64,000 bases of DNA from Thiobacillus denitrificans DSM 12475 (lineage in GTDB: Bacteria; Pseudomonadota; Gammaproteobacteria; Burkholderiales; Thiobacillaceae), in assembly GCF_000376425.1 (NCBI RefSeq), contig NZ_AQWL01000004.1, forward strand, positions 328,251-392,250, written 5' to 3'. Shown one piece after another: positions 1-64,000 of the stretch. The position numbers and the translations under genes are program-made. A model generated the notes under the pieces. That model did not search any database and was not told the origin of the DNA. It saw nothing but the letters and a program-made list of their open reading frames with translations. Positions within the stretch are counted from its first letter, which is position 1, and each line of letters opens with the position of its first letter.

Positions 1-36
1 CCGCATCTTGTCGGGTGGTGCTTTCTCAGCCGGCAT
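1..36 (-). CDS. N-terminal fragment of an unidentified gene
   Basis: A leftward gene appears to start at the ATG at 36 and to leave the window after 12 codons (MPAEKAPPDKMR). The support is a good ribosome binding site (GCAGGAGAG) six to eight bases upstream of the ATG. The peptide is too short to identify. It would be divergent from the pirin gene. Confidence 0.35.
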   Translation of the reverse strand, partial: MPAEKAPPDKMR

Positions 37-275
37 CGGACTCTCCTGCAAGCCTGTCGGGGGTCCGTCCGACCTCACCGCCGCGCCAGGCCGGACGCCG
101 GATTTCGCGCGGGTTGCCGTCGATGGCGCCGGGAATGGCCATGGCGTCCGGGGGCACAGACATGGTCTCGGATCACGTTGAATGAGTCGGTCCAATTGTG
201 CCGGTTTTGCCAGCAGGAAACCACGCCTATAGTCAGTCCATCGCCTGGATGCCAGGCCAACCCGCAGGAGACATC

Positions 276-974
276 ATGCTGACTGTGCGCAAATCGTCCG
301 AACGCGGCCACGCCAACCACGGCTGGCTCGACAGCTTTCATACCTTTTCCTTTGCCGGCTACCGCGATCCCGAATGGATGGGGTTCGGCGCGCTGCGCGT
401 CATCAACGAAGACCGTATCGCACCGGGTGCCGGCTTCCCCACCCACCGCCATCAGGATATGGAAATCGTCACCTGGGTGCTCGCCGGCGCGCTCGAACAC
501 AAGGATTCGCTCGGCAACGGCGGCGTGATCCGTCCCGGCGAGGTACAGCGCATGCGCGCCGGGCACGGCATCGCCCATAGCGAGTACAACGCATCGGCGA
601 CCGAACCGGTGCATTTGCTGCAGATCTGGATCGAGCCGGACACCGACGGGCTGGAACCGGGCTACGAGCAGATCGCTTTCGCACCCGCAAGCCTGCAGGG
701 CCGGCTGCGGCTGATCGCCTCCAGCGATGGCCGCGAAGGTTCGGTGACGATTCATCAGGATGCGACGATTCATGCGGGCCGACTGGCGGCAGGCGATCGC
801 GTCAGTCTGGCGCTGGCACCGGGGCGGCGTGCCTGGTTGCAGGTCGCAACCGGACGGATCAAGGTCCAGGGCTATCCGCTGGAAGCCGGCGATGCAGTAG
901 CGATCCGTTTCGAATCCGGCACCAAAATCGAAGCATTGGAAGCCAGCGAGCTGGTCGTGTTCGATCTTGCCTGA
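276..974 (+). CDS. Pirin family protein (cupin)
   Basis: A 232-residue pirin-type bicupin. The N-terminal cupin carries the metal ligands of the family: His57 and His59 in the HRH motif, His101 and Glu103 in the HSE motif. Characterised pirins of the E. coli YhhW type act as quercetin 2,3-dioxygenases, and others are redox-sensing regulators, so the true substrate here is unknown. The ATG at 276 is preferred over an in-frame start 78 bases upstream because it has a GCAGGAG ribosome binding site five bases away and begins with the usual pirin N-terminus (MLTVRKSSERGHANHGWL). The protein is probably cytoplasmic. It is followed after 41 bases by an FMN reductase, a redox partner gene that may share its transcript. 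Confidence 0.9.
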   Translation: MLTVRKSSERGHANHGWLDSFHTFSFAGYRDPEWMGFGALRVINEDRIAPGAGFPTHRHQDMEIVTWVLAGALEHKDSLGNGGVIRPGEVQRMRAGHGIAHSEYNASATEPVHLLQIWIEPDTDGLEPGYEQIAFAPASLQGRLRLIASSDGREGSVTIHQDATIHAGRLAAGDRVSLALAPGRRAWLQVATGRIKVQGYPLEAGDAVAIRFESGTKIEALEASELVVFDLA

Positions 975-1015
975 AGGCCCGATACAATCACCCGTTTTTG
1001 AACGCAAAGACATCC

Positions 1016-1585
1016 ATGCCCAAGATTCTCGCTTTTTCCGGCAGCATTCGTCGCGACGCCTGGAACCGCAAGCTCATCCAGGCCGCGGTGGGCGCCGCCC
1101 GCGCCGCAGGCGGCGACGTCACCCTGATCGACCTGGCGGATTACCCACTGCCGCTCATGAACGAGGACCTCGAAGCGCGCGAGGGCCTGCCCGACAACGC
1201 GCAGCGTTTGAAAGCGCTATTCAAGGCACACGACGCCCTGCTGATCGCCAGCCCGGAATACAACAGCTCGATCCCGCCGCTGCTGAAAAACACGATCGAC
1301 TGGGTATCACGCGAATGGCAGGGTGAATCGGGACTGGCGCCCTATCAGAACAAGGTCGCCGCCATCATGGCCGCGTCGCCGGGCACGTTTGGCGGCATGC
1401 GCATGCTGCCGCACCTGCGGCAGATCCTGAATACCCTGGGCGTGCTGGTGCTGCCCGGCCAGTTCTCGCTGCCCCACGCCGACCGGGCGTTCGACGAGGA
1501 GAACGGCGCGCTGAAATCGCCGGCGCGCCTGCACACGCTGGTGCTGGAACTCGTCAGTACCACAGCGGCGCTGAAGCGGGCATGA
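1016..1585 (+). CDS. NAD(P)H-dependent FMN reductase
   Basis: A 189-residue flavodoxin-fold reductase of the NADPH-dependent FMN reductase family (ChrR/YieF/SsuE relatives). The N-terminal FSGSIRRDAWN segment is the phosphate-binding loop for FMN. SPEYNSSIPPLLKNTIDW is the conserved flavin-contact motif near the middle of the protein. Members reduce FMN, quinones or chromate. The substrate cannot be told from sequence. The ATG at 1016 is chosen over one 18 bases upstream because it gives the normal family N-terminus (MPKILAFSGS). A strong bidirectional terminator follows directly after the stop codon. Confidence 0.88.
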   Translation: MPKILAFSGSIRRDAWNRKLIQAAVGAARAAGGDVTLIDLADYPLPLMNEDLEAREGLPDNAQRLKALFKAHDALLIASPEYNSSIPPLLKNTIDWVSREWQGESGLAPYQNKVAAIMAASPGTFGGMRMLPHLRQILNTLGVLVLPGQFSLPHADRAFDEENGALKSPARLHTLVLELVSTTAALKRA

Positions 1586-1588
1586 AAA

Positions 1589-1613
1589 AGGCGCCGGCTG
1601 ACCGGCGCCTTTT
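1589..1613. terminator. Bidirectional intrinsic terminator
   Basis: A perfect 8-bp stem (GGCGCCGG / CCGGCGCC, 1590-1597 and 1602-1609) with loop CTGA, preceded by five A and followed by four T. It lies between the convergent FMN reductase and PEP-CTERM genes and can serve both strands. Confidence 0.85.
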
Positions 1614-1628
1614 CGCAAACTCGCAGAA

Positions 1629-2369
1629 TCAGGCCAATTTGCGGCGGCGCGCCAGCGCGAAGCCGACCAGCCCCGCGCCCATCAGCAGAAGGCTGGCAGG
1701 TTCGGGGATGCTGCCGCCACCACCACCACCGCCGCCGCCGTCACCCTCATAGTTGCCAAATAGAAAACCGCTGTCGGAACAATTCGTCGAATTGCCACAA
1801 TTTCCCGCAGTCGTCAGGGACTGCAAATGTGCGCCCAACTGGCCGGAGCCTGCATCATTTGACAGTGCGATCGGCGCATCCAAAAACACTGCCTCAGTAA
1901 GCAAACTGGACGCCGTCATCGTGAAGGTAAGGTTTACGGTGTTTGTCACATCAGCCGCATTGGGCGGGCCGGCGGGATCCAGCGCTTCAAACATAAAGGC
2001 CACCCCTCCTGCCCCCTGCACAGTCGCGGGCGCACTGATGGCCCAGTCAACGGGGCTGAAGTTGGAGAAAACATAATCGGAAGCCAACCCAGTCAGGTTG
2101 AAGTAAAACTCGTCAAGCTTGGCGTTTGGATGGAGCGGCGAGTTGATATCGACGGTCCAGAGCGCCACGTTTGATGTGGTATCTCCCGTGATGGTGACAT
2201 CGATAAACAGGTTGTCTGGACTATCCGGACGAATATCACCGGTCAATTGGGAGGTAATGGTAAACGGGATCGCATGTGCGCCTTGCGTCATTAAAACCAA
2301 GGCAAGTGCGGAGGCGGAAAAAAATACTGATGTGGAAATGCGGTCGGTTTTCAAGGTCTTCTCCTTCAC
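1629..2369 (-). CDS. PEP-CTERM sorting domain protein
   Basis: A 246-residue exported protein. Residues 1-33 form a signal peptide ending in AHA. The extreme C-terminus has the complete PEP-CTERM tripartite sorting signal: the PEP motif (IPEPASLLL), a hydrophobic helix and a basic tail (ARRRKLA). Such proteins are known substrates of the EpsH/exosortase system, which is linked to exopolysaccharide production. No exosortase lies in this window. The mature part is Ser/Thr/Asn-rich without a recognised enzymatic domain, and its four Cys lie close together (around residues 190-200). A run of nine Gly immediately precedes the PEP motif as a flexible spacer. It shares a bidirectional terminator with the convergent FMN reductase gene. 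Its function on the cell surface is unknown. Confidence 0.85.
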   Translation of the reverse strand: MKEKTLKTDRISTSVFFSASALALVLMTQGAHAIPFTITSQLTGDIRPDSPDNLFIDVTITGDTTSNVALWTVDINSPLHPNAKLDEFYFNLTGLASDYVFSNFSPVDWAISAPATVQGAGGVAFMFEALDPAGPPNAADVTNTVNLTFTMTASSLLTEAVFLDAPIALSNDAGSGQLGAHLQSLTTAGNCGNSTNCSDSGFLFGNYEGDGGGGGGGGGSIPEPASLLLMGAGLVGFALARRRKLA

Positions 2370-2511
2370 GGGATATCGGTATGTACTTACTCAGCAAGCA
2401 TCTTTTGTTCCACATGAACAACGACTCCCCAACACATTGAATGAAAAGCTTCTTATTGGATTTTGAAAATTTTATTTCCGTCCCGCTTTCTTTTCCGTAA
2501 AAAAATCCGAC

Positions 2512-2536
2512 AAAAAAAAAGCGCCTCGACGGGCGC
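2512..2536 (-). terminator. Intrinsic terminator of the subtilase gene
   Basis: Read leftward, a GC-rich stem (GCGCC / GGCGC, extended by AA/TT) is followed by nine T. It begins 20 bases after the stop codon of the S8 peptidase gene. Confidence 0.75.
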
Positions 2537-2556
2537 TTTCTTACTGTACGGCATGC

Positions 2557-4395
2557 CTACTTGTAAACCGTCACCGTCCTGCTCGTCGCGTTGCCCGAGT
2601 TATCGGTAACGCGCACGGTGACGCTATGCGCGCCTTTGGTCAGCTTGCGGGTGTTCCAGTTGTAGCTGAGCGCGCCGCCGTAGGCGAGAGCCACTTCCTT
2701 GCCGTCGATGACCAGCGAGATTTTGGCAATACCCTGATTGTCGGTAGCGCTCACACTGACCATCTGCTTGCTGGGCGAAATCGTCATGCCGTCGGTCAGG
2801 CTGAAGCTGCCGATGATGGGCGCGATACTGTCGTTGCCGACCGTAACCGCAACCGACGGTGACGTGCCGCGGTTGCCCGCCGCGTCATAGGCCTGCACGC
2901 TGAGGGTGTAGCTGCCGTCTGCCTTGCCGGCGGTGTCCCAGGCGAAAGCAAAGGGTGCCAGGCTGTCGCTGGCGGCCAACTGGCCGTTGACGTAGAAATC
3001 GGCACGGGTTACGCCGACGTTGTCGGAATAATTGACATCGACCGGCACCACACCGGATACGCGCCCGCCGGTGGGCGAAGCAATGCTGACGGAGGGAGCC
3101 TGGGTATCGGCGGCGACGGTCTGCTTGGCGTTCAGCACCGCCGCTGCAGCATTGACTCGGCCGGAGCCATAGTACGGGTCTTGGCCGGCCGCGCCGAGAT
3201 CGAGCGAAGTCGTTTTCAGGATGCGGTCGACGTCGGCCGGAGTCAGCTTGCCGTTGGCGGACAGCATCAGCGCCGCGGTGGCGGCAACCACGGGGCTGGA
3301 AAACGAGGTGCCGGAGGCGTTGGAATAGCCGCCGCCGACGGTGGTGGTGTACACGCTCACCCCCGGCGCCGCCAGGTCGACATAGGCGCCATAGCTCGAG
3401 AAGCTGGCGCGCGCGTCGTTCTGGTCGGTGGCGGCGACGCTCAGCAGGGCGTCGCTGGCCGCAATGCTCTCGAGTCCGCCACTGTTGCCGGCGGCCACCA
3501 CCACCACGCCGCCCTTGCTGCGCAGGTATTGCGCTGCCGACTGCACGGTGGCGCTCCCGGACACGCCGTTGTAGCTGACGTTCACCACCTTGGCGCCATG
3601 GTCGGCAGCCCAGTAGATCCCCTGCGCAACCGTGCTCCAGTAGGCATAGGCGTTGGCGTCGGCAATGCGCACCGGCATGATCTTCGCGCCCCAGGCCACC
3701 CCCGCGCTGCCCTTGGCGTTGTTCGCCGCCATCGCCGCCACGCCGGCCACCCAGGTGCCGTGGCCGTTGACATCGGCGGTATTCGAGTTGTTTTCGTACA
3801 CGTTCCAGCCCGGCACCAGATTGGGCGCGAGATCGGGATGGGCGCTATCGATACCGGTATCCAGAATGGCGATGGTCACGCCGTTGCCATTGGCGCTGTC
3901 CCAGGCGGCGGGAGCCTGGATCTTGGGCAGAGCCCAGCTGCTGCCATAGGCAGGATCGGATACGGTGGCGGCAGGCGCGACCGCCATATCGAGCTCGGCA
4001 TATTTCAGCTTGCGGTTCTTGCGCAATTCGCGCATCGCCGCGACTTCATCGGCTCCCGCGGGCAATTCGACTACGTGCATGTTCAACTGCCGGATATAGC
4101 CCTTCGAGCGTCCGTTCACGGATTTCAGCGCCTGCTCGAACTGGCCCGTGGACAGGCCGGCACGCGGCGCAACCAGCAGCCGCCCGCGCGCCCAACCGAC
4201 ATACGGCGCGGCTTTTTCGACCACTGCCGGGGGCTTGTTGCCCTGCGCCGATGCCGGAGCCGCTTCGCCGAAGCCGGCATACCCCGCCAACAGGGCAAGC
4301 AGCAACAGGCTCAATGAAAAACCCGATGCACTGCCGCTGCGGTAGCAACGGCGATGGTCGGAAAGCTGGACAGGAAACGGGCAATGGTGCGGCAT
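2557..4395 (-). CDS. Secreted subtilisin-like S8 serine peptidase with C-terminal Ig-like domains
   Basis: A 612-residue exported peptidase. A hydrophobic signal segment lies at about 25-50, followed by an inhibitor-like propeptide region (about 65-140). The S8 catalytic domain (about 150-420) has all expected residues: Asp179 in ILDTGID, His212 in GHGTWVAG, oxyanion Asn304 in AAGN and Ser364 in SGTSFSSPVV. Two Ig-like repeats follow (about 430-515 and 520-612), each with the pattern (F/I)-x-(V/I)-(N/D)-G-(Q/K) and a C-terminal AxDxxGN or VTDNSGN motif. These are typical of cell-surface or extracellular proteases. The start at 4395 is preferred because a GAGGA ribosome binding site precedes it. 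A longer form starting at 4455 is possible. The gene is monocistronic, with its own terminator. Confidence 0.9.
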   Translation of the reverse strand: MPHHCPFPVQLSDHRRCYRSGSASGFSLSLLLLALLAGYAGFGEAAPASAQGNKPPAVVEKAAPYVGWARGRLLVAPRAGLSTGQFEQALKSVNGRSKGYIRQLNMHVVELPAGADEVAAMRELRKNRKLKYAELDMAVAPAATVSDPAYGSSWALPKIQAPAAWDSANGNGVTIAILDTGIDSAHPDLAPNLVPGWNVYENNSNTADVNGHGTWVAGVAAMAANNAKGSAGVAWGAKIMPVRIADANAYAYWSTVAQGIYWAADHGAKVVNVSYNGVSGSATVQSAAQYLRSKGGVVVVAAGNSGGLESIAASDALLSVAATDQNDARASFSSYGAYVDLAAPGVSVYTTTVGGGYSNASGTSFSSPVVAATAALMLSANGKLTPADVDRILKTTSLDLGAAGQDPYYGSGRVNAAAAVLNAKQTVAADTQAPSVSIASPTGGRVSGVVPVDVNYSDNVGVTRADFYVNGQLAASDSLAPFAFAWDTAGKADGSYTLSVQAYDAAGNRGTSPSVAVTVGNDSIAPIIGSFSLTDGMTISPSKQMVSVSATDNQGIAKISLVIDGKEVALAYGGALSYNWNTRKLTKGAHSVTVRVTDNSGNATSRTVTVYK

Positions 4396-4775
4396 GATGA
4401 GTCCTCGATCGAAAAAAACAGCCTGAATCGGGACAGACAACGCACCTAACGCCAAACGGTCTCACACTACGGCGACCCCGCTGCCTTTCTCACAGGCCGG
4501 AAGCTTTGCGTCCCCGCTTCGCAACGGGTTTGCCCTTGTACAGGTTATCAACAATAACGACGATTATTCATCAGGCTTGAGCGCTTGCGCAAAAATCTGT
4601 TCTTATATTTATCAAAGGGTTACAAAAAACACCCCCTCCTCCTCTACCGCGCAAAAACGAAAGCCCCCGCTCAGGGGTTCCGAACGAGGCTTTCGTTTGC
4701 CATTCCGGATGCGTAATGAACGCACGGTTTCATCGCCCGCTCACCGGGAGTCAGCCCGGGCGACCCCAGGCGGAC
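4396..4775. other. Intergenic stretch with promoter-like AT-rich DNA and a nested palindrome
   Basis: No gene is supported here. The AT-rich part at 4540-4630 is a plausible promoter region for the subtilase. At 4655-4698 a perfect 11-bp inverted repeat (AAACGAAAGCC / GGCTTTCGTTT) encloses a smaller CCCC-GCTCA-GGGG hairpin. Read leftward it ends in TTTCGTTTTT and resembles a terminator for the truncated reading frame at 4776-4904. A further GC-rich inverted repeat (CGCCCG / CCGGGCG) lies near 4736-4762. Confidence 0.4.
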
Positions 4776-4971
4776 TTACTGCGGCAGCATGCCGGCCCTC
4801 GCCACGAAATACTTGCGGGCCGCGGGCAAGCCTATGGTCTGGATTCGTTCGATCAACAACTTACGCCCTGCAAAGGTCGTTCTGGCATTCTTATGGCTGT
4901 TCATCCGGTTGGCTTCCTTGGGTGGCTGAAGCGTCGAGAACTCTAGTCTCCCAGGACCTTCCGGGTGGACA
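4776..4971 (-). mobile_element. IS481-family remnant (5' end of transposase gene)
   Basis: A leftward frame starting at the ATG at 4904 encodes MNSHKNARTTFAG followed by RKLLIERIQTIG, which I recognise as the N-terminus of IS481-family transposases. It then changes to an unrelated tail and stops at 4776 after 42 residues. The segment 4833-4930 matches the reverse complement of about 20013-20105 along its whole length with scattered substitutions and small gaps, and that second copy continues into recognisable transposase sequence. A TGT-starting sequence at 4971 reading leftward may be the left terminal repeat of the element, but this is tentative. It abuts the 3' end of the PepSY gene, and together with the second copy it brackets the siderophore island in inverted orientation. 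Confidence 0.7.
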
Positions 4972-6163
4972 ACCTATTGAAACGACACCTAGGCTGGTGC
5001 AGTAACGACGGGCATTGTGGCCGGCTTGTCTCCCCGGGTGCTAACGGATTGAACGGACCGGCGGCGCATCGAACGGCCGGACGTGCGGGCTTGCGCCTGC
5101 TGCGGTTTGCCCACATCGCCACGCCTGTCACGAGCAGCACGAGCGGTGCGAGGCCTACGACGACTTGCAGGACGCGGGTCGGAGTGCCGGCGATTGCCCC
5201 GACGTGCAGCGGATAAAAGGTATTGAAGACGCGTGTGCCGCGCAGCGCCAAAAGATCGCGTTCGACCTGCAGCACCGTGCCGGAACGGGGGTCGAGATAG
5301 ACGAAGTTGCGTCCGTTCGGGTGCGCCTCGTTCGGGCGTTTCTTGCGCACGACAAGCGGTGCGGTCGGAGTTTGCGGCAGGCTGATCCAGGTGGTGGGTA
5401 ACGGCAGCGCGCGGTCGGCCGCGTGCAGCAGCGCGTCAATCGTCCGTACGGACGCGTCCGATCGGGCGGGTCCGATGCGCGGCGCAGGCGGGCGCGGTGC
5501 GCTCACCGTCACCGCGTCGACGAGATCGATCGCGGTTTCATTGAACACGAAGGCGGCGCCGGTTGCGGCCGTAACCGAGAGAAACAGCACCGCGTAGACC
5601 CCGGTCGCTCGGTGGAGGTCGAAATTCAGCCTTTTCCAACGCGCGGACCACTGGACTTTGAAGCCTTGCGAAAGCTTTCCGTTTCGCGGCCACCAGACGA
5701 CGAGCCCTGACACGCACAGGCCGAGCAGCAGCAGGCCGCCGAACCCGACTGCGGTTTCGCCGCGCTCGCCGGCCAGCAGTTCGGTGTGCAGCAGCGCGAG
5801 CCATCCGAGCACGGACTCGCGCTGGCGATGCGTGCCGAGGATGCTGCCGCTGTAGGGATCGATATAGACGAAGCGGTCGTGGGCGTTGTTGAGCTTGACG
5901 AGGTAGGTCTCGCGCGGCGAGCGCGGCATGCGGATCGCGAACAGCCGCTCTGCTGGATATGCGCGCTGCACCGTTTGCACCACGTCTTCCACCGCGACGC
6001 GCTCACCCGATCCCGATGAGACGAGCAACTGCGGGTGGGTGAGTGCTTCGAGCTCTTCGCGGTACACGAGCACGCTGCCGGTGAGTCCCGTCACCACCAG
6101 CAGCAGTCCGACGAAGAGGCCGGTATAGAGGTGGAACTTGACGAGCAGACGGCGCGCCGTCAC
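4943..6163 (-). CDS. PepSY-associated TM helix protein (iron-regulated membrane protein family)
   Basis: A 406-residue inner-membrane protein of the PepSY_TM family. Members often sit beside TonB-dependent siderophore receptors and are thought to help reduce or release siderophore iron. Membrane segments are clear at about 12-33, 145-165, 193-215 and 345-367. PepSY-like periplasmic segments lie between them, with FVYIDPYSGSILG and its second copy NFVYLDPRSGTVLQV. His11, His131, His189 and His327 lie at or near the membrane segments and are heme or metal ligand candidates. The start is a GTG with a GGAGG ribosome binding site. The tail after about residue 370 is not family-like: it is Pro/Arg-rich and reads into the adjacent IS481 remnant, so the original 3' end may be lost. 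It is the last gene of the island, 115 bases after the receptor. Confidence 0.82.
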   Translation of the reverse strand: MTARRLLVKFHLYTGLFVGLLLVVTGLTGSVLVYREELEALTHPQLLVSSGSGERVAVEDVVQTVQRAYPAERLFAIRMPRSPRETYLVKLNNAHDRFVYIDPYSGSILGTHRQRESVLGWLALLHTELLAGERGETAVGFGGLLLLGLCVSGLVVWWPRNGKLSQGFKVQWSARWKRLNFDLHRATGVYAVLFLSVTAATGAAFVFNETAIDLVDAVTVSAPRPPAPRIGPARSDASVRTIDALLHAADRALPLPTTWISLPQTPTAPLVVRKKRPNEAHPNGRNFVYLDPRSGTVLQVERDLLALRGTRVFNTFYPLHVGAIAGTPTRVLQVVVGLAPLVLLVTGVAMWANRSRRKPARPAVRCAAGPFNPLAPGETSRPQCPSLLHQPRCRFNRLSTRKVLGD

Positions 6164-6278
6164 CGCGGGCGCCCTCCGAAGTCGCGCCCCGACGAAGAAA
6201 AGGCGTGGCGCGTTGTCGTCGGCGCGGGTTCCGTGCCGCGTCGGCGCGAGCCGGACTGCGCGCGGTATGCAGCGGCGA

Positions 6279-8375
6279 TCAGAGCTCGACCTTCGCCGTC
6301 AGCTTCAGCGTGCGTGGCGCGCCGACTCCGAGCAGACCGTTACCGGCCGTGCTCCAGTAATTTTCATTCGTCACATTGTCGATCACGGCCTGGAAGGTCG
6401 TGCGTTTGCCGCTCAATTTCGTGGTGTGGCGGGCGCCGAGCGAAAGCGTGGTGTAGCCGTCGACGAAGGCCCGGTTTTCGTTGTCCACCGGACGCTTGCC
6501 GACGTAATACAAGCCGCCGCTCAGCGCGAGCCCTGGCACACTGGGCAGCCGGTATTCTGCAAAGAGGCTCGCCGTGCGCTCGGGGGTGTTGTCGGGCACC
6601 TTGCCGAAGGTCGCCGGATTGGCCGCGTTCTGCTGCTCGGCGTCGAGAAAGAGGGCGGATGCGACAAGCGCCAGGTTGCGCGTGACTTCGCCGCTGGCCG
6701 CGAGTTCGACGCCGCGGTACTGGGCGAGGCCGTTGAGGACGAAGCGGTTGGACGCGTCGACCGTCGTCGAGGGCCGTTCGATGTCGAAATACGCGGCCTG
6801 CAGCAGGATGCCCTGGGCGATCTCGGCCTTGACGCCGATTTCCTTTTGCTTCGACAGCGCGGGCGGCAGCAGCTCGCCGGCATTGGCGCGGTTTGCCGGG
6901 GCCTGCCCGCTTTCCTCGAGCCCCTCGAGATAGCTGCCATAGACCGAAACCCCGGCTACCGGCTTGTACATGATCGCGACGGACGGATTGACGTCGTCCG
7001 CTTCGTAGCGCGTGCTCGTCGTTTCGCTTTCGTAACGGCTGGCCCGCGCGCCGAGCATGAGCTGCCACTTTTCGCCGAAGGCCATGCGATCGAACAGATA
7101 CCAGCCGCGATCCTCGATCGTGGACGGATTGTGGCTGGGAGCCGAGGGAGCGGTCTGCTCCGGCACCTCGGTCGGATCGTAGAGATTCTGTGCGACGCTG
7201 ACGCTTCCGCCCGACCGTGAATTCTGGTCGCGCTGGTTCGCGGTGTAGCCGAACGACAGATCGTGGCTGACCCACACGCCAGGGATGTGACCGAAGATTT
7301 CGGTGCGGTAGTTGCTGTTCTCGTATGCCTGGTTCGGGCTGAAGAAGATTTTAAGCGTGCCGTCGCCGGTCGCGAGGTTGTAGTTCTCGAATTGCGAGAA
7401 GCGGCGGTCGCGGTTGGTCTGCGCGTGGCCGGCTTCGAGCAGGAGCCCCCAGTCGTCGCTCAGCACATAGTCGGTGCGGAACAGCACATTGGTCGCGTCG
7501 GCATCGTAGGTCTGCCACTCGCCGCCGAGATTGGTGCGGGCGTCCGGAATGGATGGGAGCGTGATCGTCCCGTCCGAGTTGGGAGCCAGGACCTTGATAG
7601 CCGCCTGCTCGGATACGTCCTTGCGATAGTGCTCGACGTCGAGCTTGAACGACAGCGCATCGCTGGCCTGCCAGTCGAACGCGACCGCGCCGAGCGCGCG
7701 CTCGCCGGAATAATTGTCGACGCCGATATCCTCGCGGCCGGCGAGCAGGTTGACCCGCGCGCCGAACTGCTGGTCGTCGCCGAAGCGGCGTCCGACGTCG
7801 GCGTGCACGTTGGCGCCGCCGTAGTGGTTGGCTGACAGCGCGAGACTCGACACCGGGTCCTTGCCCGCGCGCTTGGTGACGAGGTTGACGATGCCCGACG
7901 GCGGCACAAAACCGTAATAGAGTGACGAGGCGCCCTTGAGCACTTCGACGCGCTCCTTGTTTTCGAGCGGCACATCGATCAGGTTGATGATCGGCAAGGA
8001 ACCGTTGAGCCGGTAGTTGCCGCGGTTCTCGACCAGGATGCCACGGATCGCGATGTTGTCGTAGGTCGAGCCGTTGAGTTGCGAGCGGGTGACGCCGGCG
8101 GTGTTGCGCAAGGCGCCGAACAGCGTCGAAACCGCTTGCGCGTCAAGCACTTCGCGCGTGACGACGTTACTGGTTTGCGGCACGTCGAGCGGCGAGGCTT
8201 CGCGGAAGGTGCCGACCTGGACCGTATCGGATTTGAAGCTGCCCGCGTATTCCGACCAGACGGTAACCGTGTCGAGTTCCCCGCGCGGGTTTTCCCGGGG
8301 AGGCTGGGCGTTGGCCGGCGACGCCGAGAACGCGATCGAAAGTGCGCCTGCCAGCGCGGAGAGGTGGAATTTCAT
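6279..8375 (-). CDS. TonB-dependent siderophore receptor (PvuA-like position)
   Basis: A 698-residue outer-membrane receptor. It has a signal peptide (MKFHLSALAGALSIAFSASPANA) and a TonB-box-like stretch (DTVTV) near residue 35. A plug domain follows, with the signatures YDNIAIRGI and RVEVLKGASSLYYGFVPPSG, and then a 22-strand beta-barrel up to the C-terminal LKLTAKVEL. The plug matches the TonB-siderophore receptor subfamily for ferric siderophores. The start at 8375 is chosen because the signal peptide begins there. Two upstream Met are in frame. A Fur-box-like site lies about 150 bases upstream, so this gene probably has its own iron-repressed promoter besides read-through from the biosynthetic operon. 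In Vibrio the vibrioferrin receptor gene likewise sits beside the pvs genes. Confidence 0.93.
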   Translation of the reverse strand: MKFHLSALAGALSIAFSASPANAQPPRENPRGELDTVTVWSEYAGSFKSDTVQVGTFREASPLDVPQTSNVVTREVLDAQAVSTLFGALRNTAGVTRSQLNGSTYDNIAIRGILVENRGNYRLNGSLPIINLIDVPLENKERVEVLKGASSLYYGFVPPSGIVNLVTKRAGKDPVSSLALSANHYGGANVHADVGRRFGDDQQFGARVNLLAGREDIGVDNYSGERALGAVAFDWQASDALSFKLDVEHYRKDVSEQAAIKVLAPNSDGTITLPSIPDARTNLGGEWQTYDADATNVLFRTDYVLSDDWGLLLEAGHAQTNRDRRFSQFENYNLATGDGTLKIFFSPNQAYENSNYRTEIFGHIPGVWVSHDLSFGYTANQRDQNSRSGGSVSVAQNLYDPTEVPEQTAPSAPSHNPSTIEDRGWYLFDRMAFGEKWQLMLGARASRYESETTSTRYEADDVNPSVAIMYKPVAGVSVYGSYLEGLEESGQAPANRANAGELLPPALSKQKEIGVKAEIAQGILLQAAYFDIERPSTTVDASNRFVLNGLAQYRGVELAASGEVTRNLALVASALFLDAEQQNAANPATFGKVPDNTPERTASLFAEYRLPSVPGLALSGGLYYVGKRPVDNENRAFVDGYTTLSLGARHTTKLSGKRTTFQAVIDNVTNENYWSTAGNGLLGVGAPRTLKLTAKVEL

Positions 8376-8523
8376 GGATCTGACCTTTTTTCGTTGCATG
8401 AATGGAAGTCGCCGCAAAGCAAAGTGCTGGCTGGGATCCATCCCCGCGGAGGGAGCGGTCAGTGGCTGGCAGGGCGCCTCGATACCCGGGCGTTCATGAT
8501 CGGGAAACCAAAACTATGCGAAT

Positions 8524-8542
8524 AATAATGGTTCCTATTATC
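8524..8542 (-). promoter_or_regulatory. Candidate Fur box upstream of the second receptor
   Basis: Reading leftward, GATAATAGGAACCATTATT agrees with the 19-bp Fur consensus GATAATGATAATCATTATC at 14 positions. It sits in an AT-rich island between the aldolase stop codon and the receptor start. Confidence 0.6.
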
Positions 8543-8604
8543 GATGTCAAAACACCGGGCTGCGCACCGAACGGGCGACCGCCCGGCTTTGCTTCGCGCG
8601 GCAG

Positions 8605-9366
8605 TCATTTGAATGTCGCGAGATGGGCCTTGATCGCCCGGAAGCTCACGCCACGGTCGTCGCCCAGCAAATACGCCTGCACGCCGCGCGCTTTCCAGCT
8701 GGCGGCCTGTTCGGCGATGCGCGGAATGGCGCAAAAAGGAATGCCGCGAGCCGCGCATCCCGCCGCGATTCTTTCGATCGCCTCCTGCACGATCGGATGT
8801 TGGGCCTGCCCTGACACGCCATAGGACTGCGACAGGTCGATCGCGCCTTCGAGCACCATGTCGATGCCAGTGACGGACAGAATGGCGTCGAGATTGTCGA
8901 CGCCTGCGCAGTCTTCGATCATGGCCACCACCATGATTTCCGAGTTGGCGCGCGCGAGATAAGTCGCCAGGTCGATAGTGCCGAAGCCGGTGGTGCGGCC
9001 GCCGCTGATGCCGCGCATGCCGAGCGGCGCGTAGCGGCTCGCCGCAACGGCCTGTGCGGCATCAGCGGCGGTGCGTACGTGCGGCACGACCACGCCCTGC
9101 GCGCCGCAGTCGAGCGCCCGCAGAATGACGTCGGGCGCGGCGCTCGGCACACGCACCAGCGGCGTCACACCCGCGCATTCGGCGGCCCGCACCATGTTTT
9201 CGAGTGTCTCGGGATTGACGCAGACGTGTTCCATGTCGAGGATGACGAAATCGAATCCGGCGTAGCCGATCATTTCGACGAGCAGCGGCGACGGAATCGA
9301 ATTGAGCAGGCCGAATACGGTCTTCCCTTCGGCGAGCGCGCGTTTGAGGTGATTGGTCTGCAGCAT
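8605..9366 (-). CDS. HpcH/HpaI-type aldolase, candidate SbnG-like citrate synthase
   Basis: A 253-residue class II aldolase-fold protein of the HpcH/HpaI family. The barrel carries the family's metal and oxo-acid contacts: DMEH (about 44-47), the ED pair in MIED (about 149-152) and GAIDLSQSYGVSGQ (about 174-187). SbnG of Staphylococcus belongs to this family and makes citrate from oxaloacetate and acetyl-CoA for staphyloferrin B. The gene starts six bases after the pvsE-like decarboxylase and is the last gene of the biosynthetic operon, so a dedicated citrate supply for the siderophore is the natural reading. This is inference, and an aldolase on another 2-oxo acid remains possible. The C-terminal LLGDDRGVSF segment differs from HpaI. 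An AAGG ribosome binding site precedes the ATG. Confidence 0.8.
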   Translation of the reverse strand: MLQTNHLKRALAEGKTVFGLLNSIPSPLLVEMIGYAGFDFVILDMEHVCVNPETLENMVRAAECAGVTPLVRVPSAAPDVILRALDCGAQGVVVPHVRTAADAAQAVAASRYAPLGMRGISGGRTTGFGTIDLATYLARANSEIMVVAMIEDCAGVDNLDAILSVTGIDMVLEGAIDLSQSYGVSGQAQHPIVQEAIERIAAGCAARGIPFCAIPRIAEQAASWKARGVQAYLLGDDRGVSFRAIKAHLATFK

Positions 9367-9372
9367 GCGGCC

Positions 9373-10581
9373 TTAGTCCACGGGCAGGTACCACTGCGCC
9401 GGATGTGGGTGGCGCAGGAAGTCGTGATGCGAAATGTGCCAGGCGTAGGCGCCGGCGTAGGGGAAGACCAGCACGTCGTTGCAGCGCACCGATTCGACCG
9501 GGACGTCGAAGGCCAGCAGGTCTTTCGGCGTGCAGAGCTGGCCGACGACGCTGACGCTTTGATTCGATGCGTGCGGGCGCGCGAACGTATATGGCCATTG
9601 GTCGACCGGTAGCACGTGGAAGGGGTGGCTGTGGCCTTGCGCGTAGGGCGTGCGAAAGTGATGCGATCCGCCGCGGCCGACCACAAAGGTCTTGCCGTGG
9701 CTGTGCTTGATGTCGATCACCTGCATCGCATAGTAACCGCAGGCCGCGGTCAGGTATCGGCCGAGTTCGAAGCGCACGCGGACGCCGGGCATGCCACGTT
9801 CGCTCAGCAGCGCGGCCAGCCCGGCGCTGAAAACCGGCCAGTCGAATTGCCGATCGGGCTGGCGGTAATTGACGCCGATGCCGCCGCCGACGTTGACGTG
9901 GTCGATGGCGAGATCATGCGCCTCGCACCAGAGGCGGGTCTGGGCCAGATAGGCCGAGACGAGCTGCAGATGGGCGGCGGCGTCGAGCTGGTGCGACAGC
10001 AGATGGAAATGAAAGCCGCGCAGGCGGATCTCGGGACGGGCGCGCAACCATTCCAGGCATTCAGGCAATTGCTGCGCGGGAATGCCGAACGGCGTCGGCT
10101 TGCCGCCCATCATCAGGCTTGTCTCGGCGAGCCCGTCGAGCGTCAGGTTGATACGCAGGGACACCGGCACCGTTCGCCCGGCGCGGACGGCGATGTCCGC
10201 CAGTCGCTGCAGCTCGTGCAGGCTTTCCGCATGCAGACAATCGATGTCCTGTTCGATCGCTTCCCGGAGTTCATGGTCGAGCTTGCCCGGGCCGCTGAAA
10301 ATCACCGGCACCTCGGCGAAGTGTTCGCGCACCCAGGCGAGTTCGCCGCCCGACGAGACCTCGAATCCGGCGACCTGCGATGCGAGCGTCTGCAGGATCG
10401 GCAGTTCGGAATTGGCCTTGATCGCGTAATACAGTTCACAACCTTCAGGCAGGCTGCGGACCAGATTCGCCGCGTGCAGCCGCAGCGCAGCGAGGTCGTA
10501 GACATACGCGCACAGCGGCGCACCAGCCTCCTCCTCGGCCGCGCGCAGGCTCGTGAACACCTCGGCCAGTCTCAGTTCCAC
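9373..10581 (-). CDS. pvsE: PLP-dependent decarboxylase, PvsE/SbnH-like
   Basis: A 402-residue fold-type III PLP enzyme of the diaminopimelate/ornithine decarboxylase family. YYAIKANS near residue 51 holds the PLP lysine. HFHLLSHQLD lies mid-protein, GGGIGVNY (about 228-235) binds the phosphate, and ELGRYLTAACGYY follows. In vibrioferrin synthesis PvsE is proposed to decarboxylate the citryl-serine intermediate to citryl-ethanolamine. SbnH does the equivalent step in staphyloferrin B. The start is a GTG overlapping the end of the preceding NIS synthetase gene by 10 bases, which indicates translational coupling. The operon position, fifth after A-B-C-D, matches pvsE. Confidence 0.85.
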   Translation of the reverse strand: MELRLAEVFTSLRAAEEEAGAPLCAYVYDLAALRLHAANLVRSLPEGCELYYAIKANSELPILQTLASQVAGFEVSSGGELAWVREHFAEVPVIFSGPGKLDHELREAIEQDIDCLHAESLHELQRLADIAVRAGRTVPVSLRINLTLDGLAETSLMMGGKPTPFGIPAQQLPECLEWLRARPEIRLRGFHFHLLSHQLDAAAHLQLVSAYLAQTRLWCEAHDLAIDHVNVGGGIGVNYRQPDRQFDWPVFSAGLAALLSERGMPGVRVRFELGRYLTAACGYYAMQVIDIKHSHGKTFVVGRGGSHHFRTPYAQGHSHPFHVLPVDQWPYTFARPHASNQSVSVVGQLCTPKDLLAFDVPVESVRCNDVLVFPYAGAYAWHISHHDFLRHPHPAQWYLPVD

Positions 10582-12404
10582 GCGCGGCTCTCCACCAGCG
10601 TGCCAAGCGGGTTGTTAACCGGAAGGTAGCCGGAAGCGCGATCCGGCCGCTTGAAGAAGCGGTTGATCAGGTTGGCCTTGCCGGGAAATGGCTCCCCGGC
10701 CAGCAGCGCATTGATGCAGCGTGCCGAGGCGTCGTCCCCATACTGGTTCTGATAAGCGTGCAGATGGTGGCGCACGACCGCCCACAGGCGATTCTGCAAT
10801 ACCGGGCTGCCCGCGCCGATCTGGTTGATCGCCTCGCAGAAATTGTTGACGAATAGACAATAGGCGATGCGCTTCCAGCCCTGCTCGGCGCTGTACCAGA
10901 GCGCTTCACGGGCGCGCGGGCTGATACCGTCCAGTTGCTTGGCGCCGAAGCGTTCCTGCACCAGCTTCACGCCTTCGAAGTCACGCAGGAAGACCTGCCG
11001 CACTTCGCCTTCGGCCACGCCGATCATGACGTTCTGCAGATGCGGCTCGAAAATGACGCCGTGCGCGAAATAGCAGTACAGCACCGGGTACATGAGTTCG
11101 CCGACGTAGCGCGAAAACCACGCCTCGGCGGCCTCTTCGCGCGACGGTCGCGACATCGCGTCCAGCAACTCCCCCATCCGAGCTTCGCCGTAGACGTGGT
11201 TGCCGAACAGCGCGCCCGCGAGCAACGGCGTCACGCCCGGATGCAACACGTCACCGAAACCGCGTCGCAGGATCAGGCCGAAGCCTTCGGTGATCGCCTT
11301 GTCGGATTGGGCGTCGCCCGTTTTCAGATCGGCCGAAACAAACGCGGGCTCCTCCATGATCGCGACGCCGGGGAAATGCTGCCGCAACTGCGGCGCGAGG
11401 GTGCGCATGATGCGGGTGACCTGCAGCGCGCCTTCGAGCTCGTAGATCGCGTTCTTGCGCACGCAGTTGGTGATGCGGACGTTGAGCGAACACTTGTAGA
11501 AATAGGGATTGTCGGGATGGAACAGCGTGCGTATCGACGAGGTCGGATAAAACAATGCGCCCCGTTGTCCAAGATCGCGGATGCGGCCACTGCCGATCGC
11601 TGCGGCGACGTCCGGATGGCCGAGCAGATGGCGTGCCTGCCAGGGATGGGCAGGCAGCAGGAAAAAATCCCCATCCACGGCAATGTCCGCCGGCGCCTGT
11701 TCGGCGACCAACCGGTCGCAGGGCTGGGCGAGCACCGATTGCTGCAGCAGGAATTCGCGGCGTACCGCGAAATAATGCAGCGCAAAACGCGTCCCCATCT
11801 CCGGTGAATAGCGTTGCATGTCATCCTGGGAAATGCCCTGGCGGCTTTTCGGGGCGGGATGGAACGGGTGGCCGAACACCAGCGACTGTTCAGACTCGAC
11901 GAAGGCCTGCAAGGGGCGCGGCGAAAACGGCCCGGGGCACGCTGCGCCCAGCACGGCGGCGGTGACCGCCACGCTGTCCTCGATCTGCTGCATCAGTTCG
12001 TCGTTCGCCGGTTGGCCGCATTTGAGCGACAGCTCACGCAACAGCAGCCCCGCCAGCGCCTGCCAGTCGAGCAGAGCCCACGGTTTACCCGGCGCCTTGC
12101 AATACATCGGCGAAAGGTAGCGGTAGTTCCCGGTGGCGCATGCGCTGTCGACCACGGTCAACACGCGCTCGCCGGTGAGCGGCAGACGAAGGTGCATAGC
12201 GCGGCCGCCGGTGCTCCGCAGCGCAAGGTGCACCGATGCGGGGCTGTCGCTCTGCCCGAACAGTGGGCCCACGCTCAGCTGTCCCTCGGGCCCCGCGACC
12301 TCGCGGCAATAACAGTTGAGCAGCGTTTCCATGGAACGCCGGCCGGCTTCCTGTCGCGTCAGGGATAGCGGGGCGATCGCGCCCGCCAGATGATGTGAAT
12401 GCAT
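10572..12404 (-). CDS. pvsD: IucA/IucC-family NIS siderophore synthetase, PvsD-like
   Basis: A 610-residue NRPS-independent siderophore synthetase, which adenylates a carboxylate and condenses it with an amine or alcohol. Family motifs are present: GHPFHPAPKSRQG (178-190) for ATP, LLPAHPWQ, SIRTLFHP with a following ITNCVRKN, and FEPHLQNVMIG with LRDFEG near the C-terminus. PvsD is the citrate-plus-serine ligase in the proposed vibrioferrin route. By position and IucA-like motifs this is the counterpart, but substrate choice cannot be read from sequence. The ATG at 12404 has a GGAG ribosome binding site and starts 13 bases after the exporter gene. Its 3' end overlaps the decarboxylase gene. 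Confidence 0.88.
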   Translation of the reverse strand: MHSHHLAGAIAPLSLTRQEAGRRSMETLLNCYCREVAGPEGQLSVGPLFGQSDSPASVHLALRSTGGRAMHLRLPLTGERVLTVVDSACATGNYRYLSPMYCKAPGKPWALLDWQALAGLLLRELSLKCGQPANDELMQQIEDSVAVTAAVLGAACPGPFSPRPLQAFVESEQSLVFGHPFHPAPKSRQGISQDDMQRYSPEMGTRFALHYFAVRREFLLQQSVLAQPCDRLVAEQAPADIAVDGDFFLLPAHPWQARHLLGHPDVAAAIGSGRIRDLGQRGALFYPTSSIRTLFHPDNPYFYKCSLNVRITNCVRKNAIYELEGALQVTRIMRTLAPQLRQHFPGVAIMEEPAFVSADLKTGDAQSDKAITEGFGLILRRGFGDVLHPGVTPLLAGALFGNHVYGEARMGELLDAMSRPSREEAAEAWFSRYVGELMYPVLYCYFAHGVIFEPHLQNVMIGVAEGEVRQVFLRDFEGVKLVQERFGAKQLDGISPRAREALWYSAEQGWKRIAYCLFVNNFCEAINQIGAGSPVLQNRLWAVVRHHLHAYQNQYGDDASARCINALLAGEPFPGKANLINRFFKRPDRASGYLPVNNPLGTLVESRAWN

Positions 12405-12417
12405 GCTTTCTCCAGGG

Positions 12418-13593
12418 TCAGGGATTTCGTAGGGCCAAACGATGAAAGGCAACACCGGCGAGATAAGCGCCCGCAGCGAACAAGGTGAACGCCCCGATGA
12501 AAAACGGCGCTCGCAGATCAAGTGCCTGGACGGCCGCGCCGGCGATCAGGCCGGCCCCGACGGCGCCCCACTTGGCGTTGCTCTCGAACCAGCCAAAGGT
12601 ACGGCCGGCGTTCTCGCGCGTCACGATCGCCGCGATCAGCATGTGCAGGCTCACGAAGCCGAGCGTCATGCCGAGGCCCATCGCGATGCGTGCGGCAGTC
12701 AGTCCGGCGAGCGTCGGAAGCAGCGCCTGCGCCGCCAGCGCGCCCGCAAGCACAAGGAAGGACAGCGACAACGTGGCGAGTAGACGCCCCTGTCCGAGAT
12801 GGCGGCCCAACGGCACCGCACACAGCAGATAGACCAGATGCGGGATGCCGAACAACAGCCCGGCCACGACCAGCGACGGCGGCGCGGAACCCGCCTGGGC
12901 GAATGGAATGAAATAGGGAAACGTCAGCACGGTGGCGAATACGAACGCGAACTGCATGGCGTAGATCAGGCTCGCGCGCGCTTCGGGCACGCCGCTCCGG
13001 GCGCGGGTCGCAGGTTGGGCACCTGCGTCCTGCGGGTGTCCCGACGGCAGCCGCGCGATCAACAGCGCGGCAACGAGCGGCAGCAGCGCCAGGTAACGGT
13101 AGAGCACGAGCGGCGACTCGACCGTCATCAGCAAGCCCAGTCCGGCTGGCGCGGCAACCAGCGCCGCGCGCGCCGACCACTGCATCAAATTCAGACTGCG
13201 CGAGAGCGCGGCGCCGCTGACCACCGTCGCCAGATAGGCGTTGGATGCGGCGAAGGTGCCGCCCAGCAGGCCTTGCAGCGCGAGGGCCAGGGCGAATACT
13301 GCGACATTGGGTGCGAAGCCGGCCAGCAGGAAACTGGCCGCGAGGCCCAGTTGCGCGCGCATCAGCAGCAGTTTCTTGCCATAGCGGTCGGCGAGCCGCC
13401 CCCACCAAGGGCTGCTCACGGCGGTGAAGAAGATCGGCACGATGTAGAGCCAGCCGGCCAGGTAGGAGGCGTCGCTGTGCAGCGAGTCCTCGAGGATCAG
13501 CGCGAAGAAAGGCGGCATCCCGAGCGCCGCGAACGCGGCGACGAAATGGCAAACCATGATCGTGGCGACGGCGCGCCGCGTGTCGAGGCTCAT
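12418..13593 (-). CDS. pvsC: MFS transporter, siderophore exporter PvsC-like
   Basis: A 391-residue major facilitator with 12 predicted membrane helices. The characteristic loop 2-3 motif is present as WWGRLADRYGKKLLL. A long cytoplasmic loop in the middle (PSGHPQDAGAQPATRARSG) separates the two six-helix halves. PvsC exports vibrioferrin in Vibrio parahaemolyticus, and SbnD and AlcS are similar exporters encoded inside NIS operons. The start codon overlaps the TGA of the preceding synthetase gene (ATGA), a standard coupled junction. Inner-membrane export of the finished siderophore is the expected job. Confidence 0.87.
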   Translation of the reverse strand: MSLDTRRAVATIMVCHFVAAFAALGMPPFFALILEDSLHSDASYLAGWLYIVPIFFTAVSSPWWGRLADRYGKKLLLMRAQLGLAASFLLAGFAPNVAVFALALALQGLLGGTFAASNAYLATVVSGAALSRSLNLMQWSARAALVAAPAGLGLLMTVESPLVLYRYLALLPLVAALLIARLPSGHPQDAGAQPATRARSGVPEARASLIYAMQFAFVFATVLTFPYFIPFAQAGSAPPSLVVAGLLFGIPHLVYLLCAVPLGRHLGQGRLLATLSLSFLVLAGALAAQALLPTLAGLTAARIAMGLGMTLGFVSLHMLIAAIVTRENAGRTFGWFESNAKWGAVGAGLIAGAAVQALDLRAPFFIGAFTLFAAGAYLAGVAFHRLALRNP

Positions 13594-15440
13594 GCCAGCC
13601 TCAGGAAGTTGGGCGCGCTGCGGCCGTAGAACTTGTTGACGTCGGCCGCCCCGGTTTCGCTTTTCTCGGCGAGGGTCGCGGCGATCAGCAGATATTTGAT
13701 ATAGAGCCGGTCGTCGTCGAGCAGCACACGGCGCGCCGGCGCCACGTCTTCGCCTGTGGCCGCCAGCTCGTCGAGCATGGCGGCGATGCACTCGCGCACC
13801 CGGTCGTGCAGCGCAGCGGCCGGCACGCCGAGCCGATCCGCGTAGACCTCGGCGAGCACCGCGATGTTGAGCTGCAGCGTGATCGTCGTGAACATCTGCG
13901 CGAGCGGCAGCGCGTCGGCGACGAAGATGCGGCGATCGCGCAGATCGGCGACGCGGCCTGCGAGATCCGGCCAGCGCCGCGCCAGCGCGTCGAAATGGAT
14001 GCGCCCCGCGTCGTTGTCCTTCAGCAGCAGGCGCAAGCGCGGCGCCTGTCGGCTCAGGACGAGGACCGAGTTCTGCTGGTTCGATTCGAGCGCAACGCCG
14101 TAGCGCAGCCACAGCGTGAGGTGCAGCCTGAGCGTCAGGTCAAGGTAGTCGTCGAAAAAGGCCGCGAGGTCGCCTGCATAGAATTCGGCCGCGATTTCTT
14201 CGGCCACGGTGGCGCCGCCGGGCGCCGCGGCGAGCAGGCTCGCGACCGGGACCAGTGTGCTTTCGCCGAGCGCAGCGACCGGGTAGCGGCGCAGGATGTG
14301 GCCGAGGAAGGTGCGGTGGTCGACATGCGCGCCGCAGCCCTCGAAGGTCAGCAGCACGCGCCCGGAAAGCGCAGGCTCGCGCGCGGCGATGTCGGCGAGC
14401 AGCGTCTGGAAGCGATGGCCGTCGTGGATCGTGCTCGGCTTGATCGTGCGGATGTTCTTGGCGCCGAGGGTGCGGATCGTCAGCGGCAGCTTCAGATGCC
14501 ATTCCGGCGCGTCGAGCAGCACGACCGTGCGCACAGACAGCGTCGGCGCCACCGCGAGCCAGGGGTCCGGGGCACGCACGACACTTTGACACAATCCGGC
14601 GTCGTCGAGGAAGGCGTCGAGTTGATGCGCCCAGACGAAGGGATGCACCGGGAGCAGGACGTGGGTAGTGGCCATCGCCGCCGGCAGGCCGACGGCTTCG
14701 ACGGTCGGCCAGGGCGCCGGCGGGGCCACGCCGTCTTCGGCGCTCGGGTGATAGAGGTCGCGCGGCACCGCGAGCCAGCGCAGCATGAAAGGGCGCTGGA
14801 ACTCGGGACCGTAGGCGGCGAGCGCGGCGGCATCGAAGCCGAGTTTGGCGCGCGCGGTCGGATAGAACGGATGATCGAGGAAGGCGCCGAGCCGGTCGTA
14901 GTGCAGCAGCCGCGCGTGCCAGTTCGGTAGCCGGGCGCCCGGCGCGCTGCCGTAGGCCGCGCGGAACTCGGCGAACCAGCGTTCGCGCTCGGTTTCGCCG
15001 GCACGCCGATGTTCAGCCGCGACGCGGCATTCTTCGGCGAAGTCGGCGAAGCGCGCGGCCGCGGGCGCCGCGAGGCCCTGCGCGAAGCAGGCCAGGATGT
15101 CCTCGACCGTATGGAGCGATTGCAGTCGGCGGCCGTCGTCACATACGAGCGGCAGGGCGGTACTGCGCCAGGTCTGCATGAAGGTGGATGCGACGACCGG
15201 AATCCACAGCACGCTGCTGCCGAAATGGCCGATCTCGAGCCAGGCATCGGCGTCGCCGAACGCCGTGAGCGCGGGCGACACCGTGCCGCCCGCGCGTACC
15301 ATCGCGCGGCTCACACAGGCGCGTACGTCTTCGCGCAGCAGGGCGTCGACGACACGCTGGCAGATGTAACCCTCCGGCGCCGTGTCTCCCCCGCGGGACG
15401 GGTCGGCGGCGAGAGCGGTTTTCGGGGCGGGCGCGTTCAT
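13590..15440 (-). CDS. pvsB: IucA/IucC-family NIS siderophore synthetase, PvsB-like
   Basis: A 616-residue NIS synthetase, more divergent than the PvsD-like one. The ATP-binding motif appears as DHPFYPTARAKLG. Further family blocks are LLPVHPFVWAHQ, LSVRTVVLL with KLPLTIRTLG and the IRTIKPSTIHDG region, and ALESNQQNSVLV with LLKDNDAG near the C-terminus. In vibrioferrin assembly PvsB is proposed to join the citryl part to the alanine/2-ketoglutarate unit. The start at 15440 overlaps the TGA of the ATP-grasp gene (ATGA). An in-frame ATG at 15455 is an alternative. The 3' end overlaps the exporter gene in the same way. Confidence 0.87.
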   Translation of the reverse strand: MNAPAPKTALAADPSRGGDTAPEGYICQRVVDALLREDVRACVSRAMVRAGGTVSPALTAFGDADAWLEIGHFGSSVLWIPVVASTFMQTWRSTALPLVCDDGRRLQSLHTVEDILACFAQGLAAPAAARFADFAEECRVAAEHRRAGETERERWFAEFRAAYGSAPGARLPNWHARLLHYDRLGAFLDHPFYPTARAKLGFDAAALAAYGPEFQRPFMLRWLAVPRDLYHPSAEDGVAPPAPWPTVEAVGLPAAMATTHVLLPVHPFVWAHQLDAFLDDAGLCQSVVRAPDPWLAVAPTLSVRTVVLLDAPEWHLKLPLTIRTLGAKNIRTIKPSTIHDGHRFQTLLADIAAREPALSGRVLLTFEGCGAHVDHRTFLGHILRRYPVAALGESTLVPVASLLAAAPGGATVAEEIAAEFYAGDLAAFFDDYLDLTLRLHLTLWLRYGVALESNQQNSVLVLSRQAPRLRLLLKDNDAGRIHFDALARRWPDLAGRVADLRDRRIFVADALPLAQMFTTITLQLNIAVLAEVYADRLGVPAAALHDRVRECIAAMLDELAATGEDVAPARRVLLDDDRLYIKYLLIAATLAEKSETGAADVNKFYGRSAPNFLRLA

Positions 15441-16645
15441 GCCGCGATCGTCCATGCCAGTCCGCTGCTAATCCGGTCCATTTCCCGGCCCAGGCGCTGG
15501 AGGTCAGCGCCGGTACCACGCAACACCCCGAGGTAGTCCTTGTTGGAGTGGGTCAGGATGACCGTCTCACCGACCGCTCGCAGCGGTTTGAACGTGATCT
15601 GGGCGTCTTCCGAGTGACGATCGAATGCGTTGGGGGCGCCGGTCAAGCGGCCTGCGGACTGTGCCGTGAAATAGCGGATCAGTGCTGCGCCCGGTGCGAC
15701 GTCGATCTCAGGGAGCGGCTCGCCGGCGTAAAGATCGAGAATGATCTCGAATAAAGGCAGTCCGAGCGTGTCCTGCAGCAGGAACTCGCGGTAGTCTCCG
15801 ATGCTGCGATAGTTGATCTCGATCAGCCGGGGGCCGGAGCCAGTCATTACGAACTCTGTGTGGCACGCGCCAAATCCGATGCCGAAACGGCGGATGATTT
15901 CGACTACTTCAGTTTCCTGATCGAGCGTCAAGCCTGTCCCCCAGCTCGCTTCCAGTTCTACGAAATACGGCGGCGGCGACAGTTTTACCCGAAACCCCCC
16001 GAGTACGCAGAGCCCCTTGTCATCGCCGAGCGTTTCCAGCGTATAGAGCGGGCCTGCGATGTATTCCTCGAGCAGCAGGGGCTGGCCCGGCTGTTTGCTC
16101 CACGCCGCGGCGCATTGTGCGGCGAGCTCGGCGCGGTCGTGGGCGAGACTGACCTGCTGGCTGGCGACGCCTTCGCGCGGCTTGACGATGCAGGGAAATG
16201 GCACGCCGTCGACGACACGCGCGAGCCCTGCCGGGTCGCAGACCACGGCGTGCCAGAGCGTGTCGAGTCCGCGCGCCTTGAGCCTGGCCCGCATTTCCGC
16301 CTTATTCTTCGCGCAATAGGTGACGTGCCAGTCCTTGCGCGGCAGGCCGAAGTATTCGGCGGCGATCGCAGCGCTCGTCTGTAGATGATCGCTGTTGGAA
16401 AAAACTGCCGTCGGCGCCTCGGCCCGACAGGTGATCGCATCGATGACCGCGAGCGGATTGAATACGTCGCAGGCGACGATTTCGTGGGGATAGGCGGCAA
16501 GGCCGGGCCGGCTGAAATGCTGCCGATGCGCCTCGGCATGGTCGGTCAGCAGGACGACCGACAGGCCGCGTCGCTGCGCCGCCGGAATGAAACCGTCGTT
16601 GACCGAATCGGTCGGCACGTGGGCCAAAAGGATGATCTCTCGCAT
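15437..16645 (-). CDS. pvsA: ATP-grasp ligase, PvsA-like
   Basis: A 402-residue ATP-grasp carboxylate-amine ligase. The ATP-grasp core holds FPCIVKPREGVASQQV (phosphate/adenine lysine), LLLEEYIAGPLYTLE and, near residue 285, RLIEINYRSIGDY with the metal-binding Glu and Asn. PvsA is the only ATP-grasp enzyme of the vibrioferrin pathway and is thought to link L-alanine to 2-ketoglutarate. An ATP-grasp gene placed directly before an IucA/IucC gene is the feature that separates pvs-type operons from staphyloferrin B and aerobactin operons. The ATG at 16645 has an AAGGAG ribosome binding site at eight bases and lies 11 bases after the receptor gene. Confidence 0.87.
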   Translation of the reverse strand: MREIILLAHVPTDSVNDGFIPAAQRRGLSVVLLTDHAEAHRQHFSRPGLAAYPHEIVACDVFNPLAVIDAITCRAEAPTAVFSNSDHLQTSAAIAAEYFGLPRKDWHVTYCAKNKAEMRARLKARGLDTLWHAVVCDPAGLARVVDGVPFPCIVKPREGVASQQVSLAHDRAELAAQCAAAWSKQPGQPLLLEEYIAGPLYTLETLGDDKGLCVLGGFRVKLSPPPYFVELEASWGTGLTLDQETEVVEIIRRFGIGFGACHTEFVMTGSGPRLIEINYRSIGDYREFLLQDTLGLPLFEIILDLYAGEPLPEIDVAPGAALIRYFTAQSAGRLTGAPNAFDRHSEDAQITFKPLRAVGETVILTHSNKDYLGVLRGTGADLQRLGREMDRISSGLAWTIAA

Positions 16646-16656
16646 GACCGCTCTCC

Positions 16657-18726
16657 TTACATGTCCATTTGCAGAGTGAGCAAGGCGGCACGGCCGGGCG
16701 CCGGCATGCGGCCCTGGCTGAAGTCGACCCCTCGGAAGTAGTAGTCGCGATCGAACAGGTTGTTGAGCGCGAGCGCGGCCTTCATTTTCGTGCCGCTCCA
16801 ACGGAAGTCGCGCGTGACCTGCGCGTTCCATACCGAATAGGCCGGGATGCGTCCGACCGAGCCTGTCGCGTTCTCGGCGGCCGTGTTCGCACCGTCGGAG
16901 AAGGACGCGCTCTGGTAAAGGCCGTTCAGGTTCCAGTTCCAGCCTCCGCTGCGGTAGTTGCCCTGCAGGTTAAGCTGATGGTGCGGGGCGAGCGGCAGCT
17001 CGTTGCCCTCGAACTGGCCCGATCGCTGCTCGGTGTCGACGTAGGTGTAGGCGGTCTTGAATTCGAGTCCGCGTACCGCTGCCGGCCGCCACGCGACTTC
17101 GGCCTCGACGCCTTGATGGCGCGCTTCGCCGAGGTTACGGAAGCCCACGGCCTGGCTCACGAATTCGAGCTTGTTGTCGAAGTCGAAGCGGAAGGCCGTG
17201 AGGCTCGTATCGACGTTCGCAGTGGGCGCGACGCGGATGCCGGCTTCGTAGTTTTTCGCGCGCTCGGCATCAAGATCGCCGCCGAAAGTGATTTGCGTGA
17301 ACTGCACGGGCCGCAAGGACTTGTGGTAATTCGCGAACAGGAAGACCGCATCGCTCGCCTGGTAGCCGACGTCGATGCCGGGCAGCCAGTCCTTGGTCGT
17401 GTCACGGGTCTCCGCGCCGGTCAGGTTGTTGCGGTAATAAAGGTCGACCTTTTCATGGCGGATGCCGGGGGTGACCTTGAGCTTGTCGTCGAGCAGGGAG
17501 AAGGTGTCACTCAGATACGCGGCGACGGCGTCGTTCTCGAAGCGCCAGTCGCGCGTCACAGCGTAGGCGTTGGTTGCCAGTGTGCGCGAGTCGACGACAT
17601 AGTCGACTTCTTCGCGCATGTAGCGTGCGCCGAGCGAGATTTTTTGCTTGATGCCCGCGTCGATATCGAAGGTGAGCCGCGGCTCACTGCCGTATACCCA
17701 GAACTCGCGCGGCGACGACATCTCGTTGGTCGACGGGGTGTCGGCGTTGGTCGAATTGCCGAAGAAGAATTGCCGGTTGCTGCGGTGGGCGAAATTGGCC
17801 CAGCTCAATTCCGCGCCGTTGGAGAAATACTGGCTGTAGGTGACGTGTCCGCGCAGCGTGTCGCCGTCGAAGCGGTCGAGCGGGCGAGTCGACTGGTCGC
17901 GGTCCTGTTCGTACGACGCCGGCGTCAACGCTCCGGGCAGATCGTTCTCGGTCTTGTAGTACTGCAGGCCGGCGCGGATGTCGGCGCTGTCGGTCAGGAA
18001 CCAGTCAGCGTCGAGCATCAAGTTCTGGACCGACGTGCTCGAGTGCTCCCGCTCGGCCTCGCCTTCGATGAGATTGGCCTGGGCCTGCAGGCCCAGGCGC
18101 TCGCCGACGAAGCCGCCTGCGCGCAGGTAGGTGTCACTGAGCAGATTACCGCTGCTCGCGATCGACAGCGTCTCTTTCGCCGTGAACGCGGGCTTGCGCG
18201 GAATGCGCTTGGTCACGAAATTGATCACGCCGCCGACATTGTTCGGACCGTAGTGGACCGCGACGCCGCCGCGTGCGACGTCGATCGCCTCGACCGAATT
18301 GAGCGTCAGAGGAAAGAGCGACAGGCCGGTCTGGCCGTAAGGCGCCAGCGTAATCGGCATGCCGTCGACGAGGACCAGCACCTGTTCGCTGCGCAGAGGA
18401 TTTAGGCCGCGAACACTGATGTTCGGCAGGATGCCGGTGCCGCTTTCATCCAGCACCCGCACGCCGGGCACGTTGCGCAGCGCATCTTCCACGGTGCGCG
18501 CCCCGGTTTCGGTCAATTCCTGGGATGTGACCACGCTGCGGGCGCCGGGGTGTTTTTTTGCCGCTTCGGGCGTCGGCGCGCCTAGCCAGTCGACGCTGAC
18601 CCTCACCTCCTCAAGGGTGTTGGCGGATTCTTTTGGCGCGGGCGCGGACACAGTCTGGGCGTGTGCCTGCGAGACCGAAAAAACGAGCGAGATGGCGCTG
18701 GCCAGCGCGGATAATTGGAATTGCAT
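16657..18726 (-). CDS. TonB-dependent receptor (PsuA/FecA-like), head of the siderophore operon
   Basis: A 689-residue outer-membrane receptor. It has a signal peptide (MQFQLSALASAISLVFSVSQAHA) and a TonB box around EEVRVSV (39-45). The plug carries NISVRGLNPLRSEQVLVLVDG and VEAIDVARGGVAVHYGPNNVGG, the pattern of FecA-type receptors for citrate-like siderophores. A 22-strand barrel follows. In Vibrio parahaemolyticus psuA is the gene immediately before pvsA and encodes the second vibrioferrin receptor, and the same order holds here. It is separated by 11 bases from the ATP-grasp gene. The signal peptide is very similar to that of the other receptor in this island (both begin with a xFxLSALAxAxS pattern), suggesting a shared origin. 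Confidence 0.93.
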   Translation of the reverse strand: MQFQLSALASAISLVFSVSQAHAQTVSAPAPKESANTLEEVRVSVDWLGAPTPEAAKKHPGARSVVTSQELTETGARTVEDALRNVPGVRVLDESGTGILPNISVRGLNPLRSEQVLVLVDGMPITLAPYGQTGLSLFPLTLNSVEAIDVARGGVAVHYGPNNVGGVINFVTKRIPRKPAFTAKETLSIASSGNLLSDTYLRAGGFVGERLGLQAQANLIEGEAEREHSSTSVQNLMLDADWFLTDSADIRAGLQYYKTENDLPGALTPASYEQDRDQSTRPLDRFDGDTLRGHVTYSQYFSNGAELSWANFAHRSNRQFFFGNSTNADTPSTNEMSSPREFWVYGSEPRLTFDIDAGIKQKISLGARYMREEVDYVVDSRTLATNAYAVTRDWRFENDAVAAYLSDTFSLLDDKLKVTPGIRHEKVDLYYRNNLTGAETRDTTKDWLPGIDVGYQASDAVFLFANYHKSLRPVQFTQITFGGDLDAERAKNYEAGIRVAPTANVDTSLTAFRFDFDNKLEFVSQAVGFRNLGEARHQGVEAEVAWRPAAVRGLEFKTAYTYVDTEQRSGQFEGNELPLAPHHQLNLQGNYRSGGWNWNLNGLYQSASFSDGANTAAENATGSVGRIPAYSVWNAQVTRDFRWSGTKMKAALALNNLFDRDYYFRGVDFSQGRMPAPGRAALLTLQMDM

Positions 18727-18892
18727 GTTGACGTCTTTCAGGGTTGGGGAAATCGTATTTGGATGCGCGGCAGGTGCCGCATGCTGCGGGGGTGGCGCGG
18801 TGGGCCCATGCGACGGATATGCCGGGCGCGGCCGTGCCGACGTAGCGCTGACGCGCGTTGCCGGTTTGCTGTCCGAAATGGATAGTGGGGCG

Positions 18893-19123
18893 TGCCGAAT
18901 CGACGCTGGCGCCGAGCAGCACCGCGCCGGAGATATCGAATTCGTGTCCTAGATCCGAGTAGGCACGGATTTCAGTCGGGCAGATGAAGGTGAAATCAAG
19001 CGGCCAGAAAAACAGTACCAGCCATTTGCCGCGATAGTGGGCGAGCGAAACCGTTTCGATGCGGCCGTCGGACAGACAGGCCTCACAGCTGACGTCCGGG
19101 ACGGCATGTCCAATCGATATCAT
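18893..19123 (-). pseudogene. Peroxiredoxin (AhpC/TSA) remnant, 3' truncated
   Basis: From the ATG at 19123, which has an AAGGTGG ribosome binding site, about 77 codons encode the first half of a 2-Cys peroxiredoxin. The active-site block FFWPLDFTFICPTEI with the peroxidatic Cys and the following DISGAVLLGASVDS are both present. After SVDS the similarity ends abruptly. The frame stays open to 18611, overlapping the receptor gene, but encodes Pro/Arg-rich sequence unlike any peroxiredoxin. The resolving-Cys half is absent in all frames. A shortened functional protein is unlikely. Confidence 0.75.
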
Positions 19124-19134
19124 ATGAACCACCT

Positions 19135-19383
19135 TCAGTGGAAGGTGGGTCGGGGGTCAGCGTTGTTCACCTCGGGGGTGCGCAAAACCGCACGCCATTC
19201 GAACGACAGGCGCCGGCAGACGTCGGCAAGCTGCGGATTGGACGCGCGGGACTCCATCCAGCGCAGATGCTGCTCGACCCTGCGGACGAGTTTGCGGCAG
19301 CCGGTTTTCTGGTAGCGGCGCATCAACCATCGCGTGGCCGCGATGACGGTATCAGGGGTGTCGTTGAAATACGTTGTGGACAT
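19135..19383 (-). CDS. Small conserved-looking protein of unknown function
   Basis: An 82-residue protein, not recognised. It is basic (about 13 Arg/Lys), has two Cys (29 and 55) and is predicted soluble and largely helical, without a signal peptide or membrane segment. A strong AAGGAGG ribosome binding site precedes its ATG. It lies in the Fur-controlled transcript between hemP and the peroxiredoxin remnant, only 11 bases before the latter. The placement suggests an accessory role in iron or heme handling, but nothing in the protein itself shows this. Confidence 0.65.
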   Translation of the reverse strand: MSTTYFNDTPDTVIAATRWLMRRYQKTGCRKLVRRVEQHLRWMESRASNPQLADVCRRLSFEWRAVLRTPEVNNADPRPTFH

Positions 19384-19445
19384 GCCAGCCTCCTTGGGCT
19401 TGGGTAGCTGGCTGGCGCGTGGGCGCGGGCGGGCGATGCGAGGGG

Positions 19446-19640
19446 TTATTTAGTCAAAATCAGCTTGCCGTTCTTGGTGATGCGCAGACGGTAGGTTTCG
19501 TCCCGATGGATGATCTAGATTTCCTGTCGCTCCTGGAACAGGCGGCCTGTCGGAAATGGGTCCGGCAGATAGGGACGCGCGCATTGGCTCGGCGGCAATA
19601 CGGTTGAAAGGACGACTGGGATCGGGGGACTGGATTTCAT
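19446..19640 (-). pseudogene. hemP: hemP (hemin uptake protein) interrupted by an in-frame amber codon
   Basis: The frame from the ATG at 19640 to the TAA at 19446 is 65 codons, the usual HemP size. The C-terminus YRLRITKNGKLILTK is the HemP signature. Codon 42 is TAG (complement at 19515-19517), placed where HemP proteins have an acidic or polar residue before the IxHxxxxYRL block. No start codon follows the TAG, so the conserved domain would not be made without suppression. HemP genes commonly lead Fur-regulated TonB receptor operons, and a Fur-like site lies 30 bases upstream here. A single-base change from GAG or CAG would explain the lesion. Confidence 0.75.
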
Positions 19641-19669
19641 AGGTGCAGGTCCTATATCTAATACGGTAA

Positions 19670-19684
19670 TAATAATGATTCTCA
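19670..19684 (-). promoter_or_regulatory. Candidate Fur box upstream of hemP and the siderophore operon
   Basis: TAATAATGATTCTCA matches the 7-1-7 Fur consensus TGATAATNATTATCA at 12 of 14 specified positions. It is 30 bases upstream of the hemP start, in an AT-rich patch, and is the only obvious control site for the leftward hemP-receptor-pvsABCDE transcript. Confidence 0.7.
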
Positions 19685-19706
19685 ATAATAAATCAAGTGC
19701 GGGCGC

Positions 19707-19730
19707 AAAAAAAAAGCGCGTGACGCGCAC
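19707..19730 (-). terminator. Leftward intrinsic terminator upstream of the iron operon
   Basis: Read leftward, the stem GCGCG-TCA-CGCGC is followed by nine T. It insulates the Fur-controlled operon from transcription entering from the IS side. Confidence 0.7.
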
Positions 19731-19745
19731 GGACAAGCTGCGGGA

Positions 19746-20012
19746 TACCCTAGAAGACTGTCTGTCTTCCCTTTGGGCCACTAAAACCTATCCACACCAA
19801 CCTCCAGCCGCCTAGGGCCGCTTCCTCCCCATAGGCCGAAACAGCGTCTACCTCTTTCCGCTCTTGATGTAAGACTGTCTCTCCGAGACTTACCTGGCAT
19901 GCTACTTCGCCAACATTATTGAAACCCTCCCCCACTCGATGGTCGAACGCGCGCATGCCACGCGCGGCAGTGACGCCTGACATCTTGTTAGCCAGATGAA
20001 TCATTCATCTAC
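19746..20012. other. Unassigned stretch between terminator and IS remnant
   Basis: An open leftward frame of 84 codons (19750-20004) ends just before the terminator, but its product is not recognised and has no good ribosome binding site. A 17-bp palindrome, AGATGAAT-C-ATTCATCT, lies at 19994-20010 at the edge of the IS481 remnant. The stretch may be debris of the insertion event. Confidence 0.3.
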
Positions 20013-20473
20013 GGCCATCCAAGGAGCCCAATCGGGTGAATAGCCATAAGAATGTCAGAACGATCTTTGCAGGCGTAATTGCTGATCGAACGAATCCAGA
20101 CCATAGGGACCCGTCGTGTGCTCGCGGCCATCGGACGGTCCAGCCTGAAAGCGCTGGAACCCAAGGTGCCGGTGGTGCGTCACGAACGGTCCGCACCGGG
20201 CGAAATACTGCACCTGGATACCAAGAGGCTCGGCCGCATCGAGCACAGCTTCACTCGGCTCTACCGCCCGCAAACCAACGGCAAGGCCGAGCGTTTCATT
20301 CAGGCATGCTTGCGCGAGTGGGCCTACGCCAGAAGCTATGCTCACAGCGCTGGACGCGCTTCCTGGTTGCCGGCCTTCATCGCTGACTACAACAGCCAGC
20401 GCCCTCGCTCGGCGCTCGGTTACAAACCTCCAGCCTCACGCCTCGGCGGGAACAACCTATTGCAACTCAACGG

Positions 20474-20477
<4 letters not shown>
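20013..20477 (+). mobile_element. IS481-family transposase remnant with frameshift and two internal deletions
   Basis: From the GTG at 20036 the sequence encodes MNSHKNVRTIFAG, then a two-base loss shifts the frame. The second frame continues with LLIERIQTIG, jumps to RRVLAAIGRSSLKALEPK and HERSAPGEILHLDTKRLGRI, jumps again to LYRPQTNGKAERF, and ends with RPRSALGYKPPASRLGGNNLL. All blocks are IS481-family transposase blocks in the correct order. The helix-turn-helix stretch after TIG and the central DDE segment after LGRI, including the second catalytic Asp, are missing. The frame's TAG overlaps the TAG of acs, so the right end of the element is lost. It is inactive. Confidence 0.85.
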
Positions 20478-22441
<1,964 letters not shown>

Positions 22442-22509
22442 AGGGTCCCTCCACTGATAGAGTGTTTGATAACAGCCAGATTCTAATTCAAAGCGCCCTG
22501 ATCCAAGCC

Positions 22510-25197
22510 ATGAGCACCCCCGCACTCGACCGCGTCGCCCGCTGTTCCCGCTACGGCCGCCGCCTGCAGGCGGCACAGCCGCAGCTGGCCGACGCTGCGG
22601 CCGGACAACTCGGCCACCCCTTCACCCGCGCGGCGATGCAGGCGTTTCTCGCCGAGCCGGCGTGCGTCGACGAAGCCGCCTTGCATCAACGTTTAAGACA
22701 GCTGCGCCAGCGAGTGTGGCTGGCCGTCACTGCGCGCGATCTCGCCGGCAGTGCCGACCTCGCCGAAGTCGTCGCCACCTGGAGTGCGCTGGCCGAGGTA
22801 TGCATCGCCGCCGCACTCGATTTCCACCACACCGCACTCGCCGCGCGCCACGGCGAACCGCGCGACGAACACGGCCAGCCACAGCAGATGGTCGTCGTGG
22901 CCATGGGCAAGCTCGGCGGCGGCGAGCTCAACGTGTCGTCCGACATCGACCTCGTCTATCTCTACCCCGAGGAAGGCGACACTGCGGCCGACGATCCCGC
23001 CAGCGCGATCAGACCGATCAGCAATCACGAATTCTTCGTTCGCCTGGGCCGCAAGCTGACCGCCGCACTGGGGGAAAACACCGCCGACGGTTACGTGTTC
23101 CGCGTCGACCTGCGGCTGCGCCCGTGGGGCGACTCGGGCCCGTTCGCGATGGGCTTCGCCATGCTGGAGGACTATCTGATGGCGCAGGGACGGCCGTGGG
23201 AGCGCTACGCCTGGATCAAGGCACGCCCGCTCACCGGCATCCGCCACGACGAGCTGGCCAGCATCGTGCGGCCTTTCGTGTTCCGCAAATACCTCGACTT
23301 CGGCGCCTTCGCCGCGATCCGCGACCTGCACGTGCAGATCCGCCGCGAGGTCGCGCGCCGCGAGATGGCGCACGACGTCAAGCTGGGGCCGGGCGGCATC
23401 CGCGAAATCGAGTTCACCGCGCAGGTGTTCCAGCTCATCCGCGGCGGTCAGATCGCCGCCCTGCAGCAGCGTCCGACGCTGACGGTGCTGGGCCAACTGG
23501 TGAAGAACGGACTGATGACCGCCGAGGCGCAGCAGGAGCTCGCCGCTGCCTACGACTTCCTGCGCCAGCTTGAGCACCGCATCCAGTACCTCGACGACGC
23601 GCAGACCCAGCTGCTGCCGGACGACGCCGAGTCGCAGGCGATGCTCGCCGAGGCGATGGGTTTCCCCGGCTATACGGCCCTGCTGGTGGCGCTCGACCGC
23701 CACCGCAACAAGGTCACGCGCCATTTCGAGCAAGTGTTCGCCGCACCGCAAACCGACCAGAACAGTCATCCGCTCACCGTCGTCTGCTGCGGCACGGCGG
23801 ATGCCGCCGCCACCCACGCACTGCTGGAAAATGCCGGTTACGGCGATCCCGAGCGGGTACTCTCCAGCCTCGACACGCTGCGCCAGAATACCGCGCGGCT
23901 GGCCGAATCGACGCAGCTCATCCTCAACGCGCTGCTGCCGCCCGCGCTGGAAATCATCGGCAGCCAGCGCGATCCGCAGGCCACGCTGGACCGCTTTGCC
24001 GCATTGGTGCAGGCCATTGCACGCCGCTCCACCTATCTCGCGCTGCTGGCCGAATACCCGGCAGCCTTGCGCCAGTTGGTACGCCTGCTGGCGGCGAGCC
24101 CATGGGCGGCACAGATGATCACGCAGCAGCCGCAATTGCTGGACGAGCTGATCGCGCCGCAACACCTGATGAGCATACCCGACTGGGCGCAGCTGGCCGC
24201 CCAGTTGCATGACGAGCTCGATGCGCACCCCGGCGACACCGAAGCGCAGATGGATGCGCTGCGCCGCTTCAAGCAGGTGCAGACGCTGCGCCTGCTGGCG
24301 CAGGACGTCGCCGGCCGGCTGACGCTGGAAGCGCTGTCGGATCATCTGTCGTACCTCGCCGACACGCTGCTCGCAGAAACCCTGGCGCGCTGCTGGGCCG
24401 GCCTGAAAACGCGCCATCGCGACACCCCGCGCTTCGCCGTCATCGGCTACGGCAAACTTGGCGGCAAGGAGCTTGGCTATGCGTCCGACCTCGACATCGT
24501 GTTCCTCTACGACGATACCGACGAGCGCGCGCAGGAAACCTACGCGCGCCTGGCGCAGCGCATCAACACCTGGCTCGGCACCCTCACCTCGACGGGGATC
24601 CTGTATGAAACCGACTTGCGCCTGCGCCCCGATGGCGCGTCGGGACTGCTGGTCAGCTCGACCGAAGCCTTCCGCGACTATCAGCTGCACCACGCATGGG
24701 TGTGGGAACACCAGGCGCTGACCCGCGCCCGCTTCGTCTGCGGCGATGCGACGATCGGCGCGGCCTTCGAGGCCCTGCGCCGCGAGATCCTGCGCCTGCC
24801 GCGCGATGCCGCCAAACTGCGCGAGGAGGTGCTGGCAATGCGCGAGAAGATGCGCGCCGGCCACGTCAACGACAGCGAGCTATTCGACCTCAAGCACGAC
24901 AGCGGTGGCATCGTCGATGCCGAATTCTGCGTGCAGTACCTGGTACTGCGGCATTGCGCCACGCACCCCGAACTCGCCGACAATGCCGGCAACATTGCGC
25001 TCCTGCAACGTGCGGGCACAGCCGGCCTGATCCCCGCCGACACCGCGCAGGCCGCCGCCGACGCCTATCGCGAACTGCGCCGCCAGCAGCATGCGATCAA
25101 GCTTTCCGGTGCCGAGTACGCCCGGGTGCCGCCAGCCGCGGTGGAAAACGTGCGCGATGTGGTACGGGCCTTGTGGAATACGGTGCTGGGAAACTGA
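22510..25197 (+). CDS. glnE: Bifunctional glutamine synthetase adenylyltransferase/deadenylylase
   Basis: An 895-residue GlnE, which adds AMP to and removes it from glutamine synthetase under control of PII. Both nucleotidyltransferase halves are intact: [20 protein letters not shown] near residue 135 (adenylyl-removing half) and [22 protein letters not shown] near residue 655 (adenylylating half). The [10 protein letters not shown] and [11 protein letters not shown] motifs follow each. The start is uncertain. The ATG at 22510 gives a typical N-terminus but has a weak ribosome binding site, and an in-frame ATG at 22462 would add 16 residues. The gene is alone, divergent from acs. Confidence 0.95.
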
Positions 25198-25382
25198 ATT
25201 TCCCGCGGCGATCGGACATTTTCCGCACTGGCACGCTGACAGCCCCGCACTTGGCGCCTCCCGCCTCGAACGCCGTTGCGAACCAGTCCGTCCGCGCAAG
25301 CGGGAAAAAAGCAGCGCCTGTCCGTCCGGGCCGGTGGGGTGTGCCAGAATTCCAGGGTCGCCAACCCAACCGGAGCCCCTGT

Positions 25383-28099
<2,717 letters not shown>

Positions 28100-28103
<4 letters not shown>

Positions 28104-28996
28104 CTTCATCCCGCACCCTGCTCGCCGCCACCGATTTTTCGGCACCCGCCCGGCATGCAATGGAACGGGCGGCACTGCTTGCGAAGGCGCACCCGGACAC
28201 CCTGCTGATCCTGGCACATGTCGTCAGCAGCTCCGCTCTCGACAGCCTGCGACGCCTGATCGGCCAGGGCGCCACCGCGCTGGAGGCCCGCCTGCTGGAA
28301 CACGCGGAGCGCACCCTGAACGAACAGGCGGAACATCTGGCGGCCGGCCATCCGTGCGCGATCGACGCCGTGCTGACGCAAGGCTCGGCGCAGACCGCTC
28401 TCGTCAGGCTCGCCGAAGAACGCCACGCCGATTTGCTGGTAATGGGTGCGCGCGGCATGCATTTCGTGCGCGAACGTCTGCTCGGTTCGACCACCGAACG
28501 CGCGCTGCGCACATCGCGCCGCCCCCTGCTCGCGGTCAAACAGCGCCCGCACTCCCCGTATCGGCGCATCCTCGCGCCGGTCGATTTCTCCGATCATGCC
28601 GCCGTCGCCATCAACGCCGCCCATGCCTGGCTGCCCGATGCCGACTTTGTGCTGCTGCATGCGTTCGAAGTGGAAATGGAAAGCACTTTCCGCCTCGCCG
28701 GCATGGACGACAGCCAGATTCATCAATACCGGATTCAGGCACGCAGCGCGGCGCAGGCTGAAATGGAAGCCTTCATCGGCAAGCTGCGCGTGCCGGCCAG
28801 CCAACTGTCGCGCCAGTTCGTTCACGGTGCGGCCACGCTGCGGATTCTTGAGCAGGAGCAGACCACCGACGCCGACTTGATCGTCATGGGCAAGCACGGC
28901 CGCTCGGTCATGGAAGAACTGCTGCTCGGCAGCGTCACCAAGCACGTGCTGGCCCATTCCAGCAGCGATGTCTTCATTGCCGGCCAGCCTGCCTGA
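28100..28996 (+). CDS. Universal stress protein, two UspA domains
   Basis: A 298-residue tandem Usp protein. Each half has an ATP-binding signature of the form G-x2-G-x9-G(S/T): GARGMHFVRERLLGST at about 116-131 and GKHGRSVMEELLLGSV at about 270-285. Tandem Usps bind ATP and accumulate under starvation, hypoxia or envelope stress in other bacteria. Its ATG overlaps the stop codon of the P-type ATPase (ATGA), and AAGGAG precedes it, so the two are co-translated. The pairing suggests the Usp monitors or supports the ion pump, which is inference. Confidence 0.92.
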
Positions 28997-29037
28997 TCCC
29001 CTGCTACGATAGGCGTCGGCATTACAGATGACGAGGG

Positions 29038-30126
29038 ATGGAAACCGCCATGACAATCCGCTATCTGCCAGCCTTGCTCGGGTTGCTCGCCGCATTCTCG
29101 CTGCACGCCGCCGAGCCGGCTGCGTCGGCCAGGATGGGCACTTACTACGGCGCCAGGACGACCGAGTATCCCGCCTGGTTCAAGAACAGCTTCCTGCAGC
29201 TGAAGGAGGATATCGACGAGGCGCGCATCCACCGCAAGCGCGTCATCCTGATGTTCACCCAGGACGGCTGCCCGTATTGCTCGGCGCTGGTGGAGCGCAA
29301 TCTGTCGCAGCGCGAGATCGAGTCCACGATGAAGGAAAAATTCGACGTGATCGCGGTCAATATCTGGGGCGACCGCGAAGTCGTGGGGCTGGACGGCAAG
29401 CGCTACACGGAAAAAACCTACAGCGCGGCGCAGAAAATCCAGTTCACCCCCAGCCTGCTGTTTTTCGACGAAGCCGGCAAGACCGTCCTGCGCCTCAATG
29501 GCTACGTACCGCCGGCACGCCTGCAGGCCGCGCTCGACTGGGTCGGCGGGCGCCATGAAAACAAGGTCGCCTTCCGCGACTTCGTCGCCGCGCGCGAGGT
29601 GCCGAAGCAGGCCTCCGGCGACATGATCAAGCAGGATTTATTCCTGCAAAACGCCACCGACCTGCGGCGCCGCGGCAAAGCGGCCCGGCCGCTCGCGGTG
29701 TTCTTCGAGCAGAAGGACTGCCCCGACTGCGAGGTATTGCACCGCCGCGTGCTGGCCGACCCGGAAACCCGCGCCGTGATCGCGAAGTTCGACAACGTGC
29801 AGCTCGACATGTGGTCGCGCGAGACCATCACCACGCCGCAAGGCAAGCGCATGCCGGTGCGCGACTGGGTGCGTCAGCTCGGCGTCAACTATGCGCCCGG
29901 CATCGTCCTGTTCGACTCCGCCGGGCAGGAGGTCATCCGCTGGGAATCGTCCTTCCGTGTGTTCCATACCCTGGGTATGTTCGACTATCTGGTATCCGGT
30001 GCCTACCGCAAGGAACCCAGCTTCCAGCGTTTTCTCGCCGCCAAGACCGAGCACATCCGCGAAGCCGGGCGGGACGTGAACATCTGGCGCTACGCCGACG
30101 AGCCGGTCGCGGCGCCCCCGCAATAA
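29038..30126 (+). CDS. Periplasmic protein with two thioredoxin-fold domains (SoxW/DsbD-gamma type)
   Basis: A 362-residue exported protein with a signal peptide ending near AEPAASA. The first thioredoxin-like domain has the redox motif CPYC in MFTQDGCPYCSAL (about residues 76-88). The second has CPDC in FFEQKDCPDCEVL. Each domain is followed by a cis-Pro region (FTPSLLFF and YAPGIVLF). Two CxxC sites in one periplasmic protein suggest thiol-disulfide transfer, as in SoxW or thioredoxin-SoxW-like proteins of sulfur oxidisers. The partner is not visible here. The start may be 29038 or the in-frame ATG at 29050, which gives a more usual signal peptide. Confidence 0.85.
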   Translation: METAMTIRYLPALLGLLAAFSLHAAEPAASARMGTYYGARTTEYPAWFKNSFLQLKEDIDEARIHRKRVILMFTQDGCPYCSALVERNLSQREIESTMKEKFDVIAVNIWGDREVVGLDGKRYTEKTYSAAQKIQFTPSLLFFDEAGKTVLRLNGYVPPARLQAALDWVGGRHENKVAFRDFVAAREVPKQASGDMIKQDLFLQNATDLRRRGKAARPLAVFFEQKDCPDCEVLHRRVLADPETRAVIAKFDNVQLDMWSRETITTPQGKRMPVRDWVRQLGVNYAPGIVLFDSAGQEVIRWESSFRVFHTLGMFDYLVSGAYRKEPSFQRFLAAKTEHIREAGRDVNIWRYADEPVAAPPQ

Positions 30127-30268
30127 CCCGTACGCACAGGTCCCGCTGCCCCGACCGGCGATCTGCGCGGTCGAAACCCAGCCTGCGCGCCGCAACGGGC
30201 CAGCGAGATTCCCATGCCCCTGCCCGTCGCTCCCGGGGCAACGGACGCGGCGGCCTGAAATATCTGCG

Positions 30269-30775
30269 ATGATTACCGTTTTGACGCATCGGAGAGCGCA
30301 TCTTGAGCCCCCCCCCAACGCCGCCAACGAAGCCCTGCGCCAGTTTCGCGTCATTTTCGGCGCGGTGCGCCAGCATGTTCAGGCGGTGGAAAAAGCCTGC
30401 GGCGTCAGCGGCGCGCAGATCTGGGCGCTGGCCGCGCTGCACCAGACCCCGGGCATGAAAGTGTCGGAACTGGCGCAGGCCCTGTCGATCCACGTCTCCA
30501 CCGCCAGCAACCTGCTCGACAAGGTCGAAAAGGCCGGCCTGATCCGGCGCGAGCGCAAGCACACCGACCAGCGCGTGGTCCAGCTCTATCTCACCGCCGC
30601 GGGGGAAAAGGCGCTCAAACGGGCGCCGCAGCCATTGACCGGCATCCTCACGCACGCACTCGGCCAGTTGCCGGAGGATGCACTGACGCGCCTGAACCAG
30701 GATCTGGCCGTGCTGATCGCCCACATGGGCGCAATCAATATCCGGGACGCGCAGAAACCGCTGTCGGAACACTGA
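30269..30775 (+). CDS. MarR-family transcriptional regulator
   Basis: A protein of up to 168 residues with a winged helix-turn-helix (about 45-125). The recognition region is MKVSELAQALSIHVSTASNLLDKVEKAGLI and the wing is RRERKHTDQRVVQLYLT. The target is unknown. The N-terminus is uncertain: the ATG at 30269 has no ribosome binding site. A GGAGAG site lies before a TTG at 30303, but that TTG is one base out of frame because of a run of nine C. The gene is convergent with the mscS-like gene. Confidence 0.85.
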   Translation: MITVLTHRRAHLEPPPNAANEALRQFRVIFGAVRQHVQAVEKACGVSGAQIWALAALHQTPGMKVSELAQALSIHVSTASNLLDKVEKAGLIRRERKHTDQRVVQLYLTAAGEKALKRAPQPLTGILTHALGQLPEDALTRLNQDLAVLIAHMGAINIRDAQKPLSEH

Positions 30776-30793
30776 TGAGCGCAAACAATCCGA

Positions 30794-31693
30794 TCAGGCC
30801 GTCCTGCGCTCGATGACCAAGGGCAGGGGCGCGGCGTGTCCCTGTTTGTCCTGCCCGGCATACACGGTCAGGCACGGGTAGGGAATCTCGATGCCGGCGG
30901 CGCCGAACGCCTTTTTCAGGCGGTACAGATAGGCGCGCCGCACGCCCCACTGTTCCAGCGGCATCACCTTGAAGCGGCAGCGGATCACCACGGCGGAATC
31001 GGCCCACTGGTCGACACCGGCAATTTCCAGGTCTTCGACGATCTTTCCGGCCATTTCGGGGTCGGCACGCAATTCAGCGGCCACTTCCCGCATCGCCTCG
31101 TAGACGACATCGACCTCTTCCCGGTATGCCACGCCCACGTCGATCACCGCGTAGGCGAAACCCCGGCTGCGGTTCGTCACGGTGTCCACCGTGCCGTTCG
31201 GAATGTAATGCACGCTGCCCTCGTAATCGCGCAGACGGATATAGCGTAGCGTCATCTCTTCGACCAGCCCTCCCTTGCCCGAAACTTCGACGACGTCGCC
31301 CTCGCGCACCTGGTTTTCCAGCAGCAGGAAAAAACCCGTGAAGTAGTCCTTGACCAGGCTTTGCGCCCCGAATCCGATGGCAATGCCGAGTACCCCCGCC
31401 GTGGCGAGGATGGGTGCGATGGAAATGCCGAGCTCGGAAAGAACGAGCATGCTGCCCACCAGAATAATGATCACGGTGGCGACGTAACGGAATACGCGTT
31501 CCAGCGTGTTGAGCCGCTTGACGCGTTCGAGATCGCCGACATCCTCCTGCATGTGCCTGCGTAGTTGCCCCAGCAGCTTGCGCATCACCCGCAACGCCAG
31601 CCAGGTCAGCCCCAGGATGATGGCGACATGCGCCGTGACTACCGCGAGATCGCGCCATTCGCCGAGATAGCGGCTCAGGTTCAGGGATTCCAT
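30794..31693 (-). CDS. Small-conductance mechanosensitive channel (MscS family)
   Basis: A 299-residue inner-membrane channel. Helices lie at about 17-37 and 68-90, followed by the pore helix ATAGVLGIAIGFGAQSLVKDYFTG, where Gly/Ala packing residues are conserved. The beta domain has VREGDVVEV and YIPNGTVDTVTN, and a mixed alpha/beta C-terminus follows. It opens on hypo-osmotic shock to release solutes. It starts 12 bases after the sucrose synthase gene and is therefore the last gene of the sucrose operon, a sensible pairing of a compatible-solute pathway with a release valve. Confidence 0.92.
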   Translation of the reverse strand: MESLNLSRYLGEWRDLAVVTAHVAIILGLTWLALRVMRKLLGQLRRHMQEDVGDLERVKRLNTLERVFRYVATVIIILVGSMLVLSELGISIAPILATAGVLGIAIGFGAQSLVKDYFTGFFLLLENQVREGDVVEVSGKGGLVEEMTLRYIRLRDYEGSVHYIPNGTVDTVTNRSRGFAYAVIDVGVAYREEVDVVYEAMREVAAELRADPEMAGKIVEDLEIAGVDQWADSAVVIRCRFKVMPLEQWGVRRAYLYRLKKAFGAAGIEIPYPCLTVYAGQDKQGHAAPLPLVIERRTA

Positions 31694-31705
31694 GGGAAAC
31701 GCCTT

Positions 31706-34096
31706 TCAGTGTCCGCCTACGGCGCGCGCCAGCGGGCGGAATTGCAGGTGATGGAACAGCTGCAGGTAGCGACCGGCTTCTTCGCGCTCCAGGTTGCTGA
31801 CGAACTTCCAGAAGCCGTAGATGCGCGACAAGGTCATCATGCGTTCGGCATACAGCTTCCAGGTGTAGCGCGCTGCCACGCGTGCCAGCGCAGCGTCCGA
31901 AATGCGCTGCCAGCGGGCCGGCTCGCTCGCGCACTGCTGCAGGAAATCGGCAATAGCTTCGGCGGCGGCGGCGCCATCGTTGGGATCGATGTGGAATCCG
32001 GACTTGCCGTGTTCGATGATCTCGAGCGGCCCGCCGTAGCGGGTGGCGAAAACCGGCAGCCCCGAAGCCATCGCCTCGATCAGGGTGAGGCCGAAGGCCT
32101 CGAACAGCGCAGGCTGGACGAATACGCCACGGCGGTCGGCGACATGGCGATAGAACTCGCCCGCCAGATTCTTGTCGAGCCGGGCGCCCAGCCAGCGCAT
32201 CCGTCCGTCCAGCCGGTACTGGTCCATCAGCGCATGCAGGCGCTCGATCTCCGCCCGTTCCTCCTCGTCTCCGGAGGCAGACGCATCGATGTGGCCACCG
32301 ATCACCACCAGGTTGGCCGACTCGGCCAGGCGCTCGCAGGCACCGAACCATTCGGTCAGCCCGGACAGATTCTTGATGCGATCGAGCCGCGCCATGGTGA
32401 AGATCAGCGGCTTGTCGGGATCGTCGAGCTGTCCTCGATGCGGCACCCCGGGATCGGGCGCATAGAGCAGGCGTTCGATCTCGGGTATCAGCGAATGCAT
32501 GCGTCGCGTCGTATCGCTATAGGGAAAATAGGTGCCGGCATCGGCGCCCGGCGAAACGATGTTGAACTTGGGATCGAACAGGTCGATGCCGTCAAGCACC
32601 CGGTACAGCCCCGGCAGGGTGAACGCACGATAACTCTCGTACTGGCCGATGCTGTGCGCGGTGCCGGCAATCTCCTGATAGGTGCTGGTGATGATGAAGT
32701 CTGCGTGATTCATTCCGATCAGATCGGCGGTGTACTGGCAGGCGAAGTGATAGACCGGATCGTTGGCTTCCCAGTACAGTGCCGAGTGCAGGTATTTGGT
32801 CTGTTCCAGCGCATGGGCGATGTTGCACTGGGTCACGCCCAGCCGCGCAGACAGCAGGCTCGCCACCAGGTTGCCGTCGGAATAGTTGCCGATGATGAGG
32901 TCGGGCCGTCCGCCGAGCCTTGCCAGCGTCTCGCGCTCGACATGGGTCGCGAACGTTTCCAGATAGGGCCAGATCTCGAAGCGCGAAATCCACTCCCGCA
33001 CGATCTCGCCGTTGGGATGATGGAACGGCACGCGAACAATCCAGGCATGGTCGGTACCCTGAATCTTTTCCAGCGGCTGATTGCAGGTGGTGCCGTCGGC
33101 GTCGGGAATCAGCCGGGTGGCCACGATGATGTGCGGATCGACCTGCACCCCCTGGATCGCCATGCGATCGCGCATCTCGTGTTCCAGCGCGCGCACCTGG
33201 TCGAGAATGTAGACCACCTGGCCGCCCGTGTCGGGGCGCCCCAGCACGTTGTCCTGACCGAAGTAGCCATGCGGCGACAGGATCAGCAGACGCGAAATCA
33301 TCGGAATGCGCGCAAGAAAGGCCTCCAGCACGGCGGGCGATGGCGCCTCCAGAATGTCGACCAGCATCTCCATGGTTTCGCGCGTCCGCGCCGCCGTGGC
33401 ACCCCAGCCGGGCTCGAATCCCAACCTGCCGAGCATTGCCGCCAACGCGGTCCACGGCATCTCGGGGTCGAGCGCTTCGAGCTGCCGCAGCGCTTCGCGC
33501 AACGCATCCTGCAACTGCGACACGTCGCCGATGTGCGGCGCAAGCATCAGCTGCTGGCCGTCGATCTTGTGCATGCGCAGAAAGTTCACGAGCCTGGTCT
33601 GCCCCACGTCGGGGCGGGTGAACATCCTGCTCGCCAGTGCCCGGTTGAGATGCAGCACACCCTGTCCGATCGAGCGCGTTTCCTGCAGCCGCGGCACATG
33701 GCGGCCAAACGGCTCGAAGTCGATTTCCAGCGTGCTGTCGCCGTCACCCACCGGCCTCACCAGCTGTTCCTTGAAGGCGAGAAATTCGCTCACCGATACG
33801 CGCTCCGGCACGAGCTGTTCCTGATGCATGCGCAGATAACGCCAGCGACCGGCGCCCTCGCGCAGCGCGAAATAGGCCCATGGCGTCTGGAACACGCCTT
33901 CCTGGAAATGCCGCACCGCCTGCTGCAGGGGGGTGCCGTCGAGCGGCGGGCTGGCGGGGTCGGCAGCCAGGGCGTCGAGCACCTGGCAGAGGTCGCTTTG
34001 CAGCATCAGCACCCGGTTTTCAGCAAAGCATCGACGCAGGTAGGCATCCACCGGATCACGGTGCTCTGCCGTCCAGGTTTTCAGCTCATCGATCAT
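31706..34096 (-). CDS. Sucrose synthase
   Basis: A 796-residue GT-B glycosyltransferase (GT4) that interconverts sucrose plus NDP with NDP-glucose plus fructose. The N-terminal regulatory domain (about 1-240) is present, then the GT-B core with [45 protein letters not shown] and the nucleotide-sugar site [24 protein letters not shown] with the E-x7-E pattern. Length and domain order match plant and cyanobacterial sucrose synthases. The ATG overlaps the TGA of the sucrose-phosphate synthase gene (ATGA) and has an AAGGAGG site. Confidence 0.95.
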
Positions 34097-36255
34097 GCGG
34101 CCTCCTTGTGGCTGTCGGGCCTCGGCGCACATACCAGTCCATAGTGCGCCATGCCCTCGAGGATGCCTGACGCACAGGGCGTCGAGGCGAAATACACCTG
34201 ATCCATCCCGCGCAGCTTGTCCAGCTCGGCACTGTGATTGGATACCACCACCGCCTGGGTATCGCCGAGGAGCATTTCCAGGTCGTTGCCCGAATCGCCC
34301 GCCACCAGAAATGCGTTCATCGGCAATCCCCATTTATAGGCCAGATAGCGAATGGCCTGGCCTTTGGACGCACGGATAGGCAGAACGTCGAGATAGGCCT
34401 GATGCGAATAAACCAGATTGGCGTGCAGGCGGACCTGGCGCAGTCGTCTGTCGATTTCACGCAGGCTGGGCATGGCTTGCGGGTCCGCATTGAAGCTCAG
34501 TTTGAATTCACTTTGCTGGTCGTCCGATTGCAGCGTCAGCCCGGGCATGTCCTCGAACAAGGCAGCCAACGCATCGCGTCGCCACAGGTGCTGGATATGG
34601 CGCTGCCAGCCTGCATCGGGCCGAATATCGGGGCCGTAATGGATTTCACTCCCGACTGCGGTAATCAGCACATCGGGGAGCGGCACCCGCGCCTGTCGCA
34701 GCACCTCGAGTGCACCCGGCAAATGGCGTCCGGTGGCTACCCCGAAGCCAAAGTCGCGCGGCCGCTCGCGCAGTACGCGGACCAGCGTGGCGAGTCCTGC
34801 GCGGTCACCGATCAACGTATTGTCGATGTCGCTCACCAGCATGCGCTGCACGTACGGCATCGGGTTAGCCGCCGGACGCTGCATCACCCGTTCGCGCCGG
34901 ACCTGCTTGCGGGTGCGGTGGACCACGTGATCGACCGCCTTCAGATATTTGGCGACATGGGCATCCCAGGTGTAGTTGTGCGCCACGCCGCTGATGCCGC
35001 GCCGCGCATAGCGCTGCCAGGTGCGCGGGTCCGACATCGCGGCGAGCAATCCCCTTGCGATATCGGCAGAATCGAGTGGATCGACCAGCACGCCGTTTTC
35101 GCAATGCGCAAGGATGTCGCGTGGTCCGCCGTCGTGGGTGGCCACCACCGGCAGACCACTCGCCGCCGCCTCGATCAGGGTCAGGCCGAACGGTTCGGTC
35201 AATGCCGGGTTGACGAACACGCCGCGCCGTTGCGCTGCCAGCCGGTACAACGCGGGAATGTCATCCGGCTGATGTTGCTTCGGCAGCGCGACGCTGCCCC
35301 ACAGGTCGTAGCGGTCGATGTCGAGCAGCAGATCCTTCAACACCTCAGCCTGTGCCTCGTCCATGCTGCGAATATCCTCGCGGTTGCCGGCGATGATGGC
35401 GAGGTTGGTACGTTCACGCAGTTCGGGTGATTCGCCGAAGGCGGCGACCAGGCGATTGAGGTTCTTGCGTATTTCGGGCCGGCAGATGGCGAGGACGAGG
35501 GGTTTTTTCGGCTGCGTCAAGAAGCGGTCGACCAGCGCTGGCACGTGCGGTGGTATCGGGTCACGGCCAGGTGGCGCAAAACGTGACGTATCGGTCCCGG
35601 GCGGAATCACCACCATGCGTGCGGGCTGATGGTTGTTGTACAGGCCATACTGCTCGCTGCTCTCCTGTGCGGTGCTGGTGACCACCAGCGCGGCGTGCGC
35701 CAGTACCGCCTCTTCGGCAGCGATGCGACGCACGAAATTGAACTGGCGGTCGATCGACTGTTCGCGGCGACCATTGTCGAGCAGGCGTTGGCGTTTGCAG
35801 CGCCCCAGCGAATGCCCGGTGTGCACCAGCGGAATACCTAACAGCTGCGACAGATGCACGCCGACGTAGCCGGCGTCCGCGTAATGGCTGTGGATGACGT
35901 CGGGCAGGCGCGGCTGCTGACGCAGATAATTCAGGGTGTGATCGACCAGCTGGTCGAGGTGATTCCAGAGACTTTCCTTGCGCAGGTAACGTCGCGGACC
36001 GCACGGCAGCCGCACCAGTCTGGCACGTTCGCTCAGCGGCTCAATGGGAACGGCATAGTCAGTGGATACGGCCGGGTCGTCGACCAGGCGGGTCAGCACG
36101 TCGACCTGTTCGACGCGCGGATGCCGTCCAAGCGATTTCGCCAGTTCGATCACGTACAAGGTCTGGCCACCGGTGTCGGCATCCCGCCCCAGCTCCAGAT
36201 CGTGTCCGCGCATCAGGCCGTGCACACTCACCATCAACACATACAAATCATGCAC
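34093..36255 (-). CDS. Sucrose-phosphate synthase with C-terminal phosphatase-like domain
   Basis: A 720-residue protein with a GT4 sucrose-phosphate synthase domain (about 1-460) and a HAD-type domain (about 475-710). The synthase part has [33 protein letters not shown] and [20 protein letters not shown]. The HAD part has [11 protein letters not shown] with the nucleophile Asp, [10 protein letters not shown] and [10 protein letters not shown], so it may dephosphorylate sucrose-6-phosphate itself. The likely start is a GTG at 36255 with a GGAGAGAG site, overlapping the fructokinase gene by eight bases. An ATG at 36285 would add ten residues but has no ribosome binding site. Confidence 0.93.
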
Positions 36256-37222
36256 TTGCTCTCTCCGATTCGAGTTTCCATTCATGAATGAACGGAACGT
36301 AGAAATCCTGCGACGGCGGCACTGCGCCCCGAATCTGGCAAAGCGCACGGGCAAAGGCATCGGCACGCGCCAGCCGCAGTCCCAGTGGCCAGCGACGCAA
36401 CATGCCGAGGATGAAGACGGCAGCGAATCCGTCTCCCGCTCCTACTGTGTCGACCACGTTCGCCAGTGGCGTCCCCCTCACCGACTCGATGCGACCGGCG
36501 CCGTCTAGTGTCCAGGCTCCGTCCGCGCCGCGAGTCACCACCACCCGCTGCAAGTCGAAACCCGATACCAGCACGGCGGCCCGAGCCTGCAGGGCGGCGC
36601 CGTCGAGCGAGAAGAGATCGGCAATACGGACCAGTTCATCTTCGTTGAGCTTGACGACGCTGGCCTGTTGCAGCGACCAGCGCAACGTGTCGGCATCCAC
36701 CCAGGGATCGCGCAGATTGACATCCAGAAACGCATGGGCATCAACTGCGCTGAGCAGGGCATGCAGGGCGCGGCGGGAATGGCTACGTTGAGAAAGCGTA
36801 CCGAAATAGACCAGCTGCGGATGTGAGGACAAACCCACCATCCTTGCCAGACTGGCGTGTATGTGGTCGTAGGCCTGATCCGACAGGATGTCGAATGCAT
36901 GACCGTTCCCGGTCTCGGTCACCTTGACCCGCCCGGTCGGGTGGGCCGGATCGCGTTGGACGCCGCGCAGGTCGAGGCCGCGTTCGATCATCGCCCGCTG
37001 CAGCTGCTCGCCCAGCGCATCCTTGCCCGACCGCGTCACCAAAATCGGGTGCGCCCCCAGCGCACCGAGATGGCACGCCACATTGAACGGCGCCCCCCCC
37101 AGCACATTGCGATCGCGAAACTGGTCGACCAGGGTTTCGCCAAAGGCAATCACGGTCTGATCAGCCGAACGAATAACGTCGTCGGACGCGCGCATTGCGG
37201 TCATTTCACCCGGCGTAATCAT
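36248..37222 (-). CDS. Fructokinase (PfkB family)
   Basis: A 324-residue ribokinase-fold sugar kinase. FGETLVDQF and NVLGGAPFNVACHLGALG form the sugar site. The PfkB signature 2 is VDTVGAGDGFAAVFILG with catalytic Asp in GAGDGF. Beside sucrose synthase and sucrose-phosphate synthase it would phosphorylate fructose to fructose-6-phosphate, closing the cycle. The first start codon is used by default. An internal Met ten residues downstream (MRASDD) is another option. It is the first gene of the operon, so the promoter lies in the long upstream region. Confidence 0.93.
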   Translation of the reverse strand: MITPGEMTAMRASDDVIRSADQTVIAFGETLVDQFRDRNVLGGAPFNVACHLGALGAHPILVTRSGKDALGEQLQRAMIERGLDLRGVQRDPAHPTGRVKVTETGNGHAFDILSDQAYDHIHASLARMVGLSSHPQLVYFGTLSQRSHSRRALHALLSAVDAHAFLDVNLRDPWVDADTLRWSLQQASVVKLNEDELVRIADLFSLDGAALQARAAVLVSGFDLQRVVVTRGADGAWTLDGAGRIESVRGTPLANVVDTVGAGDGFAAVFILGMLRRWPLGLRLARADAFARALCQIRGAVPPSQDFYVPFIHEWKLESERASA

Positions 37223-37810
37223 GTTTGGCCCCTACAAATAATATATTTCACAATAGTTTTAGTTGGCACCCTGGCCAACCGAAGACTCCTGGTTGGATCG
37301 GATCGTGTAAACCAGCCTGAAAATCACGCCGCACGGGATGCCCGGTCGACGCGTGCTGGCGAAGAAGCAGAAATGCGGCACACGCACCGCACGATGATGC
37401 GCATTGACCGGACTGCCGAGGGCGGGATGAATTGCGTGGACATATTTTTATATTTGCACAAAACTATTTTGCCGCGCAAGCTCGGGCGGGAAAACGGCTA
37501 TTCGCATGAAGGCTGTCTCAACTTCTGGACGGCCCGGATGAGAAAAAATGGGATCTGAAAATATAACCACTAAAAATCATATGGTTACATTTGAGCGTTT
37601 ATAAAAACGCGCTTGTATCATCCACGAGAAAACCCGCAGGCCCGATTCAACAATCAGGCGACGGGATTACCGCACGCGCTCGGCGAGCGGTCGATGAAAA
37701 GCGCCGCGCCGCGCATTGCGGGCGTGCTTCCGCAGGTTCTGCGCGTCACCAACTCACGTTAGAATGGCCACGTCTTCCGGCCGCAGGCCGGCCATCCCGA
37801 TCCCCGATTG
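37223..37810. promoter_or_regulatory. 588-bp divergent control region between the sucrose and Mrp operons
   Basis: No gene is supported. Two AT-rich patches, at 37225-37260 and 37440-37610, stand out from the GC-rich surroundings and are likely promoter regions for the leftward and rightward operons. An inverted repeat TAACCA-N12-TGGTTA at 37564-37587 is a possible operator. A GCGTTT-ATAA-AAACGC hairpin follows at about 37595-37610. A GGCCGCAGGCCGGCC palindromic run lies at 37780-37795, just before the mrpA start. Confidence 0.4.
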
Positions 37811-40609
37811 ATGACGCTGTTCTTCGCTGTCCTGACCCCTTTTGCGGGCGCAGCCCTGGTTGCGCTGGCATCCCGTCTCGGACGTTCGCATGCCGCCAGG
37901 ACGGCGGGCGCAGTTACGCTGGCCGCGCTGTTGTGGCTGGCGCCGTCGGCGCACCTGCCGTTCAACGGCACCTTGCTGATCCAGCAGCACGACTGGATGC
38001 CTGCGCTCGGCCTCAACCTCGCCTTCCGCCTCGACGGCCTGGCGCTGCTATTCGCCGGGCTGATCCTCGGCATCGGCCTGCTGATCGTGCTGTACGCACG
38101 CTACTACCTGTCCGAGCGCGACAGCATGGGGCGCTTCTATTCCTATCTCATGCTGTTCATGGGCTCGATGCTCGGCATCGTGCTGTCGGAAAACCTGATC
38201 CAGTTGCTGGTGTTCTGGGAGTTGACCAGCCTATCGTCCTTCCTCCTGATCAGCTACTGGCAGCACCGCGAGGAGGCGCGCCAAGGCGCGCGCATGGCGC
38301 TGGCGGTCACCGGCCTGGGCGGCTTCGCGCTGCTGGGTGGCTTTCTGCTGCTGGGTCACATCGTCGGCAGCTACGCGTTGTCCGACGTATTCGCCGCGGG
38401 CGACCTGATCCGCGGCCATCCACTCTATGTGCCCACGCTGCTGCTGATCCTGCTCGGCGCATTCACCAAGTCGGCGCAGTTCCCCTTCCATTTCTGGTTG
38501 CCGCACGCGATGGCGGCGCCCACGCCGGTATCGGCCTACCTGCATTCGGCAACCATGGTGAAGGCCGGCGTATTCCTGCTGGCGCGGCTATATCCGGCAC
38601 TGTCCGGCACGCCGGAGTGGTTCTGGCTGGTCTCCGGCGCGGGACTGGCGACGCTGCTGCTCGGCGCCTATGCCGCCTTATTCAAGCATGACCTGAAGGG
38701 GCTGCTGGCCTACTCGACCATCAGCCATCTCGGTCTGATCACCCTCCTGTTCGGGCTGTCGACCCCGCTCGCGGCAGTCGCCGGCGTGTTCCACATCATC
38801 AACCACGCCACCTTCAAGGCCTCGCTGTTCATGGCCGCCGGCATCATCGACCACGAGGCCGGCACCCGCGACATGCGGCGCTTGCACGGCCTGTGGAAGT
38901 TCATGCCCTACACCGCGACGCTGGCGATGGTGGCGGCGGCGGCGATGGCCGGGGTGCCGCTGCTGAACGGCTTCCTCTCCAAGGAAATGTTCTTTGCCGA
39001 GGCGGCGCAGATTTCCGAAAGCCTCGTCGGCGGCTGGCTGCTGCCCGCACTGGTGACGCTGGCCGGCGCGCTGGCGGTGGCCTACTCGATCCGCTTCATT
39101 CACGACGTATTCTTCAACGGCGAACCGGTGGACCTGCCGCGCATGCCTCACGAGCCGCCACGCTGGATGAAGGTGCCAGTAGAAATCCTGGTGGTGCTGT
39201 GCCTGGTGGTCGGTATCGCACCGTCGCTCACCGTCGCGCCGCTCTTGGCGGCAGCGGCGGCGGATACGCTGCAGGCGCCACTGCCGGAATACCGTCTGGC
39301 GCTATGGCACGGTTTCAACCAGGCGCTGGCGATGAGCCTGATCGCGCTGACCGGCGGCGCGGCGATCTACGCGTTGCGCCGCCCGCTGTTCGCGTTGCAT
39401 GAACACAGCCTCGGCCGTCTCGACGCACGGGCGGTCTACAACGCGCTGCTCGGCGCCCTGTTTGCGCTGTCGGGGTGGGCTACCCGCCTCGTCGACACCG
39501 GCTCACTGCAGCGGCAGGTATTCCTGTTTCTGGCGGCCGCGCTGGCGCTGGGTTTCACGCCGTGGCTCGACAGTGACACACCGCTCGCCGGCAGCCGCAC
39601 CGGCCTGCCCCTCGACCCGGTCAGCCTGCTGGCCGGCGCCACCCTGATCATCGCCTCGCTCGCCACCGTGTGGCTGCATCGTCAGCGCCTGGTCGCGCTG
39701 ATCACCATCGGCGTGGTTGGGCTGGTGGTATCGCTCACTTTCGTCAAGTTTTCTGCTCCCGACCTCGCGCTGACCCAGTTGTCAGTGGAGGTCGTCACCA
39801 TCGTCCTGCTGCTGCTGGCATTGTATTTTCTGCCGCAACATGCCGCGCGCGAACGCGATCCCGGACGTGTCTGGCGCGACGGCGCGATCGCGCTGGCCGC
39901 CGGCAGCGGCACCGCGCTGCTGTCGTGGGCGGTGCTGACGCGGCCCTACGACACCATCGCCGGTTATTTCATCGACAACAGCGTGCCGGGCGGCGGCGGT
40001 ACCAATGTCGTGAATGTGATCCTGGTCGATTTCCGCGGCTACGACACCCTGGGCGAAATCACCGTGCTGGCGCTCGCCGGCCTCGGTATCTACGCCATGC
40101 TGGAGAACCTACGCCTCGACGCGCCCGACCGCGACGCCGCCGGGCGCGCCTGGAACCGCGACCCCTATCCAGTGATCATGGCCACGCTGACCCAGCTGCT
40201 GCTGCCGCTCGCGCTACTGGTCGCGGTGTTCATCCTGCTGCGCGGCCACAACCAGCCCGGTGGCGGCTTCATCGCCGGTCTGGTGACGGCGGTGGCGCTG
40301 ATCGTGCAGTATCTCGCCCACGGCAGCGCGTGGATGCACGAACGGCTGTCCGGCGCCACCCAGCCGGTGATTGCAGCGGGCCTCGCACTGGCCACCCTGA
40401 CCGGGCTGGCGAGCTGGGCGTTCGAGCATCCTTTCCTCACCTCGACCTTCGGTCACCTGCGCTGGCCGCTGGTCGGCGAATTCGAACTCGCCTCGGCGAT
40501 GGCATTCGACCTCGGCGTCTTCCTCGTCGTCGTCGGCGCCACCCTGCTGATCCTGGTCAATCTCGGTACGCTGCACGACAGCCGCATTACGCGAAAGGCT
40601 CATCTCTGA
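37811..40609 (+). CDS. mrpA: Mrp Na+/H+ antiporter subunit A fused to subunit B
   Basis: A 932-residue polytopic membrane protein. The first 500 residues form a complex-I ND5-like proton channel (LYARYYLSERDSMGRFYSYL, FWELTSLSSFLLI with the key Glu, HSATMVKAGVFLL with the key Lys, ISHLGLI). The C-terminal part has MbhE-like and MnhB domains (LLVAVFILLRGHNQPGGGFIAGL), as in the PhaAB-type fusions of proteobacteria. The complex exports Na+ or K+ for protons. The TTG at 37808 is directly followed by an ATG at 37811, which is taken as start. First of six tightly packed genes. Confidence 0.93.
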   Translation: MTLFFAVLTPFAGAALVALASRLGRSHAARTAGAVTLAALLWLAPSAHLPFNGTLLIQQHDWMPALGLNLAFRLDGLALLFAGLILGIGLLIVLYARYYLSERDSMGRFYSYLMLFMGSMLGIVLSENLIQLLVFWELTSLSSFLLISYWQHREEARQGARMALAVTGLGGFALLGGFLLLGHIVGSYALSDVFAAGDLIRGHPLYVPTLLLILLGAFTKSAQFPFHFWLPHAMAAPTPVSAYLHSATMVKAGVFLLARLYPALSGTPEWFWLVSGAGLATLLLGAYAALFKHDLKGLLAYSTISHLGLITLLFGLSTPLAAVAGVFHIINHATFKASLFMAAGIIDHEAGTRDMRRLHGLWKFMPYTATLAMVAAAAMAGVPLLNGFLSKEMFFAEAAQISESLVGGWLLPALVTLAGALAVAYSIRFIHDVFFNGEPVDLPRMPHEPPRWMKVPVEILVVLCLVVGIAPSLTVAPLLAAAAADTLQAPLPEYRLALWHGFNQALAMSLIALTGGAAIYALRRPLFALHEHSLGRLDARAVYNALLGALFALSGWATRLVDTGSLQRQVFLFLAAALALGFTPWLDSDTPLAGSRTGLPLDPVSLLAGATLIIASLATVWLHRQRLVALITIGVVGLVVSLTFVKFSAPDLALTQLSVEVVTIVLLLLALYFLPQHAARERDPGRVWRDGAIALAAGSGTALLSWAVLTRPYDTIAGYFIDNSVPGGGGTNVVNVILVDFRGYDTLGEITVLALAGLGIYAMLENLRLDAPDRDAAGRAWNRDPYPVIMATLTQLLLPLALLVAVFILLRGHNQPGGGFIAGLVTAVALIVQYLAHGSAWMHERLSGATQPVIAAGLALATLTGLASWAFEHPFLTSTFGHLRWPLVGEFELASAMAFDLGVFLVVVGATLLILVNLGTLHDSRITRKAHL

Positions 40610-40953
40610 TGGAGGCGCTCATCGCCCTCATCGTCGGCGTCCTCACTGCCTGCGGTGTGTTCCTCGCGTTGCGCGGCCAGACCTTTCCGGTGGTGCTCGG
40701 CCTTACCTTCCTGTCCTACGCGGTCAACCTGTTCCTGTTCGTCATGGGTCGGCTCGCCATCGGCGTGCCACCCGTCATCAACGCAGCGGCGCAAGGCTAC
40801 ACCGATCCGCTGCCGCAGGCGCTGGTGCTCACTGCCATCGTCATCAGCTTCGGCATGACCGCGTTCGTCATCGTGCTCGCGCTGAAGGCGCGCGCCGAGC
40901 TCGGCAACGACCACGTCGACGGACTGCACAGCGAAGAGGACGCGGCGCGATGA
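40609..40953 (+). CDS. mrpC: Mrp antiporter subunit C (NuoK-like)
   Basis: A 114-residue protein with three membrane helices, homologous to NuoK of complex I. VVLGLTFLSYAVNLFLF and DPLPQALVLTAIVISFGMTAFVIVL are the MnhC/MrpC signatures. The ATG shares one base with the preceding TGA (TGATG). Confidence 0.93.
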   Translation: MEALIALIVGVLTACGVFLALRGQTFPVVLGLTFLSYAVNLFLFVMGRLAIGVPPVINAAAQGYTDPLPQALVLTAIVISFGMTAFVIVLALKARAELGNDHVDGLHSEEDAAR

Positions 40954-42464
40954 ACGGCCTGGCCATGCATCTGCCCATCCTGCCGGTGCTGCTGCCGCTG
41001 GTCGCCGGCATCGTGCTGCTGGTGCTGCGCAACGCGCCGCTCGCGCTGCAGCGCGGCATCAGTCTCGTCGCGACGGCAGCACTGGTGCCGCTGGCGTTCG
41101 CGCTGCTGGCCACAGCCAGTGACGGCACCCAGCTCGTCTACAAGCTCGGCAACTGGGAGGCGCCCTTCGGCATCGTGCTCGTCGCCGACCGCCTCGCCGC
41201 CTGGATGCTGATGGCCACCGCGCTGGTGGCGCTGTTCGCGCTGCTGCACGCGCTGCGCGGCGACGATGTCAAAGGTCGCCACTTCCACGTGCTGTACCAG
41301 CTGCAGCTGTTCGGCCTCAATGGCGCCTTCCTCACCGGCGACCTGTTCAACCTGTTCGTGTTTTTCGAGATCCTGCTGCTCGCCTCCTACGGCCTGCTGC
41401 TGCATGGCGGCGGCCGCCTGCGCGTCAAGGCCGGGCTGCATTTCGTGGTGATCAACCTGATCGGCTCGACGCTGTTCCTGTTCGCCGTCGGCACGCTGTA
41501 TGGCGTCAACGGCACGCTCAACATGGCCGACCTCGCAGTCAGGCTGGCGCGTACCGTCCCCGAGAACCTGGCGCTGGTCGAAACGGCCGGGCTGCTGCTG
41601 TTCGGCGTGTTCGCGCTCAAGGCGGCGCTGCTGCCGCTGCACCTATGGCTGCCCGCCGCCTACGCCCACACCAGTGCCCCGGTCGCGGCGCTGTTCGCGA
41701 TCATGACCAAGGTCGGTGCCTACAGCATTCTGCGCGTCACCAGCCTGATGTTCGGCGCCGACGCCGGCGCAGTGGCGAACCTGCTCGCCGACTGGCTGAT
41801 GCCGCTCGCGCTCGTCACGCTGGTCGCCGGCATGCTCGGCGCCGTCGCCGCCACCGCACTGCGCCAGCAAATCGCCTACCTGGTGATCGCCTCGGTCGGC
41901 ACCCTGCTCGCCGCCTTCGCGCTCGACAGCGTCGACGGCATTGCGGCCGGCCTCTACTACCTGCCGCACACCACGCTCGCCGCTGCGGCCATCTTCCTGC
42001 TTGCCGACCCGATCGCACGCGCGCGCGGCGAGCGCGCCGATCGCTTCGAAGCCGGCTCGGCGATGCCCGGCGCGCCCGTCCTCGGCGGACTGTTTTTCGC
42101 TGCGGCGATCGCGATGGCCGGCCTGCCGCCGCTGTCGGGCTTCCTCGGCAAGTTCATGCTGCTGCGCGCCGCGCTCGAATCGCCCTGGCTGGCGTGGCTG
42201 TGGAGCGTGGTGCTCGTCACCGGGCTTATCGGCGTGATTGCGCTGGCGCGAAGCGGCAGTCTGCTGTTCTACCGCACCCACTCCACTAGCGAGAGTCTGC
42301 CCGCGCCGCACGCGGCTGACTGGCTGCCCGCCGCCGGCCTGCTGCTGTTCGGACTCGGCATGGTGATCTGGGCCGGCCCCGTGTCCGATTACGCGACGGC
42401 CACCGCCGCACAACTGCTGCACCCGCAGGCCTACATCGACGCCGTGCTGGGAGGACGCCCGTGA
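40950..42464 (+). CDS. mrpD: Mrp antiporter subunit D (ND2/ND4-like)
   Basis: A 504-residue membrane protein with about 14 helices, the second proton-channel subunit. LFNLFVFFEILLLASYGLLLHGG holds the conserved helix-5 Glu. LKAALLPLHLWLPAAYAHTSAPVAALFA and MTKVGAYSILR hold the conserved lysines. LPPLSGFLGKFMLL is also typical. Its ATG overlaps the TGA of mrpC by four bases and its end overlaps mrpE. Confidence 0.94.
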   Translation: MNGLAMHLPILPVLLPLVAGIVLLVLRNAPLALQRGISLVATAALVPLAFALLATASDGTQLVYKLGNWEAPFGIVLVADRLAAWMLMATALVALFALLHALRGDDVKGRHFHVLYQLQLFGLNGAFLTGDLFNLFVFFEILLLASYGLLLHGGGRLRVKAGLHFVVINLIGSTLFLFAVGTLYGVNGTLNMADLAVRLARTVPENLALVETAGLLLFGVFALKAALLPLHLWLPAAYAHTSAPVAALFAIMTKVGAYSILRVTSLMFGADAGAVANLLADWLMPLALVTLVAGMLGAVAATALRQQIAYLVIASVGTLLAAFALDSVDGIAAGLYYLPHTTLAAAAIFLLADPIARARGERADRFEAGSAMPGAPVLGGLFFAAAIAMAGLPPLSGFLGKFMLLRAALESPWLAWLWSVVLVTGLIGVIALARSGSLLFYRTHSTSESLPAPHAADWLPAAGLLLFGLGMVIWAGPVSDYATATAAQLLHPQAYIDAVLGGRP

Positions 42465-42952
42465 AGCACTTGCTGCCACATCCGCTGCTGACACTGACGC
42501 TCGCCATCCTGTGGCTGCTGCTGGTCAATACCTTCAGCGCCGGCCACGTCGTGCTGGGCCTGCTATTGGGCTGGCTGATTCCCTTCGCCACCGCTTCGCT
42601 GTGGCCGCAGTCGGTGTGCCTCCGCAATGTGCCGGTGCTGCTGCGCTATCTCGTCGTGGTCACACATGACATCGTCGTCGGCAGCTTCCGCGTGGCGCGG
42701 CTGATCCTCGGCCGCCCGTCCAGCCTGCGCCCGGCTTTCATCACCGTGCCGCTGGAACTGAAGACCGATCTCGCAATCAGCCTGCTGGCCAACACCATTT
42801 CGCTCACCCCGGGCACCGTGTCGGTGCTGGTAAGCGCGGACCACCGTACCCTCACCGTCCACAGCCTCGACACCGGGGACGCGGCGGCGATAGTGGCCGA
42901 GATCAAGCACCGTTACGAGGCGCCACTGAAGGCGATTTTCGAATCATGCTGA
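42461..42952 (+). CDS. mrpE: Mrp antiporter subunit E
   Basis: A 163-residue protein with two or three N-terminal helices and a cytoplasmic domain. The family motif is VPLELKTDLAISLLANTISLTPGTVSV. It starts with a GTG overlapping the mrpD stop codon (GTGA). Its 3' end overlaps mrpF by seven bases. Confidence 0.93.
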   Translation: MKHLLPHPLLTLTLAILWLLLVNTFSAGHVVLGLLLGWLIPFATASLWPQSVCLRNVPVLLRYLVVVTHDIVVGSFRVARLILGRPSSLRPAFITVPLELKTDLAISLLANTISLTPGTVSVLVSADHRTLTVHSLDTGDAAAIVAEIKHRYEAPLKAIFESC

Positions 42953-43215
42953 ATACCGTCATCCCGATCGCCTACGCGTTGGTTGCGTTCGCCTTCCTGT
43001 TCAGTTTTTTTCGGCTGATCGTCGGCCCCGACGCGCCCGACCGCATCCTCGGCCTCGACACCCTGTACGTGAACACCGTCGCACTGCTGGTGCTGCTCGG
43101 CATCGACCTCGGCAACCCGATCTATTTCGAGGCCGCGCTGCTGATCGCGATGATGGGTTTCGCCGGCACCGTCGCACTGTGCAAATACCTGTTGCGCGGC
43201 GATATCATCGAATAA
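42946..43215 (+). CDS. mrpF: Mrp antiporter subunit F
   Basis: An 89-residue protein with three membrane helices. The conserved FFRLIVGPDAPDRILGLDTL block with its Asp residues, and YFEAALLIAMMGFAGTVALCKYL, identify MrpF. It overlaps the end of mrpE. Confidence 0.93.
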   Translation: MLNTVIPIAYALVAFAFLFSFFRLIVGPDAPDRILGLDTLYVNTVALLVLLGIDLGNPIYFEAALLIAMMGFAGTVALCKYLLRGDIIE

Positions 43216-43224
43216 GGACCCACC

Positions 43225-43560
43225 ATGCTCGACATCCTGCTGTCCATCCTTATCCTCACCGGCTCGATCTTCACCTTCATCGGCTCGCTCGGCCTCGCCC
43301 GCCTGCGCGACTTCTACACCCGCCTGCACGGCCCCACCAAGGCCACCACGCTGGGTGTGGGCTGTCTGCTGATCGCCTCGGCTATCCATTTCAGCGTCGA
43401 CGGCGACCTCAGCCTGCACGAAGTGCTGGTGACCCTGTTCCTGTTCATGACCGCGCCCGTCTCCGCGCACCTGCTGGCCAAGGCGGCACTGCATATCCAG
43501 GTAAAATCGCTTGCGACAACGCCGGTACAGGAAGCCGACACCCCGACGGACCCGGCCTGA
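43225..43560 (+). CDS. mrpG: Mrp antiporter subunit G
   Basis: A 111-residue protein with three membrane helices. GSLGLARLRDFYTRLHGPTKATTLGV is the MnhG/MrpG signature. It is the last gene of the Mrp operon, nine bases after mrpF with an AAGGA ribosome binding site. No clear terminator follows before the OmpA-like gene. Confidence 0.93.
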   Translation: MLDILLSILILTGSIFTFIGSLGLARLRDFYTRLHGPTKATTLGVGCLLIASAIHFSVDGDLSLHEVLVTLFLFMTAPVSAHLLAKAALHIQVKSLATTPVQEADTPTDPA

Positions 43561-43655
43561 AAATCAGTCCGGAACCTTCGAGCTGAAAACACTCAAACCT
43601 TCGATTGCATGACCGCAGTTCATTTCAATCTAATCCCCCCAACCAAAGGACCACC

Positions 43656-44333
43656 ATGCGTAAACACCTCATTGCCCTGCCGCTATCTGCCGCCTTCCTG
43701 CTCTCCGCCTGCGCAACCAACGATCTCGGCGATCCGCGTGATCTCAGCAAGACCCAAAAGGGCGCCATCATCGGCACCGCGAGCGGCGCCGCGCTGGGCG
43801 CCATCATCAACCACAAGAACCGCGGCAAGGGCGCACTGATCGGCGCAGTCGGCGGCGGCCTGACCGGCGCCGGCGTGGGCTACTACATGGACAAACAGGC
43901 GCAGGACCTGCTGAAACAGTTGCAGCCTGAAATCCAGCGTGGCGAAATCAGCGTCGAGAAACGCGCCAGCGACAATGCGGTGCTGGTCAGCATGACCTCC
44001 AGCACCGGATTCGATACCAATTCCGCGGTACTGAAACCGGGCTATACGCCCACGCTCAACAAGATCGCCCGGGTGCTGAACCAGTACGGCAAAACCACAG
44101 TGACCGTGATCGGCCACACCGACAGCGTCGGAACGGATACCTACAACCAGGCCCTGTCGGAGCGGCGCGCGCAGTCGGTGCTGGATTACTTCGCCGGCCA
44201 GAACGTCAACCCGCTGCGTCTTGAATCCTACGGCAAGGGCGAAACCGAACCGCGCGCCGACAACGGCACCGAAGCCGGGCGCACGCTGAACCGTCGGGTC
44301 GAGTTGTGGATCCTGCCGGTAATGGCGAACTAA
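43656..44333 (+). CDS. OmpA-family lipoprotein (YiaD-like)
   Basis: A 225-residue outer-membrane lipoprotein. The signal ends in the lipobox LLSAC (lipidated Cys20). A glycine-zipper region follows (GTASGAALGAIINHKNRGKG and ALIGAVGGGLTGAGVGYY) and probably inserts in the membrane. The C-terminal OmpA domain (about 115-225) binds peptidoglycan: GHTDSVGTDTYNQALSERRA and LNRRVELWI. The start at 43656 gives a normal lipoprotein signal. It anchors the outer membrane to the wall. A palindromic repeat follows its 3' end. Confidence 0.93.
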   Translation: MRKHLIALPLSAAFLLSACATNDLGDPRDLSKTQKGAIIGTASGAALGAIINHKNRGKGALIGAVGGGLTGAGVGYYMDKQAQDLLKQLQPEIQRGEISVEKRASDNAVLVSMTSSTGFDTNSAVLKPGYTPTLNKIARVLNQYGKTTVTVIGHTDSVGTDTYNQALSERRAQSVLDYFAGQNVNPLRLESYGKGETEPRADNGTEAGRTLNRRVELWILPVMAN

Positions 44334-44359
44334 GCGACGCCAGCCGCCAAAAATCTTTT

Positions 44360-44426
44360 TCCGCGAAGGACGCGAAGAAACCCGTATAGAGGGTTTTTCT
44401 TCGCGTGCCTTCGCGTCCTTCGCGGA
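44360..44426. repeat. REP-like palindrome, copy 1
   Basis: A perfect 18-bp inverted repeat, TCCGCGAAGGACGCGAAG at 44360-44377 and its complement at 44409-44426. A second, inner hairpin (GAAGAAACCC / GGGTTTTTCTTC) ending in T could terminate the OmpA-like gene. Related copies lie at 55751-55804 and 59639-59683. Confidence 0.75.
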
Positions 44427-44488
44427 TGAGCCTTTCCAGTCATCGCACGCACCCCGGGCAGGACAGGTTTTAGGGTCTAAAGTGAAGC

Positions 44489-45859
44489 ATGGCCGACCTG
44501 CTTCGCTTCCTATCCCGCCTCGCCCTGTTTGCCTGCCTGATGCTGATGCTGGCCGCCCCGGCCAGCGCGGCGATCGTGCGAGTACTGACGGTGCAGGGCG
44601 CGATCAGCCCGGCCAGCGCCGATTACCTGCTGCGCGGCATGGCCAAGGCCGCCGAGGACAAGGCGCATCTGATCGTGATCGAAATGGACACGCCGGGCGG
44701 GCTCGACACCTCGATGCGCGACATCATCAAGGCCATCCTCGCCTCGCCGGTGCCGGTCGCCACCTATGTCTCGCCGCAGGGCGCGCGCGCCGCCAGTGCC
44801 GGCACCTACATCCTGTACGCCAGCCACATCGCGGCGATGGCGCCGGCCACCAATCTGGGGGCAGCGACGCCGGTCGAACTCGCTCCCGGCAGCAGCGACA
44901 AGCCGGCCGCGCCGGACAAGCCCGGATCGAGTCAGCCTGGGGCGACCAAGCCGGCCGACACCGCGCCGGGCGACCCCAGGATGCGCAAGGCGGTGCATGA
45001 CGCCGCAGCCTACATCCGCGGGCTGGCCGAACTGCGCGGGCGCAACGTGGACTGGGCCGAGCGCGCGGTGCGCGAGGCGGTGAGCCTGCCGGCGACCGAA
45101 GCGCTGGAATTGAAGGTGATCGACGTGGTGGCGGCCGACCTCGGCGATCTGCTGAAGCAGCTCCACGGCCGCGCCATCAGGATGAACGGCCAGACGCTCA
45201 CGCTCGACACCGCGAATGCCGTCGTCGAACGTGTCCAGCCCGACTGGCGCAGCCGCCTGCTGGCGGTAATCGGCGATCCCGGCATCGCCTACATCCTGAT
45301 GCTGCTGGGCATTTATGGCCTCATCTACGAGTTTGCCAATCCGGGCATGCTGTTTCCCGGCGTGGTCGGCGGCATCTGCCTGCTGCTGGCGCTGTTTGCG
45401 CTGCAGGTCTTGCCGATCAGTTACGCCGGGCTGGCGCTGATGCTGCTGGGTATCGTCCTGATGACGTCGGAAGCTTTCGTGCCCAGCTTCGGCGCGCTCG
45501 GCCTGGGCGGACTCATCGCCTTCGTCATTGGATCGGTGATGCTGATCGACACCGACCTGCCCGGCTACGGCCTGCCCTGGGCCTTGATCGTCCCGGTCGC
45601 CGTCGCCAGCGCCCTGTTCAGCTTTTTCATCGCCAGCATGGCGCTGCGCGCACGCCGCCGGCCCGTGGTGACCGGTGCCGAAGAGATGCTCGGCGCCCGC
45701 GGCGAAGTCCTGGAAGACATCGAACGCGAAGGCTGGGCGCGTGTGCACGGCGAACTCTGGCGCGTACGCAGCCGCGTGCCGATCCCGCGCGGCACCCTGG
45801 TCCGGGTGCACGCCCGGCATGACCTGGTACTCGATGTGGAACCCTGGCAAGGAGAATAA
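44489..45859 (+). CDS. nfeD: NfeD-family membrane-bound ClpP-class serine protease
   Basis: A 456-residue protein with a signal peptide (to about residue 27), a ClpP-like protease domain ([19 protein letters not shown], then [15 protein letters not shown] with the likely Ser nucleophile), a Pro/Ala/Ser linker at about 130-160, four membrane helices (about 270-390) and a C-terminal OB-fold NfeD domain. Archaeal relatives cleave the C-terminus of their stomatin partner. The stomatin-like gene follows two bases later, the classic NfeD-SPFH pair involved in membrane organisation. Confidence 0.93.
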
Positions 45860-45861
45860 TC

Positions 45862-46620
45862 ATGTTCGAATTCGGCGGTTTGACCGTTGTGCTGTTCATC
45901 GTCGTGCTGCTGGCATCCAGCCTGCGCATCCTGCGCGAATACGAACGCGGCGTGGTATTCCTGCTCGGCCGCTTCTGGAAGGTGAAGGGCCCGGGGCTGG
46001 TGATCATCATTCCCGGTATCCAGCAGATGGTGCGCGTCGACCTGCGCACCATGGTGTTCGACGTGCCCAGCCAGGACGTGATCTCGCGCGACAACGTCTC
46101 GGTCAAGGTCAACGCGGTGGTCTATTTCCGCGTCATCGACCCGGCCAAGGCCATCCTGCAGGTGGAGGATTTCCTCAATGCCACCAGCCAGCTGGCGCAG
46201 ACGACGCTGCGCGCTGTGCTGGGCAAGCACGAGCTCGACGAGATGCTGGCCGAGCGCGAGCGCCTCAACCAGGATCTGCAGCAGTTGCTGGACGCGCAGA
46301 CCGACGCCTGGGGCATCAAGGTTTCCAACGTCGAGATCAAGCACGTCGACATCGACGAATCGATGGTGCGCGCGATAGCCAAGCAGGCCGAGGCCGAGCG
46401 CGAGCGGCGCGCCAAGGTGATCCACGCCGAGGGCGAGCTGCAGGCCTCGGAAAAACTGCTTGCCGCCGCCGACATCCTCGCCGGCCGGCCACAGGCGATG
46501 CAGCTGCGCTATCTGCAGACCTTGTCCAACATCGCCGGCGACCGGAGCAATACCATCGTCTTCCCGATGCCGGGCGAACTGATGAATCTGCTGATGCGCA
46601 ATACGAAATCGGGCGAATGA
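45862..46620 (+). CDS. SPFH/stomatin-like protein (slipin)
   Basis: A 252-residue protein with one N-terminal helix (about 5-23) and an SPFH domain (about 30-190). Typical motifs are [40 protein letters not shown] and [17 protein letters not shown], followed by a charged coiled coil ([14 protein letters not shown]). It forms membrane microdomain oligomers and is coupled to NfeD. The short C-terminus resembles archaeal p-stomatin. Confidence 0.94.
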
Positions 46621-46793
46621 CGCGGGCATGCCCACCGAAAACCCCAGCGCCCGCAAGGGCGCGGGTAGCAAGCGGACGCGCATCACGGTATGCTCACCCC
46701 CAAATCCCGGACGGCTTCGGGAACCTGTGCCCGTCGAACCGACTCTGTATGGGCACCCTGGTTATGCAATCCACAATTCACGGAGGAACCTGA

Positions 46794-47459
46794 ATGAACC
46801 CACAAGTCACCACCCTAGGCCGCAGCCAGTCTGCGGCCATGTCGACCAACAAGGTCGTCCGCAACACCTACATGCTGCTGTCGATGACGCTGGCGTTTGC
46901 CGCGCTCACCGCCGGCGCATCGATGGCGCTCAACCTGCCGCATCCCGGCATGATCATCACGCTGGTCGGCTACTTCGGCCTCTTGTTCCTTACCACCAAG
47001 TTCCGCGATAGCGGCCTCGGCATCGCTTTCGTGTTCGCGCTGACCGGTTTCATGGGCTACACGCTCGGCCCGATTCTCAACGCCTACCTTGCGCTCCCCA
47101 ACGGCACTCAGGTGGTGATGATGGCGATGGGTGGCACCGCCGCGATCTTCCTCGGCCTGTCGGCCTACGTGATGACCACACGCAAGGACTTCAGCTTCAT
47201 GGGCGGCTTCCTCATGGTCGGCATCCTGGTCGCCTTCCTCGCGGGACTGGGCGCCATCTTCTTCGAGATGCCCGGCCTGTCGCTGGCGGTCTCCGCGATG
47301 TTCGTGCTGCTGATGTCCGGCCTCATCCTGTATGAGACCAGCAACATCATCCACGGCGGCGAGACCAACTACATCATGGCCACCGTCACCCTGTTCGTGT
47401 CGATCTTCAACCTGTTCACCAGCCTGCTGCATCTGCTGGGCTTCGCCAGCAACGACTGA
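46794..47459 (+). CDS. Bax inhibitor-1 family protein (YccA-like)
   Basis: A 221-residue inner-membrane protein with seven helices between about 25 and 218. It belongs to the BI-1/YccA family. E. coli YccA modulates FtsH, and Bacillus homologues are pH-dependent Ca2+ leak channels. The C-terminal helix carries FVSIFNLFTSLLHLLGF. Its ATG follows a GGAGG ribosome binding site. The 173-base gap before it holds a GCGCCC-GCAA-GGGCGC hairpin without a T tail. A terminator hairpin lies just after its stop, inside the start of tatD. Confidence 0.93.
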   Translation: MNPQVTTLGRSQSAAMSTNKVVRNTYMLLSMTLAFAALTAGASMALNLPHPGMIITLVGYFGLLFLTTKFRDSGLGIAFVFALTGFMGYTLGPILNAYLALPNGTQVVMMAMGGTAAIFLGLSAYVMTTRKDFSFMGGFLMVGILVAFLAGLGAIFFEMPGLSLAVSAMFVLLMSGLILYETSNIIHGGETNYIMATVTLFVSIFNLFTSLLHLLGFASND

Positions 47460-47465
47460 TCGCCG

Positions 47466-48281
47466 ATGTCATTGGCAAGCGAAACGGCGTCTTCAAGGAC
47501 GCCGTTTTTTATCGACACCCACTGCCACCTCGACGCCATCGAGTTCAATGCCGACCGCGATGCCGAGTACGCGCGCGCCGTTGCCGCCGGAGTGGCCATC
47601 CAGATCGTCCCCGCCATCAACCGCGACAATTTCGCCGCGGTCGCCGCCACCTGCGCGCGTTATCCGGGCTGCCTGCCGGCCTGGGGGCTGCACCCGATGT
47701 ACATCCACGTGCACCGTCCGGAGCATCTGGCCGAGCTGCGCGCGCAAATCGAGGCGCAGCGGCCGGTGGCGATCGGCGAAATCGGACTCGACCTGTTTGT
47801 CAAAGGACTCGACTACGCCAGCCAGGAGTTTTTCTACGTCGAGCAGCTGAAGATCGCGCGCGACCACGATCTGCCGGTGCTGCTGCACTGCCGCAAGGCG
47901 AACGACGAATTGCTCAAGCACTTGCGCAGGATCCGCGTGCGCGGTGGCATCGCCCACGCCTTCAACGGCAGTCCGCAACAGGCTGACGCATTCATCAAGC
48001 TGGGATTCAAGCTCGGCTTTGGCGGCGCCTTCACCTGGCCGCGCGCCAACAATCTGCGGCGGCTGGCGGTCGACCTGCCGCTCGATGCCATCGTGCTGGA
48101 GACCGACAGCCCGGACATTCCGCCGGTATGGATCGGCCGCGGCCGCAACGCGCCGGGGGAATTGCCGCGTATCGCGCAGATCCTGGCCGAGCTGCGTGGC
48201 ATCGACGTCGGCATGGTGGCGCAGGCCACCACGCGCAACGCACGCGAGCTGTTTGGCCTGCCAGCGCCGGCTAGTTGCTGA
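47466..48281 (+). CDS. tatD: TatD-family DNase
   Basis: A 271-residue metal-dependent hydrolase of the TatD family, involved in DNA repair and degradation. Metal ligands are visible: IDTHCHLD (H-x-H), GEIGLDLF (Glu), LLHCRKAND (His), HAFNG (His) and ETDSPDIPP (Asp). The first 13 residues (MSLASETASSRTP) precede the barrel and are encoded by a terminator-like hairpin, so the true start may be non-standard. No other ATG lies before the conserved FIDTHCH. It is convergent with, and overlaps by 11 bases, the metallo-beta-lactamase-fold gene. Confidence 0.9.
   Translation: MSLASETASSRTPFFIDTHCHLDAIEFNADRDAEYARAVAAGVAIQIVPAINRDNFAAVAATCARYPGCLPAWGLHPMYIHVHRPEHLAELRAQIEAQRPVAIGEIGLDLFVKGLDYASQEFFYVEQLKIARDHDLPVLLHCRKANDELLKHLRRIRVRGGIAHAFNGSPQQADAFIKLGFKLGFGGAFTWPRANNLRRLAVDLPLDAIVLETDSPDIPPVWIGRGRNAPGELPRIAQILAELRGIDVGMVAQATTRNARELFGLPAPASC
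47482..47510 (+). terminator. Intrinsic terminator of the Bax-inhibitor gene, inside the 5' end of tatD
   Basis: A perfect 10-bp stem AAACGGCGTC / GACGCCGTTT with loop TTCAAG, followed by three more T (six T in a row). It lies 22 bases after the preceding stop codon. It overlaps the first codons of tatD, whose FF pair is encoded by the T tract. Confidence 0.8.
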
Positions 48282-49329
48282 TCAGCCGGGTTTCGCCCAC
48301 CCGCAGCACGACGAATTCTTCCGCGTCGATGCCTGCCTCGCGACGTGCCGCCGCCAGTTCGTGCGGCGGCACGTCAAGCGCCTCGTCGGACATTTCGAAG
48401 GTACCCCAGTGCACGCCCAGCGACTGACGGGCGCCCAGGTCCTGGTGGATGCGCAGCGCTTCGGTCGGATCGACGTGCTGTATCCGCATAAACCAGCGCG
48501 GCTCATAGGCGCCGATGGGAATCGCGGCGAGGTCGAAAGGCCCGAGTCGGCGGCGGATCTGAACGAAATCTGACGAATAACCCGTATCGCCGGCAAAGAA
48601 GAAACTGAAATCGGATGCCTGGATCGCCCAGCCGCCCCACAGCGTGCGGTTGCGGTCGAACAGGCCGCGCGCGCTCCAGTGCTGCGCCGGGGTGAGCGTG
48701 AAGCGTACCCCGCCCAGCTTGGCGTGTTCCCACCAATCGAGCTCGGTCACGTTGTCGATACCAAGCCCGGCAAACCAGGGCTTCAAACCCAGCGGCACGA
48801 AGAATCGCAGCGTGCCGCCGCTGCGCGCATGCAACTGCTGCACGCTATCGACATCGAGGTGGTCATAGTGGCTGTGCGAAATCACCACGGCATGGATCTC
48901 CGGCAGATCTTCCAGCGCCACCCCAGGCGGTTGGTAGCGCTTCGGCCCGGCGAAGCCCACCGGTGAAGCGCGCTCGGAAAAGTGCGGATCGGTCAGTACG
49001 TTGAGCCCGCCCAGCCGCACCAGCAACGTGGCGTGACCGATCCAGGTCACACTCGGGTTGCCGGCGGCTGCGGTCAGTAGCGCCAGATCGGGCGGCACGC
49101 GCCAGTCTCGGTGTGCGGGGCCGGGGGGCTTCGGCAGCCCCGCCAGGCGACGCTCCCACTGCCAGCGCCAGAACCCTCCGGCCTGCTGCGCGCCGGAACC
49201 CGGGTTGCGGAAGCCGGCAGGCGTATGGTGCGGTTTGGCCGGGTCGTAATAGGGATTCTGCTGCGGCCCGGCACAGCCTATGACGAGCCCCAGCATGCCG
49301 ACCGCCAGCCAGGCCGCATGTGTCCTCAT
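48271..49329 (-). CDS. MBL-fold metal-dependent hydrolase lipoprotein (RomA/NAPE-PLD-like)
   Basis: A 352-residue lipoprotein with a signal and lipobox (LVIGCAG, Cys19), followed by a metallo-beta-lactamase fold of the NAPE-PLD/RomA/UlaG type. The metal-binding motif is HSHYDHLD. Other landmarks are VTWIGHATLLVRLGG, LTDPHFSERASPVGF and FAGDTGYSSDF. Relatives hydrolyse phosphodiesters of N-acyl-phosphatidylethanolamine, but the substrate here is unknown. It overlaps the next gene by four bases and is the last gene of a short leftward pair. Confidence 0.9.
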   Translation of the reverse strand: MRTHAAWLAVGMLGLVIGCAGPQQNPYYDPAKPHHTPAGFRNPGSGAQQAGGFWRWQWERRLAGLPKPPGPAHRDWRVPPDLALLTAAAGNPSVTWIGHATLLVRLGGLNVLTDPHFSERASPVGFAGPKRYQPPGVALEDLPEIHAVVISHSHYDHLDVDSVQQLHARSGGTLRFFVPLGLKPWFAGLGIDNVTELDWWEHAKLGGVRFTLTPAQHWSARGLFDRNRTLWGGWAIQASDFSFFFAGDTGYSSDFVQIRRRLGPFDLAAIPIGAYEPRWFMRIQHVDPTEALRIHQDLGARQSLGVHWGTFEMSDEALDVPPHELAAARREAGIDAEEFVVLRVGETRLISN

Positions 49330-49796
49330 AGCCAGCGCCGCACCCGGGCTTTATAGGCGCTGTACTCGTCGCCGAATTTCGCCTGCAGATGCGCTTCCTC
49401 GTGGCGGATCACGCCATAGCGCAGCATCGCCCAGATCAACGGCGCGAACGCCAGCGGCCACCCGGTTTCCAGCAGCAGCGCCACCCCGGCGAAGATGAAC
49501 CAGTCGCCGACGTAGATCGGATTGCGACTGAAGCGGAACGGCCCGTCCATGCAGAGTTCGGACGCGCCCCGATAGGGATTGACCGTGGTGCGATGGCGCT
49601 GGAATGTCCACAGTGTCCAGATAAACAGGGCCAGCCCGATGCCGGCCAGCAGCCAGCCGAGCGCGTGCGTCACCGCGCCCCCGCCGAGCGGCAGCGCATG
49701 CACCTGGCGGTCCAGCCACCAGCCGCCGAGCAGGGCAGCGGCGTAGGGTGCGGGGGGCAGTATCCGCGTGGCAGGTTTGTCGGCATGGCGGGCCAT
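49326..49796 (-). CDS. Isoprenylcysteine carboxyl methyltransferase-family protein
   Basis: A 156-residue membrane protein with four hydrophobic helices, of the ICMT/phospholipid methyltransferase family. The family hallmarks are CMDGPFRFSRNPIYVGDW and the C-terminal EEAHLQAKFGDEYSAYKARVRRW, which bind S-adenosylmethionine. The bacterial substrate is unknown. A lipid or small thiol or acid is likely. Its stop overlaps the start of the lipoprotein gene, suggesting joint translation. Confidence 0.88.
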   Translation of the reverse strand: MARHADKPATRILPPAPYAAALLGGWWLDRQVHALPLGGGAVTHALGWLLAGIGLALFIWTLWTFQRHRTTVNPYRGASELCMDGPFRFSRNPIYVGDWFIFAGVALLLETGWPLAFAPLIWAMLRYGVIRHEEAHLQAKFGDEYSAYKARVRRWL

Positions 49797-49833
49797 GTGG
49801 ATCCGTCCTATCGCAAGCCGGCTGCGTTGCGGA

Positions 49834-50478
49834 TCAACGCAGCTCCCGCTGCGTCACCGCGCGTAGAAATTCGTTGCGCATCTGGTCGCTGGTCTGGAAG
49901 CAGCCGGTGAAGGCCTGGGTGACGACGCGCTCGTCGCCGCGCCGGTCCTCACCGAGCAGCAGACACAACTGTTCCGCTTCGATGATGCACGCCGCACCCT
50001 GCGCCTGGCCGTGCGTCACCAGCGCCTCGGCGATATCGCGCGTCATCCATTCCTGATAGGTGAAGCGATGGCCGATGGCATCGACCAGGCGCGCGATGCG
50101 CCCGAAGCCGTGCAGCCGGCCACCGGGAATGTAGGCCACGTGCGCGACGCCACGGAACGGCACCAGGTGATGCGGGCACACGCCGTGCACCGCGATGCCG
50201 CGCACCACCACCATGTCGTTGCGATCGTCGGCAAAGCCTTCGCCCAGCGCCTCGGCGGGAATCATCGCGTAGCCGCCGAGCAGCCGCTTCTGCCACAGCT
50301 CGCGCACACGTTGCGCGGTGCGTCCGGTGTGCACCGAATCCGGCTCGACCCCGCAGGCGACGAGCATGTCGTTCACCGCGCGCTCGAACGCGGCCGGATC
50401 GAATGCGCCGACTTGCGGAATGCCGAGGCTGCCGCTGCTGTGCGGGGCGTGGCTGTCGTGATCGCAGGCGTCGCTCAT
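49834..50478 (-). CDS. folE: GTP cyclohydrolase I
   Basis: A 214-residue FolE, first enzyme of tetrahydrofolate synthesis. Zinc ligands are seen in GVCPHHLVPF (Cys and His) and in AEQLCLLLGE (second Cys). GRLHGFGRIARLVDAIGHRFTYQEWMT is the pterin-fold signature. The C-terminal substrate region (DRRGDERVVTQAFTGCF) departs from the usual RGV...T.T..G form. The N-terminus has a His-rich leader of about 20 residues. It starts one base after the dienelactone-hydrolase-like gene ends. Confidence 0.9.
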   Translation of the reverse strand: MSDACDHDSHAPHSSGSLGIPQVGAFDPAAFERAVNDMLVACGVEPDSVHTGRTAQRVRELWQKRLLGGYAMIPAEALGEGFADDRNDMVVVRGIAVHGVCPHHLVPFRGVAHVAYIPGGRLHGFGRIARLVDAIGHRFTYQEWMTRDIAEALVTHGQAQGAACIIEAEQLCLLLGEDRRGDERVVTQAFTGCFQTSDQMRNEFLRAVTQRELR

Positions 50479-50479
50479 C

Positions 50480-51262
50480 TTATTTCAGCGTCGCCTTCAG
50501 GAACTCCAGCGTCCGCGTCCACGAATCTTTGTCGGCCGCGTTGTCGTATTTGAGCGGCAGCCCGAATTGCGCGGCGTAACTGTCGGCCTCGCGGTTGGTG
50601 AAAGTATGCTTCACGCCAGGATAGGTCACCAGCATGTAATCCGCCTTGGCGTTGTCCATTTCGGTCTTGAACGCCTCGACCTGCTCGGGCGGTACGATCG
50701 GATCGGCCTCGCCGTGGAAGATACGGAGCTTGGCCTTGATGTCGCCCGGCTTGACTGCCACGTCGGTCGCCAGCACGCCGTGGTAGCTGACCACCGCCTT
50801 CAGCGGCTCGCCCGCACGCGCCATGTTGAGCACCACGCCGCCGCCAAAGCAGTAACCGAGCGCGGCCAGTTCGCCCTTCTTCACATTGGGCTGCTTGTCG
50901 AGGAATTTCTCGGCCGCCTGAAACCGGGCCAGCGCCAGCGGCGGATTCTTGTTCACGCTGCCGGCAAGCGCGCCTGCCTCCTGCGGGTTGTCGGCAATCT
51001 GCCCGTTGCCGTACATGTCGACCACCAGTGCGACGTAGCCCTCTGCTGCCAGCATGCGTGCGCGCTTCCTGGCGTAATCGTTGGCGCCCCACCACTCCGG
51101 CACCACCAGCACGCCGGCGCGCCTGCCTTTATTGGCATCGTCAAACGCCAGATAGCCTTTCATGACGGTATCGCCCGCCTTGTAGCTGACATCCTTGCCG
51201 ACCACGGCGGCGAGAGCGGATGAGGTGAAAAACAATAATGACAGGGCAAGCGCGGTTTTCAT
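50480..51262 (-). CDS. Exported dienelactone hydrolase family protein
   Basis: A 260-residue alpha/beta hydrolase with a signal peptide (MKTALALSLLFFTSSALA). The catalytic triad is Cys in GYCFGGGVVLN, Asp in GEADPIVPPEQ and His in PGVKHTF, the DLH pattern with Cys nucleophile. The mature enzyme should be periplasmic. The natural ester or lactone substrate is unknown. The start at 51262 has a GGAGA ribosome binding site. Longer in-frame starts lack a signal peptide. Confidence 0.9.
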   Translation of the reverse strand: MKTALALSLLFFTSSALAAVVGKDVSYKAGDTVMKGYLAFDDANKGRRAGVLVVPEWWGANDYARKRARMLAAEGYVALVVDMYGNGQIADNPQEAGALAGSVNKNPPLALARFQAAEKFLDKQPNVKKGELAALGYCFGGGVVLNMARAGEPLKAVVSYHGVLATDVAVKPGDIKAKLRIFHGEADPIVPPEQVEAFKTEMDNAKADYMLVTYPGVKHTFTNREADSYAAQFGLPLKYDNAADKDSWTRTLEFLKATLK

Positions 51263-51432
51263 GGGCGTCTCCGGATCGAGGGATGGGTTGATCGACCCAA
51301 AAGCATACCGCGCTCGCGCATGCAATAACAACCGCGCACGAACAGCGGCCATGTGCGCCTGCGGTTTGCGGTTTGCGGTTTGGTTCGCAGGCACAGCGGT
51401 AAACTTGCAGGCTCTTCACTCACCGCCCCGCC

Positions 51433-52236
51433 ATGACCGATCCCATCCGCCTTGCCAAACGCGTCGCCGAGCTTCGCGCCTGCTCGCGCCGCGAAGCCGA
51501 ACAAATCATCGCCGGTGGCTGGGTGCGGGTGGACGGCGTCGTGATCGAAGAGCCGCAATTCCGGGTGGCCGATCAGCGCATCGAAATCGACCCGCAGGCC
51601 GACTTCACCCAAACCCAGGCCGTCACCCTGCTGCTGCACAAACCGCCCGGCTATCGGCACCCAGTCGACGGCACGGACGATGAAGCCGCGCCGGCATCGC
51701 ACGCGCATCAACTGCTCACTGCCGCCGCCTGGTGGGCCGAAGACGCCTCCGGCATCCGCCCGCTGAAAAAGCATTTCGCCGGGCTGAGCTTATGTGTGCC
51801 GCTGGAAACTGCCGCCAGCGGACTGGTCGTCTTCACCCAGGACTGGCGCGTGGCGCGCAAACTGACCGAGGATGCCGCCACGCTGGAACACGAAGTCATC
51901 GTCGAAGTCGCGGGTGAACTCATCCCGCACGGGCTCAAGCGACTGAATCAGGGCATCCCCTTCCACCCGCAAGGGGCAGGTCGTGGTTGCAAAGACGCTA
52001 AAATGCCAACAACCACGCTCAATGGCCGCACCCCGCCTGCCATCAAGGTCAGCTGGCAAAACGAGAACCGCTTGCGGGTGGCGTTGAAGGGCGCCCAAAT
52101 CGGGCAAATCGCGCACCTGTGCGAAACCGTTGGACTGCGTGTGGTGTCGATGAAACGTATCCGCCTCGGTCGCGTACCGTTGGCGCGACTGCCGCCCGGC
52201 CAGTGGCGCTATCTGTACCCCGGCGAGCGGTTTTGA
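51433..52236 (+). CDS. S4-domain RNA-binding protein, pseudouridine synthase-like (RluF group), altered active site
   Basis: A 267-residue protein with an N-terminal S4 domain (about 5-50; LAKRVAELRACSRREAEQII) and an RsuA/RluF-type pseudouridine synthase fold beginning LLLHKPPGY. The catalytic loop, normally GRLD-x-x-(S/T)-x-GL, reads VPLETAASGLVVFTQD, so the catalytic Asp is Glu and the preceding Arg is Pro. KRIRLGRVPLARLPPGQWRYL is the normal C-terminal block. It may bind rRNA without modifying it, or use Glu. It is divergent from the dienelactone hydrolase gene. Confidence 0.85.
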   Translation: MTDPIRLAKRVAELRACSRREAEQIIAGGWVRVDGVVIEEPQFRVADQRIEIDPQADFTQTQAVTLLLHKPPGYRHPVDGTDDEAAPASHAHQLLTAAAWWAEDASGIRPLKKHFAGLSLCVPLETAASGLVVFTQDWRVARKLTEDAATLEHEVIVEVAGELIPHGLKRLNQGIPFHPQGAGRGCKDAKMPTTTLNGRTPPAIKVSWQNENRLRVALKGAQIGQIAHLCETVGLRVVSMKRIRLGRVPLARLPPGQWRYLYPGERF

Positions 52237-52306
52237 GAGCGGCGCGCGGGCGCCTGGGCAGCCGCTGCGTCGCGTCTCGATTGCACGAGCCGTCCCGGCG
52301 AACCCG

Positions 52307-52639
52307 TCAGCCGGTACTCCAGGCGCGCGGACGCTTCATTCCCGCGATTTTGCACGCCTGCTGGACATAGCCGTAAGCGAACAACCTGAAAAGCGCATTG
52401 CGCGCATCGGCCCCCATGCGCTGCGACAGGTGCTTGATCACATAACGGGCATCGGGGGCGATCTGGTTCTCTTCGTAGAATTCGCGCATGAAGCGGATGA
52501 CGTCCCAATGCGCGTCCGTGAGCTTGACATTCTCTTTTTGCGCGAAATATTCAGCGAGGGCTTCGCTCCATTCGCCGGGCTCGACCAGGTAACCTTCTTC
52601 ATCCAGATTCGGCAAGTTCAGTGTTGCTGCTGCTTCCAT
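52307..52639 (-). CDS. DsrC/TusE-family sulfur-carrier-like protein
   Basis: A 110-residue protein of the DsrC family (LDEEGYLVEPGEWSEALAEYFA, LTDAHWDVIRFMREFYEENQIAPDARYVIKHL). DsrC proteins carry sulfur on a C-terminal Cys arm. Here the only Cys is Cys96 in QQACKIAGM, at the inner (CysB) position. The protein ends in RPRAWSTG with no penultimate Cys. It therefore cannot form the usual Cys-Cys trisulfide and may be a regulator or paralogue. A GGAGG ribosome binding site precedes the ATG. No dsrAB is in the window. Confidence 0.9.
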   Translation of the reverse strand: MEAAATLNLPNLDEEGYLVEPGEWSEALAEYFAQKENVKLTDAHWDVIRFMREFYEENQIAPDARYVIKHLSQRMGADARNALFRLFAYGYVQQACKIAGMKRPRAWSTG

Positions 52640-52707
52640 CGTTCAACCTCCTTGGAAATACCCGGCCAATAAGCCAGGCAGGCCAGAAAACGGGTGATTT
52701 CAGAATC

Positions 52708-53277
52708 TCAGGCAAGCGCAGGGACGAGTCCCAGCATGACCAGCATCACCCACACGACAAGACCGAGCGCCGTAACCGTATAGGCGATGTCGAAAGCGAC
52801 CAGCTCTTCTCCGATCTTGAGAATGCTGCCCGCCCCGCGGAAAATCAGCACGACCGAACCCACCACGCCCAGGGCGACCATCGCCATGATCAAGATGATC
52901 TGATCGGAGAAAAGCACCAGCGACGAGAGCCAGAGCGGCACCGGCGCGACTGCGGCGAGCATGAAGGCATCGTGATAATTACTGTCGATCCCCTTGCTGT
53001 TGGCCACCGACTTGATCGCCCAAGCCATGAACGGAACGCTGGCCAGCTCGGCGATCAGGAAGAAGAGCGCGGCGATGCTCCACGCCTGGCCCGTGGTATC
53101 GGGAAACAGGGCGGCGCCCAGATGCTGACCGGCATACTCCAGCATCAATGGCGGGATCAGCGAAAATGGCACCACCAGCAGGACGAACAGCTTGATGGCG
53201 GAGGGCTGTATGCGCGCGAACGCATTCCATCCTTCGGGTGACGAAACGAATAATTTGTGAACAGGCAGGATACTCAT
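52708..53277 (-). CDS. Yip1-domain membrane protein
   Basis: A 189-residue integral membrane protein with five helices (about 28-45, 65-90, 103-120, 124-147 and 165-187). The layout and the N-terminal soluble segment PEGWNAFARI fit the bacterial Yip1 family, whose function is unknown. A strong AGAGGAG site precedes the ATG at 53277. It is divergent from a MarR regulator with 164 bases between them, and is probably its target. Confidence 0.82.
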   Translation of the reverse strand: MSILPVHKLFVSSPEGWNAFARIQPSAIKLFVLLVVPFSLIPPLMLEYAGQHLGAALFPDTTGQAWSIAALFFLIAELASVPFMAWAIKSVANSKGIDSNYHDAFMLAAVAPVPLWLSSLVLFSDQIILIMAMVALGVVGSVVLIFRGAGSILKIGEELVAFDIAYTVTALGLVVWVMLVMLGLVPALA

Positions 53278-53385
53278 GTGAATCTCCTCTTTTCGAATGC
53301 GGCCTCTGGACATGCATGACGGGATTCCCGATCGGCGCCGCAACGAAAGTGGCGACAATGCCGCGCAACCATCACGATTTATTTG

Positions 53386-53400
53386 TATCACAACATGATA
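53386..53400. promoter_or_regulatory. Candidate MarR operator between the Yip1 and MarR genes
   Basis: The palindrome TATCA-CAACA-TGATA lies in the only AT-rich part of the divergent region, 42 bases before the MarR start. Its size and symmetry suit a MarR dimer. Confidence 0.45.
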
Positions 53401-53441
53401 TAAAAGCCAACAAAAATCCACTTAAGACACAATCAAATCCA

Positions 53442-53879
53442 ATGTCCCCCCTTCCCCTCAGCAAAAGCGACTTCGAGACGCTCTCCCATTTCCGTCATCA
53501 GCTCCGGCGCTTCCTGCGTTTCAGCGAGGAAGCGACGCGCCGGCATGGCGTCACCCATCTTCAGTACCAGCTGCTGCTGCACATACGCGGATTTCCGGAT
53601 CGCGAGTGGGCTACCGTCGGCGAATTGGCGGAGCGTCTGCAGGCCCATCACCATGGTGTGGTTTCGCTGATCTCGCGGTGCGAAAAACTTGGGCTGGTAC
53701 AGCGCCAGGTGGGGCGTAACGACCGGCGCGCGGTGGAGGTGCACTTGACCGCCAGGGGAAACGATGTGCTGAATGCACTCGCAGGCCAGCACCGCGACGA
53801 GTTGCTCAAACTGCAAGGCATCTTCCGTGTGCCTGGAGCGGAGGAACTGGACGCCGGAGAAAGGAACAGCCAGCGCTGA
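53442..53879 (+). CDS. MarR-family transcriptional regulator
   Basis: A 145-residue winged helix-turn-helix regulator. The recognition helix region is WATVGELAERLQAHHHGVVSLISRCEKLGLV and the wing is RQVGRNDRRAVEVHLTARG, both typical MarR sequence. The ATG at 53442 gives the family's usual N-terminal dimerisation helix. There is no strong ribosome binding site. It probably controls itself and the divergent Yip1 gene through the palindrome at 53386-53400. The ligand is unknown. Confidence 0.88.
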   Translation: MSPLPLSKSDFETLSHFRHQLRRFLRFSEEATRRHGVTHLQYQLLLHIRGFPDREWATVGELAERLQAHHHGVVSLISRCEKLGLVQRQVGRNDRRAVEVHLTARGNDVLNALAGQHRDELLKLQGIFRVPGAEELDAGERNSQR

Positions 53880-53957
53880 TCTATCGGTCGTCCACACGAC
53901 GCCAGCGGAACCCGGAGCAGCGCAGGAAGGTGTTGCCGCGCAGCCGTTGTCCGCCCG

Positions 53958-55136
53958 CTACCCGGTCAGAAACAATTCCAGCAGGTCGTTCAGGAAACGC
54001 TGGCCCTGCAAGGTCGGTTTGAGGTGGCTCGCAGCGGTCTCCATCAAGCCCCGCGCTTGCGCCTGTTCGAGCGCAGGCGCGCAAATGAACAGCGGCAAGC
54101 CGGTGCGCGCTTCAAACAGCGCAGCCGGGACGCCATCATTGAGCCGCAGGGCGTTCATCATGAACTCGAATGGCAGGTCGCTGCGCGTGAGCGAACGGAC
54201 GTCGGTAATGTGGCGGTCCTGCCGGACCGCGTCCATGTACTGCTGCGGATGCCTGGTGCGCATCTGGCGCACGATGCGGTCGTGAAAACTCAGCTTGGAA
54301 TGCGCACCGGCGCCGATGCCGAGGTAGTCGCCGAACTGCCAGTAATTAAGATTGTGGCGGCTGGCGTGATGCGGCCGCGCATAGGCCGAGGTTTCGTAAT
54401 GCACCATGCCGGCCTCATTCAGCCTGGCCTCGATCGCCAGCTGCATGTCGGCGGCGAGGTCGTCGTCCGGCAGGTTCGGCGGCGGCGTATGGCCGAACGG
54501 CGTGTTGGGTTCAAGTGTGAGGTGGTAGGCCGACAGATGCGGCGGGCGGAAGGCGAGCGCGATGTCGAGATCGGCCCGGGCCTCGGCCAGCGTTTGCCCC
54601 GGCAGGGCGAACATCAGATCGAGATTGAAAGTGTCGAAATGGATGGCGGCCAGCTCGGCGGCGCGGCGGGCGTCATCGCCGTCGTGAATGCGCCCCAGCG
54701 CCTGCAGATGGCGCGGATTGAAACTCTGGATGCCGAGCGAGACCCGGGTCACGCCGGCCTCGCGAAACCCAGCGAACCGAGCCGCTTCCACCGTGCCGGG
54801 ATTGGCTTCGAGGGTGATTTCCGCGTTCGGCAGCAGCGGCATCAGCGTGCGCACGGCGGTCAGGATGCGGTCGATTCCCTCAGCTGAAAACAGACTGGGG
54901 GTGCCGCCGCCGAAGAACACCGTGTGGATTTTGCGTCCCCAGACATCGGGCAGCGCACGCTCCAGGTCAAGCAGCAGCGCGTCGATGTATGCGGTTTCTG
55001 GAATGCCTTGCGCCGCGTGCGAATTGAAGTCGCAATACGGGCATTTTTTCACGCACCATGGCAAATGAATGTAGAGCGACAGCGGCGGCTGGACCCTCAG
55101 GCCGCTGCCGGCAAACCGGATGACGGATTCAGCCAA
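53958..55136 (-). CDS. hemW: Radical SAM heme chaperone HemW
   Basis: A 392-residue radical SAM protein. The [4Fe-4S] motif is CVKKCPYC (about residues 28-35), followed by FFGGGTPSLFSAEGIDRIL and the HemW_C domain. HemW binds heme and inserts it into respiratory proteins, and is often mislabelled as HemN. The phrase HLPWCVKKCPYCDFNSH, without the extra Cys of HemN, supports HemW. It overlaps the end of rdgB by eight bases, as in many betaproteobacteria. Confidence 0.95.
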   Translation of the reverse strand: MAESVIRFAGSGLRVQPPLSLYIHLPWCVKKCPYCDFNSHAAQGIPETAYIDALLLDLERALPDVWGRKIHTVFFGGGTPSLFSAEGIDRILTAVRTLMPLLPNAEITLEANPGTVEAARFAGFREAGVTRVSLGIQSFNPRHLQALGRIHDGDDARRAAELAAIHFDTFNLDLMFALPGQTLAEARADLDIALAFRPPHLSAYHLTLEPNTPFGHTPPPNLPDDDLAADMQLAIEARLNEAGMVHYETSAYARPHHASRHNLNYWQFGDYLGIGAGAHSKLSFHDRIVRQMRTRHPQQYMDAVRQDRHITDVRSLTRSDLPFEFMMNALRLNDGVPAALFEARTGLPLFICAPALEQAQARGLMETAASHLKPTLQGQRFLNDLLELFLTG

Positions 55137-55719
55137 GCCGCTTCAGCTTGTCGGCCAGTTCGCGCAAGGCCTGGCCGCGATGCGACATGGCGTTCTTCTC
55201 GTCCTCGCCGAGCTCGGCGCCGGTTTTTCCAAACTGGGGGACGAGAAAATAAGGGTCGTAGCCGAAGCCGTTCTCGCCGCGCGGCGTGTCGATGATTTCT
55301 CCGAACCAGCGGCCCTCGGCGATCAGCGGCTCGGGGTCGTCAGCGTAGCGCACCAGCACCATCACGCAATAATAGTGCGCGCGGCGGTTGGACTGGCCCG
55401 CGAGGGCGGCGACGAGCTTTTCATTGTTGCGCGCATCGGATTTCGGCTCGCCGGCGTAGCGTGCGGAATACACGCCCGGCGCGCCGTTGAGCGCCTCGAC
55501 GCAGATGCCGGAGTCGTCGGCCAGCGCAGGCAGGCCGGTGTGCGCGCTGGCATGGCGCGCCTTGGCGAGGCAGTTCTCGACGAAGGTGACGTGCGGCTCG
55601 GGGCATTCGGGGACGCCGAAATCGGACTGTGGCGCGGCGGAAATGTCGAGCGGCTCGAGAATGCGCGCGATCTCGCGCAGCTTGCCGGCGTTGCCTGAGG
55701 CGATGACGATTTTTTCCAT
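55129..55719 (-). CDS. rdgB: XTP/dITP pyrophosphatase
   Basis: A 196-residue Ham1/RdgB enzyme that removes non-canonical purine nucleotides. Signatures are IVIASGNAGKLREI, TFVENCLAKARHA, ALADDSGICVEAL, GENGFGYDPYF and the C-terminal MSHRGQAL. It is translationally linked to hemW downstream. A palindromic repeat separates it from rph. Confidence 0.96.
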   Translation of the reverse strand: MEKIVIASGNAGKLREIARILEPLDISAAPQSDFGVPECPEPHVTFVENCLAKARHASAHTGLPALADDSGICVEALNGAPGVYSARYAGEPKSDARNNEKLVAALAGQSNRRAHYYCVMVLVRYADDPEPLIAEGRWFGEIIDTPRGENGFGYDPYFLVPQFGKTGAELGEDEKNAMSHRGQALRELADKLKRLG

Positions 55720-55750
55720 GGGCTTCCTTTGGGTTTTTTATCTGCCAAGG

Positions 55751-55804
55751 AACGCGAAGGAACGCGAAGTTAAAACCAGGTTCTTCTTCGCGATTCTTCG
55801 CGTT
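55751..55804. repeat. REP-like palindrome, copy 2
   Basis: AACGCGAAGGAACGCGAAG at 55751-55769 pairs with CTTCGCGATTCTTCGCGTT at 55786-55804 (17 of 19 positions). It sits between the end of rph and the start of rdgB and shares the CGCGAAGGA core with the copies at 44360 and 59639. Confidence 0.7.
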
Positions 55805-55830
55805 CTTTATGCCCTTCGGGTATTCGCGGA

Positions 55831-56562
55831 TCAATCCGCTTGTAACGCCGCCTGCTGCGAAGCGCTGATCTGGGCGATGCCGGCGGTCGCGAGGTCGAGC
55901 AGCGCCTCGAGGGTGGCTCGCGAAAACGGCGTGCCTTCGGCGGTACCCTGCACTTCGACGATGCCGCCGCTGCCGGTCATCACCACGTTCATGTCGGTGT
56001 CGCAGTCGAAGTCTTCCTCGTAATCGAGATCGAGCACCGGCTGGCCCTGATAGACGCCGACCGAGACGGCGGCGATGCTGCCGGTAAGCGGGGTTTCGGC
56101 GAGCTTGCCGTCGCGCAGCAAGCCGGCGATGGCATCGGCCACCGCGACATAGGCGCCACAGACGCTGGCGCAGCGGGTACCGCCGTCGGCCTGCAATACA
56201 TCGCAGTCGATATGCAGGGTGCGTTCGCCTAGCTTCTTCAGGTCGACCACCGCGCGCAGGCTGCGCCCGATCAGCCGCTGGATTTCCTGGGTGCGTCCGG
56301 ACTGCTTGCCGCGCGCGGCTTCGCGGTCGCTGCGGGTGTGGGTGGAACGCGGCAGCATGCCGTACTCGGCCGTCACCCAGCCCTCGCCGCTGCCTTTTTT
56401 ATGCGGCGGCAGCTTGTCGAGCACGCTGGCAGTGCACAGGACGCGGGTGTCGCCTATGGCGACGAGCACCGAGCCTTCGGCGTGCTTGGTGAACCGGCGC
56501 GTGAAGGAAAGGGCTCGCAGCGCATCGGGCGCACGACCGCTGGGGCGGGAAATCGGGGGCAT
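55831..56562 (-). CDS. rph: Ribonuclease PH
   Basis: A 243-residue phosphorolytic exoribonuclease that trims tRNA 3' ends. Signatures are [55 protein letters not shown] and [17 protein letters not shown]. The start at 56562 gives the standard N-terminus. Longer in-frame starts would run into the phosphatase gene. It is 73 bases downstream of the PP2C gene in the same direction. Confidence 0.96.
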
Positions 56563-56635
56563 GGCGGACAATCGGGACGAAAAGCGCAATTTTACCGCGG
56601 CGCGCGTGCCCGCGCCCACCCGGAGCGTGCGCCGC

Positions 56636-57544
56636 CTATTTGGCGGAAATTTTCTGGATGGCCTGCTGGATTTCGGCAATGGCGCGCTCGATCTCGTCAT
56701 CCGACACCGCCGGCGTGCCGGGCACGGGGCGTAGCGCGTTGATCTGCGTGGTGACGCCGCCATCCGGCAGCGCCAGGGTGGAGATCGAATCCTTGCTCGG
56801 CATGCGCGCCTCGCCCCAGGTCATGGCGATCAGGCTGAGATTGTCGCCGTGCGCGCCGCCACGGAATTCGGCATGGTCCATCAGGTGACGCACCGCGTCT
56901 TCGAGCGTATAGGCATGCAGCAGGGCCGACACTTCGGGGATGCTGATCATGCCCCAGATGCCGTCGGTGCACAGCAGCATGCTGTCGGCGTCGTGCAGCG
57001 GGACCGGCGCATTGCACTCCACCTGCGGCGCGACATAGCCGCCCAGGCAGTTGGACACCTTGTTGCGCTCCGGATGGTTACCCGCCTCTTCCTCGCTGAT
57101 GATGCCGTCGCGCACCAGCTGGGCGACGGCAGTGTGGTCTTCGGTGCGCGCGATCAGACTGCCGTCGCTGAACAGGTACAGCCGCGAATCGCCCACATGC
57201 GCCCAGTACGCGGTGTTGTCCTGCACCACGGCAGCAACGCAGGTGGTATGGGGGATTTCCAGCAGATCCTGTTCGACTGCGTAATCGTTGATGGCGAAAT
57301 GCGCGCGCGTGGTCACCTCGGCCAGGAAAGCCATCGGGTCGGCCAGGCGCGGCCTGGCCATTTTCTGGAACTGTTCGGTCAGCGTCTGCACTGCAATCTG
57401 CGCCGCGATCTCGCCATGCATGTGGCCGCCCATGCCGTCGGCCACCACCATCAGCAGCGCATCGCGGCTGTAGGAGTAGGCAACCCGGTCCTGGTTGTTT
57501 TTGCGCCCGCCCTGACGGGATGCCTGGTAGATGGTGAATTTCAT
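56636..57544 (-). CDS. PP2C-family protein phosphatase
   Basis: A 302-residue PPM/PP2C Ser/Thr phosphatase. The metal-binding motifs are present: NNQDRVAYS (motif 1), [13 protein letters not shown] (motif 2), [14 protein letters not shown] (motif 5/6), [10 protein letters not shown] (motif 8) and [10 protein letters not shown] (motif 11). A 60-residue tail ends in a helical segment. It pairs with the Ser/Thr kinase encoded just upstream, so the two should act as an on/off switch on shared substrates. They are now separated by a 160-bp inserted element. Confidence 0.94.
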
Positions 57545-57558
57545 GGTGCGCAGTCTAG

Positions 57559-57718
57559 GAGTCAGTCGGACTTATGGGATCGAAGCGAAAATTCGGCCGG
57601 GTGAGAACGGATTTTGCCGATTTTGCCGGTCAACAGTCATCCTATTGATCGGGAAAGCGGCGAAATATGGACCGCCCAGGCGGATTTGCAGGCGGTTCAT
57701 CATAAGTCCGACAGGCCC
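57559..57718. mobile_element. MITE-like 160-bp element with terminal inverted repeats and CTAG duplication
   Basis: The left end GAGTCAGTCGGACTTATG (57559-57576) and the right end, read from the other strand, GGGCCTGTCGGACTTATG (57718-57701) match at 15 of 18 positions. Both ends are flanked by CTAG (57555-57558 and 57719-57722), a likely 4-bp target-site duplication. There is no coding capacity inside. The right CTAG contains the TAG stop codon of the kinase gene, so insertion was exactly at that stop. Confidence 0.75.
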
Positions 57719-58663
57719 CTAGAACAATTCCTTGCTCAGCGAACGCTTCAGGCTGGCCAGAAAAGAAGTACGCGGCGGCGCCATCGCGCTGCGGTCCATC
57801 AGTACTTTCTGCAGGCTGAATACGCTTTGCGGGCGTTCCATGTAGTTGAGCCTGAGGCAATGATCGATGGTTTCCAGCAACTGGTCGGAATAGGCGCCGC
57901 GCCAGTTCGTCGTCGCCGGCACCAGCTTGTCGTTCAGCAGGCGCGCGTCCGCCGCCTGTGGCGGATAGCCCGCCAGGCAGGCATACAGGCTGGCGCCCAC
58001 GCTGTAGACGTCGGTCCACGGCCCCAGCCGTTCGCGGTTGTGATACTGCTCGGGCGCAGCGAAACCGGGCGTATACATCGGCTGCAGCTTGCTTTCTTCC
58101 TGGGTCAGCGTCTGCCGTGCCGCACCGAAATCGATCAGTACCGGCGAGCCGTCGAGGCGGACATACAGATTGGACGGCTTGATGTCGAGATGCAGCAGCT
58201 TGTGCGTGTGCACCTCGCGCAGGCCGTTCAGCAATTGGGCGAACACGCGCCGGATGAAGCTTTCGCGGATGCTGCCGCGATTGGCCTGGATGTGCTGCTG
58301 CAGCGTTTTGCCGCGCTCGAAGCGCATCACCATGTAGACGGTTTCGTTGGCGCGGAAAAAGTTGGTCACGCGGATGACGTTGGGATGATCGATGCGTGCC
58401 AGCGCCCGGCCCTCCTCGAAAAAACACTTCATGCCGTGGCGGAAGATGTTGCTGTTTTCGGACGAATTGGCCTGCACGATGACTGAACCTTCGGTACGCA
58501 GCACCAGCGCGCCCGGCAGGTATTCCTTGATCGCCACCGACTGGTTGGCGTCGTCGCGCGCCAGGTACACCATGCTGAAGCCGCCGCCGCCGATCTTGCG
58601 CACGATGGTGTATTCGTTCAGCCGGTAACCATTGGGCAGCGCTTGATTGGGTTGAGTCGCCAT
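57719..58663 (-). CDS. Serine/threonine protein kinase (Hanks type)
   Basis: A 314-residue soluble kinase. The Gly-rich loop is IGGGGFSMVYLA and the ATP Lys is in VAIKEYLP. The catalytic loop is LLHLDIKPSNLYV, the metal site is LIDFGAAR and the P+1 region is YTPGFAAPEQ. HLD replaces the usual HRD, so it is a non-RD kinase, probably not switched by activation-loop phosphorylation in the usual way. There is no sensor or membrane domain. The ATG at 58663 starts directly at the kinase fold. Its TAG stop lies in the target duplication of the inserted element. Confidence 0.93.
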   Translation of the reverse strand: MATQPNQALPNGYRLNEYTIVRKIGGGGFSMVYLARDDANQSVAIKEYLPGALVLRTEGSVIVQANSSENSNIFRHGMKCFFEEGRALARIDHPNVIRVTNFFRANETVYMVMRFERGKTLQQHIQANRGSIRESFIRRVFAQLLNGLREVHTHKLLHLDIKPSNLYVRLDGSPVLIDFGAARQTLTQEESKLQPMYTPGFAAPEQYHNRERLGPWTDVYSVGASLYACLAGYPPQAADARLLNDKLVPATTNWRGAYSDQLLETIDHCLRLNYMERPQSVFSLQKVLMDRSAMAPPRTSFLASLKRSLSKELF

Positions 58664-58765
58664 AGTCGAACGTCTATTATCTTTGCCTGTTAACCGGCCA
58701 TGCCACAAAAATCCATCCCGGCTCCGCGCCGGTAATCGTTCCATAACCCACACGTCAGGCCATCC

Positions 58766-59632
58766 ATGACCGCCAGCATGACCGGGTTTGCCGCCCACAG
58801 CCTCACCCTCGACCATGCCAGCGTCGGCATCGATCTACGCAGCGTCAATCAACGCTTTCTCGAACTGCACTTCCGCCTGGCCGATGAGTTCCGCTCGCTG
58901 GAGCCGCAACTGCGCGACCTGATCAATCGTCGTCTCGCGCGCGGCAAGGTGGAGTGCCGCGTCAGCCTGAACCTGTTGCCTGCTGCTACGCTAGATAACG
59001 GCCTGAATCCAGCCATTCTTGAGCGTCTTTCGCATTGGCAGGCCGACGTGCTGCAGCGTCTGCCGAACAGCGCGCCCCTCTCCGTCAACGAGATCCTGCG
59101 CTGGCCCGGCGCGGTGCAAACCGCCACGCTGTCGCAAGACGCACTGAACGAAGCCACCCTGGAAGGCATGCAGGCGGCGCTGGACGAACTGATCGAGAGC
59201 CGCCAGCGCGAAGGCGGCAAGCTGAAACGGCACATTCTCGACCGGCTCGACGCCGCCGAAGCGCAGGTGGCCGGCTTGCAGCCCCTGCTGCCGGCGCTGG
59301 CCGCGGCGCAGCGCGACAAGCTGGCGGAACGCCTGCGCGATGCGCTGGGCGAAACGGGGCACGAACGGCTGGCGCAGGAAGTCGCGCTGGCGGCGCAAAA
59401 AGCCGATGTCGACGAAGAGCTTTCCCGCCTCGCCACCCATTTTTCCGAGGTCCGCCGCGTGCTCGATCAGGCCGGCGCCATCGGCAAACGGCTGGATTTT
59501 CTGATGCAGGAACTGCACCGCGAAGCCAACACCCTGGGCTCCAAGTCGGTGGCAGTGGAGACTTCGCGCGTCTCGCTCGAGCTCAAGGTGCTGATCGAAC
59601 AGATGCGCGAACAGGTGCAGAATATCGAATGA
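58766..59632 (+). CDS. yicC: YicC-family endoribonuclease
   Basis: A 288-residue YicC protein, a family shown in E. coli to be an endoribonuclease acting on small RNAs. The N-terminus MTASMTGFAAHS and the C-terminal MQELHREANTLGSKSVAVE are family signatures. The middle is helical and Arg-rich. It is divergent from the kinase gene and lies upstream of gmk, as in many proteobacteria. Confidence 0.94.
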   Translation: MTASMTGFAAHSLTLDHASVGIDLRSVNQRFLELHFRLADEFRSLEPQLRDLINRRLARGKVECRVSLNLLPAATLDNGLNPAILERLSHWQADVLQRLPNSAPLSVNEILRWPGAVQTATLSQDALNEATLEGMQAALDELIESRQREGGKLKRHILDRLDAAEAQVAGLQPLLPALAAAQRDKLAERLRDALGETGHERLAQEVALAAQKADVDEELSRLATHFSEVRRVLDQAGAIGKRLDFLMQELHREANTLGSKSVAVETSRVSLELKVLIEQMREQVQNIE

Positions 59633-59638
59633 CATTTA

Positions 59639-59683
59639 TCCGCGAAGGACGCGACGAAAACCATCAGGAAGCGCCTTCGCGGA
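59639..59683. repeat. REP-like palindrome, copy 3
   Basis: TCCGCGAAGG at 59639-59648 pairs perfectly with CCTTCGCGGA at 59674-59683. It begins six bases after the yicC stop codon and its left arm continues as ACGCGA, as in copy 1. A T-rich tract follows at 59690-59696, so it may terminate yicC transcription. Confidence 0.65.
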
Positions 59684-59696
59684 CAGGCTTTTTTGA

Positions 59697-60350
<654 letters not shown>

Positions 60351-60380
60351 ACCCGCACCGCCTGAAGCAGGAGTATCCCT

Positions 60381-60584
60381 ATGGCCCGCATCACCGTTGA
60401 TGACTGCATCGACATGTTTCCCAACCGTTTCGAACTGACGCTCGCCGTGACCTATCGCGCACGCCAGCTGGCGCAGGGTTCGCAGTCCATGGTCGAATCG
60501 AAGGACAAACCCATCGTCACCGCGCTGCGCGAGATTGCGGCCGGCAAAGTCGGACGTGAAATCCTCAACCGGGGCCGCGCCTGA
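60381..60584 (+). CDS. rpoZ: RNA polymerase omega subunit
   Basis: A 67-residue omega subunit. [25 protein letters not shown] and [16 protein letters not shown] are the conserved omega blocks. Omega helps assemble RNA polymerase and contributes to ppGpp binding, which fits its position directly before spoT. Confidence 0.97.
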
Positions 60585-60630
60585 GCATCCGCTCACTCAT
60601 CAACTGGCGCACGCAAACCGTGCGCCGGCG

Positions 60631-62775
60631 ATGATGCGCGAATTTGAATCGCTGCGTCCGGCCCTGGTTTATCTGCCGCCGGACGAAATCGGCACCATCG
60701 AACAAGCCTACGAATTCAGCCGTAACGCCCACGAAGGCCAGTTCCGCAAAAGCGGCGAGCCCTATATCTCCCACCCGCTGGCGGTTGCCGGCATCCTGGC
60801 TGGCTGGCATCTCGACGCGCAGACCCTGGCCGCCGCGCTGCTGCATGACGTGGTGGAAGACACCCCGGCCACCGCGAGCGAAATCGAGACGCGCTTCGGC
60901 AAGGCGGTCGCGCTGCTGGTGGAAGGCGTCTCCAAGCTCGACAAACTGGCGTTTGCATCCGAGCAGCAGGCGCAGGCGGAGAATTTCCGCAAAATGCTGC
61001 TGGCGATGGCGCAGGACGTGCGGGTCATTCTGGTCAAACTGGCCGACCGCCTGCACAACATGCATACCATGGGTGCGATGCCGGCCGAAAAACGCCGCCG
61101 TATCGCCGCCGAAACGCTGGATATTTACGCGCCGATCGCCAACCGCCTGGGCTTGCATTCGGTATACCAGGAACTGGAAGATCTCGGTTTCCGCTACAGT
61201 CATCCCAACCGCTATCAGGTACTGTCGAAAGCAGTCAAGGCGGCACGCGGCAACCGCCGCGAACTGGTCGACAAGGTCAAGATTGCGCTGCAGGAAAAAC
61301 TCGAACAATGCAAGGTCGAGGCCGCCATCAGCGGGCGCGAGAAACACCTCTACAGCATCTATCGCAAGATGCAGGAAAAAAACCTGGCGTTCTCCGAAGT
61401 GTTCGACATCTACGGCTTTCGCGTGGTGGTACGCGACCAGCCCTCCTGCTACCTTGCGCTCGGCGCACTGCACGCGCTGTACAAACCCATCCCCGGCAAG
61501 TTCAAGGATTACATCGCGATACCCAAGGCCAACGGCTACCAGTCGCTGCATTCCATTCTGTTCGGCCCCAACGGCACCCCGATCGAAATCCAGATCCGCA
61601 CGTCCGACATGAACCGCCTGGCCGAGTCGGGCGTCGCTTCTCACTGGATGTACAAATCCGCCGATACCGCACTGAACGACGTGCAGACACGCACCCACCG
61701 CTGGCTGCAATCGCTGCTCGATATCCAGGCGGACCACGGCGACTCGCCCGAATTCCTGGAGCACATCAAGGTCGACCTGTTCCCGGATGAGGTCTACGTA
61801 TTCACTCCCAAGGGCAGGATCATGGCATTGCCGCGCGGCGCCACGGCGGTGGATTTTGCGTTTGCCGTGCACACCGACGTCGGCCGCCACTGCGTGGCGG
61901 TGAAGATCAATTACGAACTGATGCCCCTGCGCACCCAGCTTCGAAACGGCGACCACGTCGAAATTCTCACCGCTGCCAACGCCAGCCCCAATGCCGCCTG
62001 GCTGAATTTCGTTGTCACCGGCAAGGCGCGTTCGCACGTCCGCAATTACCTGCGCAATACGCGGATAGAAGAGGCGGCGGCACTGGGCGAACGTCTGCTC
62101 AACAATGCGCTCGCCGCACTCAATCCCGAAGCGGCCGTACCCGACTTCGCCGTATGGGAACGGCTGGTAAAAGACTATGGCCTGCAAACCCGGCAGGAAT
62201 TGCTGGCGGGAATCGGTTTGGGTCGCAAGCTACCGCTGGTGGTGGCGCATCAGCTATTGCACGTGCAGGGCGAGAAAACCGGCGAGCCGGCGCACCCCCA
62301 CGCCATCAGCATCCGCGGCACCGAAGGCATCGCGGTCGAACTGGCGCAATGCTGCCATCCGATTCCCGGCGACCCGATTCTCGGCTTCATCCACAAGGAT
62401 CGCGGACTCATCATCCATACCCACGACTGCCCTTCGATCCGCGCTTTCCGCACCGACCCCGACAAATGGCTGGATGTGGAATGGGAAGCCGAACCGGGGC
62501 ACATGTTCGACGTCTCGATCAAGGTCGTCGTCGGCAACCAGCGCGGCGTGCTGGCCAAGGTCGCGGCCGCGATCGCCGAGCACGGTTCCAACATCGGCAA
62601 CGTCTCGATGGAAGAGGAAGACGGTAGTCCCTACACCGTGCTGTTCTTCACCGTGCAGGTGGAAAATCGCATGCACCTTGCACGCGTCATGCGCGGCCTG
62701 CGCGCGTTGCCCGACGTGGTGCGGATTTTCCGCATCAAGGGGAAAAAGGACGGTCGTGCCGCCCCTCCTCAATAA
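60631..62775 (+). CDS. spoT: Bifunctional (p)ppGpp synthetase/hydrolase
   Basis: A 714-residue RelA/SpoT homologue. The HD hydrolase domain is intact (HDVVEDT, and later LADRLHNM). The synthetase domain has [25 protein letters not shown] and [11 protein letters not shown] ([25 protein letters not shown]), a zinc-finger-like Cys-Cys-His segment ([11 protein letters not shown]) and ACT domains follow. Both active sites appear competent. The start is either 60631 or the adjacent ATG at 60634. In-frame codons further upstream overlap rpoZ. Confidence 0.96.
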
Positions 62776-62809
62776 GCCCATCTCAACCACTGGCACCAGG
62801 AAACCCAGC

Positions 62810-63190
62810 ATGAACAAAAGCATCATCCAGACCGCCGACGCACCTGCCGCGATCGGCACCTATTCGCAGGCCGTACGGGTCGGCCATACCGTGTACCTGT
62901 CCGGCCAGATCGGCCTCTCCCCCGCCTCCATGCAGTTGGCGGACGGCATCGAGCCGCAGATTCATCAGGTGTTCATGAATCTGGCTGCCGTGGCCGCGGC
63001 GGCGGGCGGCTCGCTGGCGGATGTGGTGAAGCTGAACGTATTCCTGACCGACCTCGGCCACTTCCCCAAGGTCAACGAAATCATGGCAGGCTATTTCAGC
63101 CAGCCCTACCCGGCACGTGCCGCGGTGGGGGTGGCCGCGCTGCCGCGCGGCGCACTGGTCGAGGCTGACGCGGTCATGGTGACCGGATAA
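62810..63190 (+). CDS. ridA: RidA family 2-iminobutanoate/2-iminopropanoate deaminase
   Basis: A 126-residue RidA protein, which hydrolyses reactive enamine/imine intermediates of PLP enzymes. [29 protein letters not shown] and [16 protein letters not shown], with the substrate-binding Arg, are typical. The gene starts 34 bases after spoT, in the usual spoT-ridA-recG order. Confidence 0.95.
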
Positions 63191-63199
63191 ATTGCCGCC

Positions 63200-64000
63200 T
63201 TGAAAGCGGCTTCGCCGTTTTCCTTTCCCGTCAGTCCTGCGCTCGCCGCCAAACTCGCCAAGCTGGGTCTCGCCCGCGATGCCGACCTGGTGCTGCATCT
63301 GCCGTTGCGCTGGGAGGACGAAACCCGCGTGACGCCGATCCGCGACCTGTTGCCGGGGCAGACGGCGCAGGTGCAAGCGGTGGTACGCGAAGCCAGGGTC
63401 GCCTACCGCCCGCGCCGTATGCTGACCGTGTCGGTGGCAGACACCGCCGGCGACGTGCTCGGCATCCGCTTCCTCAATTTCTATCCGAGCCACCTCAAGC
63501 TGTTCCAGCCGGGTGAAAGCTTCCGCTTCATCGGCGAAGTGCGTGGCGGTTTTCTCGGTCTGGAAATGGTGCACCCGCGCTTCGCCAGGGCCGGCGACGA
63601 CACGCCGCTGCCGGACCAGCTGACGCCGGTGTATCCGACCACCGCCGGGCTCGGCCAGGCCACGCTGCGCAAGCTGGTCGAGCGCGCATTAAGCGCGCCG
63701 ATTGCCGATACCCTTCCCGCCGAGTGGCTGGCCGCGCTGAATCTGCCCGGGCTGGAAACCAGCATCCGCCTGCTGCACCAGCCTCCACTCGAATGCGCAT
63801 TGAACGAACTCGAATCGCGTCGCCATCCCGCGTGGCAGCGGCTGGCCTTCGACGAACTGCTGGCGCAACAGCTCTCGCTGGCCAGTGCGCGCCGGCAACG
63901 GCAGTCACGCCCGGCCCAGCCGTTGCCGGGACGGCAACGGCTGACCGCCGGCTTCATCGGCACGCTGCCGTTCGCGCTGACGGCGGCGCAGGCACGCGCC
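63200..64000 (+). CDS. recG: ATP-dependent DNA helicase RecG, N-terminal part (runs off the window)
   Basis: The frame is open from the ridA stop codon to the end of the window with no ATG near its beginning. A TTG at 63200 is the likely start, 267 codons before the edge. The N-terminal RecG wedge region is recognisable: AAKLAKLGLARDADLVLHLPLRWED near the start, FLNFYPSHLKLFQPGESFRFIGEV in the OB fold, VYPTTAGLGQATLRKLVERAL, and the approach to helicase motif I (LPFALTAAQARA) at the very edge. RecG rescues stalled replication forks. The gene is incomplete only because the window ends. Confidence 0.9.
   Translation, partial: MKAASPFSFPVSPALAAKLAKLGLARDADLVLHLPLRWEDETRVTPIRDLLPGQTAQVQAVVREARVAYRPRRMLTVSVADTAGDVLGIRFLNFYPSHLKLFQPGESFRFIGEVRGGFLGLEMVHPRFARAGDDTPLPDQLTPVYPTTAGLGQATLRKLVERALSAPIADTLPAEWLAALNLPGLETSIRLLHQPPLECALNELESRRHPAWQRLAFDELLAQQLSLASARRQRQSRPAQPLPGRQRLTAGFIGTLPFALTAAQARA

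Follow-up and report, generated by a model that had tools for sequence, protein, structure and literature searches.

A vibrioferrin-type siderophore operon in Thiobacillus denitrificans with a predicted citrate synthase gene of the SbnG clade

The stretch of Thiobacillus denitrificans DNA analyzed here (64 kb, referred to as the window) encodes on its minus strand, at positions 8605-18726, seven genes that follow the psuA-pvsABCDE order and end with a gene for an HpcH/HpaI protein. We propose, with a probability of roughly 0.8, that this is an iron-regulated vibrioferrin-type operon with its own dedicated citrate synthase. Based on its sequence, the terminal gene belongs to the clade of SbnG and very probably makes citrate locally for use as a building block. 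Comparison of loci indicates that this gene (the clade gene) is a common part of vibrioferrin-type operons outside Vibrio and not a one-off hybrid.

The sequence-only reading that preceded this analysis had described a receptor, an ATP-grasp ligase, an NIS synthetase, an MFS exporter, a second NIS synthetase, a PLP decarboxylase and an aldolase in this order, and all seven were found, with reading frames that are open and full length (Table 1). The junctions had been described as overlapping, which holds for three of the six (+11, -19, -4, +13, -10 and +6 bp, counted from the receptor onwards); the other three are gaps of +6 to +13 bp. The HpcH/HpaI gene starts 6 bp past pvsE and hence lies inside the NIS siderophore cluster, in which homologues of pvsA, B, C, D and E are encoded on one strand in the vibrioferrin order together with a linked TonB-dependent receptor. 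The receptor scores 404 bits against the FecA model NF041676, under its cut-off of 1100, and the PvsA protein of the window is 38-67% identical to six pvsA homologues. The same seven-gene order recurs on plasmid pHG1 of Cupriavidus necator H16 (L045) and in T. denitrificans RG (L062); the arrangement is not due to chance. The likeness to Vibrio was examined in Vibrio fortis (L046) and Vibrio sp. THAF190c (L047). Both share the pvsABCDE order with the window at 35-46% identity, but their receptors are encoded on the opposite strand.

Table 1. Features of the operon and its surroundings in the window.
Feature	Position	Strand	Evidence
PepSY-TM membrane protein	4943..6163	-	PF03929 220 bits
Second TonB-dependent siderophore receptor	6279..8441	-	TIGR01783 320 bits, over cut-off
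Fur-like box	8521..8539	-	14/19 to Xanthomonas consensus; ~80 bp upstream of second receptor; weak alone
SbnG-clade HpcH/HpaI protein, predicted dedicated citrate synthase	8605..9366	-	PF03328 107 bits
pvsE, Orn/DAP-type PLP-dependent decarboxylase	9373..10581	-	PF02784/PF00278
pvsD, NIS synthetase (IucA/IucC)	10572..12404	-	PF04183 215 bits, PF06276 135 bits
pvsC, MFS exporter	12418..13593	-	PF07690; synteny
pvsB, NIS synthetase (IucA/IucC)	13590..15455	-	PF04183 125 bits, PF06276 61 bits
pvsA, ATP-grasp ligase	15437..16645	-	PF13535 32.7 bits, cut-off 27
TonB-dependent siderophore receptor (psuA/FecA-like)	16657..18726	-	TIGR01783 299 bits, cut-off 223.5
Fur-like box	19668..19686	-	16/19 to Xanthomonas consensus; none at >=15 in 60 shuffles

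In order to identify the terminal gene we compared its product with known structures and families. The best PDB matches are 4tv5 (237 bits) and 4tv6 (236 bits), and GarL is next with 144 bits; 4tv5 is listed as SbnG in Table 1 of PMC7139808, in the part of that paper available. The alignment with Staphylococcus aureus SbnG, the enzyme of staphyloferrin B, runs without a gap over 253 residues. A profile built from 37 relatives and searched against the PDB gave 309 bits for SbnG and 169 bits for the next protein, and the AlphaFold2 model of the HpcH/HpaI protein has a pLDDT of 94.4. The nearest named relatives of the gene are those of Thiobacillus sp. UBA12164 (90% identical) and T. denitrificans RG (85%).

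It could be argued that the gene belongs to sugar-acid or aromatic catabolism, encodes a pyruvate-type aldolase (GarL/HpaI/RhmA-like) and adjoins the operon by chance. GarL and HpaI are the nearest NCBIfam models, and the available text of PMC1790865 lists the X. campestris neighbor XCC3049 as mphE, a 4-hydroxy-2-oxovalerate aldolase. However, scores against the models for GarL, HpaI and rhamnonate aldolase are 124-162 bits, whereas the curated cut-offs are 369-441, and a 108-row tree separates 78 siderophore-linked rows, SbnG included, from 30 other HpcH/HpaI proteins with support of 100/100, a split recovered in 200/200 bootstrap trees. Furthermore, the Fur-like box that PMC1790865 prints for XCC3049 matches in every letter the one preceding the clade gene in Xanthomonas arboricola (L133), and both the linkage to pvs genes and the co-inheritance described below argue against a chance neighbor. 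We consider a catabolic aldolase highly improbable and reject it on the cut-offs and the tree.

The 78 rows comprise the window protein, SbnG and 76 proteins from loci, one of which (L054) was counted as siderophore-linked solely for an adjoining receptor piece; L055, with a frame of 32 residues, was left out. The other 30 rows comprise three PDB proteins and 27 proteins from evenly drawn genomes of the class, taken from the best 30 of 56 matches, whose surroundings were checked over 1.5 kb for genes of the window. Among plasmid records 45 matched, eight were fetched (one via a pvsD match) and seven were put in the tree.

The two sides of the tree are also distinguished by individual residues. 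E173, C212, P215, R216 and R238 occur in 76-77 of the 78 clade rows and in 0-1 of the 30 others, and M149 in 77 of 78 against 2 of 30. The separation is almost perfect at positions 149, 173, 175, 212, 215, 216 and 238, and at all of them the window protein, in common with SbnG, carries the clade letter. Rows of both sides carry H47, R72, E151 and D177 without exception, as does the window protein; we take single residues among these clade-marking and superfamily positions to be catalytic. The kinship to SbnG suggested from the sequence alone is thus borne out, and the grouping outside the SbnG clade that would have spoken against it was not observed. The exact place of SbnG within the clade is unsure because its branch is long (1.07). 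The tree draws SbnG nested inside the pvs-linked enzymes, a topology that we do not adopt: an AU test rejects a single clade of all pvs-linked rows when the Rhodococcus row L051 is included (p 2e-47) but not when L051 is left free (p 0.347), and the nesting is therefore unproven.

In order to determine how widespread the clade gene is, we scanned genome contigs with a pvsA alignment and counted the gene as present if the fetched stretch, rather than the genome as a whole, gave a tblastn match. The clade gene is found within 10 kb of pvsA in 68 of 80 named loci, which are the best 80 of 569 relatives and as such lean towards the kin of the window. Examples from this sample of the best 80 of 569 include Thiobacillus, Nitrotoga, Cupriavidus, methanotrophs, Azotobacter, Pseudomonas fragi and Xanthomonas. 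The gene is placed after pvsE in 39 of these 68 loci and before pvsA in 29, and in one of them (L098, left out of the tree) its frame has 90 residues only. Five of the remaining 12 loci among the best 80 end at contig edges (L060, L070, L083, L103, L110) and seven are uncut within the cluster (L071, L090, L102, L104, L119, L125, L131).

Samples drawn evenly, from 369 genomes of the class (PvsD query) and 398 of the phylum (PvsA query), contain ten pvs-bearing genomes, of which five have the clade gene in the cluster (the window genome, G172, G026, G677 and G732, in five genera). The clusters of the other five belong to two genera (G103, G220 and G320 in one, G423 and G602 in the other) and lack it; in G602 a weaker match (E 7e-41) lies some 0.6 Mb away. 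Four further PvsD matches with 24-29% identity (G049, G188, G272, G293) were not counted as pvs clusters; no second pvs gene was matched in their 1.5 kb flanks. Plasmid records hold the full seven-gene order in C. necator H16, pvsA-E with the clade gene in Rhodococcus sp. WAY2, and a clade gene placed in front in Pantoea soli. The gene is absent from the fetched stretches of V. fortis, Vibrio sp. THAF190c and Piscirickettsia salmonis. Its absence from these, from the seven uncut loci and from half of the ten evenly drawn genomes indicates that it is dispensable for vibrioferrin as such. Within its own genus it is accessory, since the clade profile has a match with an E value of at most 1e-60 in five of 25 Thiobacillus genomes, some of them incomplete.

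The clade gene also occurs in achromobactin-like clusters and in one staphyloferrin-B-like cluster. The proposal of the sequence-only reading that the locus is an unusual hybrid of two siderophore strategies is therefore rejected, as the same extra gene is present in most pvsA loci of the best-80 sample and in half of the evenly drawn clusters. The comparison of operon content that it recommended shows instead an extra gene that is common outside Vibrio and absent from the Vibrio loci examined, and the clade gene seems to be a module common to carboxylate siderophore clusters.

Distances between clade genes track those of pvsA, pvsD and pvsE across 70 loci (r 0.91, 0.95 and 0.92; L106 and L107 left out), while the best of 500 shuffles reached 0.16 and pvsA against pvsE, for comparison, gave r 0.95. 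A single change on the clade-gene tree accounts for the placement before or after the pvs genes. The two sides of the clade mostly carry different residues at positions 96, 180 and 214, and specificity may vary between them accordingly. It is conceivable, then, that the enzyme makes another acid (a citrate analogue formed from another acyl-CoA or 2-oxo acid) and that the siderophore is a relative of vibrioferrin. We regard this as very unlikely, since the window has H and Q at 96 and 180, as SbnG does, and no extra tailoring gene is found between the seven. It could be that vibrioferrin-type clusters have from early on included an iron-regulated citrate synthase as standard, which the model Vibrio clusters either lost or never possessed, that SbnG and AcsB are branches of the same siderophore-bound family, and that the two forms (mostly H96/Q180 versus R96/L180) are tied to gene position; we put this wider picture forward tentatively, at clearly less than even odds.

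Two places in the window reach at least 14/19 to the Xanthomonas Fur consensus, while 60 shuffled windows contain a mean of 0.5 and a maximum of 3 such places. By these counts the upstream box is solid and the one near the second receptor, taken alone, is not. The former is a probable iron-regulated promoter of the operon, judging from its sequence and from T. denitrificans RG and a second Thiobacillus relative (L062, L061), in which boxes at 17/19 lie upstream of the corresponding string of genes. On the "before pvsA" side, 29 of 31 rows (29 named loci plus L053 and L054) also have a box of at least 14/19 in the 300 bp upstream of the clade gene, compared with 2 of 155 random stretches. No Fur-like box was found directly before the receptor gene of the window, where the best site is 10/19; the nearest box is about 0.94 kb off, beyond a shortened peroxiredoxin frame. 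The order in L061 and L062 is box, short frame, peroxiredoxin, another short frame and receptor, and about 680 bp there correspond to about 140 bp in the window (18748-18888), so that about 540 bp are missing and the peroxiredoxin frame is shortened. The route by which the operon would be transcribed here is inferred for that reason. The shortfall of about 540 bp could be an assembly error.

The shortened stretch before the receptor, along with the presence of the clade profile in only a fifth of the Thiobacillus genomes, may suggest an operon that has fallen silent here or is in decay. On the other hand, all seven frames have stayed open and of full length and the upstream Fur-like box is retained, and we consider decay unlikely.

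The set and order of the genes, the clade of the terminal protein, its conserved residues, the Fur-like boxes and the co-inheritance were observed; the reactions, their order, the product, the regulation and the transport described next are a proposed scheme. Under low iron, Fur repression would be lifted, and the SbnG-clade enzyme would condense oxaloacetate and acetyl-CoA to citrate. PvsD and PvsE would then convert citrate and serine to a citryl-ethanolamine unit, to which PvsA would add alanine and PvsB 2-oxoglutarate; the reactions and step order of PvsA-PvsE, including the alanine step, are those of the vibrioferrin pathway. The vibrioferrin product would be exported by PvsC, and the ferric complex would be re-imported by one or both TonB receptors. 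The second receptor is probably a linked iron-uptake gene, and such a receptor also trails the operon in T. denitrificans RG. Two genes past the clade gene lies a PepSY-TM gene, and homologous DNA is found downstream of the operon in four relatives (L061, L062, L064, L111), from which we guess that the protein may be a periplasmic iron reductase that releases the iron. In Vibrio, ferric vibrioferrin is imported by the linked ABC transporter PvuBCDE, which has no part in biosynthesis. A search of the genome for FecCD permeases gave a single one, on contig C1, and none beside the operon of the window.

It is a fair supposition, drawn from the work on SbnG, that a dedicated enzyme would free citrate supply from the TCA cycle, as the sequence-only reading had proposed. 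The host nevertheless keeps one ordinary citrate synthase gene, on a contig separate from the operon, and a 2-oxoglutarate dehydrogenase gene, which weakens an incomplete TCA cycle as the reason for the clade gene.

The operon resembles several known systems in part. SbnG makes citrate from oxaloacetate and acetyl-CoA, and the sbn cluster, unlike the window, has different synthetases and its own diaminopropionate genes (PMC7139808, available part). Achromobactin clusters contain an HpcH/HpaI gene, acsB, within an NIS cluster, as in the window (PMC3329529, available part; Sodalis L049 and Thalassospira L050), but have three IucA/IucC genes and an ABC importer, and no pvsA match was found in L049 or L050. 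Three IucA/IucC synthetases would be expected for staphyloferrin B or achromobactin, while a Pfam search of the whole genome (3.6 Mb, 38 contigs) found two, which lie inside the operon together with the sole HpcH/HpaI gene. The C. necator H16 cluster, with a clade gene 68% identical, is plasmid-borne, and its receptor is 29% alike to that of the window. Xanthomonas is a reported producer of a vibrioferrin-type siderophore (PMC5130282, available part). The xss/xsu (xanthoferrin) loci, represented by X. arboricola and X. euroxanthea (L133-L136), combine pvs-type genes with a nearby clade gene, which there comes first, before the receptor and behind a Fur-like box, and has R rather than H at position 96. 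The accessible text of PMC9164167 cites vibrioferrin for Azotobacter vinelandii and Pseudomonas fragi, and the clade gene is present in the P. fragi locus (L121) and in those of two other Azotobacter species (L108, L113). The available part of PMC8907978 lists acsB as an aldolase and gives the Psychrobacter vibrioferrin cluster as pvsA-E only.

The extra gene was thus known from staphyloferrin B (SbnG) and achromobactin (acsB), and pvs clusters were known from several genera. In a literature search of partial coverage, mostly at the level of titles and abstracts, no paper was found that names both vibrioferrin and SbnG or links them. The SbnG structure paper reportedly describes in its abstract a clade that unites SbnG with homologues encoded in other siderophore clusters, and some of the pattern has thus probably been recognized before. 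That an SbnG-type enzyme is often found in vibrioferrin-type clusters outside Vibrio seems to have been little noticed.

Vibrioferrin is usually described by the five Vibrio genes. If many other clusters have a dedicated citrate synthase, the TCA cycle may not govern how much vibrioferrin is made by Cupriavidus, Azotobacter, Xanthomonas and methanotrophs, an uncoupling already reported for staphyloferrin B. If true, this would correct annotations such as 4-hydroxy-2-oxovalerate aldolase and would offer a ready test of why siderophore clusters retain a citrate source of their own.

In the sphingomonad loci (L102 and L104), pvsA is separate from the other pvs-like genes and lies in the opposite orientation, and no SbnG-clade match was found within the locus stretch. 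An SbnG-clade gene and a partial receptor are encoded close to Tn3-family genes on a plasmid of Pseudomonas mandelii (L054), where pvsA-E matches were not found within the 20.8 kb stretch.

Ahead of the operon's receptor, the window carries a peroxiredoxin (AhpC/TSA) frame whose match is limited to the family's first ~80 residues. This frame is longer in two Thiobacillus relatives, L061 and L062 (T. denitrificans RG), which also have ~540 bp extra ahead of the receptor in comparison with the window. A frame resembling a transposase or integrase end adjoins the locus on its upstream side, and another resembles acetyl-CoA synthetase.

Features around the pvs locus and on the plasmid
Feature	Position	Basis
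Second siderophore receptor with Fur-like box, then PepSY-TM protein	window 4943-8441	
Peroxiredoxin open frame	window 18611-19132	family match
Transposase- or integrase-like open frame	window 20079-20477	read by eye
Acetyl-CoA synthetase-like open frame	window 20474-22576	read by eye
SbnG-clade gene and partial receptor	L054 10001-11626	

Downstream, the operon is followed in L062 by DNA homologous to both the second receptor and PepSY-TM genes, and in L061 and two loci of other relatives (L064 and L111) by DNA homologous to the PepSY gene.
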